Positions 1-64,000 of a stretch of 64,000 bases of DNA are shown here, piece after piece. The notes under the pieces were generated by a model. It did not search any database, was not told the DNA's origin, and worked only from the letters and a program-made list of their open reading frames with translations. The stretch is from Tetmemena sp. SeJ-2015. Taxonomy: Eukaryota > Ciliophora > Spirotrichea > Sporadotrichida > Oxytrichidae. The stretch's first letter is position 1, and each line of letters opens with the position of its first letter. The stretch covers positions 1 to 64,000 of the forward strand of contig JAJKFJ010021650.1 in assembly GCA_027382625.1 (NCBI GenBank), given 5' to 3'. Both the position numbers and the translations under genes were made by a program.

Positions 1-1126
1 CAAAAAGAATGGTCCAGAAAATCAGGTTCGGATTCGTGTGAAAAGGTCAGAGTTGAAATCAGAAGCAGCAACTTTCACAATCAGCGATCTTACCTTGCAT
101 CTGTCAATGTCATTTTTTAAATTATTAATTCTCAAAATCTACCTATCGAGCATTATTTTAGCCAGATCATCAAATTCTACCGAGCGAGTCGTGATTTTAG
201 TATCTTCTTTAAATTTCAAAGAACCAGGTTAAAATCTCGGACAGTGTCAAAGTTAAATCAAAAAAAGCATTTTATAATCCGATCCAATTTTAAAATTCAA
301 TTTTTAAAATCTTAAAAATATCAAGCTCATCTATTTTTACTAGCAAGATTATTTTTAGTACTCACTGATTTCTACCTAGCGAGTCTAATTTTACCCAACT
401 CTACTTAAAATTATCTATCTACTTAAAATTAGCTAGAGGGTCGGATTTTCAGCAGCGGGTCTAGAACTATCCAGCGATTCTAAGGAGACTTTTTGACCTT
501 TCCTAATCCTTTTATTTAATTTTACTTCACCCCTGATTCTTACAAATTAAATTTAAATGGAATTTTTAAGCAGACTTTAAGCCTACATTTGCTTTTAAAT
601 TTTGATATCTAAAAAGATATTATTTATTATTTTAAGATATAATTATTTTATAACAATTATAAAACCATTTCTTAGGTTTTAAAAAACCAAATTTAAATTT
701 AGAATCACTAACAAACATATTTATAATTGAAGTTAGGTTTTTCAATTTAAATCTCTCTCTCTCTTAAGTATCTATTGAAAAAAGATATTTATAATTCAAG
801 CTCAATATTATTTTTGCTTATAAAATATTGTTTATCAAATTATATTAAAGGTGGATTTGAAATATCAGGTGACAAACTTATAAACTATTTAAGAGACGAA
901 AATTAGAACAAGCCCAAGCTGATTATAAACGAAATATACGACGAGGAGCTTGTATTTAGCTTATGTTTATGTTAAAGAGGAGTCGGATTACATTTACTAG
1001 ATTAATTCGATTTTAAAATCAGAACGATGTTAAAAATGCCATAGAAATTCAAAGAAATTAACAAGTCCCTCCTCTAATTTGTAAAGTAACGGCAATTCTA
1101 GTTCACATTAAGAATTAGAATCGTTG
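1..1126. other. AT-rich non-coding germline DNA
   Basis: No reading frame in any frame, read with TAA/TAG as Gln, has protein-like composition here. The stretch is AT-rich with A/T runs. It could be intergenic DNA or part of a large eliminated segment. The first supported coding block begins at 1127. Confidence 0.5.
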
Positions 1127-4100
1127 ATGAGTTCTATGTACCAGTCAGAGGATGAGGTCAACTTTCGAGCATCAAGAGATAATGCTTCCACAAATCCCAT
1201 TTAAGATCATCCATAGTAAAGCCAAAGGGATAGCCACAAGCAGCAAATAGTCAAACAGCAAAAGAATTATCAACTTTTGGATAGTCATAAACCTCAAGAT
1301 TAGTAGAAAACAATCTAGTACTAATAGGCTTTTAATTCTTAAAGACCATAGTTTGCCAATCCAAAAAATTTAGCTAATTACAATTATAATTAAATTTTTA
1401 ATTTAAATTCTTCTTTAGTTAGATTTTAATAGTGAAAAATTGATAATGATTATGTTTAAATTATATTTACTGTCAATTTTAATAAAAGGGAAAAATTAAT
1501 AATCCCCCTTTAAATTAATGATTGAACCTTAAAATTTGTTTTTCCCTTTAAAATTTTTTTAAACCTTAAAAAATATATTTATAGATCACTGTAACTTATT
1601 TTAAGTTAAAGATTTTTCCATCTTAAAGATTTTTTTTAAATTTTTTGTTCTGAATTTATAATTTATTTATCTTTATAACCTTTTTTGTATTGTCTCAATT
1701 TATATTTTATAAGTTTAAATAATATTTTATCTCCAATGAAATAATTATATCAGCATTTTCCAATTGTTTAATTTAAGAGAATAAAATTTGGCAAATTTTC
1801 TTATCTGAATTTAAGAAGGAGTACTATTTTTTTTTTAAATCCTAGTTATAATAAGACTAGAATGGAGGCTAGTAGAAACTGCAAAAACAACAAGTCTAAA
1901 TAACTTCTTAAGTCAACAATAAATCAAATATTTTACCAATAAATCAATATGGCGATCTATCTAAATGGTTATATATTCTCACTATTTTTTTTGGGTTTTT
2001 AATTTAAATTTTAAAAGAAAATTTTAAAATTAAAATAAAAATTTAAAGTTTAAAAATATTTACAAATTTAGAGTAAAAGTTACGGAGCGTTCTACTATTG
2101 AAGTTTAAAATTCTATAAACCAGGCTAAGAAAGAAGAAGAAGAGAAAAAGTAAGGAATAAACCATTCGAACCTTGGTCATAGTAATCCTGGAGCTCCTAA
2201 CGAATAAGCTCGCCCATTTACATAAAATGATTTACTTTAGAGCAGAATCAATTAGTATTATAGCTGAGAATTTAATAAAAAAGAGAATTAAATTAATAAT
2301 TAAAATGAAATGGAGAAAAACAACGGAAATAGAACCCAATCTCTAAATTTAATAATTATTAGGCCACCCAATTCAGCATAAAATTTTAAGAACTTTTTTA
2401 TTCTTGCAACTTTTTTTTGTGGGAGTGCTCAGTTCTGAGTTATAAGGGACACAAGTTATGATGAAGATGAATATGGAGATGGGAAAATTGCGCAATTATT
2501 CAAATTTTAAAGAGATGCTGTTGAGATGATTAAAGAAGAAACACATTTTAATTTTTGAGAAAAAATGAAAAAACTACAGTTAAAGGGGTGAATTTATAAT
2601 TTAACTGACTCAAATTTTTGAACTCTAAAATTAAATTATTTTAATTAATCACCAATTTTAATTAATTCTCAACTATAGTAGTAATCCAATGAAAATTACC
2701 CAAAAAAAAACCCTTTTTTTTCCCAACCTTTTTCTTTAAAAAATTCCAATAGATAATTTAAAAAATTTAAGCAAAAAAAAATTTTAATTAAATTTTTAAA
2801 ACTTTGCTATTTTTAAAATTTTTTCTTCAAAAAATTTTACCCCTGTTTTTGGGGAAAAATTTTTTTTTTTTCCCCCAAATTTTTAAATTTTTTTAAAACC
2901 CCCTTTAAAAATAATTAAATTCATTTTTATAAAGATAAACGTCTAAAAAAATCTTATTTATTAAATTGAAATGTTATCTTATTTTTCAATTTCTTGCTAA
3001 ATTGGTATAGAAATTTGATTATTCGATTTGAATAAACTTGTTATCTTTTAAAATGAATTTTTTGTAAAAAAAATTTTATAATAATTTGATTTGACTACCA
3101 TAGACCCTAAGTCTACTTAGCTAATATGTAAAAGATAGAATAATAGCAGAAGAGGATCAAACAACTTGAACTTAGCAAAGAAGAATATAATTTAGTATTT
3201 ATCATAAAAAAAAGAAATTCAAATTTAATTAATTTTAAACTTTTATAAAAAGCTAATAAGGTTTGTTTGACTGTAAGAAAGTTGAAAAGCTCTAATAAAA
3301 TCAGAAACTGCAATAAAATTCTGATTTAAAATGAAAGATACTTGACTACTTTTGAGCTAAAAAATAAATGAGTGCACTTAAAGTTTGACCAATTTAATTT
3401 ACTAATCCACTCTATAAAAAAGGTTTTTAATTTTAAAATTGATTTTAAAATTTAAATTTTAAGTAAAATTTTAAATTTTTTTTTAACGAAATTTGAAACT
3501 GATTTAGGGGTTATTTTAAAAAATTGGGACCTAATTTTTTTGCAAATTTAAAAAATTTTTTTATTAAAAAAATTAAAACCAAAACAAAAAATCATGATAA
3601 TTTTTACCCCCATTTTAACAATTTTACAAAAAAATGGAAAGTTTTCCGACTTTCTTCCCAACGTAAAAGTTTTAAAATTTAACCCAAATTTAAAATTATT
3701 TTTAAAGTGGATTAAAATTGAAAATGCAAAATTAATTCCTTGATGCAACAGAAATATCATAAAAATTTTAATTTTAGATAAGAATTGTAAAATTTCTAGT
3801 TATTTAGGATTATGAAACTTTGGCATATATTTCTTAGTCCCCTTAGAGTAATTATTTAAATACATTTTTTTCATTATAACTTTTCTATAAAATTTTCCTT
3901 TCTTTATTTAAAAAAATCTTGTTTTTACCTCTGGATAATAAAGTAATTAGTTGAATTGAAATATATAAAGAAAATCCATAGATTTTACATTATAAATTAT
4001 GCTGATATGATAGGAAAATTTTAGTTTAAACAATTTTTTAAAAAATTTTAATTATTATGAAAATTTAAATTGAAAAATTTTAATTAATTAAGAAATTTTT

Positions 4101-7100
4101 AATTAATTTATTTAGATTTCGATATGTCCTTAAATTAATATTATTTAATAATTTTAAAATATGTATTTGCCTGCTCAGTTGATATAGCTAGAATGCTTTG
4201 CCTGCCACAATTAGCCCCAGTTGAGAATATCATGTAACGCTTGCCAAAAATTCGGAAGACTCACTCAAGATTATATCAAGCAAATTGAGCAGATGGCAGT
4301 CTTTGAGATCAATCAAATTATAGCTGAGAAATTAAAAAAAAAGAGAATTAAATCAAATATTAAATTAAAATGGAGTAAATGAGTAGCAGTTTAAGTGTGT
4401 TGAATTTAAATAATTTTTGCACCATTCGATTCAGATTAAATTCTAAGTACTTTTTATCCTTAAAACTTTTTTGGGGGAAACACTCAGTCAAGAGTTTTTA
4501 AAGCGAAAAAAGTTCTAATTAAAATGTTTTTAATAAAAGGAAAAAGGGGGAAAAGAAATGCCGGTTGAATTTTAAAAACCCCGCCCTTTTTTTGAAAAAA
4601 GGGGTAAAACAATGAAATTGAAAAAAAGAAGAAAGAAATTTTTCAAAAAAAAAAAAAATTAAAAAATTTTTAAAAAATTCTTTTCGAAAAAAAGCCTTGG
4701 CTAAATAAAGGGGGTTGAATTCAAATTATTTTTAAAACTAAACCCACGGGAATTTGGGAAACTCCCCCCCAAAATTTAATTTATTTTTAAACCCAATTCC
4801 CACCGGGGGGGGGATTTTTTTTTCTTCCTTTTTCCCCTTTTTCTTATTAAAAAAAAACACAATGGGGGTTTTTAAAAATTTTGGGGTTTTTTGTTTAAAA
4901 GGGAATTAAGTTTTAAAAAAAGCCATTGAATCAATTGAAGAATAGATATTTGGAACCGAAGGATAGTAGTAATAAGATAGGACTACCCAAGGAGAGTAAG
5001 AACAGATAACACTTTAGACTTAGTTCCATTTCCCCGAGCCTGAATATAATAAATTAAAAAAATTTTTTATGGTTTTGTTTTTACATTTGAAAATCTTTTT
5101 AAAAAAAAATAATTTTAAATTAAAAATTTGTTAAAAAAGGTTTAAGGAATAAATCGGGGAGTACCCCTTCCCAAATTGGAGAGAATTTGGTTTTAAAAAA
5201 GGTCGATAAATCAAAGTTTAATTAAAGAAACTTCCAACAGATTCACATTACTGGAAGAGCTACCAGTAAACTAGAGCGTCTTGTTAAATGATTAAACTAT
5301 GAGAAGTGAAATACCAATTCAACCAGCAAAAACACTCAAATTTAAATCTCAATCTTATAAAATTTTGTAAAAGATATGTTTTCTTCATATTAAAATAAAA
5401 TTTACACTTGATCATTTCCTAAGAGAATCAAAATTTAAAAAGGGAATTGTTTAAAAGGTTTTAAAATTTTTAAATTAGAAAAATGTAAAAAAGTTTTATT
5501 TATTTTAATTTTTAAAAGCTTTTAAAGATGTCAGTTATAATTATTTTGATGGTAACTGTAGAAAGAAAAATTTGGGGGTCCTTTTTCGCCAGAAAAAATT
5601 TTATATTGAAAAAAAGGGGAAAATTTTAAAATAAGCATAAATTTTCACTTTTTAAATCTGTTTTTTCCCAATGATAGAGGCCGGTAAAACATAAAAACTT
5701 AAAATTTTTAAATTTTAAAATTTTAGTCGTTAGAGGTCAGATGAACCTTAATATAATCTATGTTTTAAGCTATTGTTTTTGCTTTTGTAAAATAAGCTTA
5801 AAGTGCAATTTTTAATAAGTGCAATATTTTTTATATCCTTATAGCTGAAGTATTTTATTTATTTAATTAAATGTTATATTTTTTCAAAATTGAACTTAAA
5901 TTTTATTTACAATAGCGAGAAAATAGCTTAAAATATAGATTGTATTGAGGCACAGCTGACCTCTAAATGACTAAATAGGATTAAATTTTGAAACCTTATA
6001 TGTTTGAATATACCTTTATAACTTAAAGAATCAAATTTAGGAAACCAAAAATTTTTAAACCCATTTAAAAATTTTTTTTTTCACCTTTTAATTTCCCAAA
6101 ATTAAAAAATTTACTTTTCAAAAAGGGGGCCCAAGGGTATTTAAAGGAAGAAAAATAATTTACTTTTTTTTGGAAAATTTTTCACAAATTTTCAGTTTTC
6201 CTTTTAAACCCCAGGGTTTTCAGGCTTATTTTTTTTAAAACTCAACTTTCCCTTCATAGTGAAACCCAAAAGCAAAATGCCAAATCTTAAAGGGAAATTT
6301 AAACCAGCAAAGATATTCTGCTGTTTTAAAAAATCTCTTTTTTCAGAGGGGTTTTAACGTTTTTCCTTTAAATTAAGCAAAAGTTTCATTTAAAACGCAT
6401 TCTCAAAATTAATTTAAAATTTCTTCTCAATTTTTTTTTATTCAAGAATTTAACTATTTAAAAAAAAACTAATTTTTGAAAAATTTTTTCTTTTTTTTAA
6501 TTTTTAAATTTTTTTAAAAAAATTTAATGAAAAAAAAAAAGAAGGGATCTTAAAAATTCTTTTAAAATTTTAAAGGGGAAAAAACTGTAAACTTTAATTA
6601 AAATTATTAAAGGTTTTATTTTTTTATTTTAAATTTTTTAGGTGGTGTAAAACCTCTTTAAAAATTTAAACTTTAAATGAGGTTTATAGTGATTTTAAAA
6701 TTGATTTAGCTTTTGATTATGATTTAAGCTTTGTAAATATTGAAAACTAGCGATATATGAGTCAACTCCATGAGAAGTTTATTTTTAAAATCCTCCCAGC
6801 AATCTCAAGAAAGATAGTTTTTAGCCTTAGATCGCTCTCAAAGCTTGCAAAACCAAAGGTGGCTTAACCCTTGGACCCATAAACTTCTTATACTTATAAT
6901 GATTTAAAAGTATGCCTATCTCATTTTTTGAAATGATGTTTGCATGTTTGCTTGTGAATGGGTTTACCAATAAGTTTCAGAAGCTTCTGAAAGTGAAATA
7001 ACGGAGAAATTGAATACCTTGAATCAGTAAGATATAGAAAAGGCAAAGAGGTTGCAAGCTGCGGAAGAGCAGAGAAACAAAAATAAGCAATCCTAGAGGG

Positions 7101-10100
7101 AATAAGAAGAAATTATCAAGAAGTAGCAAGTATTGGAAAAAGCAAGGAAAGAGGCAGAGGCAAGGCAACTGTAGCAAGAAATTGAAAACTAAAGAAAAAA
7201 GGCTTAAGAGGAGGAAGAATAAAGACAGAGGTAGGAAGATTAGAGAAGAGAGCAAGAAGCACTGAGAAGACAGCAGGAAGAATCAGCCAAGAGAGATTTG
7301 GAAAAAAGAAAGGAAGAAGAGAGAATCTGGAAAGAGCAGAAGTTCGCTGAAATGTAGCAGAAAATAGAGCAATAACGAATTGAATAATAGAAGAGAGAAA
7401 TTGAGGAGCAAAGGAAAATATATGAGCAAATTCAGCAAGAGTAAGAGGCATTAAGAAGGTCTCAAGAAGAAGCATTTAAAAGGAAGCAAGAAGAAGAAGA
7501 AGCAAAAAGGAGATCTTAAGAAAAATAAAAAGATTTACAAAAATATTAATAAGAGGTTCAGCGAAGTATCGCATTGAAAAAATAAATTGATAGTGTGACA
7601 AATCTAGAGGAAAATTATCAATTCTAAATTTATGAAAGATCCTCAGAATAGATTAATATTTAATTATTTTAGGAAGCTAGAGAAAATCTAAGAGAGAAGA
7701 TTAAAAATCAATAGCAAAAGGGAATAACTTGGAGAGAAGATGAGACAGAGCTAAGTTGATGGAAAAATCAAACCATAAAATTAAGAGGACTATTATTAGA
7801 AAATAAAATTTATTAAATTTTAAAACGCATAATTTTTACTCCAAAAATATGGTTGGATTTAATTAATCATTTTCAACAATAAATATATAATCTGTTCATC
7901 CCAGAATTTTGACTACTGGTAAGGAAACCAGCTTGTCCAGTAAGTAGCCACTGTTTTTCGTTTTTTAATGAACTTGAGAGAAGTGGCTTCAAACCCATCC
8001 ATAATTGGCATTTTTAGATCCATGAATTTCCCTACAATTAAGGGAAATTTAATAAAGTAAAATTACCTTTTTTTTATACAATTTTTTAGCAATACTCGGC
8101 CGAAAAGGAGCGCTTACAGTACCTTGTTTTATTTTAACCCAGATGATAAGAGCTTCGTCCTCGTTCGTCCAGGCCTTAGAGAACAAACTCAAATGTTTTT
8201 AAAAAATTGGGCTGAACGTATAATATTTATTTAAGCCCATATTTTTAAAAGATAAAACTATTTTTTCAATTTCTGAATGTAATTTCGTATTATTTTATTG
8301 TAAATAAAGAATTAGCAGCACTTAATTTAAGAATAAATGATTGAGACCTTTGGAAGTTTAAATTTAAGCAATTATATAGTATTATTTATTAGTTAGCCAT
8401 TATTAAAAATATATTTTCAAATATCATATATTATATTTTTCTCCTTTTATCTATTATTGATTATAATTTTTGTTTTTTATTCTTGTATTTTATATGAATA
8501 TTTTTAAGTTTAAATTAAAGAAATCCATAACTCATCCCTAATTATTAAATTATAATAGATAAATGGAATTAAGGTTTACTTCCTTATAAAGAATTGTTTT
8601 TATTGATTAAAATATTACTAAGAGCAAAAAATATAATATTTTTTGCTAAAAGCAAGTTTTTTATAAATTTCTGATTCATAACATTGTAAAACAAAAACGG
8701 TTAAAGTTTAAGTTATTTGCTTTAAAGAATGATAAATATCAAATTATCATATTTTTAAACTGAGACAATCTTCAAAAATCCTAAATAAACTTGTAAATTA
8801 AATTTCTGAATACTTTTATTTAAAACCAAATTTTCAATATTTCTCTCTACTATAAATAGCAAGATAATTTACTTATAAATGCTGATTGGTTTATAACATA
8901 GTTTAAAGTAATAAGTAGTTGCAAAAATAAAGTGTCCGATTCGTTATTAAAAAATGTAAGAACGATTTAATTATTTTTAAAATTATTTGTGAGTTATAGT
9001 ATAAAATGTAATTGATAATTATTTTTGAAAGTTAAGTAAAAGGACCTGACCAACCGCCCACAGAATAAATTCAAGCTTCCCTTACTGTCCTGGCTTCTTA
9101 AAGTTTGACTTCAGAAGAGCAGCTGTAGGTAGATGAAATTGCTTAGCAGAAAAAATCTAGACTGAATTTTGACTTTGCAATAGTTGAGGGAGGCCACCCA
9201 GATAAAAAGACTTACCAGAGGGGCGAGAGGGTTACATACAAGGCCAAATTAAGAAACACAATAAATAAAAATTACTAAAATATTATAAAAACATAGGCAG
9301 AGAGAATTGGACAAAGAATACTATACTATAGAAAACCAGCGGCTTAATTCCTTAAAAAGAGGCCAAAACCAATATTGGTGCGGTCAGAACGGGAGATTTC
9401 AAAGATATCGAAATTTCATTTGATGTTCCCGAGAAAGGTGACAAGCACGAATTTGTTTACTCTCTGTTTTCTGATCCCAAGCTCACTCAGAAGAAGATAA
9501 AGATTGCTTTCAATTTAAATCTGAAATTTAAATTCTTAAATAAAATATTAACCTTTTAATTATAAAAATGATTTGAATGTTGTTGAAAACTGAGAGAGTT
9601 TACTCCAAGTAAAGATGAATAATCAGCTTGTTCTTCTATGTCATATTTAATCTATTTGATTGTTGGAGTTTGGATAGATTATATTTTACAAGCATTTATC
9701 TTTATTTTTGAGATTATGATTATTGATTCTTTAGGCTTAAGTAGTTTTAAATTACAGATTATAACTTTTATTATTTTTTGATCAATAGTGACAAAGATAA
9801 AAATGGATCATCTTCTAAAATATAATCAATCTTTTTTAAATCTAAAATTTATAGTAAAAACGATAGAAATTATATCCTTCAAGCAAACTAAATTATTAAT
9901 TTGTCCTATTTCCTTGAAATTATTATAGAAAACATATTTTATTATCTTACATTAAAATAAACTTTTTTCTTAGAATATAAATTAGCAAAACAAATCTTTA
10001 GAAATTATAAAAGTTATTAAAAGAATATAAAAATTTATTAAAATTCTAGAAAAAGAAAGCTAAATGCAAAATCTAGTTTATGATATGTCGAGTAAAGTGC

Positions 10101-11302
10101 CTTTACTGCATCAATTAATCAGTAATCGCCTCAAATTCCAGGGAGGGTGGAAATGAATAGAGCCTCAGGAATCTTAAACTTCAATGACTAGAAAATTTAG
10201 ATTGACTTGCCATATAGCTTTGAAGCAATTGTTCAAAACACTCAAAATTAGTTCCCTGATTTTATATTTATCGTCATAATAGAATTCAAATATTAAACGT
10301 CTTTTAATTAATTCATATTATATTTAGCTTTCCTAAAAATAAATATAACGGTCTTCTAAATCTCTAAAGTTCATAGCTTAATAATTCACAATTTCATTCA
10401 AATTATTTAAACAGCAAAGTTTACACCAGTCAAAATAGTGGTAGTTTTCTTTTGAAATTGAGTGATTAACAATAATTTGAAATTTCTAATACCTTGTTTT
10501 ACAAAATTCGAATATAACATAATATTTTTCTCTCATAAATTAATCAACAATTTTATATTTTGCTATTTTAATATACAAAAATATTATTGAATGTCTCGCA
10601 TTTAGAAACTTAAATTTAATTATAGAATGATTTGTTTTGTTTTTTAATTTACAAATTAGTTGAGATATTTCAATAATAAGATAAAAGAATAAATTTTTTT
10701 ATATGATTTGACAGGGAAAGAAACAAAGTATTTCTTCATAGACTATAGAGTTTAAAAATTTGGCATTAAAACTATTTTATGTAAAAGACTAAATGGATTC
10801 TGAACTGAAGTAGATATTAATATGATAAAATATTTAACTTGTAGATTGAAAACGAGTAGAGCTACAACGAGTTTATCTAACAATAATAAAAATATTGCTT
10901 TTTAATTTTAAAGCAGTTTTTGAGGAATGATAGTACTAAGCAGATATTCATATTGTCTAATTTATTTTTATATCTGTCAGAATAAGTAGTCAATCTTGTA
11001 GAAGATTCAAGACCGGAATAATTCAAGCTTTTAAACGAAGAAGAGATAAACCAAGAGCAACAAATCTTACCAGAGGGAAACACTCATTTAGAGTAGTAGC
11101 CCAACTAGATAAAAGAACGAGTAAGTAAGCAATAATCCCAGCTGAGGGTTATTCAAATAATAGACAACAACCTACAGAATTATCAGATCAAGGTGAGAGC
11201 ACACAACCAAAATTGGGCTTAAATAACAATCAAATTCCAAAGGTAAATGAGCAGTAAGCATTTTTTAATTTAAAACATTCATAAGAGCAAAATTAATTTT
11301 GA
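1127..11302 (+). CDS. Gene A: coiled-coil protein with predicted FW (NBR1-type Ig) domain, split into many blocks
   Basis: Retained blocks in order: 1127-1390 (starts MSSMYQSEDEVNF, Gln-rich), about 1846-1960, 2100-2257, 4165-4316 (two Cys pairs, CFAC...CNAC, possibly zinc-binding), 4929-5050, 5225-5345, about 6757-6900, 6978-7750 (long charged coiled coil), 7784-8246, 9020-9514, 10180-10267 and 10966-11302. Seven junctions were joined in frame by a direct-repeat pointer (TTATAAT, TAGTA, AATCAA, AGAG, TATTTTT, AAACA, TTCAAT); an eighth (TTTTATAT) is less sure. After joining, 9100-10267 reads RGERVTYKAKLRNIGRENW, then a region ending DFKDIEISFDVPEKGDKHEF, which resembles the FW/NBR1 Ig fold with its conserved Asn-Gly and Trp. 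The stop is taken as TGA 11300-11302. The end block is open in two frames, so the last 100 residues are uncertain. Function unknown; the FW fold suggests a scaffold or autophagy-related role (inference). Confidence 0.6.
1384..1845 (+). other. IES (462 bp), pointer TTATAAT
   Basis: TTATAAT occurs at 1384-1390 and 1846-1852. Removing 1384-1845 joins the Gln-rich N-terminal block of gene A in frame to the next block. The interior is AT-rich with stops. A second frame of the downstream block is also open, so this join is less certain than the others. Confidence 0.5.
2253..2675 (+). other. IES (423 bp), pointer TAGTA, carrying an inverted-repeat element
   Basis: TAGTA occurs at 2253-2257 and 2676-2680. 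Excision joins ...SRINQ to QQSNENYP in frame. Almost the whole insert is the short transposon listed next, so a transposon insertion is behaving as an IES. Confidence 0.7.
2261..2675 (+). mobile_element. MITE-like element, copy 1
   Basis: The ends are near-perfect terminal inverted repeats: TAGCTGAGAATT on the left and AATTCTCAACTA on the right, with one mismatch. They are flanked by TA on both sides (2259-2260, 2676-2677), as expected for a TA target duplication of the Tc1/mariner class. It is about 415 bp and no transposase frame is evident. It shares internal motifs (a TGGAG block, then GTGCTCAGT...AGAGTT-like sequence) with copies at 4321 and about 19968. Confidence 0.75.
2700..2910. other. 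Homopolymer-expanded, unreadable stretch
   Basis: Runs of A, T, C and G of 4-12 bases follow each other with almost no single-base alternation. The texture differs from the ordinary AT-rich DNA nearby and looks like a noisy consensus. No feature can be called inside it. Confidence 0.5.
2911..4164. other. AT-rich non-coding stretch within gene A
   Basis: No convincing coding block was found on either strand between the block at 2676 and the Cys-pair block at 4165. Short standard-code frames here are AT-driven. It is probably one or more large IESs; the pointers were not identified. Confidence 0.4.
4321..4560 (+). mobile_element. MITE-like element, copy 2 (right end not readable)
   Basis: It begins TAGCTGAGAA after a TA dinucleotide, as copy 1 does, and continues with the same AAAGAGAATTAAAT, TGGAG and CACTCAGTCAAGAGTT motifs. 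The right inverted repeat falls in the degraded stretch 4560-4920 and could not be found. Confidence 0.6.
4560..4920. other. Homopolymer-expanded, unreadable stretch
   Basis: Same texture as 2700-2910: long runs of each base, including C7-8 and G7-8, inside an IES. Probably a consensus error rather than biology. Confidence 0.5.
5346..6756. other. AT-rich non-coding stretch within gene A, partly homopolymer-expanded
   Basis: No coding block is supported between the one ending near PAKTLK (5345) and the one at 6757. 5440-5720 and 6050-6660 have expanded homopolymer runs. Probably one or more large IESs with unresolved pointers. Confidence 0.4.
6978..7750 (+). other. Coiled-coil block of gene A (large MDS)
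   Basis: An uninterrupted frame (TAA/TAG as Gln) of about 255 codons, dominated by Glu, Lys, Arg and Gln in heptad-like order, e.g. RKEAEARQLQQEIENQRKK and KRKEEERIWKEQ. This is a long alpha-helical coiled coil. The frame meets TGA at 7757, but that TGA lies in the 37-bp IES 7747-7783, so the coding continues. Confidence 0.8.
7747..7783 (+). other. IES (37 bp), pointer AGAG
   Basis: AGAG occurs at 7747-7750 and 7784-7787. Removing 37 bp deletes an in-frame TGA (7757-7759) and joins REDETE to DYYQK in the frame that continues to NFDYWQGNQLVQQV. Confidence 0.6.
8240..9019 (+). other. IES (780 bp), pointer TATTTTT
   Basis: TATTTTT occurs at 8240-8246 and 9020-9026. Excision joins WAERIIFIQAHIF to ESQVKGPDQPPTEQ in frame. 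The interior is AT-rich with stops in all frames. Confidence 0.7.
9254..9288 (+). other. IES (35 bp), pointer AAACA
   Basis: AAACA occurs at 9254-9258 and 9289-9293. Excision restores KLRNIGRENWTK, the conserved Asn-Gly...Trp core expected of an FW/NBR1 Ig domain. Without excision the frame is wrong downstream. Confidence 0.85.
9509..10179 (+). other. IES (671 bp), pointer TTCAAT
   Basis: TTCAAT occurs at 9509-9514 and 10180-10185. Excision joins TQKKIKIAFN to DQKIQIDLPYSFEAIV in frame. The interior is AT-rich and non-coding. Confidence 0.75.
10260..10965 (+). other. Probable IES (706 bp), pointer TTTTATAT
   Basis: TTTTATAT occurs at 10260-10267 and 10966-10973. Joining keeps an open frame (FPDFISVRISSQSC). 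The downstream block is also open in another frame (EDSRPEQFKLLNEEEINQ), so the exact junction remains uncertain. Confidence 0.45.
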
Positions 11303-11417
11303 ATCAGAGTTAATTAATTATTTATTTTAAAAAAAATTGTTTTAAATAAAAATTTGATATGATTGATAAATTATTAATAAATAAATTAAATGAATTATAT
11401 AATTTAGCTTTAATTTA

Positions 11418-14400
11418 ATGGATAAAGGTGTCATATAGCTCAAAATTCTTTCTTAATGACATAATTCGAATTACCTAATATTTTAAAAAGTCTGATGCCT
11501 TTCAATTTTTAATATTAATTTCTTAGAATTTAAATTATTTTATTTATTTTGATTGCAAAGATTAATGTACAATAGATGGCACAAGATTAAAATGGATAGA
11601 GTATAACATCGATACTTTTGCAAAGGCTTAAAGAAAAAGAAAAGTTCATTTATTTTTAGAGTCCTCTACTCATCCTGAAGAGAATAAGACATAATAAAAA
11701 CAAATTTAGTCTGCTCAAAACCTTCTGCTAATGGACCCCCATTGATTATTAAAATAATAAAATCAATGTATTTGTAATTTCAATAAAATTTAGAACTTAA
11801 TGTATTAAATGTAATATAAATTAGACCTAATTTACAATTTAAAATTTGTATAAGAGTATGTTAATCGACATTCATCATAAATTTAACTTTACTTTTAAAA
11901 GGAATTATTTTTATTGAGCGCTAGCATGCCTTCCATTTTACAAAGATTTTAAACTTAATTGAACTAATTTATAATATTTACCAAACCAAATAGATGCAAT
12001 ATCTGATCAAAATCTATTCCCGAATATTCTTAAGAATATAGAGGACTCACAGGCCAGACTTACAATATAAAAATTAGAACAATGCCATAAACTTCACTTA
12101 TAAAGCTTGCAATAATTGAACTAGTTTATAATTAATTAAATTATTAACAAGTTAAGTTTAAAGTTTGACGTGTGCTTACAATGCGAAGGCATTCAATAGC
12201 TTAACAGATGTAGATTTTGCTTAGGATCAGGTAAATTGACAACTAAGCAAAGAGAAGTACTAAGCAAAAATCTATTAGCTAGTTATAACTATATTAGTTA
12301 ACTCTGATTGTAATTTTCGTTAAGTTAGTCAGTTTTTCTTATTCAGTCTTTAAAGCTAATTGAAAAAGCAGCTGAAGAACTAAGTCATTCCAAATTAAGC
12401 TTATTAAATTTAAATTTCACCAGCATTAGATACATCCTCCTGCACCAATAAAACCTTAAAAAGCGAGAATATGCTTAGATCAGTTCTAAATATCTTGATT
12501 ATTAATTATCTTTAGAATGGGTGTTGCTGAGGTGATTTCTTAAATATTAATTTACATTAATTCTCTACCTTTTTTTCAAGCATTCTCAGAAAGCGAAAAA
12601 ATAAATCTAGTTTGCATAGCCTCGAGTTTGCTATCCAGATCGATTTTTACACAGTCTAATGATTCATACATCTTAAATGATTGTGAAAGTTGGGAACGCA
12701 AAGTTTCCTCATCTTTTCCAAGTAATATGGAATTTACTACAATTAATTCACATCAACTTTTACTTTATCTTAGCGAATTCGGAGATTTTTTTTTTATTGA
12801 AGCTTGTTAATTTTAGAGGCTTAGCATTTTTGAAATCTATAAAATGATATTTTAACTGAAAATTTTATTTGCAATAAGCTCTTTTACTAAATTAAAAATT
12901 ATATTCATTGAAACATTGCACACCATTTATATTTTTGGGGTTTTTAATAAAAATACAGATTAATTAAAGGAATGGCCTAATCGATGATCATTATCTATTA
13001 ATTCCAATTAATAAATAGACTCTCAAATTGATTTATTATAAATAATGATATCTGAGAAAAATTAAATCTCTGTTAACTTCACATGTCTGAAAACTTAAAT
13101 TAAATTTATATATTTTTGAAAAATTTAAACTTTTAATGAATAAAGTTGACGTTTAATTAGTTATAATTAAAATTAGCTTCTTTAAATTAAATTTTTAAAC
13201 ATCCAGAGATAAATAATTTGTACAATAATACCCCATTTAGGAGAAAAGATAAACCCAGGTCAATTAGCAGTTAAATCAAGTATAATAAGTATCTGCAAAT
13301 TCTTATGGGTAATTTGCAGACAATCTGAATAATTTCCCATTAGAATTCTCTTTTGCCTAAAAATCAAATGGAAGTGAGGGCCTTTAAAATATGCTGTCAC
13401 CATAATCTCTGGTTATGAGTTAGGATAATCAACACCAAATCTTGTTAAAATAGAATCAAGTTGCATAAGGATTAGGGCTCAATCATTAAAATGATCAGAA
13501 GAATGCCAATTTCCCCCGTTAAATGGACAATAACCCTAGTTAATTATTTTTATCAAGTCATTATCCTTAAAATCTTAATGAGAGAGGTATTTCAAATCCC
13601 CTTCCACAAAAATAACTATGCATCAAATTTGTTTCAAGTTTAAAATTTTCTTAAGTTGTTTAACAATTTTTAAGAAATCATTTTTATTTCAATTTTTCCT
13701 AAACTTAAGTATAAAAACAAGAATATACTAAAAGAATTTATACAAATTATAATGATCGATTTATCAAAGATTAAAATCATCTTGAAAATAAAGAAAACTA
13801 TTTTTTTAAAATCTTTATAGAATTTCATTGAAAATATCTTTATAAAATTTTAAGTTCTAAGAAATTTGAATTATTGTGGATACTTTATAATTTAATATAA
13901 ATAATTTTTTAAGGACATAAGTGTAGGACTATGGGCCTATTTAGGATAGCAATTGTTTGAATATAATCTTTTTATAATAGGTTAAAACTTCAATAGTTAA
14001 AATCCTCCCTTGGTAAAGCCAACTCATCAAAATACTGGAATTCAAATGCCTGCTGCTCATCATAATATGTTTCCTGCATAAAACTCATAAATACCTTCGC
14101 AGTAATTTAATATACAATAGAATAATTATGCACAAAGACCCTAGCATTAGATCATTCCGCAGCAAATTCCACAGTTGCTGAACTAATAAGATTAGGATAT
14201 TTACTCAATTAATCAAATTCAATTAAATTTGCAGAGAGCCAATACTTTATAATTAAATGCGAAAGGGGCAGATAGTTTAGAGATTGTAGTTATTATTTTT
14301 ATGAATGAGAATGATATGCGTATTCAAAATAATCAAATTTAGACTAATTTGCAAAAGCCATTCGGAAGAGCAAATATAGTAAAATTAAAATTGCATTAAA

Positions 14401-17400
14401 TTTTTTAGATCAAACTTTTCTTTTATTAAAAAAATTTTTAATCACGATTTAAGATTATAATAAAATATTCTACTTGAGATTATCAAATTTTTGAATTAAA
14501 TTGAATATGAATTATACATAGGGAGTTCCAATCTCGTTATAGATATTCAATGAATAAAATGTGATGCAAAATCAGAAAGTTGGATCTGTCATTAATTCTC
14601 AAATGATTAACTAGCATTAGCAAGTTTTTCATAAAATTAGTCTGACTATAATACAGATATATTATTAATTGGTATATTTTAATTCATCATTAACCAATTA
14701 ACTAAAACATGATTGGTCCTTCATAATTGCAACAATATCCAAATTCTCAGAGAGATCAGAATTTTAAAGAGCAACCTTCTTAATCCTAAAAAGTAATGCA
14801 AAGCCAATTTGAAGGCAAGATGGGAAGCAATCAACCACCAGCCAGAGTTAACATGGATTTAGGGATGGGGCAGATCTCTCCTTAGAAAGTGGTGAATCAA
14901 TAGTAGCGAAACTTCCAATATTTATTTAATTTTTCTTATCTTAAACGTAGAAGTTTAGGACTATAATTAAAAGCAGTAAGAAATAATCTGCGAAATTAAA
15001 TTCAAAAACAAAGAGAGAAAAGAAAATGATCTAACGCCAATAATAAAAAGATAAGGAATATTTCTTGGAATAGATAAGAGTGCGAGAGGAGATGCAAAAC
15101 TTAATGAATAACGAATGTAAATTTGGAAAAGAGATTTTTAATTAATTAAAAAATTTCTCAACAGAAACAATAAATCTTATATAAGGAATATACTAATTCA
15201 GAAAAAAGATTAAAAGTTGAAACAATTATCTTTTTAAAGAACAAGAGTTCTATTGTTTCTAAAATGTGTAAAATAATTGAAACTAGCTTTATTTTAGATA
15301 TAAATTTTTGTTTAATTAAACATGATAAGAGATTTTAATTTTTTAGTAAGAAATTGAAAATAAAAATAGAGTAAGACAAATAAATAATTAATAAAAATAT
15401 ATCTTAAATTAAAAGCGAAGAGAAGAAGAAGAAAAGAAGAAAAGATAATAAAAACTAAATGATTCAGATATTTTATATTAAATTAATAGTACAGGAAAAA
15501 TAATATTTTGTGAGAATAGTTTATATGATAATGTGAATATAATGTAGATGAGTTCACTCCTGAACAAGAGTTTTAAGTTTCTATGCCTTAAAATAATTTC
15601 AATAATGACTAGGTTAGATAACATCCTATAATATAAATATACATAAAAGATAATATATTTGTAATAAAATATTTAATTCAAATTGAATCCATTAGTTTTG
15701 CTATATAAATTTTTATATTCTACATTAAACTTATTTCTTTATAAACAAAGCATTTTGGATAAGCTTACATTCAATGAGGATTCAGAAGACTCAGATTTAA
15801 ATAATATCTATGAAATGAAATTTTATTTAATATTATCTGAATTGTTTTTAATTAAAAAAAGTATATATTAGTTCTTTTCTCTCTCTATTCAATTTCAATA
15901 AAATTTGCTAAATTATGAACCTCTATTAATTTAAATCGTTTTTAATTTTAGATTATAAATATTTTGATGAATAATTTTTCAGGTTTTCTTCTAAACATTT
16001 TTCTAAACATTTTTAAAATATAATTTGACCTTGAATTATATTGAGAATTTTTCCTCACATCTTTATTTAAGTTGAACCTTTACTTTTATTTTTTCCTAGA
16101 AGATTAATACTCGCTTTATTTACTATAAATAAACAACTACTATAAGTTAGCAATTTAATTTATTTATAAGATGGCTTCAACGATAGAGATAAGCACTTCG
16201 ATTCAAAGAATGAAATTAGTGGTTCAATTTTATAATTTATTTCAGGGATTTTTATTTACTTTTTAAAATATTGAAAAATATCTAAACTTGAATTCTTTAA
16301 TCTATTTTGATATATACTTAAAATGAATTTAAAAGTATTTAGAATAGTTCTGAGTATGATCCACTTGGCTTTTATAATTTATTAAGTAATTTAGCTTGAA
16401 TAAATAAAGCCCTTTAATTTTCTAAATAGTTGACGAGAATCCTTCTCAAGCAATCTTAGCCTCACCGGGTGACAAAATCTTCAAGAAATGGATAATCATT
16501 TTATGAATATATCTAAAGATAATATATTATAATAAATCAGGAATAACAGCTCTGAGAATTGGCAGAAGGGAATGAAGATTGAATTAGAAAAGCTACTATA
16601 TGTCATTATTTTTTATTAAGCTTGTAAATACATATCCAAGAAAGTTGTCCTTCTATAACACGGAAGTAAAAATAGGCCAGGAATTAGAGGTATTTTGCGA
16701 GTTTAATCTTCATGATCAAGCTTAGTCAACGAGCTTATTCTACTAAATAATAAACAGCGATGGAAGAGTTTTCAAGTACAAGCTTCATCTTGAAATTAGA
16801 ATTTATAACAATAAAATTATATTTTTTTAATGGCTCTGATAAATTAAATATTTTGATAGGAGCTTTCGTGGAATATTTTTCGATATGTTTTTTATTGAAT
16901 AATTTTACTCAAAAAAAAAATAGTTATTGATCACTTTGAATGTTATCAAACAACTCTTTTAAATGAGAATAAATGTATGCTCTTAATTTAAGTAATTTAA
17001 TATAATGGGATATACAGTCTAAACTAGTTCCTCATAAATCACTGAAGGCTGCTGTTTGATGAAAACGCTCATATCTTCCTTCTATTATATAAACTCACTC
17101 TAATTTTAAAATGCGTTTTATAATCATTTCATTCAAACCAATTTTATATTTCTACTTTAAAACATAAACTTCAAAATATTTTGCATTCATTTTCTCAGAA
17201 ATATATAGCATATGTAGGCAATATTAAAATCCCAATTTTTATCTAAATATATAAAATTAGAGTTATAGCTTAAAAATAGTCTATTCAAAATATAAAAGCT
17301 CCCTTTTAGCCGATCAAAAATGATTTCCAAATGCTTAATTAGAATGCGAAATTACCATCATAAATAGATGTTTTCGATTGCGATGATGCGATTAATTATT

Positions 17401-19275
17401 CACAGAGTCAAAAGAATTATAGTCCGGAAGCATTCAAAACATTATAGTTAAATTTAAATTAAAATGGGAATTAATATAAAATAATAAATGACGAGTTTTA
17501 AAATGTTGGCCTTTAAATTAATGAAGTTGGCACTCCAATATGGAGCTTGTTTGATAGCTTAATTAATTTTAATATGAGTTTGATCTACAGCCATTATGAT
17601 AGGAGGTGCCTATGAAGAAATTTTGATGTCACAAACTCTGTACTAAGAAATTAGCCAAGTTTAAAAACTTGTGACTGAGGTAACTCGCTCTACAGACTTC
17701 CTACTAAGAACTTGCAAACATGAAAGTTGCTTAGAATTTAATGCTTAATCGAATTATCATAATTTCATCCCAATATCTCAAACTTTAACTGCTAAGGATT
17801 TATAATTTATTAAATTAATTATCAGATTCATTCTCTTTTTATAAAATTATCAGCTATATTATTTTTGCTCTTCAGAATAAGTCTGATTCATCTAAAATGC
17901 TAAACAACTCCTAAAAAAACAATAGAGATAATTAGTTTGGCATGCTTTAAAATCAACAGCCTTCTATCTAAATTTAGTAAAGGAGACCAACTTTCTTTGA
18001 TCGCTATGAGCAAGAATATTTTTATGTATTTAACGGGAATTTTTTTCCTTAAAATATCATTAAATTTTGACTTTTAAATCATATTTATTAAGACAATGCT
18101 TCTGAAATGGCAAACGAATAGAAAGAAGAGGACAAATTTGTGAAATTCAATGATGAGCAGGTTGATATTACAATGGTGGACAAGGCAGGTGATATATCAA
18201 TGATTTAAGATGAATATTAAAGGCGGTAGGTTGTTTAAGGTAACCTTTTCTAAAGCAGAGATATCCTCAACGATAATGGATTGAGCGATGATAGTATTAT
18301 GGCAAACAGATTACTCGAGGAGGAAGTAAAGCATTTTGAGGAATAACAGTAACCAAAGAAGAACAACCATAATATAGATTACAATTAAATAAAATCTATG
18401 ATTGGTTTAAATAAAAAACAGAAACAGAAAGAAAGTGCAACTTTGGGGAGCTTAAATCTGCTCAAACTCTCTCTTTATCTGCAGCATTTCCGATTAATTA
18501 TCCAAAATTAATAAGAGTTTTTTCTTAAACTATCACCTTTTCTCCTATCAAATGCGATATATAATTTGGAGCATCATTTATTTTTTTTAAAAATGAGTAC
18601 CAAAACATCTAAACTTCGTCACAAAATTTTAAAGATATAAAATTCCTAAAATTTTCTACTACATAGTATAATAATTATTTAAAATATAGATAGTTCAACT
18701 GAATCTTCTTTAATTCATTTTAATTTTTTATAGTGAATAAATTCTGTTTATATTGGTAATGTTTCTTTGTAGAATTTTATTTTTATTAGAAATAAGTTAG
18801 CCAACAGTAGGAAGCTGATGATAAGATTTTATCTCTTTTCTTAAGTGGTGGATATGATAAATTTGTCACTTTAGAAAATTTCCAGCAATAAAACCATTAT
18901 TTTTACTATTAGTCAATAAAGTGACCTATAAGATATTGTAAATTATTTGACCTGAAATAATTCTTCTTTTTTAAAGTTCTCACACACCCTACGTAAGTTA
19001 ATTAAAGATAAAAATAGGTATTCCTATATGCTAAAAAAATTATAAAATATGAAAGATTTAGAGATTAAATACCTATTTGATTTCAGTCAGATTCAAAACA
19101 AAGAGTATTACAAACCTCTATTAGAAATAATTTATTAGGTTAAAAAAAGAATAAATAAATATTAGAAATGTTGGAATATGGCTTGACAGATTTTGCAGAA
19201 AATATCTTAGCAATAACGGAATGCAATGGAGATCTCATAAAAGCAGTTGATCTTGTATATTCGCAAAGATATTGA
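11418..19275 (+). CDS. Gene B: NBR1-like autophagy receptor (PB1-like, Cys-pair, FW, UBA)
   Basis: Module order matches NBR1, the selective-autophagy cargo receptor. ATG 11418 opens MDKGVIQLKI, a PB1-like first strand; about 11470-11715 gives ...TRLKWIEYNIDTFAKAQ and KVHLFLE, resembling the end of PB1. After IES 11715-12006 come a helical stretch and CLQC...CRFC (about 12175-12225), possibly ZZ-type zinc binding. Gln/Asn-rich blocks follow at 13225-13625, 13990-14392, 14710-15140, 15350-15870. The FW domain (16431-16850) reads ILASPGDKIFKKWIIRNNS, ENWQKGMKIELEKL, then KIGQELEVFCEFNLHDQA after two IESs. Acidic linkers (17330-18470) precede a UBA-like C-terminus: EMLEYGLTDFAENILAIT, CNGDLIKAVDLVYSQRY, stop TGA 19273-19275. 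Expected role: cytosolic receptor binding ubiquitin through UBA and self-assembling through PB1. No Atg8-interacting motif was assigned. Junctions between 12.3 and 16.4 kb are mostly unresolved. Confidence 0.7.
11715..12006 (+). other. IES (292 bp), pointer TCAAAA
   Basis: TCAAAA occurs at 11715-11720 and 12007-12012. Excision joins QKQIQSAQ to NLFPNILKNIEDSQARL in frame and removes the TGA at 11743. Confidence 0.8.
12579..12752 (-). other. Candidate inverted retained block (MDS) of gene B
   Basis: The minus strand reads LGKDEETLRSQLSQSF, KMYESLDCVKIDLDSKLEA, MQTRF between two in-frame TGA codons. This coiled-coil composition looks more like coding than the plus-strand reading. All neighbouring blocks are on the plus strand. 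If real, gene B is scrambled with an inverted MDS. The flanking pointers were not found. A plus-strand 60-codon frame overlaps it and cannot be fully excluded. Confidence 0.45.
15900..16430. other. AT-rich non-coding stretch within gene B
   Basis: No protein-like frame on either strand between the block ending near 15870 and the FW block at about 16431. Probably an IES; pointers were not identified. Confidence 0.4.
16494..16534 (+). other. IES (41 bp), pointer AATCA
   Basis: AATCA occurs at 16494-16498 and 16535-16539. Excision restores FKKWIIRNNSSENWQKG in the FW domain and removes an in-frame TGA. Confidence 0.85.
16590..16617 (+). other. IES (28 bp), pointer AAGCT
   Basis: AAGCT occurs at 16590-16594 and 16618-16622. 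Excision restores ELEKLVNTYPRKLSFYNTEV and puts the rest of the FW domain in frame. Confidence 0.85.
19119..19159 (+). other. IES (41 bp), pointer TATTAGAAAT
   Basis: The 10-bp TATTAGAAAT occurs at 19119-19128 and 19160-19169. Excision joins KEYYKPLLE to MLEYGLTDFAENIL, entering the UBA-like domain in frame. This is the longest direct-repeat pointer found in the window. Confidence 0.9.
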
Positions 19276-19967
19276 ATCCATCATCCTATAGTATTCCTTG
19301 CTAACCAAGGAACTTTAATTCTATTTTATTCTTTAGATTTTATTTAAAATAGCTTTGATTTTGGAAAATCAATCTATTTATGAAATAAGAATATTTAAAT
19401 ACAGGTAAGAAATAAGTAAAGCAAGAAGTAATACTACTAATTTATAATTGTGAGATTAGATCAAGTAAACCTTAATATTTTTGAACTAACTAACTGGAAT
19501 AATTTTCCACCCAAACATAAATAGAGAATCTCTCCAAGCAATATTATTAATTAAATATCTAAAGACAATTTAAATAAATATTATTTTATAGTCTCATAAA
19601 AATAATATCAATTTCTCCTCAATTGTATAATTATCAAAGGAATAAGTCCACTTATATTCAATGTTCAAGATAAACAATTTTGAAATATTTTAGCCGAATT
19701 TTAAGGTTTAATGAGTGCCGATAATACCTTTCTAAGTCTCAAACTAGACAAAAATGCTAAGTTTTAGTCTAATTCGTGGATGAAAATATTTAAAGTTAAA
19801 TTTTATTTAAGACATGAATTTTTATTTTTTTCTTACAAAGTAAAAATTGAGATTCCTTATTTCTTTTATTATTATAACTTAAATAAGTCCTTGATCGATA
19901 GTAAAGAGGAAAATTTATAAATTAAAATTTGCAATAAGAAAAATCGTTCAAGAGCCCATTATAACTT
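19276..19967. other. AT-rich intergenic stretch
   Basis: It lies between the stop of gene B and MITE copy 3. No protein-like frame is seen on either strand. The promoter of the kinase gene could lie here or after the MITE, but no motif can be named. Confidence 0.45.
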
Positions 19968-20388
19968 TGATTAGAGATGAAAAGTTAATAAAAAATAGAA
20001 TTAGTTATATATTAAATTAAAATGGAATAAATCAGTGTCAGTTGAAGTATATCTAATTTAAATAATGATTAGACTATTCTAATCATCATTAAATTGTAAG
20101 ATATTTATACTCTTGTGAATTTTGTGCGGGATTGCTCAGTCAAGAGTTGCAAGCAACACAATTTTAAATGAAGACGAATATTACTTTGAGGAGGAATGTT
20201 CACATCATATCTCACTGCTGAGAGAAGCTACAAAGATGATAAAAGAAGAAGACTGTCTTAATTTTTGATGAACTTTCGAACTAGTAGCTGCAGATCAGGG
20301 GTATATCTGTGATTTAAACTGCCTCGAAGTTGCAATTCTCCATTTATTATTTTAATAATCTACTATTTTAATTTAATTCTCAACTATA
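19968..20388 (+). mobile_element. MITE-like element, copy 3
   Basis: The right end AATTCTCAACTATA (20375-20388) is identical to the right end of copy 1. The interior shares ATTAAATTAAAATGGA and GCTCAGTCAAGAGTTG with copy 2 and the GATGAAGAC-like stretch with copy 1. The left inverted repeat is degraded. Length about 420 bp, as in copy 1; no transposase frame is seen. Confidence 0.65.
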
Positions 20389-20431
20389 TTATCTTACATA
20401 AACTTTATTTATTGATTAAAAATTGTGCAAC

Positions 20432-23400
20432 ATGCTCAAAATGAATAAATTAAATGCGCAAGGCTCTCACGCTATAGCGGAAGTAGAGAATTTAGAAAGA
20501 CTAGCAGATTAATAACTGACACTCTCTAAGCAAGCTGAGTTTTACAAATTTTATTCTATATCGTAATTAAGATGTTATAATTAAGAGTCGAACGAATCAG
20601 AATAAAAATTCTCTAAAAATATGTCTTTCTACTCTAACTACTTGTCTAAAAAGCCTTACCATACCTCACAATCCTAATTTATACTTTTTATAGTAATTAA
20701 CGTTATATATTTCTGCTAGACGAATGGGAAACAGAGTAATTTTTAGGGAATATAAGTTAGGCAAGACTTAAGGAGGTCCCCTCCTCCAATTTAAGTCTGG
20801 TGGTTTTAAATTCTAATGACTATTGCTATTTTAAATTGTTGATTTCTAGTTAGTAGAGTAATATTAATTAAATCTAGGAATAAGGAGGAGAAAGAGTGGA
20901 AGATTTAGCTCTAAAATTAATAAGGATCGAGTTATTCAAGGAGTATTTAATCTTGACTCCATTATCATAAAAATAAGTTTATAGAAAGTAAACAAGTAAA
21001 TTAACATATAAAACTTTAAGCATTAGTTTTCTAGGTTATAGAATAGAAAAGCCTAAGAATTTTAATTTAGTCTACTTTCTCATAAATACTTTCTAGAGCT
21101 AAAAATTAGGGCTTAATAAAATGCACTAATAAATGATGAAACGAGAATATTTTTAAAAAAATTATTCAAGAAGTTAAAAATTTATACTCTTATTAGAAAA
21201 AATCTAAAATTTAATTAGAGTTTAATTTTAGAATTTGAAGAGTAAAGGAAGTTTTAAAAATAATGATTCAAGACTTTATTTATCCTTACAGTCGAAAGAT
21301 TTAATTAATCTATATAAATACTGAAATTAAAAGGTATCACTCAGACCTCGAATAAAGAGGTTATTTTATTTTTATAATGCTCAACAATTAGATTTAGATT
21401 CTACTCATAATTAAGAATGTGTTATTTAATTCCAGATTATGGGAGATAAAAAAGATCTGAAAAAAATGAGTCCACAGTGAAAATGGTATTTAATTGTCAA
21501 AACTTATAATTATTCTAATTCTATATTATTCTTGATTAAAACTCTTATCTGAGATTCTTAAAAGAAGAACGAAATGGATAGAAAGGTATTTTAACTCAAA
21601 AAAGCAACTAAGCCTCCGATATATTAATATATTAAGTATCGCCTATTTTATGGATAAAGTTCTCGGAATATAGATAATTAAGAATTCATGCAGAGTTAAT
21701 TTAATTAAAGAGATAATAAATTTATGTAATTTGTAATACACTAAGGCCTTTTCACCTTCAAGAAATAGTGACAACTATTGAATTAATCAATATTCTTATC
21801 CTGCTTTCACTTTTTAAATATTTTATAATAAAGTCAGGAGGGTGAGGAAAATAAATTGTTTCTAGAATTTAAAATATATTATTTAAATGATTTAGAACCA
21901 GGTTTGGTGAATCTGTTAAGCAGATTGAGTTAGAGTTCGGTAATGAGTTTCGAAATGAATTGCTTTAACAGGCTGAAAAAGCTTGGGGAGGGCTCCCAGG
22001 CCAAAGTATACAAAGTGGAGTTAAAGAGACCTGACATTCTAAGTCATTTATCACCCGAAAATAAATATGCTCTCAAAATAATAAACTATTGAGTTTCATC
22101 TCTCAATTATTTTATTTTAGATGGCTGTTGAGTTTAGACAAAGGAGTGAGCTAGGCTTTGCAATTTTAGATTGTAATTTAATTCAAGTGTCTTGCCAGAG
22201 AAATAGAAATAATGAGAACTTTAAGGAACAAGCCTGGCTCTGTCCAGCTCTACAACGTCTTTGAAAATGAAGATAGCATCTATCTTATTATCAAGTTAAA
22301 TTAATTGCAATATTCTATCTACTAATGGATTATAAAAAAGGAGAAAGCCTCAAACAGCTTGTTAAAAAATAGGGAAAACTCTGAATTTAGTTTTAAAAAA
22401 TTTAATTATATAGTTAAAGCCATTTAATTATAGGAATTTTCAATCTGACTGAAGATACTTAAGCAAAAATTAGTAACATTAATATTCTATTTTCGATTAA
22501 AAATTGAACTAAAATATATTAAAACTCTCTGAGTCCGAAAGCCGAGTTATAACTTTTAAAATATTATAAGCCTTGAAAAGAAAAAAAGATATATAGCATT
22601 TTATTTCTTGACTGGAATACATGCTCTATATAGTAAGTTGTTTTTATTTAGATGCCCTAGATATACTGCACCGTGACTTGACTCCAGCAAATATTCTATT
22701 TGATAACCGAGTAGTATTCAGTGGACTTCGACAAGTTGACCTATCTATTAGTATTGCTGACTTTGGACTATTAATTTACTCTATATTACTATCTGTGTTT
22801 AAGGAGGATTTGAAGACTAGTTCTTTAAAGTGCGGAACACCTGGATATATGGCGCCAGAGTCAATTAAACAAGGAGATTACAGCGAATCCTCAGATATGT
22901 TCTCTGTGGGCTGCTTGCTCTATAGAATGCTAACTGGTGAAAATCTTTTCTAGGGGATCAACCCTTAAGAGACACTTAAGAAGAATTTTTACTCTTAAGA
23001 TGCTCACCTCCAAGTTTATTATATTTACTTTGTTTTAAGTTTCTCAAAAATTATAAGGGATATGCAGTTCTAAATGCCTTTCGGTGTTGTTGTCTCTATC
23101 ACTCAAATTAAAATCAAATATCATTCATTAAATTATAGATCAATCCAATTAAAATATAGGGGCTTGTTTATATATATTTTTTTTTCTCTAAAAAGCATAG
23201 GTTTTGTAATTACAAGTAAGCTCTGATTTATAATTTACTTATTCTGTGTTCCTTTTATATTTAGTTGATATTAGCATACAATAAATATGACAGACTAATT
23301 TTTTTAATTTTTTTTTTGAGACCACTAGCAGCTGAAGTTGTACACTTTCCCTGGTTTAAAAATTTATCGAAGCCCACAACCCAAATAAATCTATTTTCCT

Positions 23401-24532
23401 CATACTTTAAATTATTTTGTTCGTTATAATTTTATCTATTCATAGTGTTTTCCTTTTTTTTATTAAAAACACTGCTTATTAATACATTAAAGTTAAAAAG
23501 AAGTTAAAATAATTTAATTCTTTAAAATTTTTTTTCAAGTTAATTTATGAATTTAAATAATTAATTTTTAACCCTTCTCAATATATTAAGGCCAAATGAG
23601 GATTTGCATGATAACTTAGCTGCTAATTATTCACCGGCTATTTGCAACTATTTTATTTAACCGATACCCCACGATAAGTGGCAACAGGCATTTTTCTACT
23701 TTCAATTAGAAATTTAAATCTAATAAAACAAATAGCAACAATTTAATTTTATTTTAAATCCTGAGTTTAAAGTTTGCATTAAATCATTCCTAATATTTAA
23801 AGCATACTAAATAAATTAAATGTGCATTTTAAAATATAAATTGACTGGGAATAATAAGTATGGAGAAGTAATGAGTGAATTAGTTTATTTTAGAATCAAT
23901 AGTTAGATAATAGGAAGGGGAGGCTCCTAAAAATAAAATCAAGCTAGATCATAAATATAAAAGGCCTGATCTAGAGTTCAGCAACACCCACCAAGATCCA
24001 TCACCATTAAGACAAGAAACTCACATTATATTTAAGAAGCCTATCTGAGGGTGAGGACTCCTAATACTTAGCAGAGCATACAAATTAAAAGAGTAAGTTT
24101 GCCACCTATAACTGCTTGAATTAATACAAACAAATCCTAATTTTATGAATTCAAGGAATCATTAGCATACTGAATAAATATTGCTGATAAATTTATTAAT
24201 CTTATTGAGTTTAAATTTAACTTTCATACGTAATAAAAATAGAAGAGAGATAAGGACTGTAAATTACTCCTGAAAGTACTCAAAAGACTCCCTCAAGACC
24301 ACGGGACTTTACGCCATATAATAAATCAAACAACAGCTCATACTAAAATAATGTCCTTTAAGCTAGTACGGTAGTCATCCCTCGCTAGAAACTGGAGGCT
24401 AGTTTAGCTTTGGACTTGGATTAGACTCATGAAAGTCCACTAATATCTTATATAAAAAGAAATATAGACTTCCACGTTCCTAATTCTAAGAATTTATAAA
24501 CCTCATTTTTCTTATTAAACATTTAATTTTGA
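20432..24532 (+). CDS. Protein kinase with HRDLTP catalytic loop, split by IESs
   Basis: The first open block is ATG 20432 to TGA 20842 (136 codons, MLKMNKLNAQGSHAIAEVEN); further blocks run 20875-21260 and about 21571-21720. Kinase core: Gly-rich loop LGEGSQAKVYK and VAIK-type strand YALKII (21990-22083), LAREIEIMRTL (22200-22235), LLMDYKKGESLKQLVKK (after IES 22279-22313), catalytic loop HRDLTPANILF (22669-22701), ADFGL (about 22755), CGTPGYMAPES (22831-22863), RPLAAEVVHFPWF (about 23317-23357). A Pro/Ser-rich tail follows, to TGA 24530-24532. The catalytic-loop Lys is Thr (HRDLTPAN), as in NEK10-like kinases, so class and activity are open. Blocks before 21885 may be a separate upstream gene. 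An in-frame TGA at 22090-22092 survives the most obvious excision (see findings). Confidence 0.65.
22089..22127 (+). other. Probable IES (39 bp), pointer TTGAGTTT
   Basis: TTGAGTTT occurs at 22089-22096 and 22128-22135. Combined with a following IES 22145-22195 (pointer AGTG), the frame agrees with LAREIEIMRTL, but a TGA codon at 22090-22092 inside the repeat remains in frame. Confidence 0.5.
22279..22313 (+). other. IES (35 bp), pointer TCTATCT
   Basis: TCTATCT occurs at 22279-22285 and 22314-22320. Excision restores NEDSIYLLMDYKKGESLKQL, the hinge region of the kinase fold. Confidence 0.9.
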
Positions 24533-25239
24533 ATTTGTTCTTTGTTTGTAAGAATGTGATGAAATGTCTAATTAATAGAGAAAACGATATGGGAGTAGTA
24601 TTAATGCAAAAGAGGAAACAAGTATCTTCTTATTTTATTAAAGCAGTTTTGAGAACATTCCATCACGATTTAGGATCTATAACATCCAAGACAACTTTGA
24701 AAACTACAAAAATATCAATTAAATATTAGTCATTTGAAAGTAGAATGAATATTGCTCAAAGCTTATTTTTATTTTTAGCTAGATATCTAGTTCTAAGGAA
24801 TTAAGACACCATACATTTAAACCAATTTACTATAAATTTAATAGTTTATTACCATACTTCTTAAGGGAAAACGGATTAAGAGTCAAGCTTCTTTATATAA
24901 AAATAAAACATCTCTAATAGTTAACTAAAAAATAATTTTATATTAAAAAACCTTCTAAAATTTAATAAAATTTATTTATTATTTTTTTGGAATAAAAATA
25001 TTTACTATTTAAATTAATTTTTTTGCTTTGGTATAGTTTCTTTGAGTAGTATAGTGGAAAGCCATATTTAAGAGTGATTTAAAATTAAGAGCATACCCCT
25101 GTCATTTCCTAACAATAAAATATTCTCAACCATCTTCAACAAAGTTTATATTAAAATATTTAGTCTAGATTTATTATATTTATAACACTAAATGCCAAAG
25201 AGTTTGAATAGAGAAGAAAGACCAAAAGGAATAAAATCA
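24533..25239. other. AT-rich stretch without a supported gene
   Basis: A standard-code 66-codon frame at 24529-24729 (Lys/Asn/Thr-rich) could be a small retained block but has no recognisable feature. The rest is AT-rich. It may be an IES if the next block belongs to the kinase gene, or intergenic DNA. Confidence 0.35.
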
Positions 25240-26973
25240 AGCAGTCCTTAGCCGAAAAATATAATTTATTGATTTATTATTATCCTTTAATTCGAAAGCT
25301 CAAAGACTCCAAAGCCTATAATTGAGGGGGGAGTTTTCCTATTTACAGATTAGTAGCAAGAAGTAACAAATAACAACACTAAGAAAGTGAAGAAAGAAAC
25401 AAAGACTATAGCTTAGAAAAACAACTCTAAGAATTAATTAATTTTTACCCTATTATTGGACCTTGTAACAAAACAAAGGAGATTAGCGATGTGGTTATGG
25501 ATACTTAAACAAGTAAGAACTAATATAAGCATAAGCCAAAATAGCAAGAGAGAACAGGCAATAAACAGGGAATCGCTCAAGATTCACATTTGCTTATAAT
25601 CAAATATGCACATTTATTTTCCCTATAAAATTTATTAATTTTGTCATTCTATAAATCCTCAAAACCACTAAGAAAGTATACACAAAAAGCATACAAAAAT
25701 CAGTGAATCAAATTCATATTTTAATTAGTATAAATTTATATCTCAAAATATTTTTACTCAATAATTTTTAAATTAAAATCTTAAAATTAAATATAATTTA
25801 GCATGTTGAGGAAATTAAATTTTGATTAAGCACATATTATGAAATTTACAACATTTTGACACATGAGACATTTCTATTTTTAAAAAAGGTTCTCTTAAAC
25901 AAATAGAGTAGATTTGTAAATAATTTATATTACAATAACACTTTCAAATTTTGTTTAAATGAACATAGGAAATCTAAAAAAGCAAGTGAAGAAGACTCTC
26001 TAGATGGACAAATGAAATTAAATAACTGCCTGAACAAAAATACAAATTTAGAAAATAATGAGAGTCATCACCATGAAGTCTTATGTTTGAAAAACCAGTT
26101 GTAAAATAAGTAAAGCGAAGGCTTGAGTTTGGAGAAATATCTTTAATAACAGGAGGATGAGCAGGGAAGCTAGCAAGAGCTTTGTAGTTTTGGATTAGAA
26201 GACAAAGAAAGCCAAAAGTAAAAACCGCATTCTCAGCTAATTGATTGCAGTTTTAGGAGGCACTCACACAAAGATTAATTGTCATCTCCATATTACAACT
26301 CATCAAGGAAGATTCAAAATAATATAAATAGACAATTATTTATTTTTAAAGTCTATGTTTATTAAAATAGGTTTACGAAATCCATCTAGCCAAATGAGTA
26401 AAAAGCATTCTTAATTTGCATCCTCAAAACTTCATTAAGTTAACTAAGAAAAGGAAGAAGAGGAAGCGCGCTCTCTGGTTGAGACTCCTCTGATTTAATA
26501 AATAGAGTTACTTGGAGAAGGTGTCAAAAATAATGGGGATCAAAATATTTCAAATAATGAGGAGCAGATTTAAAATATTTCATAAGACTAATAGTTGCTT
26601 GCCAATTCTTAAACAGTAATTTAAATTCAACTGTTATAAATTCTTATCATTCGTCGAGCTCAAAGTTTTTTATTTTTTGATAGTTTTGTAAAATAAATAG
26701 TCTTTGGACTTTAGCGAGAGAAACTCCAACATGGATTATTTAAAATCTAAAAAGAGAATATAAATCTCCTATCAACCTACAAGAAGTGAAAATTTGTATT
26801 TATTATCTGATTTAAACTCAAATAACCAAGAATAAACTCAGGAAAATGAATACAAAAATGGATTTATCAACCAAGTCAAGTTCGAGAATATACATTTTAA
26901 TTTTGAGATAATTTCTAATCCGATGAGTGGTATGAATAGACCTGTTCACACTCGATGTTTCAGTTATGTATGA
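25240..26973 (+). CDS. Low-complexity Asn/Gln/Ser/Lys-rich coding blocks; 3' part of the kinase gene or separate gene
   Basis: Open blocks with TAA/TAG as Gln: about 25300-25435 (SKTPKPIIEGGVFLFTDQQ, then Lys-rich), 25450-25600 (IGPCNKTKEISDVVMDTQT), 25960-26330 (DSLDGQMKLNNCLNK, EQGSQQELCSFGLEDKESQ), about 26395-26620 (KEEEEARSLVETPL) and 26700-26973 (LDFSERNSNMDYLKSKK, FENIHFNFEIISNPMSGM), ending at TGA 26971-26973. Blocks are in different frames, so IESs or introns separate them. No domain is recognised. The Ser/Thr-Pro and Asn/Gln content resembles the kinase tail just upstream, which is why it may be the same gene. No clear start codon was found. Confidence 0.5.
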
Positions 26974-27406
26974 TAACATCAAGTGAGGTAGATTTTAATT
27001 TCTATACTTACACATAAATCATTCCCAACTCGGTTCTTACTTCGTTGATGGAATGCTTATAGCAATTTAAAAACACCATTCATTAGGCAAAAGAGATATA
27101 TTTAAGCATAAAATACGCACTAACTAAAATCATTCTTGTCCTTAAAAATTAAATCACTATATCCAAATTATATTCATTAAGTAGGTTTCCTATATTACGA
27201 AAAAAGTGTATTTTAATGTTAAAATGTAAATTTTAAAAATAGAATATTAACTAGAGTAAATGTTCTACTACTAATTCTTACGCTAAATCAAAAATTTTAA
27301 AACCTCTACTTTTGTTTTCATATTGAATTTAGATATTATAACTCCGAACGGTTATTAAATTGGATAGATGAATAGGTCTTAAAATAATGAATACTACATT
27401 TTTTGA
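26974..27406. other. Convergent intergenic region
   Basis: It lies between the stop of the plus-strand block (26973) and the stop of the minus-strand WD-repeat gene (27407), so both 3' ends point into it. AT-rich; no frame is supported. 3' UTRs and polyadenylation signals would be here, but none can be pinned down. Confidence 0.5.
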
Positions 27407-29647
27407 TCACTCGGATCCTTTCTCTTCTAGGAAACTCTAGAGCACTTTGAGTTCGTTCTTTTAAATGTTTGAGAGGGAGTAGTTTAGTCTGTAAATGCGA
27501 ACGAAACTATCGTGGTAGCCAACTGCCAAGAAATCTCTCTATCTAGGATTGAAGCTTAAAGTTTGAGCCACTCGCAAAGATGTCGATACTCCATCATCTT
27601 AATAAAAATACAGCGAAGAAATAAATTTTGATTTAAGGATCTTGATTCTTGAGGACTACAGTCGGAGCGGACTTTGATTAAAGCAGATCGTAAATGAAAA
27701 CACTTCCTGAGTTTCCAACTGCAGCAAATACTGTAGGCCTGAAAGGAGAGAACTCGCAAGCCATGAGATACTCTCCAGCTCCATAGCCACCAGGCTCAAA
27801 CATAGCTACTGGTCTATTTGAAAGTGTATCGTAAAGTCTCAAAGTGCCATCAGTTGAGGCTGTCAAGAACAAACGTTTCAAAAATGGTGAGGGAGATATG
27901 GAGGTCACAGGACCCAAATGACGTTCGTAATTTGAATTGAAAGGGACTGAGAATATCATCTTCACATCTGGCTTAGCATATATAAAATGATAAATTCCTA
28001 TTACTAGATAAAGCATGATAAACTGTTGGTGCCCATACGTCCCTCTCTCCTTTGTCAAGGACGTATCTTTCTACCTTCTTCTTTACTTCTAGGATGGCTT
28101 TATTAGGTAGATTAGAAAGCAAGTTGATGGCCTCTTGCTTCCATCTGCACTAGGTCTGAGAGTCAAAGTAATGACTAATGTCTTTATCAACAGGGGGTTA
28201 GATGTTGCACTTAAAGATACTTCCTCCTTCAGTTCCTACTATGAAGGTGCTGTCCTCTTACGATCCAGAGCCAGAAGCACCGCTATAACCAATCTTAGCG
28301 AAGCTTGTTCCTCCTACTGTTCCAAGTTCTCCATCCTTTTTCCTTGCGAGGAGATGGCCCTTAGCTGGGTAACGAAGTTTATCTTAGAGACGCCAAACTA
28401 GAATTTTAGCATCTGTGGATACAGTTAGCAAAGAATAGACACAGCAAGAGAAGTGAGAGACTCGTACTTTACCCAAATTAACTTGGTGATTGACTCTCTG
28501 TGATAGATAAATAATTTCCTGATTATTAGATAGTATTCGTCAATTGCTGAAACTGCTAACTGATGTTCCTCACTATCGATATTCCAAAGATAAATTTCTC
28601 CATTTATCGTTCCACCTGCCAATATTAGAGGATCATTAGGATGATATTTATAAGCCTCTATATAAATACTACTTTTATGAAACTCGATGGTTGTTAAGCA
28701 GTTCGAGACATCTAGAGTTCTATTGGGCTTTTTGGGATCGAATTCTCTTCTGAAGATCCCCCAAGTGCTCACTGCGCTTTGATGTTCACACCACGTGGTA
28801 TGGTTAGTTTTCCCATAGGCCACAGCTAAAGTGGCTCCATTGCAACTCCATGCTATACTGACTACTTAGTAATGATCACTCGACCCAGAGCCTCCTCCTC
28901 TATACCGATATTTAAGAACTTCTATCTCTAAATATGGTTATTTACCTTTACGCAGCGCCTTGATTCTCCCAGTCATCATCGTTATCATTGTTATCATTTA
29001 AAATACTTTAAATTAGTAGCTGCCTTAACCTAGTTAATGGCCTTTTGCACTGCCTTATTCGCCTCTTTGAAATCATAATTGGTTTGAATCTTCTGCCACA
29101 ACTCCACTTCTCCTCTTTCTTCCTCCCAAAATACTTCATAGTTGTCAAAAGTCTTAAAATATAATTGATGAGCTTAGCGGTGAAGTTTGAATCTAGGATT
29201 GCGCTTATTTTAGGGTAAATTTAGTTGAGCCACTTCGCAAGTGCATTCTCATCGTATGATGGAGTTGCGGAAAGTTAATTCCTTCTCTGCGCTTATCTCT
29301 AAGCCCTCTCTTCCTCATCTAAATACTCATCCTCTTCATCGTCCATATCGTCAGGCCCCACTCCCACTGAGGATGCTACTTTATCTGTTTGAACCTAATC
29401 AAATTGTCAAGATAGGTTTCAAAATTTAAACTCAGAGTAGTTTATTAGCATATAGACTTACCGAGACAGCGTTTCTTTTGAACTTAGTGTTAGTCTCTTG
29501 ATCTGCAAACAACTAGTCTTCAGTGTTCATCTCTGCCTCTTTCACTTTCCTTTTGCCCATGCTTGTGCCTTAGCCTGCCCCATGTGGTCTAATGGAACTT
29601 GCAGAAACAAATACCTCGTCTTGAAAATTGATTGGGTCTAGATCCAT
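27407..29647 (-). CDS. WD-repeat dynein intermediate chain, WDR34/DYNC2I2-like
   Basis: Start ATG 29647-29645 (MDLDPINFQDEVFVSASS), stop TGA 27409-27407. After a 68-nt intron comes an acidic stretch (DDMDDEEDEYLDEEERAQ), then FWEEERGEVELWQKIQTNY. WD repeats follow: ...VVSIAWSCNGATLAVAYGK, PNDPLILAGGTINGEIYLW, HRESITKLIWVKYES, SLLTVSTDAKILVWRLQDK, STFIVGTEGGSIFKCNIQ, LGPVTSISPSPFLKRLFLT, ASTDGTLRLYDTLSNRP, RPTVFAAVGNSGSVFIYDL, and a last FNPRQRDFLAVGYHDSFVRI. The VGTEGG..FKC strand and the repeat order fit WDR34, the intermediate chain of dynein-2 that drives retrograde intraflagellar transport in cilia. An axonemal intermediate chain is the alternative. At least three IESs (27, 36 and 10 bp) interrupt it. 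The start lies 85 bp from the breakpoint of the scrambled dynein heavy chain. Confidence 0.8.
28502..28528 (-). other. IES (27 bp), pointer CTATC (plus-strand GATAG)
   Basis: GATAG occurs at 28502-28506 and 28529-28533. Excision restores AIDEYYHRESITKLIWVKY in the WD gene. Confidence 0.85.
28641..28676 (-). other. IES (36 bp), pointer TCAT (plus-strand ATGA)
   Basis: ATGA occurs at 28641-28644 and 28677-28680. The insert is a multiple of three and has no stop, so an open frame runs through it, but removing it restores the compact WD strand TTIEFHPNDPLILAGG. Confidence 0.75.
28997..29006 (-). other. Micro-IES (10 bp), pointer TTTAAA
   Basis: TTTAAA occurs at 28997-29002 and 29007-29012. Removing 10 bp joins VKAATNL to NDNNDNDDDWENQG in frame; left in place the frame meets TGA at once. 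Non-pointer content is only 4 bp. Confidence 0.65.
29395..29462 (-). other. Spliceosomal intron (68 nt) in the WD-repeat gene
   Basis: On the minus strand it begins GTAAGTC and ends TTTGATTAG, is AT-rich and contains stops. Splicing joins FKRNAVS to VQTDKVASSVG in frame. No flanking direct repeat is needed, which separates it from the IESs. Confidence 0.85.
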
Positions 29648-29731
29648 TTAAATCACTCTATTTATAAATTCAATTTTTAATTTTGTTCCCCCTCACACTC
29701 TTTTTTAGTCTATCTCTTTAACTTATTAAAG

Positions 29732-29742
29732 AGATTCAGATA
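29732..29742 (-). repeat. Inverted pointer, copy 1 (dynein heavy chain breakpoint)
   Basis: On the minus strand it reads TATCTGAATCT, identical to the plus-strand sequence at 39441-39451. It marks the 3' end of the inverted N-terminal half of the dynein gene. Confidence 0.9.
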
Positions 29743-32700
29743 ATGGTGATGACGTTATGTTTGGCTTACATCTACTGGCAGCTCCTTGAGTTTAGTGCTT
29801 TCCTTGGAGACTCCTCTAAGTGCTTCTGCTAATACTTTGTAGATAGAAGTCTTTCCTCCATAGGGAGGTCCAACTAGCATCAGCCCGTGTCTGCAATTAA
29901 TCATCTCCATAAGCTGGAATACCTTTTCCCTATATAAATGTCAAAAATAAAAGAGTAATTACAAGAACGGCTTTGACTCTTGGTATACTTTAAAAAAAAT
30001 TTCCATTTATATCGTTGATAATTTGAATTTTAAATTGATAAGATTGAAATAAGGTTTAGTTGAATTCTTTCACAACTCAAATACTTTATACAAATTATAT
30101 ATAAAAACTCTTCTGACGTGGGTATCCAGATCTCCATACTGAGTTTCGGGCATAGATACTCCTTGGAACAAGTCTTCAGTTATTCCCTTGAATAGAGGCA
30201 AGTCCTGGGACAAGAACTTTGGCTGGTTCACGTCATTTGGTAAAAATAATAACTATTGCCAATGAGGATTAAAATAAATACTGATTGATGGATCTGAGAA
30301 TAAGAATGTCTTCCCTCTCCTTGGCATACTTCTATTTGAGCATCTTAGCAGCTGTAAGAACTGCCTTCACTGCTCTCATTCCATAGTCGTAGTGGTGCTG
30401 GGAACTCAGCTGTTCTGAGCACAGTCTGTATGTTGCTACGATTTTCTTCGCAAGGTTTCTGCTCTCAAAGAATCCAAAAGAGTACAAAGATATCTCAGCA
30501 ATCATTCATTTAGCAGATCCTTTTCTTCTAAATTTAATGATCATAGTGTATCAGGCATCATCATAGCCACAGGCCTAAAGAGAGCTTTCAAGTTATCTGG
30601 GAGTTCAGATCTACCAGCATACCCTGGATTCATGGTTATGAAAATGTTGCAGGAGGGTTTCAGATTGATGTCCGCATCTTCAAAGAAGAAAATTTCCTTC
30701 TGCTAATTCTTCGCCCTTTAAATTTCCCATTAACATATTGTAATATTGCAACTTATTATTTCCAAGATTTGCTGAGCAACCACACTAAGCACTTCCAACT
30801 CTATCCTGTTGAACTCATCGAAGCAAGACCAAGAGCCAGCACTAGCTAAACCCTTGAAAAACTTTGCCATAGCTTTGGCGTTAAGTCCTTCAGCACAGTT
30901 GAAAACCATGCAATGGATGGCGATAGCTTTAGCAAGATCTTTGGTGGACTCAGTCTTTCCGGTTCCAGCAGGCCCCTCTGGAGCTCCACCAAGATTTAGA
31001 TGTAAAGCAGACATGAGTGTTCTGTAGCATCTGTCTGTCAAGGGAGTGATGACAAGACGAGTGGTGTTTCCAAGATATTCATACCCATAATCCTAGGTAG
31101 TGGTGATCATCTTAGCTACCACATGCTTATGGCTTGCTGGAAGTAATACCTCAACTGTGCTAGCCAAGAGAAGTCGTCTAGACTATTGACTCCCTCTGCT
31201 ATTAAACTTTGAAGAGTGTCTTTCGCATGCAAGTCTATCACAATCAGCGATCCCAATGTCATTCTCATCAAATCAGGCAACTCATTTCTAACTAGGTTAA
31301 CTATCTCATCCAGCTGCTGTTGGCATTTCTTGAAATACTGTTCCATAATTTAATTCATAATATTCTTAAATGATGCTAGCTTTATTTTCCATTGCTTTGG
31401 AGGCAGAGCCTGAATTTCCTCCACTACTTTACTTAAGAGCATCTTCTATCGCTCTGGTCCACATTATTTAGCTCACAGCAAGCACTACCTGACTTTGCCA
31501 ATTACTGATCCATCTTTCTCTAAAATTTATATCATACACATCAAAATATATCTCTGGTGGTATTAGCATTTCTGTTATAGTCACTAATGCTCTCTGCAAT
31601 TACCTGCTGAACTGAAAGCTTCATATTTGTTTCAAGTTCTAAGAGCCACACCTCAACGTTGCCTTTGTGTTCTTGAGGGAATATAGACTTTACAAGCTCC
31701 ACTCGTTCGTGCTCTCTGCTCACTATAGCTATTATCTCCTCGTTTTATTCTTCCTCATTCATATTTGCTTCACTCTCATTAAACAAAAATATGATCACTT
31801 ACAATTTACCTATGTCCTCTCATCATGAGCTCTTTTATTATCTGCTGTTTTAAGAGTGCCTGCCTTGAAAACCACCTCATTTATTCCCTCGAAGCATTTT
31901 TTTAGATGTCTCTGCACTTTGAAAGGGTTCTTTGAGTCTCCCAAAATTTCAAGCAAGTCCTCATTTGACAGGAAGTAGAAGCGAGGGAAGTATTAGCGCT
32001 TGGTCTCGAGATAATCATTCAAACTCTTCTGAATTCTATCAAGGGCTGAGTTGGCATCGTCTAAGTTAGTTTGCAATCCTTTTATCTTATTCAAGTGGAG
32101 AACGAGGGTGTCTTGCTGCACTCTCATCATGACATCTCTCCACATCTTGTCTATCTTTGTGAACTCTCTTGCCTCTAATGGAAGCTTTTTCGTAATGTCC
32201 TCAGAGTGGAAGATGGGTTCTAAGTACAGGTAATTTTAATATTATCCTAATAAAAATGGTAATTAGCTTGGACTCTGATCCAGACATCCAATACTTCTTA
32301 AAGGAAGGTCATAAGTCTCTCCCAAGCAATTGCCCTCTCTTACATTGGAGCAACATCTGGAGATCCTCTTATTGTCTAAGAGGTAAGGGTGTGCTCGTCC
32401 AATATGATCAAAATACATATTGCTATTTATATGAGCTGAATCTCTTCAACGTTTAGTCCTTGGAGAATAGGGATGCCAGTGTCTCTGAAAGTAGTCAACT
32501 CAAATCTCAAGTCCACCCACTCAATCTCCATCTTATCCAGCATCTTTTCAAGTCTAGCTTCCTTCTTTGCCTTCTCACTTATCTATATAATGAATGATGG
32601 TTTAATTATCTCTGCGAGTTGATCTAGGTAGTCCTTGACGTTGAAGTACTTGACTTCTGAAAGCGATATCTTCTGGTAGTTAAAGTTAGCTTTTGCTATC

Positions 32701-35700
32701 TGCTAGATCTCGGTCCAGTGCCTTGTCTTGAGTGAAGGGTTACAGAGAACCTCAATAGTTGGCAGCCACTCATTCAATTCACTCACCTCTCCTGATAGCG
32801 AGTTTATCACTTTCTAGGCAAGCTGGTTATCTTTGAGACTCTTCTGCAGTTTCATGAGAGTCTTGATCGACTGCTTAATCATACCGTCAACTTCATCTGG
32901 GTCGATATTAAATAGAATGTATTAGCGAGGGCACTCTCCATCCACTGACGCTTCTTTATTATGATCTCTGATACGTTGGTCCACAATTCGTAAAAAGGAG
33001 AGTAGAACTTCTTTACTCTGTGGAAGGACTCGAAGTTGCTCTTAAACCCAAATAGCATCATCTCCTCGGAGGAGATTTCAAGCATCTGCTCCTCAAATGC
33101 ATCTATCTGCTGCTGGTAGTCAAGAATCTTGTTAATCACTATCCTGTAACTAGCCAGGTCACCCCATTCAAATCTAAAATATACTATTTGCTCATAAATA
33201 AATACATTTAATAATTGCATGACTTCTTTGATATTCTCTTCCAGGAGAGCGACTTGAGTTTCAAATAAACTCAAGTCAATATTTAGAATATTTTATAAAT
33301 GCATTGCTTTAGATTATGTCTCTCTTCTTGACTACGAAGTTCTCGATGTCGTTTCTCTCATTCCTGTGCCTATCATCTGCAGCATCCATATGTGCATTAA
33401 GTTTGCTCGGCCATTCATGCAACTCTTTCACCAAAGCCCACTCTCATCCTCAAACATCTTGTCATTCTAATATACACATGATTGCATATATTTATCACAA
33501 ATTCCTAAGAAGGAAGAACATGGATCGTCTGTTTTCATACATCCTCTCTTGTAAAGCTCCCATTTCCAGTAGTAAGTTGTTTTTATAGCGCTCCATTTCA
33601 ACTACATCCTGAGGGGTCTTAAGTTGCTTGTCGAGGTACCTGCAAATCTAAATATACTTCTCACAGATGCTTTGAGACCTGCTCACCATTAGAGTTTCAA
33701 ACTTCCTTAAAACCTAAGCTAGTAGTGTCCTCAGTCTTCTCTAGATCTCATCCTTGATAGCTCCAGTTCCCACTTCAAACATAGGGAAGAACACTATGGT
33801 CGGCAGCTGGGTGGAGAGACGCTGATAAAACTTAAGCTCCTTAATCAGCAGTTCGAAATCTTTATCTCTTCTCTCGTTCTCAGCAATGAAGTTCTTAACT
33901 CGCTATTGTAAAGATCCCTTAAGTATTTCCTTAAATTGGTCAAATATCTCAACCACTCTCTTTGTCTCTCTGAGATGTCTGTTTATTATCTTCTTGATTT
34001 GATGCTTCACTTTGATGTAGCAGTCCTCTCCTTCAGCGTCAGCTATTTGATAATACTTCTCTACATAGGGTCTTGAATAGATACCCATCATAACTTAACA
34101 CTAATCCTAATATATATACTCCCATGTTGTTCTCATCTATAAGGTCTTTTGTATTCTTCTCTGACTCAAATATTTGGATCCTACCTAGGAACTTCTTGTA
34201 AACCTATTCCCCATCTTCATGATAGTTGTATAGGATAGAATCGAAGTCTTTGATTTTAGGAGTGGCTACTCCGAAGTGACTTGCGGTAACTTGCGTTTAA
34301 TTGGCACTATTCTAAGCCATAGCTCCTTGAGCTTGATTTGAGTTGGGAGTGAGCACGTTAAAGCTTTACTACTGCCTTGCGTTCTCAGGGTGGTTTTAGC
34401 TTCTCATCGTGCTCTAGCTGAGTGCGTTGATTGGCTTCTTCACTTGCACATTAATATGAAATGATAAATTAATAGGAGATGCACATTAAGCTTCTTAAGC
34501 CTGGCCTCTTCTTCTAAATCTCCTTCATAGCGTTTTTTGGAGAATCACTTTAACTTTAGCAAATTCAGGTCTCACCAAAAGCTGGTTGAAGCTAGTGACT
34601 GTCCGCAGGAACCACATCTCAAACTCTAAATAACCAATTTATTTACTTCCACTCTTCGATTATGTCTTGCTCTCGCTTTGTAAATTCTAAGGCATCTCCA
34701 TTGGCCAAGTTAGAGCTAAAGAATGCTCCTCCTGCTGTTTGATTGGGGGAAGGACTAGGCTGCAGAAGATTTGAACTGCTAGCCATTTCATTTTATCTTA
34801 ATCCACTGTAAACATAATTTTAACAAATACAAAGCAATTGAAACAAGAGTGAGGTCTAGTCTAAAGACTGGATTGACATAGTCTTAGAAGTCAAAGAAGT
34901 CTGGGAGCTACAAAATTGGATCCTCATCCCATTTGGTATCCATCTTAGGTTTTGTTTCAAACTCTCTGACTTCCTGGGTCTTAGAGGGTGGTTAATTACT
35001 CTTCTTGGCAGTTCCTCTTCTTGGGGCCCCTCCTTTTTGCTGTTATTATTTCTGCTCTTCTTCTTTCTTGCGTTTGGCTTCTGCTTCTTGCAGCATTTAC
35101 TCAGCGCTATTTATCTTGTCTTGCCTTGTGACAAATATCCTTATCTGCCTCATAGGTTTTCCTCCCATAGCCTTTTTTATGTGCTCAAATGTTAGGAAAC
35201 CAGTAAAGAAGTTCTAAATCGTTGATACAGATTTATCTACAATCTCTCTGAGGTGGAGCCTCATGAGGTTGCCAGCTGCGTATTTAATTTCTCGCTTATA
35301 TTGCTTTGACAAGATCTCATACCCATTCTCCTCAAAGTTCACATAACCCTTTATGAGTTCGACGAAAGCGAGATAGGCAGAGTTCTCTCTAATGTCAACT
35401 AAGTCTTCCAAGTCTAAATCTGCTCGGTACTGAGGAGGGATTGAAGTAAATGAGAAGCCTTCTTCTGTTTGGAAATAGGTTAGAGGTACATTTTGATGAA
35501 CCATGCCGTTCTAGAGTAGTATTTCAAGAGCTGATGCTGCTTTCCTAAAACTGATTACAAATCAAATCTCTCAATCTCTTCCCATTTTATATCGCTATAA
35601 TTAATTCTTAGATGAATTTAATGCTTGTGTAGCCTCTCTATTCTCCATCTTCGCTCTCAAAAATATACGTTTAAATAAAATTGCAATCTCTGATGGAATT

Positions 35701-38700
35701 GGATTGTATCCTTCAAAGTTCCATTTGCCTAAACTTGCCTTGCCACTGGCATTTTAGATTTACTGTTGCTGCTCTCTCAGTCTCATAATTTTGAACTTCT
35801 TAATGATAAGGATGCAGCCTCTGTGCCAAATGTGCTTCATAACTTGAAGAACCTTTTATCTGTAAGCCTCTTGCAGGCTGATGAAATTGTCTATGTCCAT
35901 TGAGTAGCACTGCTGTGAAGAAGAAGACCTTTAGGCAGCACTGTTATATTGGCTTTAATTATGGGGTGCAGCCCTCTGATCTGTCTGATTAAATTAATGT
36001 AAGAAGATTATGGTGAGAGGAGGACTGGTGATGCTAAAGACGACTGCTTTGATGGCGGGACATGTTTGGGTTATATGTACTGGTGGCTTGATGAGGGTCT
36101 TATTAGATGTCTACGAATTGAGCGAGACCCTTGAACTCAACCAAGTTGAACGATCTGAAATCCTTAAACCAACTCTGTAGAGCTGAGATTACTATGCTTT
36201 AATAATATAATAAAGCATTAAAAGTTCGACTATGTTGTTATTGAGGAGTCTGAGCTTTGATTTCGCTCTCCACCTCTAACTTTCTCTCGTGGCTACTCTT
36301 GTACTTCTCTAAGTCATATCCTCCTCGCATGAGTTATCTATCTGTGGCGGAAGGAATAGGTCTTGGAAGCATAACAATGTGCAGCCTTTTTCTTTCTTCT
36401 GGGGATCTCAGAATGTACTCAAGAATGGCTTGTTTGATTGCTCTTGCATAGAAGTTGAACACCTCAGAGAATAATTTCCTCACTAGGCTTGAATGAGCTG
36501 ACAATAAAAAGTTAAATAGAGAGTCAGGTACTAAGTCGAGTGCGTGCGACATCCACTCCTTCTTGTATTTACTAATCTCCTCGTTTTTAATGGCGTCTGG
36601 TGACTCTAAGTACTTTAGATAAATAAATAATCTTAAGAATATAAACTTGAAGAACCTGTGAATGCTAAGCTACACTTGATTCTTAATATAATAAGTGATT
36701 CATAAGAGTTTCAGACCAGACTTGCTAATACTGAAATGCTCCTTCAAATCTAGTTTAGGTCTAGTCAAATACCTTGCCTTCACCTGCTTCCTTTGCTGAT
36801 TCCAATAATTCAATTAAGAATTTATGAATTATTCCAAGTTAGGTGAGGGATCTCTTTGATTGTTGTTTCCGGCCCCAATTTGAGTAAGTCTGGGGTTGTC
36901 TTCCTCTGGCATAACTCCGATGAAAAGACTGTTATCTTCATAGTCCTTCTAGGCCTGCTCTGGCTCATTGATCTCTTCATCACTTGGCTTTATAGGTTTC
37001 TTGATGTCCTCATGTATGCTATCAAGTCAATCACATATCAAATACTAAGAATTGTTAATACTAATGGATAGATTAGAATGAGATGCTTCTTCTTGAGTCT
37101 GGCTGAGAAGTCCATGTACGAACCAATCCTCTGCACTGGAGTGTAGTAACTCAGGTCTCCATACCTTGCAAAAGTAGCTGCAAATGTTCTTTCAGATCTG
37201 TCGAATAACTCAGGGAAGGGCAAGTCGAAGTTCTTTTCCTTCTTGTAAGCAGTGGTAGGTCGTGAGTTCATAATTCTGTGGGAAAATGACTCAGGCTCTA
37301 ATAAAAACATTCTACAATTAAGAGCAGCTCAGGTTTCACATCAAATTTGTCCTCTCGGTACTTCGTAGATAAACTATATCCTAAAAGTTTAAGATATTGA
37401 GGTCGACATATTGATCACCATATTCCTCATCCTCCTCATCGTCGTCGTTTATACTTTCAAACAAATAAATTATTAAACTACTCGGTTCCTCATTCTTTTG
37501 ATTAGTTTGCTCACCCATTTTAACCATAGCACTAAAAGGCCTTTGGAAGCCGGCAAGCTGCATATACTTTGGATTGGCTGAAAACGGGCGTCTGCCTGCG
37601 CCTCCTTTGCCAGAAGAAATCTTAAACTCTTTTTAAAGCTTCTGTAATCCTCCAAGGGGAGGCACTTTAGTTTAGAATGGGTTAAGAAGCTTCATGGACT
37701 TAGTTTATTGAGGCAGGAGACTAGAAATAGGACGCTGTCTTTAGTCAGAAGGACCAGTTGGAGGTAAATTCAAAGCTCCTTGGAGAGTCTATTTTAATCC
37801 TACTATTCCAAAATATTAATATATTAAGTTATCAAAATATAATCCAACTTGTATGCTGCCTTTTTAAGATCTCATTAAATTAATAAAGATTAATAGCAAT
37901 TAAATCTGAAAGTGCTTTGAGGTCTTTGAAGAGCCGAAGTTGCTCTCTAAGCCTTACGCTTCTCTCTAATATCGAACTAGTGCTTGTCCACGTTCAAGTC
38001 TGTGAAAATAGTAATCTGCCCCACTTTAGTCGTGTCATCCTAATCAATTGTCATGGTTAGGCCAGCTGGTTTTTAACTTAACAACTCCTGCACATTTTTA
38101 GACTAATTAAAAGTCACGAATTCAGCAGCTGTAGAATCGCCAACTGCAGATGGCCCTTCCTTAATAGACTAGTTTTATATCGTTTGCAGTTGATTCCTCT
38201 ACAGACTCTTCTAATTCTTAAGTAGGTTTTTGTCAATCCTTGTTGTGAACTTGCTCTATGAAGTTTCTTTCCCTCCAAGATTTGCTAAGAACTAAAATGG
38301 TCTTTAGAATTGATCGAGCTCCTGCTTCCCAAAGAGCCCTGTGCCTCCCATCGCTAGAGGTGTCTAATTATTACTGATTGTCGATCTCATTAAGTCTTTG
38401 TCACTTGCTACAGAGTTTAAACCTTGCAACAGACTCGGTCCTTCTTAGTTACGCTAGGATTGGCCAAAGCTTGCTCCTACCATCGGCTGCTAAGCTTGCC
38501 TCATACTGCTCATCACAGGTACTCGAACGTTCTGAGCTCCCATTGAACTTTCAAAAGCTCCACTTATTTGAGTTCCTCCAAACTAAGAATTCAAACCTCT
38601 TGAGGAAAGCAGTTTCTACTCTATGAATCTTTTCTCAGTGTTTATGTGATTGGATATTTGGTTCCAGTATTCTAAAATGTAAAACCTTTTGATATAGATA

Positions 38701-39285
38701 GAGTATATTTTAGAGCTTTAAACTATATTTGCCAGAAATATCAGCCACCTAATTAGCTTAAGAAGGAGGTTGAGCAATTCTGAACCTATTGTTCTAATTT
38801 TGAAAGGGTTTCTCATTATACTGAGTAGATGCTGATTGCTCAGATTCTATTGTCGAATTCCTAAATTGGTTCTGCAGGTTGCTTGTAGGTGGCAAAGTTT
38901 ATCGAAGTTGGCTTGAAGATCTGAAACTCTATCCGGGTTGTTACTAATTGCCTTGGAGATTTTAAACTCTGCTCTTACTGGAGAGAGTGGCTTAAGGTTG
39001 CTGACGACTCACTCCGCTTTGGCCTCTTGGCAAGGGCATTTATTAGATTTACTACTGCTTACTAGCCATATCTGGTGTGACTGTATAACTGGCCAAGCCT
39101 TCATTCTTCTATCCACTCTAATACTTAAAGTATAATACTACTAACTCATCTGAGATCTGTTAGTGCTTTCTTTTCTTTGCTTGCTGTTTTTTCTTATAGA
39201 AGACTGAGCTCTTTTTCTAATTCCATCTCTGGTATGCTAACTTTACTCTTAGTTCATTCTCTAAAGACTTATTTAATCAATTGGG
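29743..39285 (-). CDS. Axonemal dynein heavy chain, N-terminal half (inverted): tail, AAA1, start of AAA2
   Basis: Read right to left. A Gln/Ser/Asn-rich N-terminal region (39285 to about 37870: [51 protein letters not shown]), then [19 protein letters not shown], a tail with [18 protein letters not shown] (36.4 kb) and [20 protein letters not shown] (35.7 kb), [19 protein letters not shown] (35.3 kb), linker, then AAA1: P-loop [11 protein letters not shown] (about 30955) and Walker [15 protein letters not shown] (about 30790). It ends after the AAA2 P-loop, [16 protein letters not shown]...[15 protein letters not shown] (about 29850-29940). Sequence at AAA1 fits single-headed inner-arm axonemal dyneins (DNAH1/3/7/12 group; inference), ATP-driven motors on doublet microtubules. 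Numerous short IESs and introns break the frame. The start codon is not identified. Attribution of the 37.9-39.3 kb blocks to this gene rests on the absence of an intervening stop and start. Confidence 0.8.
37299..37318 (-). other. IES (20 bp), pointer TTA (plus-strand TAA)
   Basis: TAA occurs at 37299-37301 and 37319-37321. Excision joins [11 protein letters not shown] to [14 protein letters not shown] in frame. The 3-bp pointer alone is weak evidence; the restored frame is the support. Confidence 0.6.
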
Positions 39286-39440
39286 CCAATTCTCAAATGA
39301 AATAGAATGGAAAAAGTGTACTTTATTGTTGTAGGTTAAGTAACTTACTCTACAGTTTTCGCTCTATTTATCTTACCTTATAATTATAAATATATTTAAA
39401 TTTAAATTTCATTTACTCAGATCCAACCCCTACTATCTTC
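39286..39440. promoter_or_regulatory. Short gap between the two dynein halves; probable 5' flank of the N-terminal half
   Basis: AT-rich sequence of about 155 bp between the 5'-most minus-strand coding and the plus-strand pointer. It should hold the promoter/5' UTR or a missing first block of the heavy chain. No specific motif is identified. Confidence 0.35.
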
Positions 39441-39451
39441 TATCTGAATCT
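39441..39451 (+). repeat. Inverted pointer, copy 2 (dynein heavy chain breakpoint)
   Basis: TATCTGAATCT, the same 11 bp found on the minus strand at 29742-29732. Joining here completes an intron: GTAAGC donor at 29769 (minus) to TTTATAG acceptor ending at 39491 (plus), 78 nt in all. Confidence 0.9.
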
Positions 39452-42400
39452 TTCATTCATTTCCTTATCTTAAAAACCAATTACTTTATAGACTTATGTG
39501 ATCAACCCCAAAAGTATAACTCTGAGTCAGCTGTATGGATCATTCGACCCGATATCTCAGGATTTCACAGATGGAATCCTCGGCCAACTGTTTAGGCGCT
39601 GTGCTTACAAAGATGTAGGGAAGAGTAGGAGATGGCTAGTTTTCGATGGACCTGTAGACGCAGAGTGGATTGAAAATATGAACACAGTCTTAGATGATAA
39701 CAAAAAGCTCTGTCTCCTCAATGGAGAAGTCATAGCAATGAATGACTAGATGAACTTAATCTTCGAAACTCATGATCTCTCCTAAGCCTCACCTGCAACC
39801 GTCTCTCGATGTGGAATGGTTTATATGCAGCCTGAAAATGTAGGTTGGTAAGCACTGCTTGCAAGTTGGCTAGAGTAACTCAAGCACAAAACTTCAGGTA
39901 GCTAGGGTGAAAGCTTTGATCCCTCTCTCGTAAGAAGGATAGAAGACCTATTCGAGATTTTCTTTTGCCAAAGTTATACTTTCTTGAGAAAGAAGTGCAC
40001 TACATATGTTCCCGTGTCTGAGATTCATCTTGCTCACTCCCTAATGAAAATATATCAGTCACTTCTTGTGCAACCATAGTTCTTAGATATGGCCTACAAC
40101 CCCAAAATAAAGAATGAGGATGTTGTGAACCGCATTATTTAATATCAATATTTTATTCATTGACATGTACTTCCTGTTCTCTCTAGTGTGGTCAGTTGGC
40201 GCAGTGAGTGATGAAGCAGGCCAGAGAAACTTCTCTTACTTCTTGAGGAAGATCTGCACTGATGTTTACAAAATGAGGCAAAATAAAGTCACTCAAGGTT
40301 GACAAGCTAGCCTAAATCCCAGATGGAGGAAGCATAGTCCAAAACTATTTCTTGGAAGAGTAGAGATGGGTCTGCTGGAAAGATGTGCTAGATAAGAATG
40401 ACTCTAACAATCACTGTAAATTAAAATTTAGTCTCTATATAACAAAGAGTTCGACCCTTCACTGACCTATCATGAGTTGATTGTTCCAACTACAGAAAAC
40501 CTGAAGAACACATTTTTACTAAATCTGTGCATCAAGAATGGAATACCTACTAACTTCGTAGGTCCGACTGGAACTGGAAAATCTGTACTTGTCCAAAAAT
40601 ATTTAAGGTAGCTTCCATTCGACAACTACACTACAATCCAGATATGCTTTAGTGCAAAAACTACTGCCAATCAAGCTTAAGAAATAATTGATTCAAAGCT
40701 AGAGAAGAGAGGTAGAAGAATCATGGGACCTCCTTTAGGTAAAAAATGCGTGATCTTTGTCGATGATCTAAACATGCCATAGCTAGAAAAGTATGGGGCA
40801 CAGCCTCCAATTGAACTTCTCAGGTAGTGGATGGATCACAAAGGGTGGTATGATAATAAAGAGAAAGAAAAGACTTTCAAGGAGTTGATAGACCTGATCT
40901 TCGTTACAGCTATGGGTCCTCCAGGAGGTGGAAAGAATCCAATTACTCCAAGATATCTCAGGCATTTCAACTTAGTGTCCATAAATAACTTTGATGAATC
41001 TGTGTTGCAAAGAATATTCTCCAAGTTGATGGATTGGCATTTAAGAAAATCTAACTTTTCCCCAACATCAGATGCCTTCCGTACTCTTCAAGCTATCGTG
41101 GCTGGTGCAGTTGATGTTTTCCTATTCGCATAATAGGAGCTGAGACCCACCCCAACCAAGTCTCACTATTTGTTCAATCTTAGGGATCTGAGTAGAGTAA
41201 TTCAAGGAATTTAACTGGGAAGGAAGGAAGACTTCACTGACTCTAAAAAGGTACTTAGATTGTGGGTACACGAAGTAGCAAGAGTTTTCTCAGACAGACT
41301 GATAAACGAGGAGGATCAAACTAAACTCTTTGAGAGATTATTTATCTCTAGCAGAGAAAAGGTCAAAGAAGACTTGATCACAGCACTTAAATTCTATAAA
41401 TAAATGATTTTAAACTATTCTAGTTCGGAGAAATGGGTATTAAAGTAGAAAACAACAAAGAAATTATGACAAGATACTTGATGTTCGGTGATTAAGATTA
41501 TTATAATAAATAAAGCTCTTAACTGACAAGATTATAAACTTCCTTGAAGACTTTAACTCTTTATACCGTTAAATAAATACCTACCTTGAACTTAGTGTTG
41601 TTTGACTTTGCTGTGATGCACATTTTAAGAATCTGTAGAGTCCTTCGTATGTCTAATGGCAACGCTTTCTTAATCGGAGTTGGTGGCTCAGGAAGGTAAA
41701 GTTTATCTAAACTAGCTACTTACATTTGCGACTATGGACTTGTGGAAATTGAGCAATCTAAGAATTATAATGTGGACTAATGGAAGGAGGACATGAAAGA
41801 AGCATAAATTATAGTCTTACTTGCAGGCTAAGATTGCAAAAACTCAGGTTATAAATTATTATAATCAAGTTCTCATTCATGCTAGAAGACATAATTAAGA
41901 TAGCAAAATTACTAAAGCTAAGACCAGTAGCCAAAAGAGAATAGTACTTTCCTTTTGAGTTCTAGGATTATTTTGTAGAAAAGACAAAGTAGCATCTTCA
42001 CATTATTCTTGCCATGAGTCCCATAGGAAATGCGCTGAGAGAAAAATAAAAATTAAATTTAGTTAATTGTTAAACTTTCATGGTTTTTTTGGAAAAGGGA
42101 GTTTAAAGGGTTTTTACAATTTTTAAAAATTTTTAAATAAAACCTTCTAAATATCAAACTCTGCAAGAAAATTCACACAACATAATTGGAATGATTGCTC
42201 TCAGCTCAAAGTACCTCACTGAATAAAAGAGATACAATTATGTTACCCCAAATATTTATCTGGAGCTGATTTTAACTTACAAGGAACTTGTAAAAAAGAC
42301 AAGGCAGAAGACGCTGACTTTGAAATTAGGATATGACAAGGGTATTGAAAAATTACTTTTTACTGCTGAGGAAGTGACTAAGATGCAGTAAGACTTGAAT

Positions 42401-45400
42401 GAGAAGCAGCCTCGACTTGCTCAAATGACTGTTGAAACTGATATACTTATGGAAAAGATATAAAAGGAATCTAAGGAAGTAGTAGAACCCAAGAAAGCTC
42501 AAATTCAAGAGGAGGAAGCCATTGCAAACTAAATGGCTTAGGAGGCACAGACAATTAAAATTGAATGCGAGAATGACCTTTCTAAAGTTCTTTTAAAGCT
42601 CTTCCTCTCGTGAAAAAGGCCTAAGAGGCGCTGAACACAATTTAATCATCTCATATCAATGAAGTCAAAAGTCTTGGTAAACCACCCGAGCCTATTAAGA
42701 AAGTTCTTCACGCTGTATGTATCATGTGCCAGAGAAAAGGGTTGAGAAAAAAAATCCTATTTTAAGAAGGAAAATCCTAAGGAACTTGAAGAGAACTGGT
42801 GGTATACGGCACAGAAGTTTATGAGTGAAAAGAATTTCCTTGATTCTTTACTAGAATATGATAAGGACAATATACCTGAAAATGTTATGAATAAGATCAG
42901 AACTAACTTCTTGAGTTAAATTTTTAAAGATATTAGAGTGACCCTGATTTTAAGCCCTAGAGAGTTGAGAAGGCTTCATTTGCTGCTAAGGGGTTATGCA
43001 TGTGGATAAGAGCACTGGATCAATATGATAGAGTTGCTAAGATTATTGCTCCAAAGCGTCTAAGAGCAAAAGAAGCTGAAGCAAAGTATAAAGAGACTCT
43101 AAATGGACTTAGGAAAAAGCAAGCTGAACTTAAATTGTTAATTTAAATTTTATGATTACTTAAAGAGATAGTAGATCAATTCGAACTTCTCTAAGCTTAA
43201 CTGGATGAAACATCAAGAAGAAAGAAGAGATTATAAGATGATATTGAGGACTGCAGCAGGAAGCTAGATAGAGCTCAAACTTTAATTGTAGGATTAGGAG
43301 GAGAACAAAAGAGATGGGAGGAAGCTACTTTAGAATTGGGAGTGCTTTATGAAAACTTAATTGGTGATATCTTATTATCCTCTTCAATTATCTCCTACCT
43401 AGGAGATTATTTAAATTATTGTTTTAGCTTTCACTAGTGTTTACAGAAACTAAGCTCTACTATCATGGACTTAGGAAATGAGAAACTTGAAAATCAATGC
43501 ATCGAATACAGCTATTTTCCAATTGCAGTAAATTTTGGGTGAGCCAGTTACAATCAGACAATGGAATATGTGTGGTCTTCCAACTGACTAGTTTTCAGTA
43601 GATAACGGTATAGTCGTCTTTAACAGTAGGAGATGGCCCTTAATGATTGATCCTTAGGGATAGGCGAATCGATGGATTAAGAGTTTAGAAGGCTCTAATC
43701 AAGCTAGTTCTGGATCCAAGCTCCAAAAAAATTACATTATGACTTCTTATAAAAAGTAGTCAGACCCTGATTTTGTGAGAGTCTTTGAGAATCTATCCAA
43801 CTTGGTTTCCCAATATTACTAGAAAATATTGGTGAAGAGCTTGATCCTCTTCTCGAGCCTTTGCTTCTTAAGTAGACTTTCAAGGCAGCTGGAATAGTTT
43901 CAATTAACTTTGGAGACAATATAATTGAGTACTCACCTGACTTTAGACTTTATATAACAACTAAGCTCCCAAATCCTCACTACCTGCCTGAGCTTTCAAC
44001 AAAAGTTACTCTCCTTAACTTCATGATAACTTTCGATGGCCTGAAAGACTACCTGCTAAACTTAGTTGTCTAAAAAGAAAATGCTGCTCTAGATGATGAA
44101 AGATAGAGACTTATAGTTCAAAGCTATGAGAATAACCGTACACTCAAGGAAATTGAGAATAAGATTTTAGATGTTTTGAGGACTAGTCAAGGCAATATAT
44201 TGGATGATGAGAAAGCCATCGATGTCCTGAAACAGAGTTAGGTTTTGAGCAAGTAAATCAAAGAGAAGCAAGAAATTGCTGCAGTGACTGAGAAGAAACT
44301 AGAGGAGGCAAGACGCTCTTACATGCCCATAGCTAACCACTCAAGTCTTCTATTCTTCATCATTCAGAAATTTTATGCTTACTAAGAAACTCAGCTAAGT
44401 TGATGTGATGTACTAGTACAGTTTAACTTGGTACATCTAATTATTCCTCATGGCCATAGACAACTCTGAGAAGTCAGAGTTCATAGAGCAACGTATTAAA
44501 TAATTCTTATTAAGGTAAACATATTTTGAGTATTGATCAACTTAAAAATTACTTCACCTTCTCTCTCTATTCAAATATCTGTAGATCCCTTTTTGAAAAG
44601 CACAAGCTTTTATTCTCATTCATTTTGACTTCCAAGCTTCGAGAATCCGAGAAAAAGATATAGCCAGCATTTAATTCTACAATTCATTTAAGCTCTGTAT
44701 GAATTTATGATATCTACCCTACCAGGATTGGAAAACCCGATAGATTTAGAGAACCCTTGTGACAGTTGGATGCCAAACTAAGTTTGGAACAGATTAGGTG
44801 AGCTATCATTAACAGAGTAATAATTCTCGTAAATTGCAACTAATTTCCACAAGAGCGAACAACAATTTAATTCTCAATTAATTCTATGATGATAAGAAAA
44901 ACAAAGGAAGAAAATCTATGACAGTAACTCTCCACACAAAGAAATATTCCCACCTATAAATAAAGAGGGATCATAATTTGATCTTTTCTCTAAGCTCTGC
45001 ATCATTAAAGTCATGAGACCTGATAAAATCGTTCCTGCCATTAAGGAGTATGTAATAGTGGAAATGGGAGAATAATTTGTGAATCCACCACTGTTTGATC
45101 TGGAACTTTCATTTAACGACTCTAGCTTCAACACTCCACTTATCTTTGTGCTACCAGGTGCAGATCCTCTCTAAAGTTTAACCGCATTTGCTACAAGCAA
45201 GAAGAAGCTAGACACTATGAAATCAATTTCACTAGGTTAGGATTAAGGACCAAAAGCAGAGAGAGCTATTGAGGAGGCTAAAAAGCATGGAGGATGGGTC
45301 TTATTGCAAAACTGTCACTTGTTTAGTTTTATAAATATAAATGTATCCATCATGGATGCCAAAGCTGGAAAGAATTTGTGAGGGCTTTGATATGAAAATA

Positions 45401-47728
45401 GGAGGTAAGGAGGTAGCTCACCCTTCTTTCAGATTATGGCTTACTTCCTATCCTTCTGCTGATTTCCCTGTCCTCATTCTACAAAATGGAATTAAAATGA
45501 CTAATGAACCACCAAAGGGATTAAAAGCAAACGTAATGGGAAGCTTTAAGAATGAGCCAATTTCAGATCCAAACTTCTTTAACATACATAATAAGCTGCC
45601 AGTGTTTAAGAAAATGCTTTTTGGACTCTGCATGTTCCATGCTATCATTTAAGAGAGGAGGAACTTTTAATAAAAATTTTATTAGTCACAATCGATTATT
45701 TGAAAGAACTACGGATCTCTTGGCTGGAACATAAGATATGAATTCACTGTATCTGATCTGAATATCTCTGTGAAATAATTACATGCTTTCACCAATGAGT
45801 ATGCTGACGTTCCTTATAAGGCTTTAAGATATCTGACTGGGGAATGTAACTATGGAGGAAGAGTCACAGATGATAGAGATAGAAGGGTGCTCAAGGCGCT
45901 TCTTTAAGACTTCTATAATCCTTAGCTATTAATTTAAAATGAATTAATCTTAGATAATGGAGGACTAATTTGCTGCTTGCAAACTAGAGGATTATTAATT
46001 CCCGATTGGAAACCTTCATCATACAAAATACTTGGAATTCATTTCTCGTCTGCCTTTAGAAGAGCCACCTTCTCTTTTTGGATTCCATCCTAATGCAAAC
46101 ATTACCAAAGAGTTATCAGAAACTTCAGAACTCTGCTATGACTTACTGAAGATGGGAGAAATAGAAGGAGTAAAGCAGTGTGCTACTGCTTATGAATAAG
46201 CTCAGAATGCATCATTAGGAAGTGCGCCTAGTGGAGGAGGCGAAAATCAGTATGCTAGTGTCTAAAGTGCAAATAGTCAGAGCTTTGCTGCTGGTGGGTC
46301 TATGCTCAAGAGACAAGCTACAAAGAAAGAATACTTCAATATTTATCTATTTTTAGATGACGCTGCTGCAAAAGTTAAAATTGAATAAGCAAAGACTCCT
46401 GAACAGTAGATTGAAAAAATTTGCAAGGATATTCTCACAAAGCTGCCTAGTAAATATTCTCAATTATTTAAAAGCAATTTAACTTTCTCGCATTTTCTTT
46501 ACTCTATTTGATATCGAGGCAGTACAAGCAAAGTATCCTTTGATAAGAGAGAATTCAATGAACACTTTCTTGGTGCAAGAGTTGACTAGATTTAATAACC
46601 TCCAAAGAGTGATATAGTCGACACTTAAAAGTATCTTACTAGCTCTTAAGTAATCATTCATTTAATTTAATAAGGGAGAGGTTTTACTATCTGAGCAACT
46701 AGAAAAGGTTTACAATTCCCTTCTGATAGGAGAGATCCCTTAAATGTGGTTAGCTCAGTCTTATCCTTCCCTTAAAAATGTAGCCTCTTACATTAAAGAT
46801 CTAGTGCTGAGGCTTAATACTTTTAACTCGTGGATTCAAAATGGTCCTTACATTTATAGTTGATTTATTTTCCTCCACCCGTGTTTTGGATTAGTGGATT
46901 CTTCTTTACTTAGTCGTTCTTGACTGGAATCTTTTAGAACTACGCTCGAAAGTATAAGATAGAGATCGATACACTTGTATACGACTTCTAATACTTAAAA
47001 GAGGAAGATCATACTGATTATGAAAGCGAAGTGTATGTTAATGAAAAAGGCAAGAGACAAATGCATAATGCACCCGAAGACGGAGCTTACATAAGTGGTC
47101 TGTACTTGGAAGGTGCAAGATGGGACAGCCATAAACAATCTTTGAATGAGTCACTTCCAAAGTTATATTAGCTTTAAACCGATTTTTAAAGGTATTATTC
47201 TGCAAAATGCCAATTATATGGCTGTAGCCAACTAAGGTTTAGAACAGACACCTAATAAGCTAATCGTCGAAAGGAGGGAGCACTCAGATGGACGAAGAGT
47301 CAATTACCTATGAGTGTCCAATGTACAAGACTGCAGAAAGAAAAGGAGTGCTTAGCACTACAGGCCACTCAACCAATTTTATAATGAATGTGAAGGTACC
47401 CACTGGAGACTACCACAGCTCTCACTGGGTCAATATAAATACAGATACATAACAAGTTAATGTAATAAATCCTGTTAAAAATCTTATTCATAACAAATCA
47501 TAATTATATCATAAGCAGTTTAATCAATTTGAGAGTTGGCAAATCAGAGCGACTCCTCTCTTGACCCAGTTCCACAAAATTAATTACAAATAACTTACTA
47601 AAAAATATTATTTTGTTATATTTATACGATATTAAGATTTATATTTATATTGGCTCGTTTCAATATCATAATATTTATATGAGAATAAAATTTAGCTTTT
47701 AAATAAATAATAGAAATAAATTAAATGA
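39452..47728 (+). CDS. Axonemal dynein heavy chain, C-terminal half: AAA2 to C-terminus
   Basis: From 39492: [20 protein letters not shown], then [20 protein letters not shown] and [18 protein letters not shown] (AAA2). AAA3 has P-loop GPTGTGKS (40563-40586), [18 protein letters not shown] and [21 protein letters not shown]4 has GVGGSGR then [20 protein letters not shown] (from 41677). The stalk coiled coil starts [19 protein letters not shown] (42385) with the microtubule-binding region near 42660-43000. AAA5 has [20 protein letters not shown] (43540) and [20 protein letters not shown]6/C-terminal part has [18 protein letters not shown] (45130), [17 protein letters not shown] across a 22-bp IES, and near the end [20 protein letters not shown] (47310) and, after a 111-bp [19 protein letters not shown]. 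The frame runs AT-rich to TGA 47726-47728; the true stop may lie earlier in an unseen block. It continues the inverted half at 29743-39285. Confidence 0.9.
40136..40148 (+). other. Micro-IES (13 bp), pointer TATTT
   Basis: TATTT occurs at 40136-40140 and 40149-40153. Removing 13 bp joins NEDVVNRII to [18 protein letters not shown] in frame, the usual dynein sequence leading to AAA3; otherwise TGA follows. Confidence 0.8.
45320..45341 (+). other. IES (22 bp), pointer TGT
   Basis: TGT occurs at 45320-45322 and 45342-45344. Excision restores [20 protein letters not shown], one of the most conserved dynein C-terminal segments. Confidence 0.9.
47426..47536 (+). other. IES (111 bp), pointer TGG
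   Basis: TGG occurs at 47426-47428 and 47537-47539. Excision joins TGDYHSSHW to [14 protein letters not shown], matching the expected HW-x-x-R C-terminal motif of axonemal dyneins. Confidence 0.7.
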
Positions 47729-49641
47729 AAAAGTAAATAAATCCTAACCAGAATCAGCTAGGTAAAATAATTTTGAAAAGGAATATTTATAGGAATGAAT
47801 GCCCAAAACCCTGCGCTCAATTTTAAAAACACTCCCATTCTTAGTAAAAGGCCTCTAACGTCTTGTAAGTAAGTCAAGTTAGCATGAGATAATTTTGTTG
47901 AATTTAATGGATATTATCTAGCTTAATTTTGAATGAGTTTTAACCCTTCTTTAGACACATGATAAAGTTATTCAAATTAAATTGGGATTGATTCTGAGTA
48001 AAACCTTTTGAATCAGGCTAGCAATTAATGTAAGTCTACAAGATATGATATTTGTGGGATGAAATGAAATGTATATTTAGCAACTGGATCAGTGTAAATG
48101 TATGTGTCTCAGCACAACAGCGTAGTAAAGAAGAGACTGCCTCCATCTTAGGCTCTTTATTCAATCCAAGGATAACTTGAAGACCAGAGATTAAAAGAGG
48201 TACTATTTTATTTACTCTAAATTTATATGATGGATAGATTGACCTTGAAAGAGCTAAGCTTGATTTCTATAAGAAAGCTGAAGAGCAGCGATATGCGCAA
48301 GACCTATCTCAGATCAGGAGGGAGCATTAAGATTAACTAAATATACTAAAGCAGTAGCAAGACCAAGCAATTAGATTGAATAATCAGTAGCATGATAAGT
48401 AGATCTAACTGCTTATCCATTCATTAATTTTAACTTCTTATCTCAAATCAAAGTTAAGAAATGCAGAAGTAGACAGAAAATGCCAAGATCAAAGAGGATG
48501 AGCTCCTAAGATAAATTAAAGAACTCGAAACTCAGATAGACAAAGTCAAAACACTCTCTCAGTCTAGACTAGAAAGAGAGATTTTGTAACTTAAAACAAA
48601 GCAGGAGCAAGAAGTCAAAATAAGCCTAAACGAGCTCAAAATATTTATTAATTTTTACTTCAAGCTTAAAGTATAGTTGCATTAAGAATATCAGCAAACT
48701 CTAAGAGACATAAAACTCAGTCTTAAATAAAAATTTGTCTCCTAAAGAGATGCTCAGATTAACACGATAGTCTCAAAGTTATAAGAGGAGCATTCTAATG
48801 AGATAATTCAAATGTAAGAAGAGATGAGAGATATGCAAAAAGAAAGAGTTAAGCTTCAGAAGTGCATAGAAAGTCTAGAGAGTAGAAATAAGAGATAGTA
48901 GGAGTTTATTGAGACAATTTAGAGATCACAGGATCAAGCCAATTAACAGGAGACGCAGTAAGATGATATCATATAAAAATGCGAATAAAGAATCATGATA
49001 AAATAATTATAACACTAATTGTGTATTAATGAAAAGAAAATAGTTTAGTTTAAAAGAACACTGATGAGCTCTTAATAAAGCATGAAGTTTAGACTTAAGT
49101 TTACCCGCACTCTCTTAATCATTATATGAAATCAGTAGAAACACAAACTGAACCTGATAAAGAGCAAAACAGGATAGATTTAATCAAAAGAGAATACCAA
49201 GAGTAATAAACTAATTTGTTAGACAAAATAAGAACACTTGAAGATTCTCAAATATAGATGCAGAATTTAATCAGAACATATGAATAAAGAGTGATAGCTC
49301 TTTAAGAATAAGCTAATCAATCTACACAGAGCTACTAAGAAAATGAAATAATTAGAGCGAGAAAATTGTAGTAACTCTAAAATTAAACAAAAATTGTTGT
49401 GGAAAAAGCTCTTGATTAAGTTAAAATAGAAAATTAGGAAAAAATTGAGTATTAAAACAAGTATTCTTGTATATAAATATTAATTATACCGTACTTAGCT
49501 TTTAATTCTTTCATTTAAAATTGCTTCTTACAATATCACAAAGTTTCTCAGATTTTGACACTATTGAGATAAAAAATACTAGAGCCTTCATCAGACAAAC
49601 AAATTGAAAATGTTTATTACGAGAAAGATAAATTTATTTGA
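47725..49641 (+). CDS. Long coiled-coil protein
   Basis: ATG 47725 (MKKQINPNQNQL), a short intron (GTAAAATAA...TTATAG), GMNAQNPALNFKNTPIL, then a second gap to 48100 (MYVSQHNSVVKKRLPPSQA). From 48240 to 49480 nearly every residue is Glu, Lys, Gln, Arg or Leu in heptad style: AKLDFYKKAEEQRYAQD, LLRQIKELETQIDKVKTL, MQEEMRDMQKERVKLQK, and, after a frame change near 49060, VETQTEPDKEQNRIDLIK and NLLDKIRTLEDSQIQMQN. A short tail (QILTLLRQKILEPSSDKQ) ends at TGA 49639-49641. No catalytic domain. The length and composition fit a cytoskeletal or basal-body coiled-coil protein (inference). Its ATG overlaps the last in-frame TGA of the dynein reading (47726-47728). Confidence 0.75.
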
Positions 49642-49851
49642 TTCTAATTTTCATAAATAAACTCATTTATTCAATAAAAATTTAAGAGCATATATCTTTT
49701 AAAAATTAATTTGAGGAGCTATGACATCTATCTTTTTGAAATATCTATCCTTTAGCAATTTGTTTGCTAAAATATATAAAATCATCTAAAAATTAAAGAG
49801 AGAGAATTTCACTCAATCAATCAAGAAAACAGAAAATTTAATATATATTTA

Positions 49852-52029
49852 ATGATGAACTATATTAAAGAGGCTCTCACGGATGAAACCAGAGAGTAGT
49901 AGATTCAAAGCGAATACGTAAAGGAATAGTGCCTAGCTAATGGTGCAAGAGCATATGCCTTCGTCACTGATTATCAAAAGGAAAGATTAACTAAGCAAGG
50001 CTTTATCGGTGAAAATGTAGTCTCTTAGGGCCATGAGATTGAGGAATTCTTAAGCGTATTAGCAAAGAAGAAGGGTAAGCACTTGAATCCTAAGCATTCA
50101 TTCAATATTTGATCCTCTCAGTAGAATATGTATTTTCCTTTCATCGATCTGCCGTTTCTTGAGAATGTTTTTAATATTCCTTTAACTAGGTTTGGGTCCA
50201 AATGTTGACTTTTTCTCTCTTGCAGAGATCAAAGAATTAGCAAAAGATTTCATCGAGAGCAACTAACCTGGAACAGCAGCTTATGAAGCAAAGCAAAAAT
50301 AAGAATCAGTAAGCATATATCATTAACAAATGAATAGGAGAACAATGAGAGGAGCCAGATGGCTGGATTCTTTGATAATAACTTGAACAGGATGAGCGTA
50401 TCAAAGAAAATGTCTGTCCGTCGATCTACCAAAAAGATAGAGGGCACAGTTTTCAATAGAAATAAGAATGTCGTTTGTCTAATACAAAAGTAAGAATTCT
50501 GTTTAGTTGAAAATCTCTAACTTTTGCTTCTATAGTCCTACATAAATCATTCAAAATCAGATGCTGTCCTACATCTAGAATTCTCAAATTCATGTCGATA
50601 TCACAACCTATCCATTTAAGTGGAAGGTCAAGAGAACAAACTAAGACTTCAAAGCCTTGAGAGATTACCTTCTGAGGAGGTATCCTTAGACAATAGTTCC
50701 TGCTCTCCCCAGATTCAATCCAAGAAAAAGGCTTACCTAAAAGCAGCTTGTTAAAAGAGGCATCTACTATCAGAGATTCCTAACTTGCTCTCTTCTTATT
50801 TTTAAAATGCGTGATGAGATCTCAAATCTTAAGATCAGCTGAGTTCTTGGTCGAATTTTTAAAAGAACCTAGCATGGAGTAATTCATGTTGCGTTCTATG
50901 GGAACTACTAATGATCAGGCGCCAAGAAAGTTGGCAGAATTCCATACTCTTGGAGGTGAGATCGAAGTTAACGCTAGGAAAAATGCCAAACTCTTTACAG
51001 AAAACTATGATAAATTCATCGACACTTATCAAGAAATCAACAACTTGTAATCTCAATAATTTTTTGCAATAACAAACATTATAGTATTGCTCGTAGAGTA
51101 AAAAATATCCAAGGAAAGGCTCATGATTTAGCTGATGAGTATTTCGCAGTTGGAGCTGAGATTTAAAGGTTCTCAACGTTACTGAAATCAACTGATATTC
51201 CCTAGATTGTCCTTCTCTATGATAGACTGTCCTAGATTATATTGCGCAATGGAGATTTTGTTCTCTAGTCTGCAGAAGTTTTAAACACTCAGCTAAATGG
51301 TTGGTTTAAGTATCATAGAGAAGAGGCTGGAGCTTTTAGAGAAAACTGCCACTTGAGAGAGGAAACGAAGAGATAATACGAATTGCGCTACCAATAGCTG
51401 ATGAAGCAGAAAGCAAAGCTCTTTAAAAAGCAGGACGTCTTAGCATGGAGAGTTGATACTGAAAATAGAATTGCAGCAGAGAAGGTAAAGAGTGATCCAA
51501 CTCTCGCATATCAATATATACTCCCGGAGGTAAATTTTTCATTATCTAATAATTAATAGACGACAAAAGAAGTCGAAGCTTTGAAGGAGGAGGTTGATTA
51601 CTTTACAAATCAATGCTACAAAGAGATACGTAGAGTGATGATGATGGATTATGATCTTGGAAAAGACAACTTCGTGGACATGGGCGAGATGATGATGCGA
51701 ATGATTTATCAGATGAACATTGGATGGCAGGAGTTCTTAGCTTCTATACCAACCTGAATGTTGTTAGAAAGCAGTTTGATGAAAAGTTTTAAGAGGAGAA
51801 GGGTATTGGAGAAGAAGTGGCAGACCCTGACTAGCCATCTAGTGATGATGAGTATAATTAACCTCTTAATGAGGCTTCTCTTCCTCCAAGAAATTCAATA
51901 AGAATGAGTGGTGCTTATAGACAGCTGTAAGCAGAGGACCAAGATAAAGGCGAGAGGTTAATGAACAGAGGAGGCTATAATTAGAATATCTCTGAAGATG
52001 AAGAAAGCAAAAATGATGGAAGAGATTGA
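49852..52029 (+). CDS. Sorting nexin (PX domain plus BAR-like coiled-coil region)
   Basis: ATG 49852 (MMNYIKEALTDETREQQIQ). The PX domain is at about 50560-50720: DITTYPFKWKVKRTNQDF, KALRDYLLRRYPQTIVPALP, with the Arg/Tyr and Pro-rich features of phosphoinositide-binding PX domains, followed by EFLVEFLKEPSMEQFM and a helical region (EFHTLGGEIEVNARKNAKLF, QNIQGKAHDLADEYFAVGAE, FRENCHLREETKRQYELR) typical of a sorting-nexin BAR domain. An acidic Ser/Asn-rich tail ends at TGA 52027-52029. The expected role is membrane-curving endosomal sorting, binding PI3P on endosomes. Frame changes near 50110-50225, 50480-50540, 50810 and 51055-51100 mark introns or IESs. The PX arginine that contacts PI3P was not verified by alignment. 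Confidence 0.85.
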
Positions 52030-52172
52030 TAATTATTACTCAATTTTTTATTGCATCCAAAATTAAATATTTCATTTAGAGTATGGAATTCATTTAAAAT
52101 TGACTTTAAATTTGCTAATTGAATTTGACTTTAATAAGACCGTAGAGTAGCTTTATTTAAATTCTTATTAAA

Positions 52173-53851
52173 ATGGAGACTGTTCTCTTACCGCAGCAGT
52201 AAATTGGGAATCAGCCCACCCTTTGGTCAGTGGATTCTCAAAATTCACAAATTTCTCTTGCTTCTGAAATAATCACAGCAGTTAATTCGCTCTCAACCAC
52301 TACAACTACTACCACCACAGAAGATGAGATATACATCATAAAAATTAAATTTGAGATAGATTACTCAGTTTGCGTGTATCCAGGTACAACTAGCATATAT
52401 CTCGACTGCTGCACAGACTCATCAAAGACAGTATGTACTTATATCTCAGTGATGTTTTGGGTTGTACTGGCACTCTATATTTTCATATTCGGCTACGTTG
52501 TGAATAAGAATCCATGGATTAAGCGACATGGTCTCTACATTAACGTTTTCTTTTTCCAAATGAACGTAATAGCATGTAAGTCCTATAAAATTGCAGTAAA
52601 CTTCTAAAATATGAGATTTGATTGCTGATTAACTCATAATTTATTTTTTAGTAAGAGGACTTTTCTACGCTTATTTTGGCAGAAATACAGACAGCATTAA
52701 TCTTTATGTGGCCTTTAGAACTAAAAATAATTTATTTAAGATTAATAATTTTGATCTGCCCCGATCATAGATTCTCTGATTTCAATGACCTGCTACACTA
52801 TTCATTTGTAAATTATTGGGATGATTTAATATCTTTCTAGGTGCATATTGATTTAGAGATATGGTTCTGAAGTAACTTTGCAGTAAAACAGAAAGTTTTA
52901 AGTGAAGATGCACTTTTTGTTTTGGGCTCTATTCATCTTGATGATTGGGTTATGGGTGCTGGTTTGGCAAGTTTCAGTGCATGGAGAAGCTCTGTAAGTG
53001 CTATACGTGAGTTGAACATAAATTTAGTACTGGAATGGATGCAATCCTCTCAGTTTTCTATGCTATATTCCTTGTGGTGCAAGTGCAACTAGTTAGAAAG
53101 CTCTACACTAACTTAAAAGTTAAAATGCCTCCTGTGGCTAAGGCAGCAGAGTGCCATATTTTCATGATGAAATTCATTCTCATGCTCCACTTAGGACTTA
53201 GAATAGTCATGAACTCTATGAGTGACTCTAGCAGTAAAGAGCAGGCTACAACTGCTCAAATGACCTCGTGGATCTATATTCAAATAATTAGAATACATAT
53301 ATACAGATAACATTTAATTCTGTTTGGAGATGCCATCTCTGAAGTGCTTTCAGCATTTGGACTTATTCTACTAGTCACTTTGACCTTTAAATTTGACTCG
53401 ATGGGTCTTCAGTTCAAGCAATAGTCCGGTAAATTTTTTCCACAGATCTAATTTTGCATAGAACAATACGCTGCTATGAAAATAATATTTTTAATGAACC
53501 CTGATGACTCTTAGGAAGAAATGGTTCCAGTAAGAAGTCGACAGACACCTGGTGGACCCACTCCTGGCTAGCCAGCAATCGATAGTAAACCACCTCCTAC
53601 TACTTCCACAAAACAAAAGGGCACAGCTCGTGCAAGTAACCAAAGAAAGCAGTACAGGGACGATGAGTATGATGATGAAGATGATTATTATGAAGAGGAG
53701 CCATAGTATAATCAAAAGAAGTAGTAAAAGCCCCCGCAAAACAAAAGGAGATGATTATGAAGCTAATAAAAGATAGAGTGACAATTATTCTTATCTCATC
53801 TATAATAAAGTATCTACCAGTAAATCGAGTGTAGAGTATAGTAATAAGTGA
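52173..53851 (+). CDS. Multi-pass membrane protein, possibly 7TM receptor-like
   Basis: ATG 52173 (METVLLPQQQIGNQPTLW), then a Thr-rich stretch and a Cys-containing extracellular-type segment (DYSVCVYPGTTSIYLDCCTD). Membrane segments: SVMFWVVLALYIFIFGYVV (52450-52505), a segment near 52650 (RGLFYAYFGRNTDSINL), FLFWALFILMIGLWVLVW (52910-52965), MDAILSVFYAIFLVVQVQL (53035), MMKFILMLHLGLRIVMNS (53163), EVLSAFGLILLVTLTFKF (53340). The C-terminal tail is cytosolic-type: Pro/Thr-rich, then strongly acidic (RDDEYDDEDDYYEEEP) and basic. At least five membrane segments are seen; more may lie in frame-shifted pieces. The stop is TGA 53849-53851, or TGA near 53749 if no micro-IES intervenes. A G-protein-coupled-receptor-like fold is possible but unproved. 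Confidence 0.6.
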
Positions 53852-53925
53852 ATTTCTTCATAATAATTTTTTCGTTTCATTCATTGAATTCTAACTCATA
53901 ATTTTAAATTTCCTCTTGAACAATT

Positions 53926-56150
53926 TCATCTATTTCTTATTGCTCTTATATATAGATGGCGCTTTAATTTTAATTTGATAGGGGAGACTCTTACATTTTT
54001 TATGATTAAAAATTTAATTTGCTACTAGATAACTTGATGGAGATAAAGCTGAGTCTGCCTTTGCTTTTCTTCTCGGTCTAAAATAGCCAGCTCTCTAGAC
54101 ACGTTTATATCATCGCTCTCTTAACTCTAGCGTGATTAATTATTTTAATCTAAGTAATTATCGTCTCCTAGAAGTTTACTTTCACTCTCTCTACCTCTTC
54201 TGAATTAAATAATTCATATTATAGCAATATCCAATAGATTTTTGCTTATCCTATTTCAAGTTCTTATATTCAAGCTTTGAACTTAGCTCTCGCTATGCTG
54301 AATCAGCATCATTTTAATATGAATGAGTTAAGATATTTAGCATCTTTGTGTGGAATTTGCTCTTAGTTTTCTTCAAACTACATTTATGGATCTTAGTGAG
54401 GAAGAGTAGTCCCATGTTTCCAGCTTTCCTCGTCTGACTACAGCACCTTGCTAATAAATATAAAGATGCTGGTGTCAACAGCTTAGCTTGAGAGAAGAGT
54501 ATCACCCTCCTTTTATTTTTCTTGGCTTTTAACATTTCTAACTTATAATTCACAAAATTATAGATTACTTTGTCGTGCTATGTATCTTAGTAGCTAGTCG
54601 CATCTGTCAGCTCAATACTTTACTTTTGAGCCCAAACTTTAATTTAAAACAAAAGTAAGGAACTGCTTTTTTAGGTTTGATTCCAGGTGTTAAAGCAGGT
54701 GGGCGGTCTAAATAAATTTAAAATTAAGTCTTCAGGTCTTAAATGTAAATATAGACTACCAATCTTATACGCATATCTGTTCCTGGTCTTTGACGATAAA
54801 AATAAGATTCTATATTTCAAGTTTGCTGACTCTAATTTCTCTAAAGGCTTGAGCAAGTCCTCTCTAAGTGTTCACCTGAGTCTCTTACCTTTTCCCTCTG
54901 GAGGAATGTACCTTTAGTAACTGTACATGCTTGGTTGCTTCCTCCATCGCTCGCTAGGTCTCCATAGCTTTGGAGTTAAATGAGCGAGCAGAGTTTATAT
55001 TTCTTTGATCCTGTTTCTTGTGACCTTACTATTGCATATGCCAAATTTAATAAGGAGTTATTGCTTTTTTATTTTTTTGGGGAGTTGGAGAATGTGGAGG
55101 TGACACATTATTGAAGCCTGACACTAAAATTTCTGGCCCATGCAGATCCTAGAACTCCAGATCAGTCTCAAGGTTTTTGCAAAAAATATTCTAACTTAAT
55201 AATTTGGCTATCTTGACGCGGAATAATTTTCTCTCGGTATCTGGTAGATTTAATTATAAAGAGAATAAGATCTAGCTTTCCCTCGGTGATAAACTTATTG
55301 TAAACAAATAAATAAGCTGAAATTGCAACTATAAATATGATAATTTAACAATGTGGTGTTAAGTAGTGGGGACAACAGCATTGAGTTTTTTCTTTTTAGG
55401 TTTCTTGGCCATATCTTCATCGAATTATTCATTATCAGCAGTATGTAAAATGGTGGACTACTCTGGCCTTTTTTGAGACACTACTTAATCCCATTTACAC
55501 ATCAAAAGTATACCCACTGATTATTTGCAGCTGCGTTTGAATCCGTAAGTCAAAATGCAATTTAATTTATTCTATTTTGATACAGAGTACTATTAGGATG
55601 GATAATAAGAGGAGTGGTGGGATGATTAGTAAAATTATTCCCATGAAGTTGGATACTTGCACCAAATAAATATTTAAGTATTGTTTGAATAAGGTTTTTC
55701 TTCACTATGAGTAGTAGTTGTGTTGCTTACACTCAAACTATTGTTGTGATTATCTTAGGCTCCGATTTCTGAGCTAGTCACCTCCCCCTATTCAGACCCC
55801 TAACTTGAATTTCTATCGCAGTCTATTTAATAACATTATCCAGTCCTCTCCTCTTCATTAATGAACTTTCGTTGATGTCTTTGCTCCCAACAGTGTTCAT
55901 TAGTAGCAGCAATGCCAACATTAGTGTTAGTTTAAAGGCTTTAGTTTTATGGTTTTCCTTTGCTGTAAATTAGGTGTCTTCGCCCTTCAAGAACATCTTA
56001 ATTTAAAGCCATACTTTAAATTAGTAACTTTCAATTTAAATTTGGGAGATATTTTTATTAGAAATTTGAATAGGCAGAAATCAATTATTGCTATACAATG
56101 GATGATTATCCTTCTGATCTACGCCGCTCCTTAACTTAGCAATTAATAAT
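53926..56150 (-). CDS. Unrecognised Asn/Ser/Gln-rich gene
   Basis: Minus-strand blocks with TAA/TAG as Gln, read from high to low coordinates: AKLRSGVDQKDNHPLYSNN (about 56130), NVGIAATNEHCWEQRHQRK and SLSVSNTTTTHSEEKPYS (about 55930-55700), NNFTNHPTTPLIIHPNST (about 55620), DNEQFDEDMAKKPKKKK (55430), ENYSASRQPNYQ (55230), LEFQDLHGPEILVSGFNN and SFNSKAMETQRAMEEATKH (55180-54925), LLKPLEKLESANLKYRIL (54855), a Gln-rich helical block (54560-54310) and SDDINVSRELAILDREEKQ (about 54100). Stop TGA 53928-53926. No domain is recognised. The 55.9 kb block is also open in a frame with a hydrophobic run (LTLMLALLLLMNTVG), so a signal peptide is an alternative reading. The gene is convergent with the membrane-protein gene and divergent from the C2 gene. 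Confidence 0.6.
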
Positions 56151-56318
56151 ATTTATTTCTTAAATTTTATTATATCTCTATTATCGTAGTTATCTTTCCC
56201 CTCAAGCAAAATATATAAAATGAATTGAGTGGGTGGATGAAAGAATGGTCAAAAGAGAGAATTAATTTATTTTGAATTCAAACAGTTAAATTAGAAACAA
56301 ATATAATCTGAATAATAA
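56151..56318. promoter_or_regulatory. Divergent promoter region (inferred)
   Basis: About 170 bp of AT-rich DNA between the 5' end of the minus-strand gene and ATG 56319 of the C2 gene. Both promoters must lie here if the starts are right. No motif can be assigned with confidence. Confidence 0.35.
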
Positions 56319-58610
56319 ATGAGCATATACTTAGGAGTACAAAATAATCCACCAGCCGGCAGCTTAATGCAGTCCATCAGCAGAGGAGCCTCTCCTTACA
56401 AAGGTACACAAATCATCATCTTATAAATCAACTCTTGCCAGTTCTAATCATATCTATTTAGGCAGAATGAGTAAGGCAGGAGGAGGCCCTGGCTAGGACC
56501 CATACTAGCCAGTTGATGACCCTAACAAACTTATGTTGAGGGAGACTGGTGCTGGAGTCGGTGCAGAGACAATGTCTAAGAATCTTTCTAAAGATAGGGA
56601 ATATGAAAGAGTGACAAATACATTATTAATCTAACTTATTAAGTGTATTAACAGTTAAGAGCTGAATTTTCGAGAATAGATTTGAACCATGACAATACCA
56701 TCTCAATGGATGAAATTATTCAATTCCTCAACAAGCAAACTAACGGCACTGTTGATACTGCAATTGCAGAGCAAATATTTTAAGAACTTGATGAAGACGG
56801 TAGTGGTACCATTCTATTAGATGAATTCGTTGCCTCTTACTTTGAAAAGCAAAGGCAGATCAAAGAACGAATTGCTCAACTTTCTGAAGACATTAAATCT
56901 CACTACGAGTCCAGAGATAATTACTTTTACATATGTGTCAATAAATAAGTTGGTCGCTAAGTTAAAGGAACAAAGACAGAAAGAGAGACTTAATGCTTTA
57001 GAGTGTATTTAATTTTAAGCTTATGGTATTGACGAGGATGCTATGCTGAGCGTTAGAATTATAGAGGCAAGGGACCTCATGCCAACTAATTCAGGAGGTA
57101 AAATCGACCCATTCTGTGTTCTCAAGTTTGACACTCAACAATAAAAATCAAACCTCTTAAGGCAGGAATTAAACCCAGTCTGGAACGAAGTATTCACATT
57201 CGATGTTGAGACCGGCAGAGAGATAATGGAGATTGAAGTCTTTGGAAAGAGTGGCGGTTTTGGAAGTGACTCTTATGAAGGCAAGATAGAGTTCGACCTT
57301 CAAGAATATATTGACTAAGGGCCTCACGACATGTGGTTCGACCTCATGCCTCAGCCGGGAACTCAAAAGCACTGGAGTGGAAGAATGAGACTCACTATTC
57401 AGTATGTCTTCTCTAAGACTAAGATGCTTACTGGATATATTAATATGTGGAGCGAGCAAATTGAAAACGAAGAATACATATTTAATTTGCTTTTATATAA
57501 GAGATGGAAATAAAAGAGCTGAAGTAGGTTCTTAAGCACATGAATAATAAATTTCCCTTAATTTTATGGAGTCACCCTTTGGATACATTAAAGGGTTTTA
57601 AATGAACAATGATGCTTAATCCAGAGCTGAAGAAAAGAGATAAGAAGCAGAAGAAAATAAATCTAAGAGAGCAATCGAAGCTCAAACTTAAGATCTTCCT
57701 CCTGATATCATCGCTAAAATTTAAATAAGACTTTCAAATATAATGAATTGAAGCGGTTGAGAGGTCAGAGAAAGTCTTAGAAGCCAAGGTTGATTAAGTA
57801 GCCAATACTTTCGCAAGAAGAGCAGGATACGAAACTGTTCCATGGTTCATGCTAACATGGTACCTTCTGTGGTTATATACAGTCCTAACAATTTTGGTGA
57901 TGTATTTGCGTCCAGACTTTTTAAACCTTACCATTTGCACCACAGCCTTGTATATGATGTTCAATACTGAACGAATCACTAAGCTCAGATTTAAGATGCT
58001 TGTGGTAGGCATCTTTATCAGCATAATTTTCGACATCTTCTGGTTCATCATGAAGCACTAAGAGTACGCTTACGAGACTAAAGTTGACGGAGGAGGTGAG
58101 GCTAGTTTATATTTATAAGTTTTAATTATTTATTTAGTATCAGAAGATTCTCACTGATGATGTCATTATGCTTCTTTTCTACTTAGGGTAAGTTAATCAT
58201 TTCAGTTTTCATTCTTAATTTCATTTTAGTTCTTCGTGGCTATCGTTTTCTGGAAAGATTCGTTAGATTTTGATAAGATCATTTTGAACAAAGAGCACAT
58301 CGATTTATATTCTTCTGCATTGTATTTTTAATTCGAAGTAAAGGAGGAGAAAGGAAGTGCAAGGAGTAACCAAGAATAAGGGAATATTCTTGCGCAGTCA
58401 AATCAATACTTATAAATGACACCTATTTTCTCTTTGTTTCTCTCGTCTTAAATAGATAGAAGATGTGCACGCTATTTCTAATTTTCACTGCTTATCAATA
58501 CAAATTAGTTTAAGACAAAGAGAGATCTCGAAAAATAAAAGGATTTTGAATTAAAAACGAATTGCCTTTTAAAATTACAATAAATTAAAGTTTAAATAAA
58601 GAGATTTTGA
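56319..58610 (+). CDS. EF-hand plus C2 domain protein with C-terminal membrane segments
   Basis: ATG 56319 (MSIYLGVQNNPPAGSLMQ). After a 58-nt intron (56404-56461) and a second short intron near 56612-56655 come two EF-hand-like loops: FSRIDLNHDNTISMDEIIQF and ELDEDGSGTILLDEFVASY. IES 56917-56944 leads to KLVAKLKEQRQKERL, then a C2 domain (about 57040-57420): LSVRIIEARDLMPTNSGGK, DPFCVLKFD, LNPVWNEVFTFDVE. A charged linker (57595-57800) precedes membrane segments WYLLWLYTVLTILVMYL, LNLTICTTALYMMF and MLVVGIFISIIFDIFWFIM, and a further hydrophobic stretch after an intron at about 58189-58229. The fold suggests a calcium-responsive, membrane-anchored protein resembling C2-TM proteins of membrane contact or fusion (inference). 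The last convincing coding is near 58400; the frame closes at TGA 58608-58610. Confidence 0.8.
56404..56461 (+). other. Spliceosomal intron (58 nt) in the C2 gene
   Basis: Begins GTACAC, ends TATTTAG, with stops inside. Splicing joins RGASPYKG to RMSKAGGGPG in frame. Confidence 0.75.
56917..56944 (+). other. IES (28 bp), pointer ATAA
   Basis: ATAA occurs at 56917-56920 and 56945-56948. Excision joins IKSHYESRD to KLVAKLKEQRQKE in the frame of the C2 domain. Confidence 0.75.
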
Positions 58611-58631
58611 ACAGCAACTAATCATATTCAA

Positions 58632-60842
58632 ATGGCTAAAAGAGGATTATCAAGAAGCAAAGCAATAGATGATGATCTAGAACTACCACCAGATATGCCC
58701 TCACTTTCTTTGACAAAGGGCAATGCACAAAACGAGAAAGCAGATTTTGGAGGAGGCATGAGGAATAAAATAGATATCCCTCATATATCACTTGAGATCA
58801 ATTTATTTTTCATTATTTTGAGAGGAATGGGGCTATCTAGAACAATTAAAGCGGACTAAATCTATCTCTTAATATAAACTAGGGTTTGAATATTGCAAAA
58901 GCCACAACTAACAATTTTTATTAAGATTTTTATTTAAATGGCTTTCCTGGAGCTAACTAAACACCGTAGTACTCAGTCTAAAACTAAATTATATATTCAA
59001 ACCAGAATATAAATATTATGATTAAAATAATAAGAGACCTTAGAATAATGGTGCATAATAAAATAAACTTCTCAATTTAAATAAATAATTTTATTGTCCA
59101 ATTCAATCTTAAATAAATTTTAACTTTAAAACGGCTTGACTCCATCGTTCGACAACTATGGCAACTAAGGAGGATTCTAGAGATTTATATATGCTTTTTA
59201 AGCTAATTGGGAGGGAATTAAATGGCGAATTAAAGCTAATATGGCTTTGGAGATAGAAATACAAATATAACACCCAGCACCTTTGCAGGAGGCTCTTTTA
59301 TTGAGAACCAACCTATGATATAATATTTTCAATAATTGATTGGGGGAAGAGGGGCTGACAATTTCTTGCAGCAAGCTTCCTCTGTCTTATAACAACAGTA
59401 CAATTCTGGCAGAATAAGAACAATAAACGAGTTCTTTGCTCCTTTTGACCCTCACTAACAGAGAGTTTACGAAGCATGGGAGCTAAACTATGCTTATCAC
59501 AAATTTAATTTTTCCAAAGTTTATCATGGAATACAACTGATATTTTAAAACTCATAATTAGAAGATGCAAGGTAATTCATAATGCAAACTAGCTCAAGAT
59601 AAGACATATATCATCCGGATTTAATCACTAAAATTCAAACAAGAGTTTAGATCCCTCCTGGTATCACTCCAAATGTTTCAATATTCTCAGCCAAACCATA
59701 ATCGGCAGACATTTAAGAAATTTTAGAGCAAATAAGAGCAGTTTTCAATCAAAGTGGCAGGCCTTTTGACACTATATACGATATTCACTTTACTAACTAG
59801 ACTTTTAATCAGAATGAGCTGCAGCAATTCATCAATAGATTGAGTATCAGAATACTCAGACCTTCAAGTATAGGGGAACTATTCACCTTTCTGCTCATTG
59901 GAAATGAATTCTCTCCTTCTAAAATAGGATTCATTTAAGCTTTAAAGTCCAGTAGCCTTTAAAATCCACAAAGAAACAATAACTTGTCTATGGACTATTC
60001 AAATCATAGTAGGAACAATATTTTAAATATACCTTCCTAGTATGCTGGAAGAGAAAGTCCACCTTTAACATTTAAAACTGCTACTTCCTTTGAATCACTA
60101 CACACTACTTCCTTGAATAAGGATGAGCATCCTATCTTGCAAAAGCTTGTGACTTAGGCTCTCATAACTATGAGGGGAATTGGAGCAGGGACTTACAATT
60201 AGTTGATTTAGAAGCTTGGTCTTACTCCTAAGCCTTATCTTGACTCTTTTGAGTTTACTGATTTTTGCAGGAAAATAGCAGTTACTTTTAACTAAGTGAC
60301 AATTTAATTTTAATATAGTTTTTAAAGCTGAGATGAATACTGCTGTAAATTTGCTAGATAAGGACAAAAGAGGGTCAGTTTAAACAGAGCTTTTAAAATA
60401 AAAGATAGAAGCAGGTTTCAATACGCCTTACCCTTCTTTGCTCGATAATTATGCACCCCAAGAAGCAAATACCCCACATCACAACAGAGGAGCTTATAGT
60501 GTGGATAATAGAAGTGCTTAGAATTAGAGAGAGGGATTTAATGATAACTAGCGAGGCTTAAATGAAGGAACTGGATTTGGAGGATAAAATTTGAATTTAA
60601 AGAGTGATAACTTAAGAGCTGCAAATTTGAATTATAATTAAAGACAAGATTTAAATATGAATTACTCAAACTAGTACCACCAATCATTTGGAAATATGCT
60701 TATAATTTAATTAAAAAACATAATTTACAAATAAGAGGAATTGCTATTTATTCATTTATTTGCCTTGTGGTAAAGAGTTGTTCGCCATTCAATGTAAATC
60801 AATATGTGTTTCACTTTTATAATCGGAACACCTTAGCTATGA
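58632..60842 (+). CDS. Gln/Asn-rich protein with EF-hand-like C-terminal region
   Basis: ATG 58632 (MAKRGLSRSKAIDDDLEL). After a gap, GLNIAKATTNNFYQDFYL (58888), then from about 59200 a long open frame: GFGDRNTNITPSTFAGGSF, NEFFAPFDPHQQRVYEAWEL, YHPDLITKIQTRVQIPPGI, FDTIYDIHFTNQTFNQNEL, ELFTFLLIGNEFSPSKIG, ILQKLVTQALITMRGIGAG, LDSFEFTDFCRKIAVTF. A short intron or IES near 60295-60330 is followed by AEMNTAVNLLDKDKRGSV and a Gln/Asn/Gly-rich tail to TGA 60840-60842. Paired-helix segments with Asp-rich turns (YDIHFTNQTFNQNEL, LLDKDKRGSVQTELL) resemble degenerate EF-hands; few calcium ligands are present, so binding is doubtful. The next gene downstream is also EF-hand rich, so the two may be related. 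Confidence 0.6.
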
Positions 60843-61037
60843 CATATTATTTGAGATACCCAAAAGAACTCTTATCAGCCATATTAAAAATAAATATGCT
60901 TTTAATTTTGACTGTAAACCAGTAAATTAATAATGTAATGTTGTCTTAATTATAAAAATAATTATTCTTAAAATACAACTATTTTTAATAAATAAATTTA
61001 AGTGGCTATAAATTTGAGGTATAATAACGCACCTAAT
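60843..61037. promoter_or_regulatory. Short intergenic gap before the EF-hand gene
   Basis: AT-rich, about 195 bp, without protein-like frames. Probable promoter of the downstream gene, by position only. Confidence 0.3.
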
Positions 61038-64000
61038 ATGAACTAAGAATATATTTTTAAATATTCTTAAATTAAACTATGGAAACTAATAGCCACCAGC
61101 CTTGTAGCTCTCTAATGACCCTGCATCATTCGGCCCTGCAGTTGGAAGGAACAACGCTTAGCAGCCTCCAGGGCTTATGCTAGATAACAACATTATGGGT
61201 AGAAAGAATTAACAACAGATGGGCATTCCTCCAAGGCTTGATCTAGATCATGCTCCCGCCAACTATGGAGGAGGCAGAGGTTAATTTGACCAGATACCAA
61301 CCTAAAACGGATTAAACATAAATAACAACATTGGTAGAGGACAACCCTTTGATCAAAGAGGAGACCCATACGGATAACCCCAATTGCCAAGGAATTAAGA
61401 CTTTGGATATGGCGCAGGTAATCCAACTAATAATTTTGCAAATGCTATGCCCCCAAATGCAAACTAAGGCTATAATCAACCTCCCTACAGTCAGCCATTC
61501 AATGATCAAAGAAGAGCAGATCATTACCCTCCCTAACCTTAGCCAGGCTATGGAGGTGGAATGGGTGGTCCAACCATAAACATGAATTCTTATAATTTCG
61601 ATATCAGACCAGCTCTTGAAAAAGTGAAGCAGTATTTGAATTCTATCGGAAACACAAACATCTACTACTGGTTTACTCCATCTCAATATAATCATAAACC
61701 TGTAGTAGAGCTACAAGAGACACTTAATATATTAATCTTTCATAATTAAAAGAGTTTTTAGGGTTCCTAAGCAGCCATATAATGAAGCTTTCACAGCAAG
61801 AAGTCCATTAAATCACACAAACTTGTCTGATGCCCAAATCTGCTAGATTAAACTACCAAACCCGCCAATATATTGATATTGAGAAATTCGAAAACTTACT
61901 CTTCTAAAATGATAAAGGTTACAAACTCAGTCTAGATCAGCACAAATCTTCTTACGAAGCAATGGGCAAAATCTATGAAAATCTTCGAAAGTATATTTTA
62001 AACACTGGTGGAAACATACTTAAGTCAATATATTTGTAATTTAACTTTGAATTTCTTAAATTAAGTTTTTCAGCGACATGGACCTTAACATCTATAAATT
62101 TATACGCTTTTTATAGAAACAGAGATAACTTCATTTCTAAATCTGAATTGAAAGTTGCTCTTCAGAGAATAGGATATACCGCTATCACAGATACTGAAAT
62201 AGATTACATTTTCTTTATATTCATAACATGATTGATTACGTTTTCTCTACTTTTGATCAAAACTAAGACGGTAGAATTTCTTATTCAGAGCTCTGTAAGC
62301 AATAATTTTTATATTGCAGCAATTCGCTGAGTTTTCAAATACGAAGGCAATTAAGGATCCTAATCATTGGGCTTTCATAATTTTTGAGAACATCAGAAGA
62401 GCCTGTCACACTACATAGAGACCACTGGCTGATTTGTTTGGTCTGCAAGGTCTGAACATTACTTCTTTAGATTAGCAGTATTTTATCACCAAAGATTAGC
62501 TAAAGGGAGGTCTTTATTCTATGCAAATTATCCTCAATCCTCAGCAGTTAGATAAACTATTTGCCTTACTAGATGCCGATTAACAGCATTAAAACTAGGT
62601 TGACTTCGTTCACTTTGCTGAATTAGTTGGCATTCACTTCTAATCACAAAACACCTTAGCTGCTATCAATGATCAATATGTCAAGAATCCTGTATAGCAA
62701 GCCCAAAGAGAGAAGATGAAGAAGTTCTATAGAGGCCTATACAGCGTGCTCACAGACCTGAAAATCTCAATATAAAACATTGAGTTAGTCTTTCGAGGAT
62801 ATATTTAGTATTAGGATTTGATCCCCAGAGATCAGGATAGATGCCATTCGATGATTTCGTTCGTTGCTTAAAAGACTTTGACCCTCAGAGAAGAGTTGAC
62901 TTTGAACCTACTTATGACGTGTGCAAGCGCTATCTCAGTACATAAAACTCGTTTGGAACTCAACAGTTAGACTATAAAGCATTTCTTGAAAATTTGAGAT
63001 ACCAAAACGAGAAATATCAGGTTATTTTCTTGATTTTCATGACTTTGCAAAATGAAATGGCCAGATTGGGAGTTACACAACTCTACGAAGTATTCAAGAA
63101 GTATGATAGAAGTGGAGGCTTACGCTAATTTGATAAGGATATGCTGCTTTAAACTCTTCAAGCAATAGGAGTTTAGCTAAATTAGTACGAAGTAGATATG
63201 GTTTTACTAGAATATGATCCCGAGGGAATGAACACTAAATTAGACTTCAATAATTTTGAGAAAGACTTTGAAGAGTTTTAAAAGGGCTCTTCTGCTTTCA
63301 ACAGACATGAAAACAAGTATTTCAAGGATTTCAATGCATTCTAAGGAGGATTACCAGGCTTAATGTATATTTATAGTAATGTAAGCTCCACCAATGGCTT
63401 TGGGACAGAACAAAATGAGAGTGCCCACTAATTTGGTAAAGACTCTTCTTGAAAGTATAGCTAAATATCTTGATTCCAATCCCAACTATGACATAAGATC
63501 CTCCCTCAATATGAGAGGAATTAATTAGACTGGAGTTCTCAAGGACTATGAATTCTAAAATTGGCTTAGACAAGACTTCATGTTTAGAGCAGACGATTCA
63601 GCTAAAGTTTATGCTCATTACGATCCTATGGGTATTGGTGAAGTTAGAGTAGATGAGTTTTTCATAGATCTGAAAGACCATCTTCAAAACTTTTCAGTAA
63701 GAACTAAAATTACTGAGCTTGCTCAAATGTTTAGCTATCACCCTACTCCAACCCTATTTAAATTTGACCTTTTTAAACAGTAGGGACTAACTCTGGTGCT
63801 AATATGCATGGGGATACTCAAAGAAGTTTAGATATCTATCAAAGAGGCTTCGAGGAAATTTTCAAGGCTATAATTGCGAGAAATCAAAGCACTTATTCAT
63901 ACTTTTCGAGAGCAGTTATGAGCTCCGATAGAATGAATAAAGATGCATTTACGAGAGCACTTTACGATCTGTAAATTTAATTGCTTAGGCAGCAAGATAT
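61038..64000 (+). CDS. Large multi-EF-hand protein with Pro/Gly/Gln/Asn-rich N-terminus (3' end outside window)
   Basis: Probable start ATG 61038 (MNQEY, then an IES 61050-61077 with pointer TAT, then GNQQPPALQLSNDPASFG); an upstream in-frame stretch (NLRYNNAPN) leaves the start uncertain. Residues to about 61600 are Pro, Gly, Asn and Gln rich (GYGAGNPTNNFANAM, QPQPGYGGGMGGP), as in penta-EF-hand and annexin-type proteins. Then KQYLNSIGNTNIYYWFTPS and repeated EF-hand-like units: FISKSELKVALQRIGY, FSTFDQNQDGRISYSELC (the clearest loop, near 62240), FALLDADQQHQNQVDFVHFA, MVLLEYDPEGMNTKLDFNNF, AHYDPMGIGEVRVDEFF. Several loops keep Asp/Asn ligands, others are degenerate. Frame changes near 61740, 62035, 62290 and 63370 mark introns or IESs. 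The 3' end is cut by the window. Expected to be a calcium-binding protein; no homologue is named with confidence. Confidence 0.7.

What the first reader, a model, noticed from the sequence alone, without database searches (positions are those of the whole stretch)
29732..39451. Dynein heavy chain gene scrambled by inversion, joined through an 11-bp inverted pointer
The minus strand (about 39285 to 29743) encodes the tail, AAA1 and the AAA2 P-loop; the plus strand (39452 on) resumes exactly where AAA2 should continue ([14 protein letters not shown]) and runs to the C-terminus. The same 11 bp, TATCTGAATCT, sits at the end of the first half (minus strand) and at the start of the second (plus strand). 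Joining there gives one continuous heavy chain. A functional gene therefore needs inversion of about 9.7 kb relative to its other half, on a very large gene.
Basis: partly seen in the sequence, partly recalled or inferred. Interest (0 to 1): 0.88.

Follow-up and report, generated by a model that had tools for sequence, protein, structure and literature searches.

The report
Twice-inverted germline dynein gene, ciliate
In the germline DNA of a ciliate, one large motor-protein (dynein) gene lies in three blocks of alternating orientation that DNA editing would have to flip and join to make a working gene; this is a new, fairly simple example of a known kind of gene scrambling.

Summary
Minus strand 39433-29732 encodes dynein tail, AAA1 and the AAA2 P-loop; plus strand from 39441 resumes in AAA2. 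TATCTGAATCT occurs in the window only at these two edges, inverted; joining there gives continuous AAA2. The gene is A(-)B(+)C(-), needing inversions of about 9.7 kb and 127 bp. A second haplotype contig, C508, carries block A, keeps the pointer, and ends in a 20-bp G4T4 telomere fused at 39433, 8 bp before block B's pointer. C508 has two precise short IESs that the window lacks. In block A the haplotypes differ at 75 synonymous and 5 nonsynonymous of 985 codons. Pointer 1 lies in a 78-nt GT..AG segment, probably an intron completed only after unscrambling. No somatic DNA was available. Scrambled dynein genes are already in print: Oxytricha's most scrambled gene is one, with 195 scrambled junctions (PMC9797194). 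New member of a known kind.

The parts
29732..39433 (-). Block A: 5' part of the dynein heavy chain gene (tail, linker, AAA1, AAA2 P-loop), interrupted by short IES-like segments; inverted relative to block B
   Evidence: haplotype C508 collinear; minus-strand coding in the tail supported by synonymous differences at 39133-38834 and, in another frame, 38383-37934
29732..29742 (-). Pointer 1, copy at the 3' end of block A (TATCTGAATCT read on minus)
   Evidence: identical in C508
39441..39451 (+). Pointer 1, copy at the 5' start of block B
39433..39434 (.). Inferred 5' telomere addition site: C508 is collinear to 39433 and then reads GGGGTTTTGGGGTTTTGGGG
39441..47433 (+). Block B: rest of AAA2 to HWV near the C-terminus, interrupted by short IES-like segments
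   Evidence: single copy in the assembly at four tested stretches
29743..29770 (-). 5' part (donor GTAAGC) of the probable intron that contains pointer 1
39452..39490 (+). 3' part (acceptor TTTATAG) of the same probable intron; with the pointer 78 nt in all
47424..47433 (+). Pointer 2, copy at the 3' end of block B (ACTGGGTCAA)
47561..47570 (-). Pointer 2, copy at the 5' start of block C
47434..47570 (-). Block C: last codons ([12 protein letters not shown], stop TGA at 47526-47524) and probable 3' untranslated end; the 3' telomere site is unknown
32806..32807 (.). Empty site of a 41-bp IES present in C508, flanked by direct repeat TCACT
33005..33006 (.). Empty site of a 38-bp IES present in C508, flanked by direct repeat AACTT
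29933..30073 (-). Interruption of about 141-156 nt in both haplotypes: IES (my reading by eye: TATATA repeats) or intron (the scan offers GTGAAA..ATATAG, 144 nt); not settled

Best explanation
This is a germline (micronuclear) locus of a spirotrich ciliate in which one axonemal dynein heavy chain gene lies in three blocks of alternating orientation: A (minus, 39433 to 29732), B (plus, 39441 to 47433), C (minus, 47570 to about 47434). During somatic nuclear development the 3' end of A is joined to the 5' end of B by recombination at the 11-bp inverted pointer TATCTGAATCT, and the 3' end of B to C at the 10-bp inverted pointer ACTGGGTCAA. One copy of each pointer is kept, the short IESs inside the blocks are removed, and telomeres are added (5' end at 39433; 3' end between 47434 and 47523). 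Inverting 29743-39440 and 47434-47560 is formally enough. Shown here: the anatomy, both repeats, coding continuity, the telomere fused at 39433 in a second contig, and purifying selection on block A. Inferred: that the joins really happen at these pointers in the soma, that RNA templates guide them as in Oxytricha (recalled; touched on in passages), and that the 78-nt segment at the first join is spliced.
For: Single 11-mer pair in the window, at the predicted edges. Dynein coordinates complementary across the strands. Profile alignment of the joined DNA, interruptions allowed, gives 3816 aa without TGA. The joined AAA2 peptide aligns end to end with solved dyneins, 208 bits to DNAH7. The C-terminal motif is on the opposite strand about 90-137 bp downstream with a 10-bp inverted repeat; the joined peptide ends in register with dynein C-termini. 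Chance controls for the repeats: 2 of 2000 for each junction. C508 continues past pointer 1 into the same left flank, not into block B, and ends in a 20-bp telomere at 39433. Two IESs with 5-bp repeats present in C508 and absent in the window. Of 42 interruptions in the conserved part, 7 to 11 have direct repeats of 5 bp or more, against control means of 0.4 to 1.3; 1 of 42 was placed as GT..AG. 75 synonymous against 5 nonsynonymous codon differences in 985 codons of block A. Blocks B and C are single-copy at the stretches tested. Another dynein locus, C2873, shows interleaved pieces.
Against: No somatic sequence of this species was seen. The A-B adjacency at 39433-39441 and the B-C arrangement rest on one contig, because no second haplotype of blocks B or C was found. 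C508 carries a telomere yet keeps germline order and IESs, so it is not a clean somatic chromosome. The window lacks two IESs that C508 has, so one or both contigs may mix germline and somatic reads. Part of block B looks poorly base-called (about 42040-42180), so some short interruptions may be errors. With exact placement 32 of 42 interruptions have a repeat shorter than 4 bp, and a permissive scan offers a GTA/GTG..AG option at 12 of the 42 (no control run for that), so some may be introns.
Confidence: 0.93

Rival explanations
1. Assembly or amplification chimaera: the germline gene is really contiguous A-B-C and the contig has false inverted joins, as whole-genome amplification can produce.
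For: The A-B adjacency and the B-C arrangement are each seen in one contig only. Inverted chimaeras with short shared words are a known amplification artefact (recalled).
Against: The second haplotype C508 also runs from block A through the pointer into the same left flank and not into B, so A is not followed by B there either. Both false joins would have to fall exactly at gene edges, and the first beside a telomere site.
Confidence: 0.04
2. Alternative fate of block A: a somatic chromosome that starts at the telomere at 39433, runs through A and continues collinearly into the left flank (as C508 reads), giving a truncated product instead of, or beside, the joined gene.
For: C508 is telomere-capped and collinear with the germline to 22927.
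Against: C508 keeps germline IESs, including two that the window lacks, so it is not a finished somatic chromosome. The one other telomere-capped contig examined, C298, likewise matches a longer contig that continues past the cap, which suggests mixed assemblies.
Confidence: 0.05
3. Dead germline copy: the inverted locus is a relic and a complete gene sits elsewhere.
For: Germline genomes keep relics (recalled); a profile for AAA1 gives 93 matches in this assembly.
Against: No other near-identical copy of block B or C at four tested stretches and only the C508 allele of block A's end; 75 synonymous against 5 nonsynonymous differences between haplotypes in block A.
Confidence: 0.02
4. Split gene joined at RNA level by trans-splicing of a divided intron, as recalled for a Giardia dynein.
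For: Pointer 1 lies in a GT..AG segment divided between the two loci.
Against: The second join lies in coding sequence with a shared 10-bp repeat and needs no intron; IESs and a G4T4 telomere point to DNA rearrangement.
Confidence: 0.01

Closest known systems
Scrambled genes of hypotrich and other spirotrich ciliates (Oxytricha, Tetmemena, Euplotes woodruffi)
   Same: Germline blocks in changed orientation, short repeats at their edges, IESs within blocks
   Different: Only two scrambled junctions found, both inversions, in a very large gene; no odd-even interleaving here
Oxytricha trifallax Contig17454.0, a scrambled dynein heavy chain gene (named in PMC9797194, passage)
   Same: Same protein family, scrambled in the germline
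   Different: 195 scrambled junctions there against two seen here; orthology not tested
Intron positions coinciding with rearrangement junctions (PMC9797194, passage)
   Same: A pointer and an intron share one place
   Different: The passage seen compares intron and pointer places between species; here the pointer lies within a probable intron of the same gene
Trans-spliced dynein heavy chain of Giardia (recalled, no paper read)
   Same: A dynein gene in separated pieces with a divided intron
   Different: Joined at RNA level; here the signs are of DNA rearrangement

Membership tests
Scrambled (unscrambling-dependent) ciliate gene | Gene segments out of order or orientation in the germline | tested here: met
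   A(-), B(+), C(-)
Scrambled (unscrambling-dependent) ciliate gene | Repeat (pointer) at the end of segment n and the start of n+1 | tested here: met
   11 bp and 10 bp, chance 2 of 2000 each
Scrambled (unscrambling-dependent) ciliate gene | Joining at pointers restores the reading frame | tested here: met
   AAA2 and C-terminus continuous
Scrambled (unscrambling-dependent) ciliate gene | IESs with short direct repeats interrupt the coding sequence in the germline | tested here: met
   Two precise IESs by haplotype comparison; excess of repeats over 42 interruptions, though most of the 42 lack a long repeat
Scrambled (unscrambling-dependent) ciliate gene | Somatic chromosome holds the segments joined, with one pointer copy | not testable with these tools
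   No somatic genome held; no joined copy in the assembly
Spirotrich ciliate with nanochromosome-type telomeres | G4T4 telomere of about 20 bp at somatic ends | tested here: met
   20-bp cap on C508 and at least 11 other contig ends; about half of the telomeres of one spirotrich are 20 bp (PMC10901763, passage)
Axonemal dynein heavy chain, single-headed inner-arm type (DNAH3/7/12-like) | Best relatives of the motor region are this subgroup | tested here: met
   Best matches among solved chains for AAA3 and AAA2 pieces; no tree was built; that these are the single-headed inner-arm type is recalled
Spliceosomal intron at junction 1 | GT..AG segment absent from the mature message | tested here: inconclusive
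   GTAAGC..TTTATAG, 78 nt, no counterpart in the 11 dyneins aligned, but in frame without stop and no RNA seen
Trans-spliced split gene | Joins within introns, no DNA rearrangement | tested here: not met
   Second join is in coding sequence

The most novel reading that the evidence does not exclude
The first unscrambling junction lies inside a spliceosomal intron that exists as a whole only after DNA rearrangement (donor on one germline strand, acceptor on the other). Imprecise DNA joining at that pointer would then be removed again at RNA level, so DNA editing and splicing act in series on one junction.
Probability: 0.5. Interest if true: 0.42.

Novelty: new member of a known kind. Interest (0 to 1): 0.33.

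Why it matters
It adds a clear, simple scrambled gene (two inversions in a dynein heavy chain of roughly 4,000 codons) from an unnamed spirotrich germline assembly, with pointers, an IES difference between haplotypes and a telomere site all visible without somatic data. Beside Oxytricha's 195-junction dynein gene it could serve as a low-complexity comparison for how scrambling grows in one gene family, if orthology holds. The probable intron at junction 1 offers a test of whether splicing shields imprecise DNA joining.

Tried and rejected
Trans-splicing was considered and set aside because the second join is in coding sequence. A second haplotype of block B or C was sought: a 9,967-base query listed 13 paralogous pieces at 66-91% identity but did not list the window's own place, so it could not show absence; three shorter queries and the joined query list the window itself at 100% and otherwise, for blocks B and C, only pieces at 71-91% or nothing. 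The protein search returned no near-identical somatic protein among the 120 listed of 2029 scored (listed identities 34% to 54%), so it gave references but no somatic proof. The wide repeat scan around interruptions was too permissive (observed mean 5.0, control 4.7); the stricter versions show the excess. The profile alignment of the tail (upstream of about 33,500) has long doubtful interruptions and is not used as evidence; the order of most tail pieces was not tested by homology. Species was not identified. Paper searches on scrambling, dynein and germline genomes (listings of 3, 6, 5 and 15 of 61 papers) showed no paper about this locus by title or abstract start, but the species is unknown, so this says little.

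Full report
What the window is. The window is bases 1-64000 of contig C2726 (81,292 bp) of a 146-Mb assembly in 5,213 contigs. Under the standard code no stop-free stretch reaches 200 codons; under code 6 (TAA and TAG read as Q) 89 do. The 20-mer GGGGTTTTGGGGTTTTGGGG matches at 67 places, overlapping ones counted, and at no fewer than 12 contigs (C508 among them) it is exactly the first or last 20 bases. Together with the IESs this points to a spirotrich ciliate germline assembly with some somatic reads mixed in. The species was not identified.

The observation. TATCTGAATCT occurs at plus 39441-39451 and reverse-complemented at 29732-29742, nowhere else in the window. Of ten dynein-region frames given to Pfam, six matched: DHC_N2 twice and AAA_6 on the minus strand, an AAA lid, AAA_7 and AAA_9 on the plus strand. 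With P0028 as query, residues 389-481 and 1232-2146 map in falling order to minus 36621-29785 and residues 2152 to 4522 to plus 39495-47431. The AAA2 P-loop (GPPYGGKT) stands near 29860 on the minus strand, and [14 protein letters not shown] is encoded on the plus strand from about 39499 (read from the sequence; translated).

Junction 1. After the join the sequence reads ...KLKELPVD, then 78 nt GTAAGC...TTTATAG holding the 11-bp repeat, then [11 protein letters not shown]. Without the 78 nt the spacing is close to that of the reference dyneins; with it there would be 26 extra residues that none of the 11 references aligned has at this place. The segment is in frame and free of TGA, so an insert cannot be excluded. 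The joined peptide without it aligns over its whole length with solved dyneins, best DNAH7 at 208 bits.

The plus strand leaves dynein after SSHWVN near 47434. The usual C-terminus was then sought by a loose pattern in all six frames; one of five matches is [16 protein letters not shown], on the minus strand at 47559; the other four do not look like dynein ends. ACTGGGTCAA stands at 47424-47433 on plus and at 47561-47570 on minus, once each. Joining there gives [20 protein letters not shown], which aligns to the last residues of solved dyneins. Blocks A, B and C thus nearly tile 29732-47570, with 7 bp between A and B.

Chance. In 2000 pairs of first-order Markov stretches of 60 nt, 2 shared a word of 11 or more; in 2000 pairs of 41 nt, 2 shared 10 or more (the observed stretches were 61 and 61, 42 and 41 nt). 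These controls are for each junction alone.

Second haplotype. The joined 358-base query found block B's start only in C2726, block A's end in C2726, and block A's end again in C508 at 98%, stopping at the pointer's end. C508 (16,626 bp) aligns in one piece to window 22927-39433 at 96.9% and then reads 20 bases of telomere. So in both contigs block A runs through the pointer into the same left flank and not into block B. The pointer is identical in both (0 of 11 differ), with 3 mismatches in the next 20 bases outside and 2 in the 28 inside; this is weak evidence of its own. In C508 a 41-bp segment between TCACT repeats and a 38-bp segment between AACTT repeats interrupt sequence that is uninterrupted in the window; these are precise IESs. 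One other telomere-capped contig, C298, was compared: a longer contig, C1815, matches it from query base 19 on and continues some 27 kb past the cap. C1815 has an internal telomere 20-mer of its own about 1.4 kb beyond that match, which I did not follow. So 2 capped contigs were examined, C508 and C298. Searches with three stretches of blocks B and C list the window at 100% and no second near-identical copy.

Interruptions. A profile alignment of the joined DNA to 12 dyneins gave 3816 aa with no TGA and 52 interruptions, junction 1 among them. In the conserved part there are 42 besides junction 1, median 32.5 nt, 74% A+T (coding 61%); 1 of 42 was placed as GT..AG although such placement was favoured. 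A permissive scan offers a GTA/GTG..AG option near 12 of the 42, so introns are not excluded there; no control was run for that. Direct repeats of 5 bp or more were found at 7 (exact placement) to 11 (placement shifted by up to 3, 6 or 9 nt) of 42, against control means of 0.4 to 1.3 and control maxima of 3 to 5. So most interruptions show no long repeat, and some in block B may be sequence errors: around 42040-42180 a conserved stretch reads like a poor base call.

Selection. Between the haplotypes, 985 comparable codons of block A below 33443 differ at 75 synonymous and 5 nonsynonymous codons (pN/pS 0.018). In the tail one minus-strand frame shows 10 synonymous and 0 nonsynonymous differences over two 150-nt blocks (39133-38834) and another 9 and 0 over three blocks (38383-37934); the remaining blocks are mixed or empty. 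Block A is therefore unlikely to be a relic. No such test was possible for block B.

Same genome, other dynein. Two stretches of C2873 (12 kb of 278,892 bp) hold dynein pieces that largely complement each other in turn. In P0028 coordinates the 258-264 kb stretch has 1507-1853, 2001-2185, 2503-2743, 3911-4148 and 4483-4532, and the 250-256 kb stretch has 1740-1913, 1922-1996, 2185-2393 and 3153-3441. Apart from an overlap at 1740-1853, where the match in the second stretch is weak (40%), they alternate, as in odd-even scrambling. Two partly overlapping genes are not excluded, and pointers there were not examined.

Known kinds. In the paper of Feng and colleagues (PMC9797194, passages) pointers are defined as here, scrambled genes need translocation or inversion, intron positions sometimes coincide with junctions, and Oxytricha's most scrambled gene is a dynein heavy chain with 195 scrambled junctions. 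A second paper (PMC10901763, abstract and passages) reports scrambling throughout the core spirotrichs. So the kind is known, the protein family is known to be scrambled, and this locus is a simple new member.

Verdict. What is missing is somatic DNA. Interest is moderate to low because the mechanism is known; the probable divided intron at junction 1 is the part most worth following.

Noticed in passing
G000 C2873:250001-256000 and 258001-264000 (L057, L058): Another dynein heavy chain locus with interleaved pieces, looking odd-even scrambled.
   Followed up: partly
window 32806 and 33005; L012: Two short IESs present in haplotype C508 and absent from the window's contig: IES polymorphism or somatic reads mixed into C2726.
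   Followed up: partly
window 42040-42180: A conserved AAA4 stretch looks garbled with long homopolymers, probably poor base calling.
   Followed up: no
G000 C508 end, C298 start and other contig ends: Contigs capped by exactly 20 bp of G4T4; the two compared are otherwise germline-like. They may mark somatic chromosome ends on the germline map.
   Followed up: partly
G000 C3316 around 48000-50300 (+) and 62300-63900 (-): Dynein-like matches on both strands in mirror arrangement, possibly a further inverted gene or an inverted duplicate.
   Followed up: no
G000 C2828:3805-4156: A longer array of G4T4 repeats in one contig.
   Followed up: no
window 27597-29072 (-): An open frame with WD40 repeats just left of block A.
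   Followed up: no
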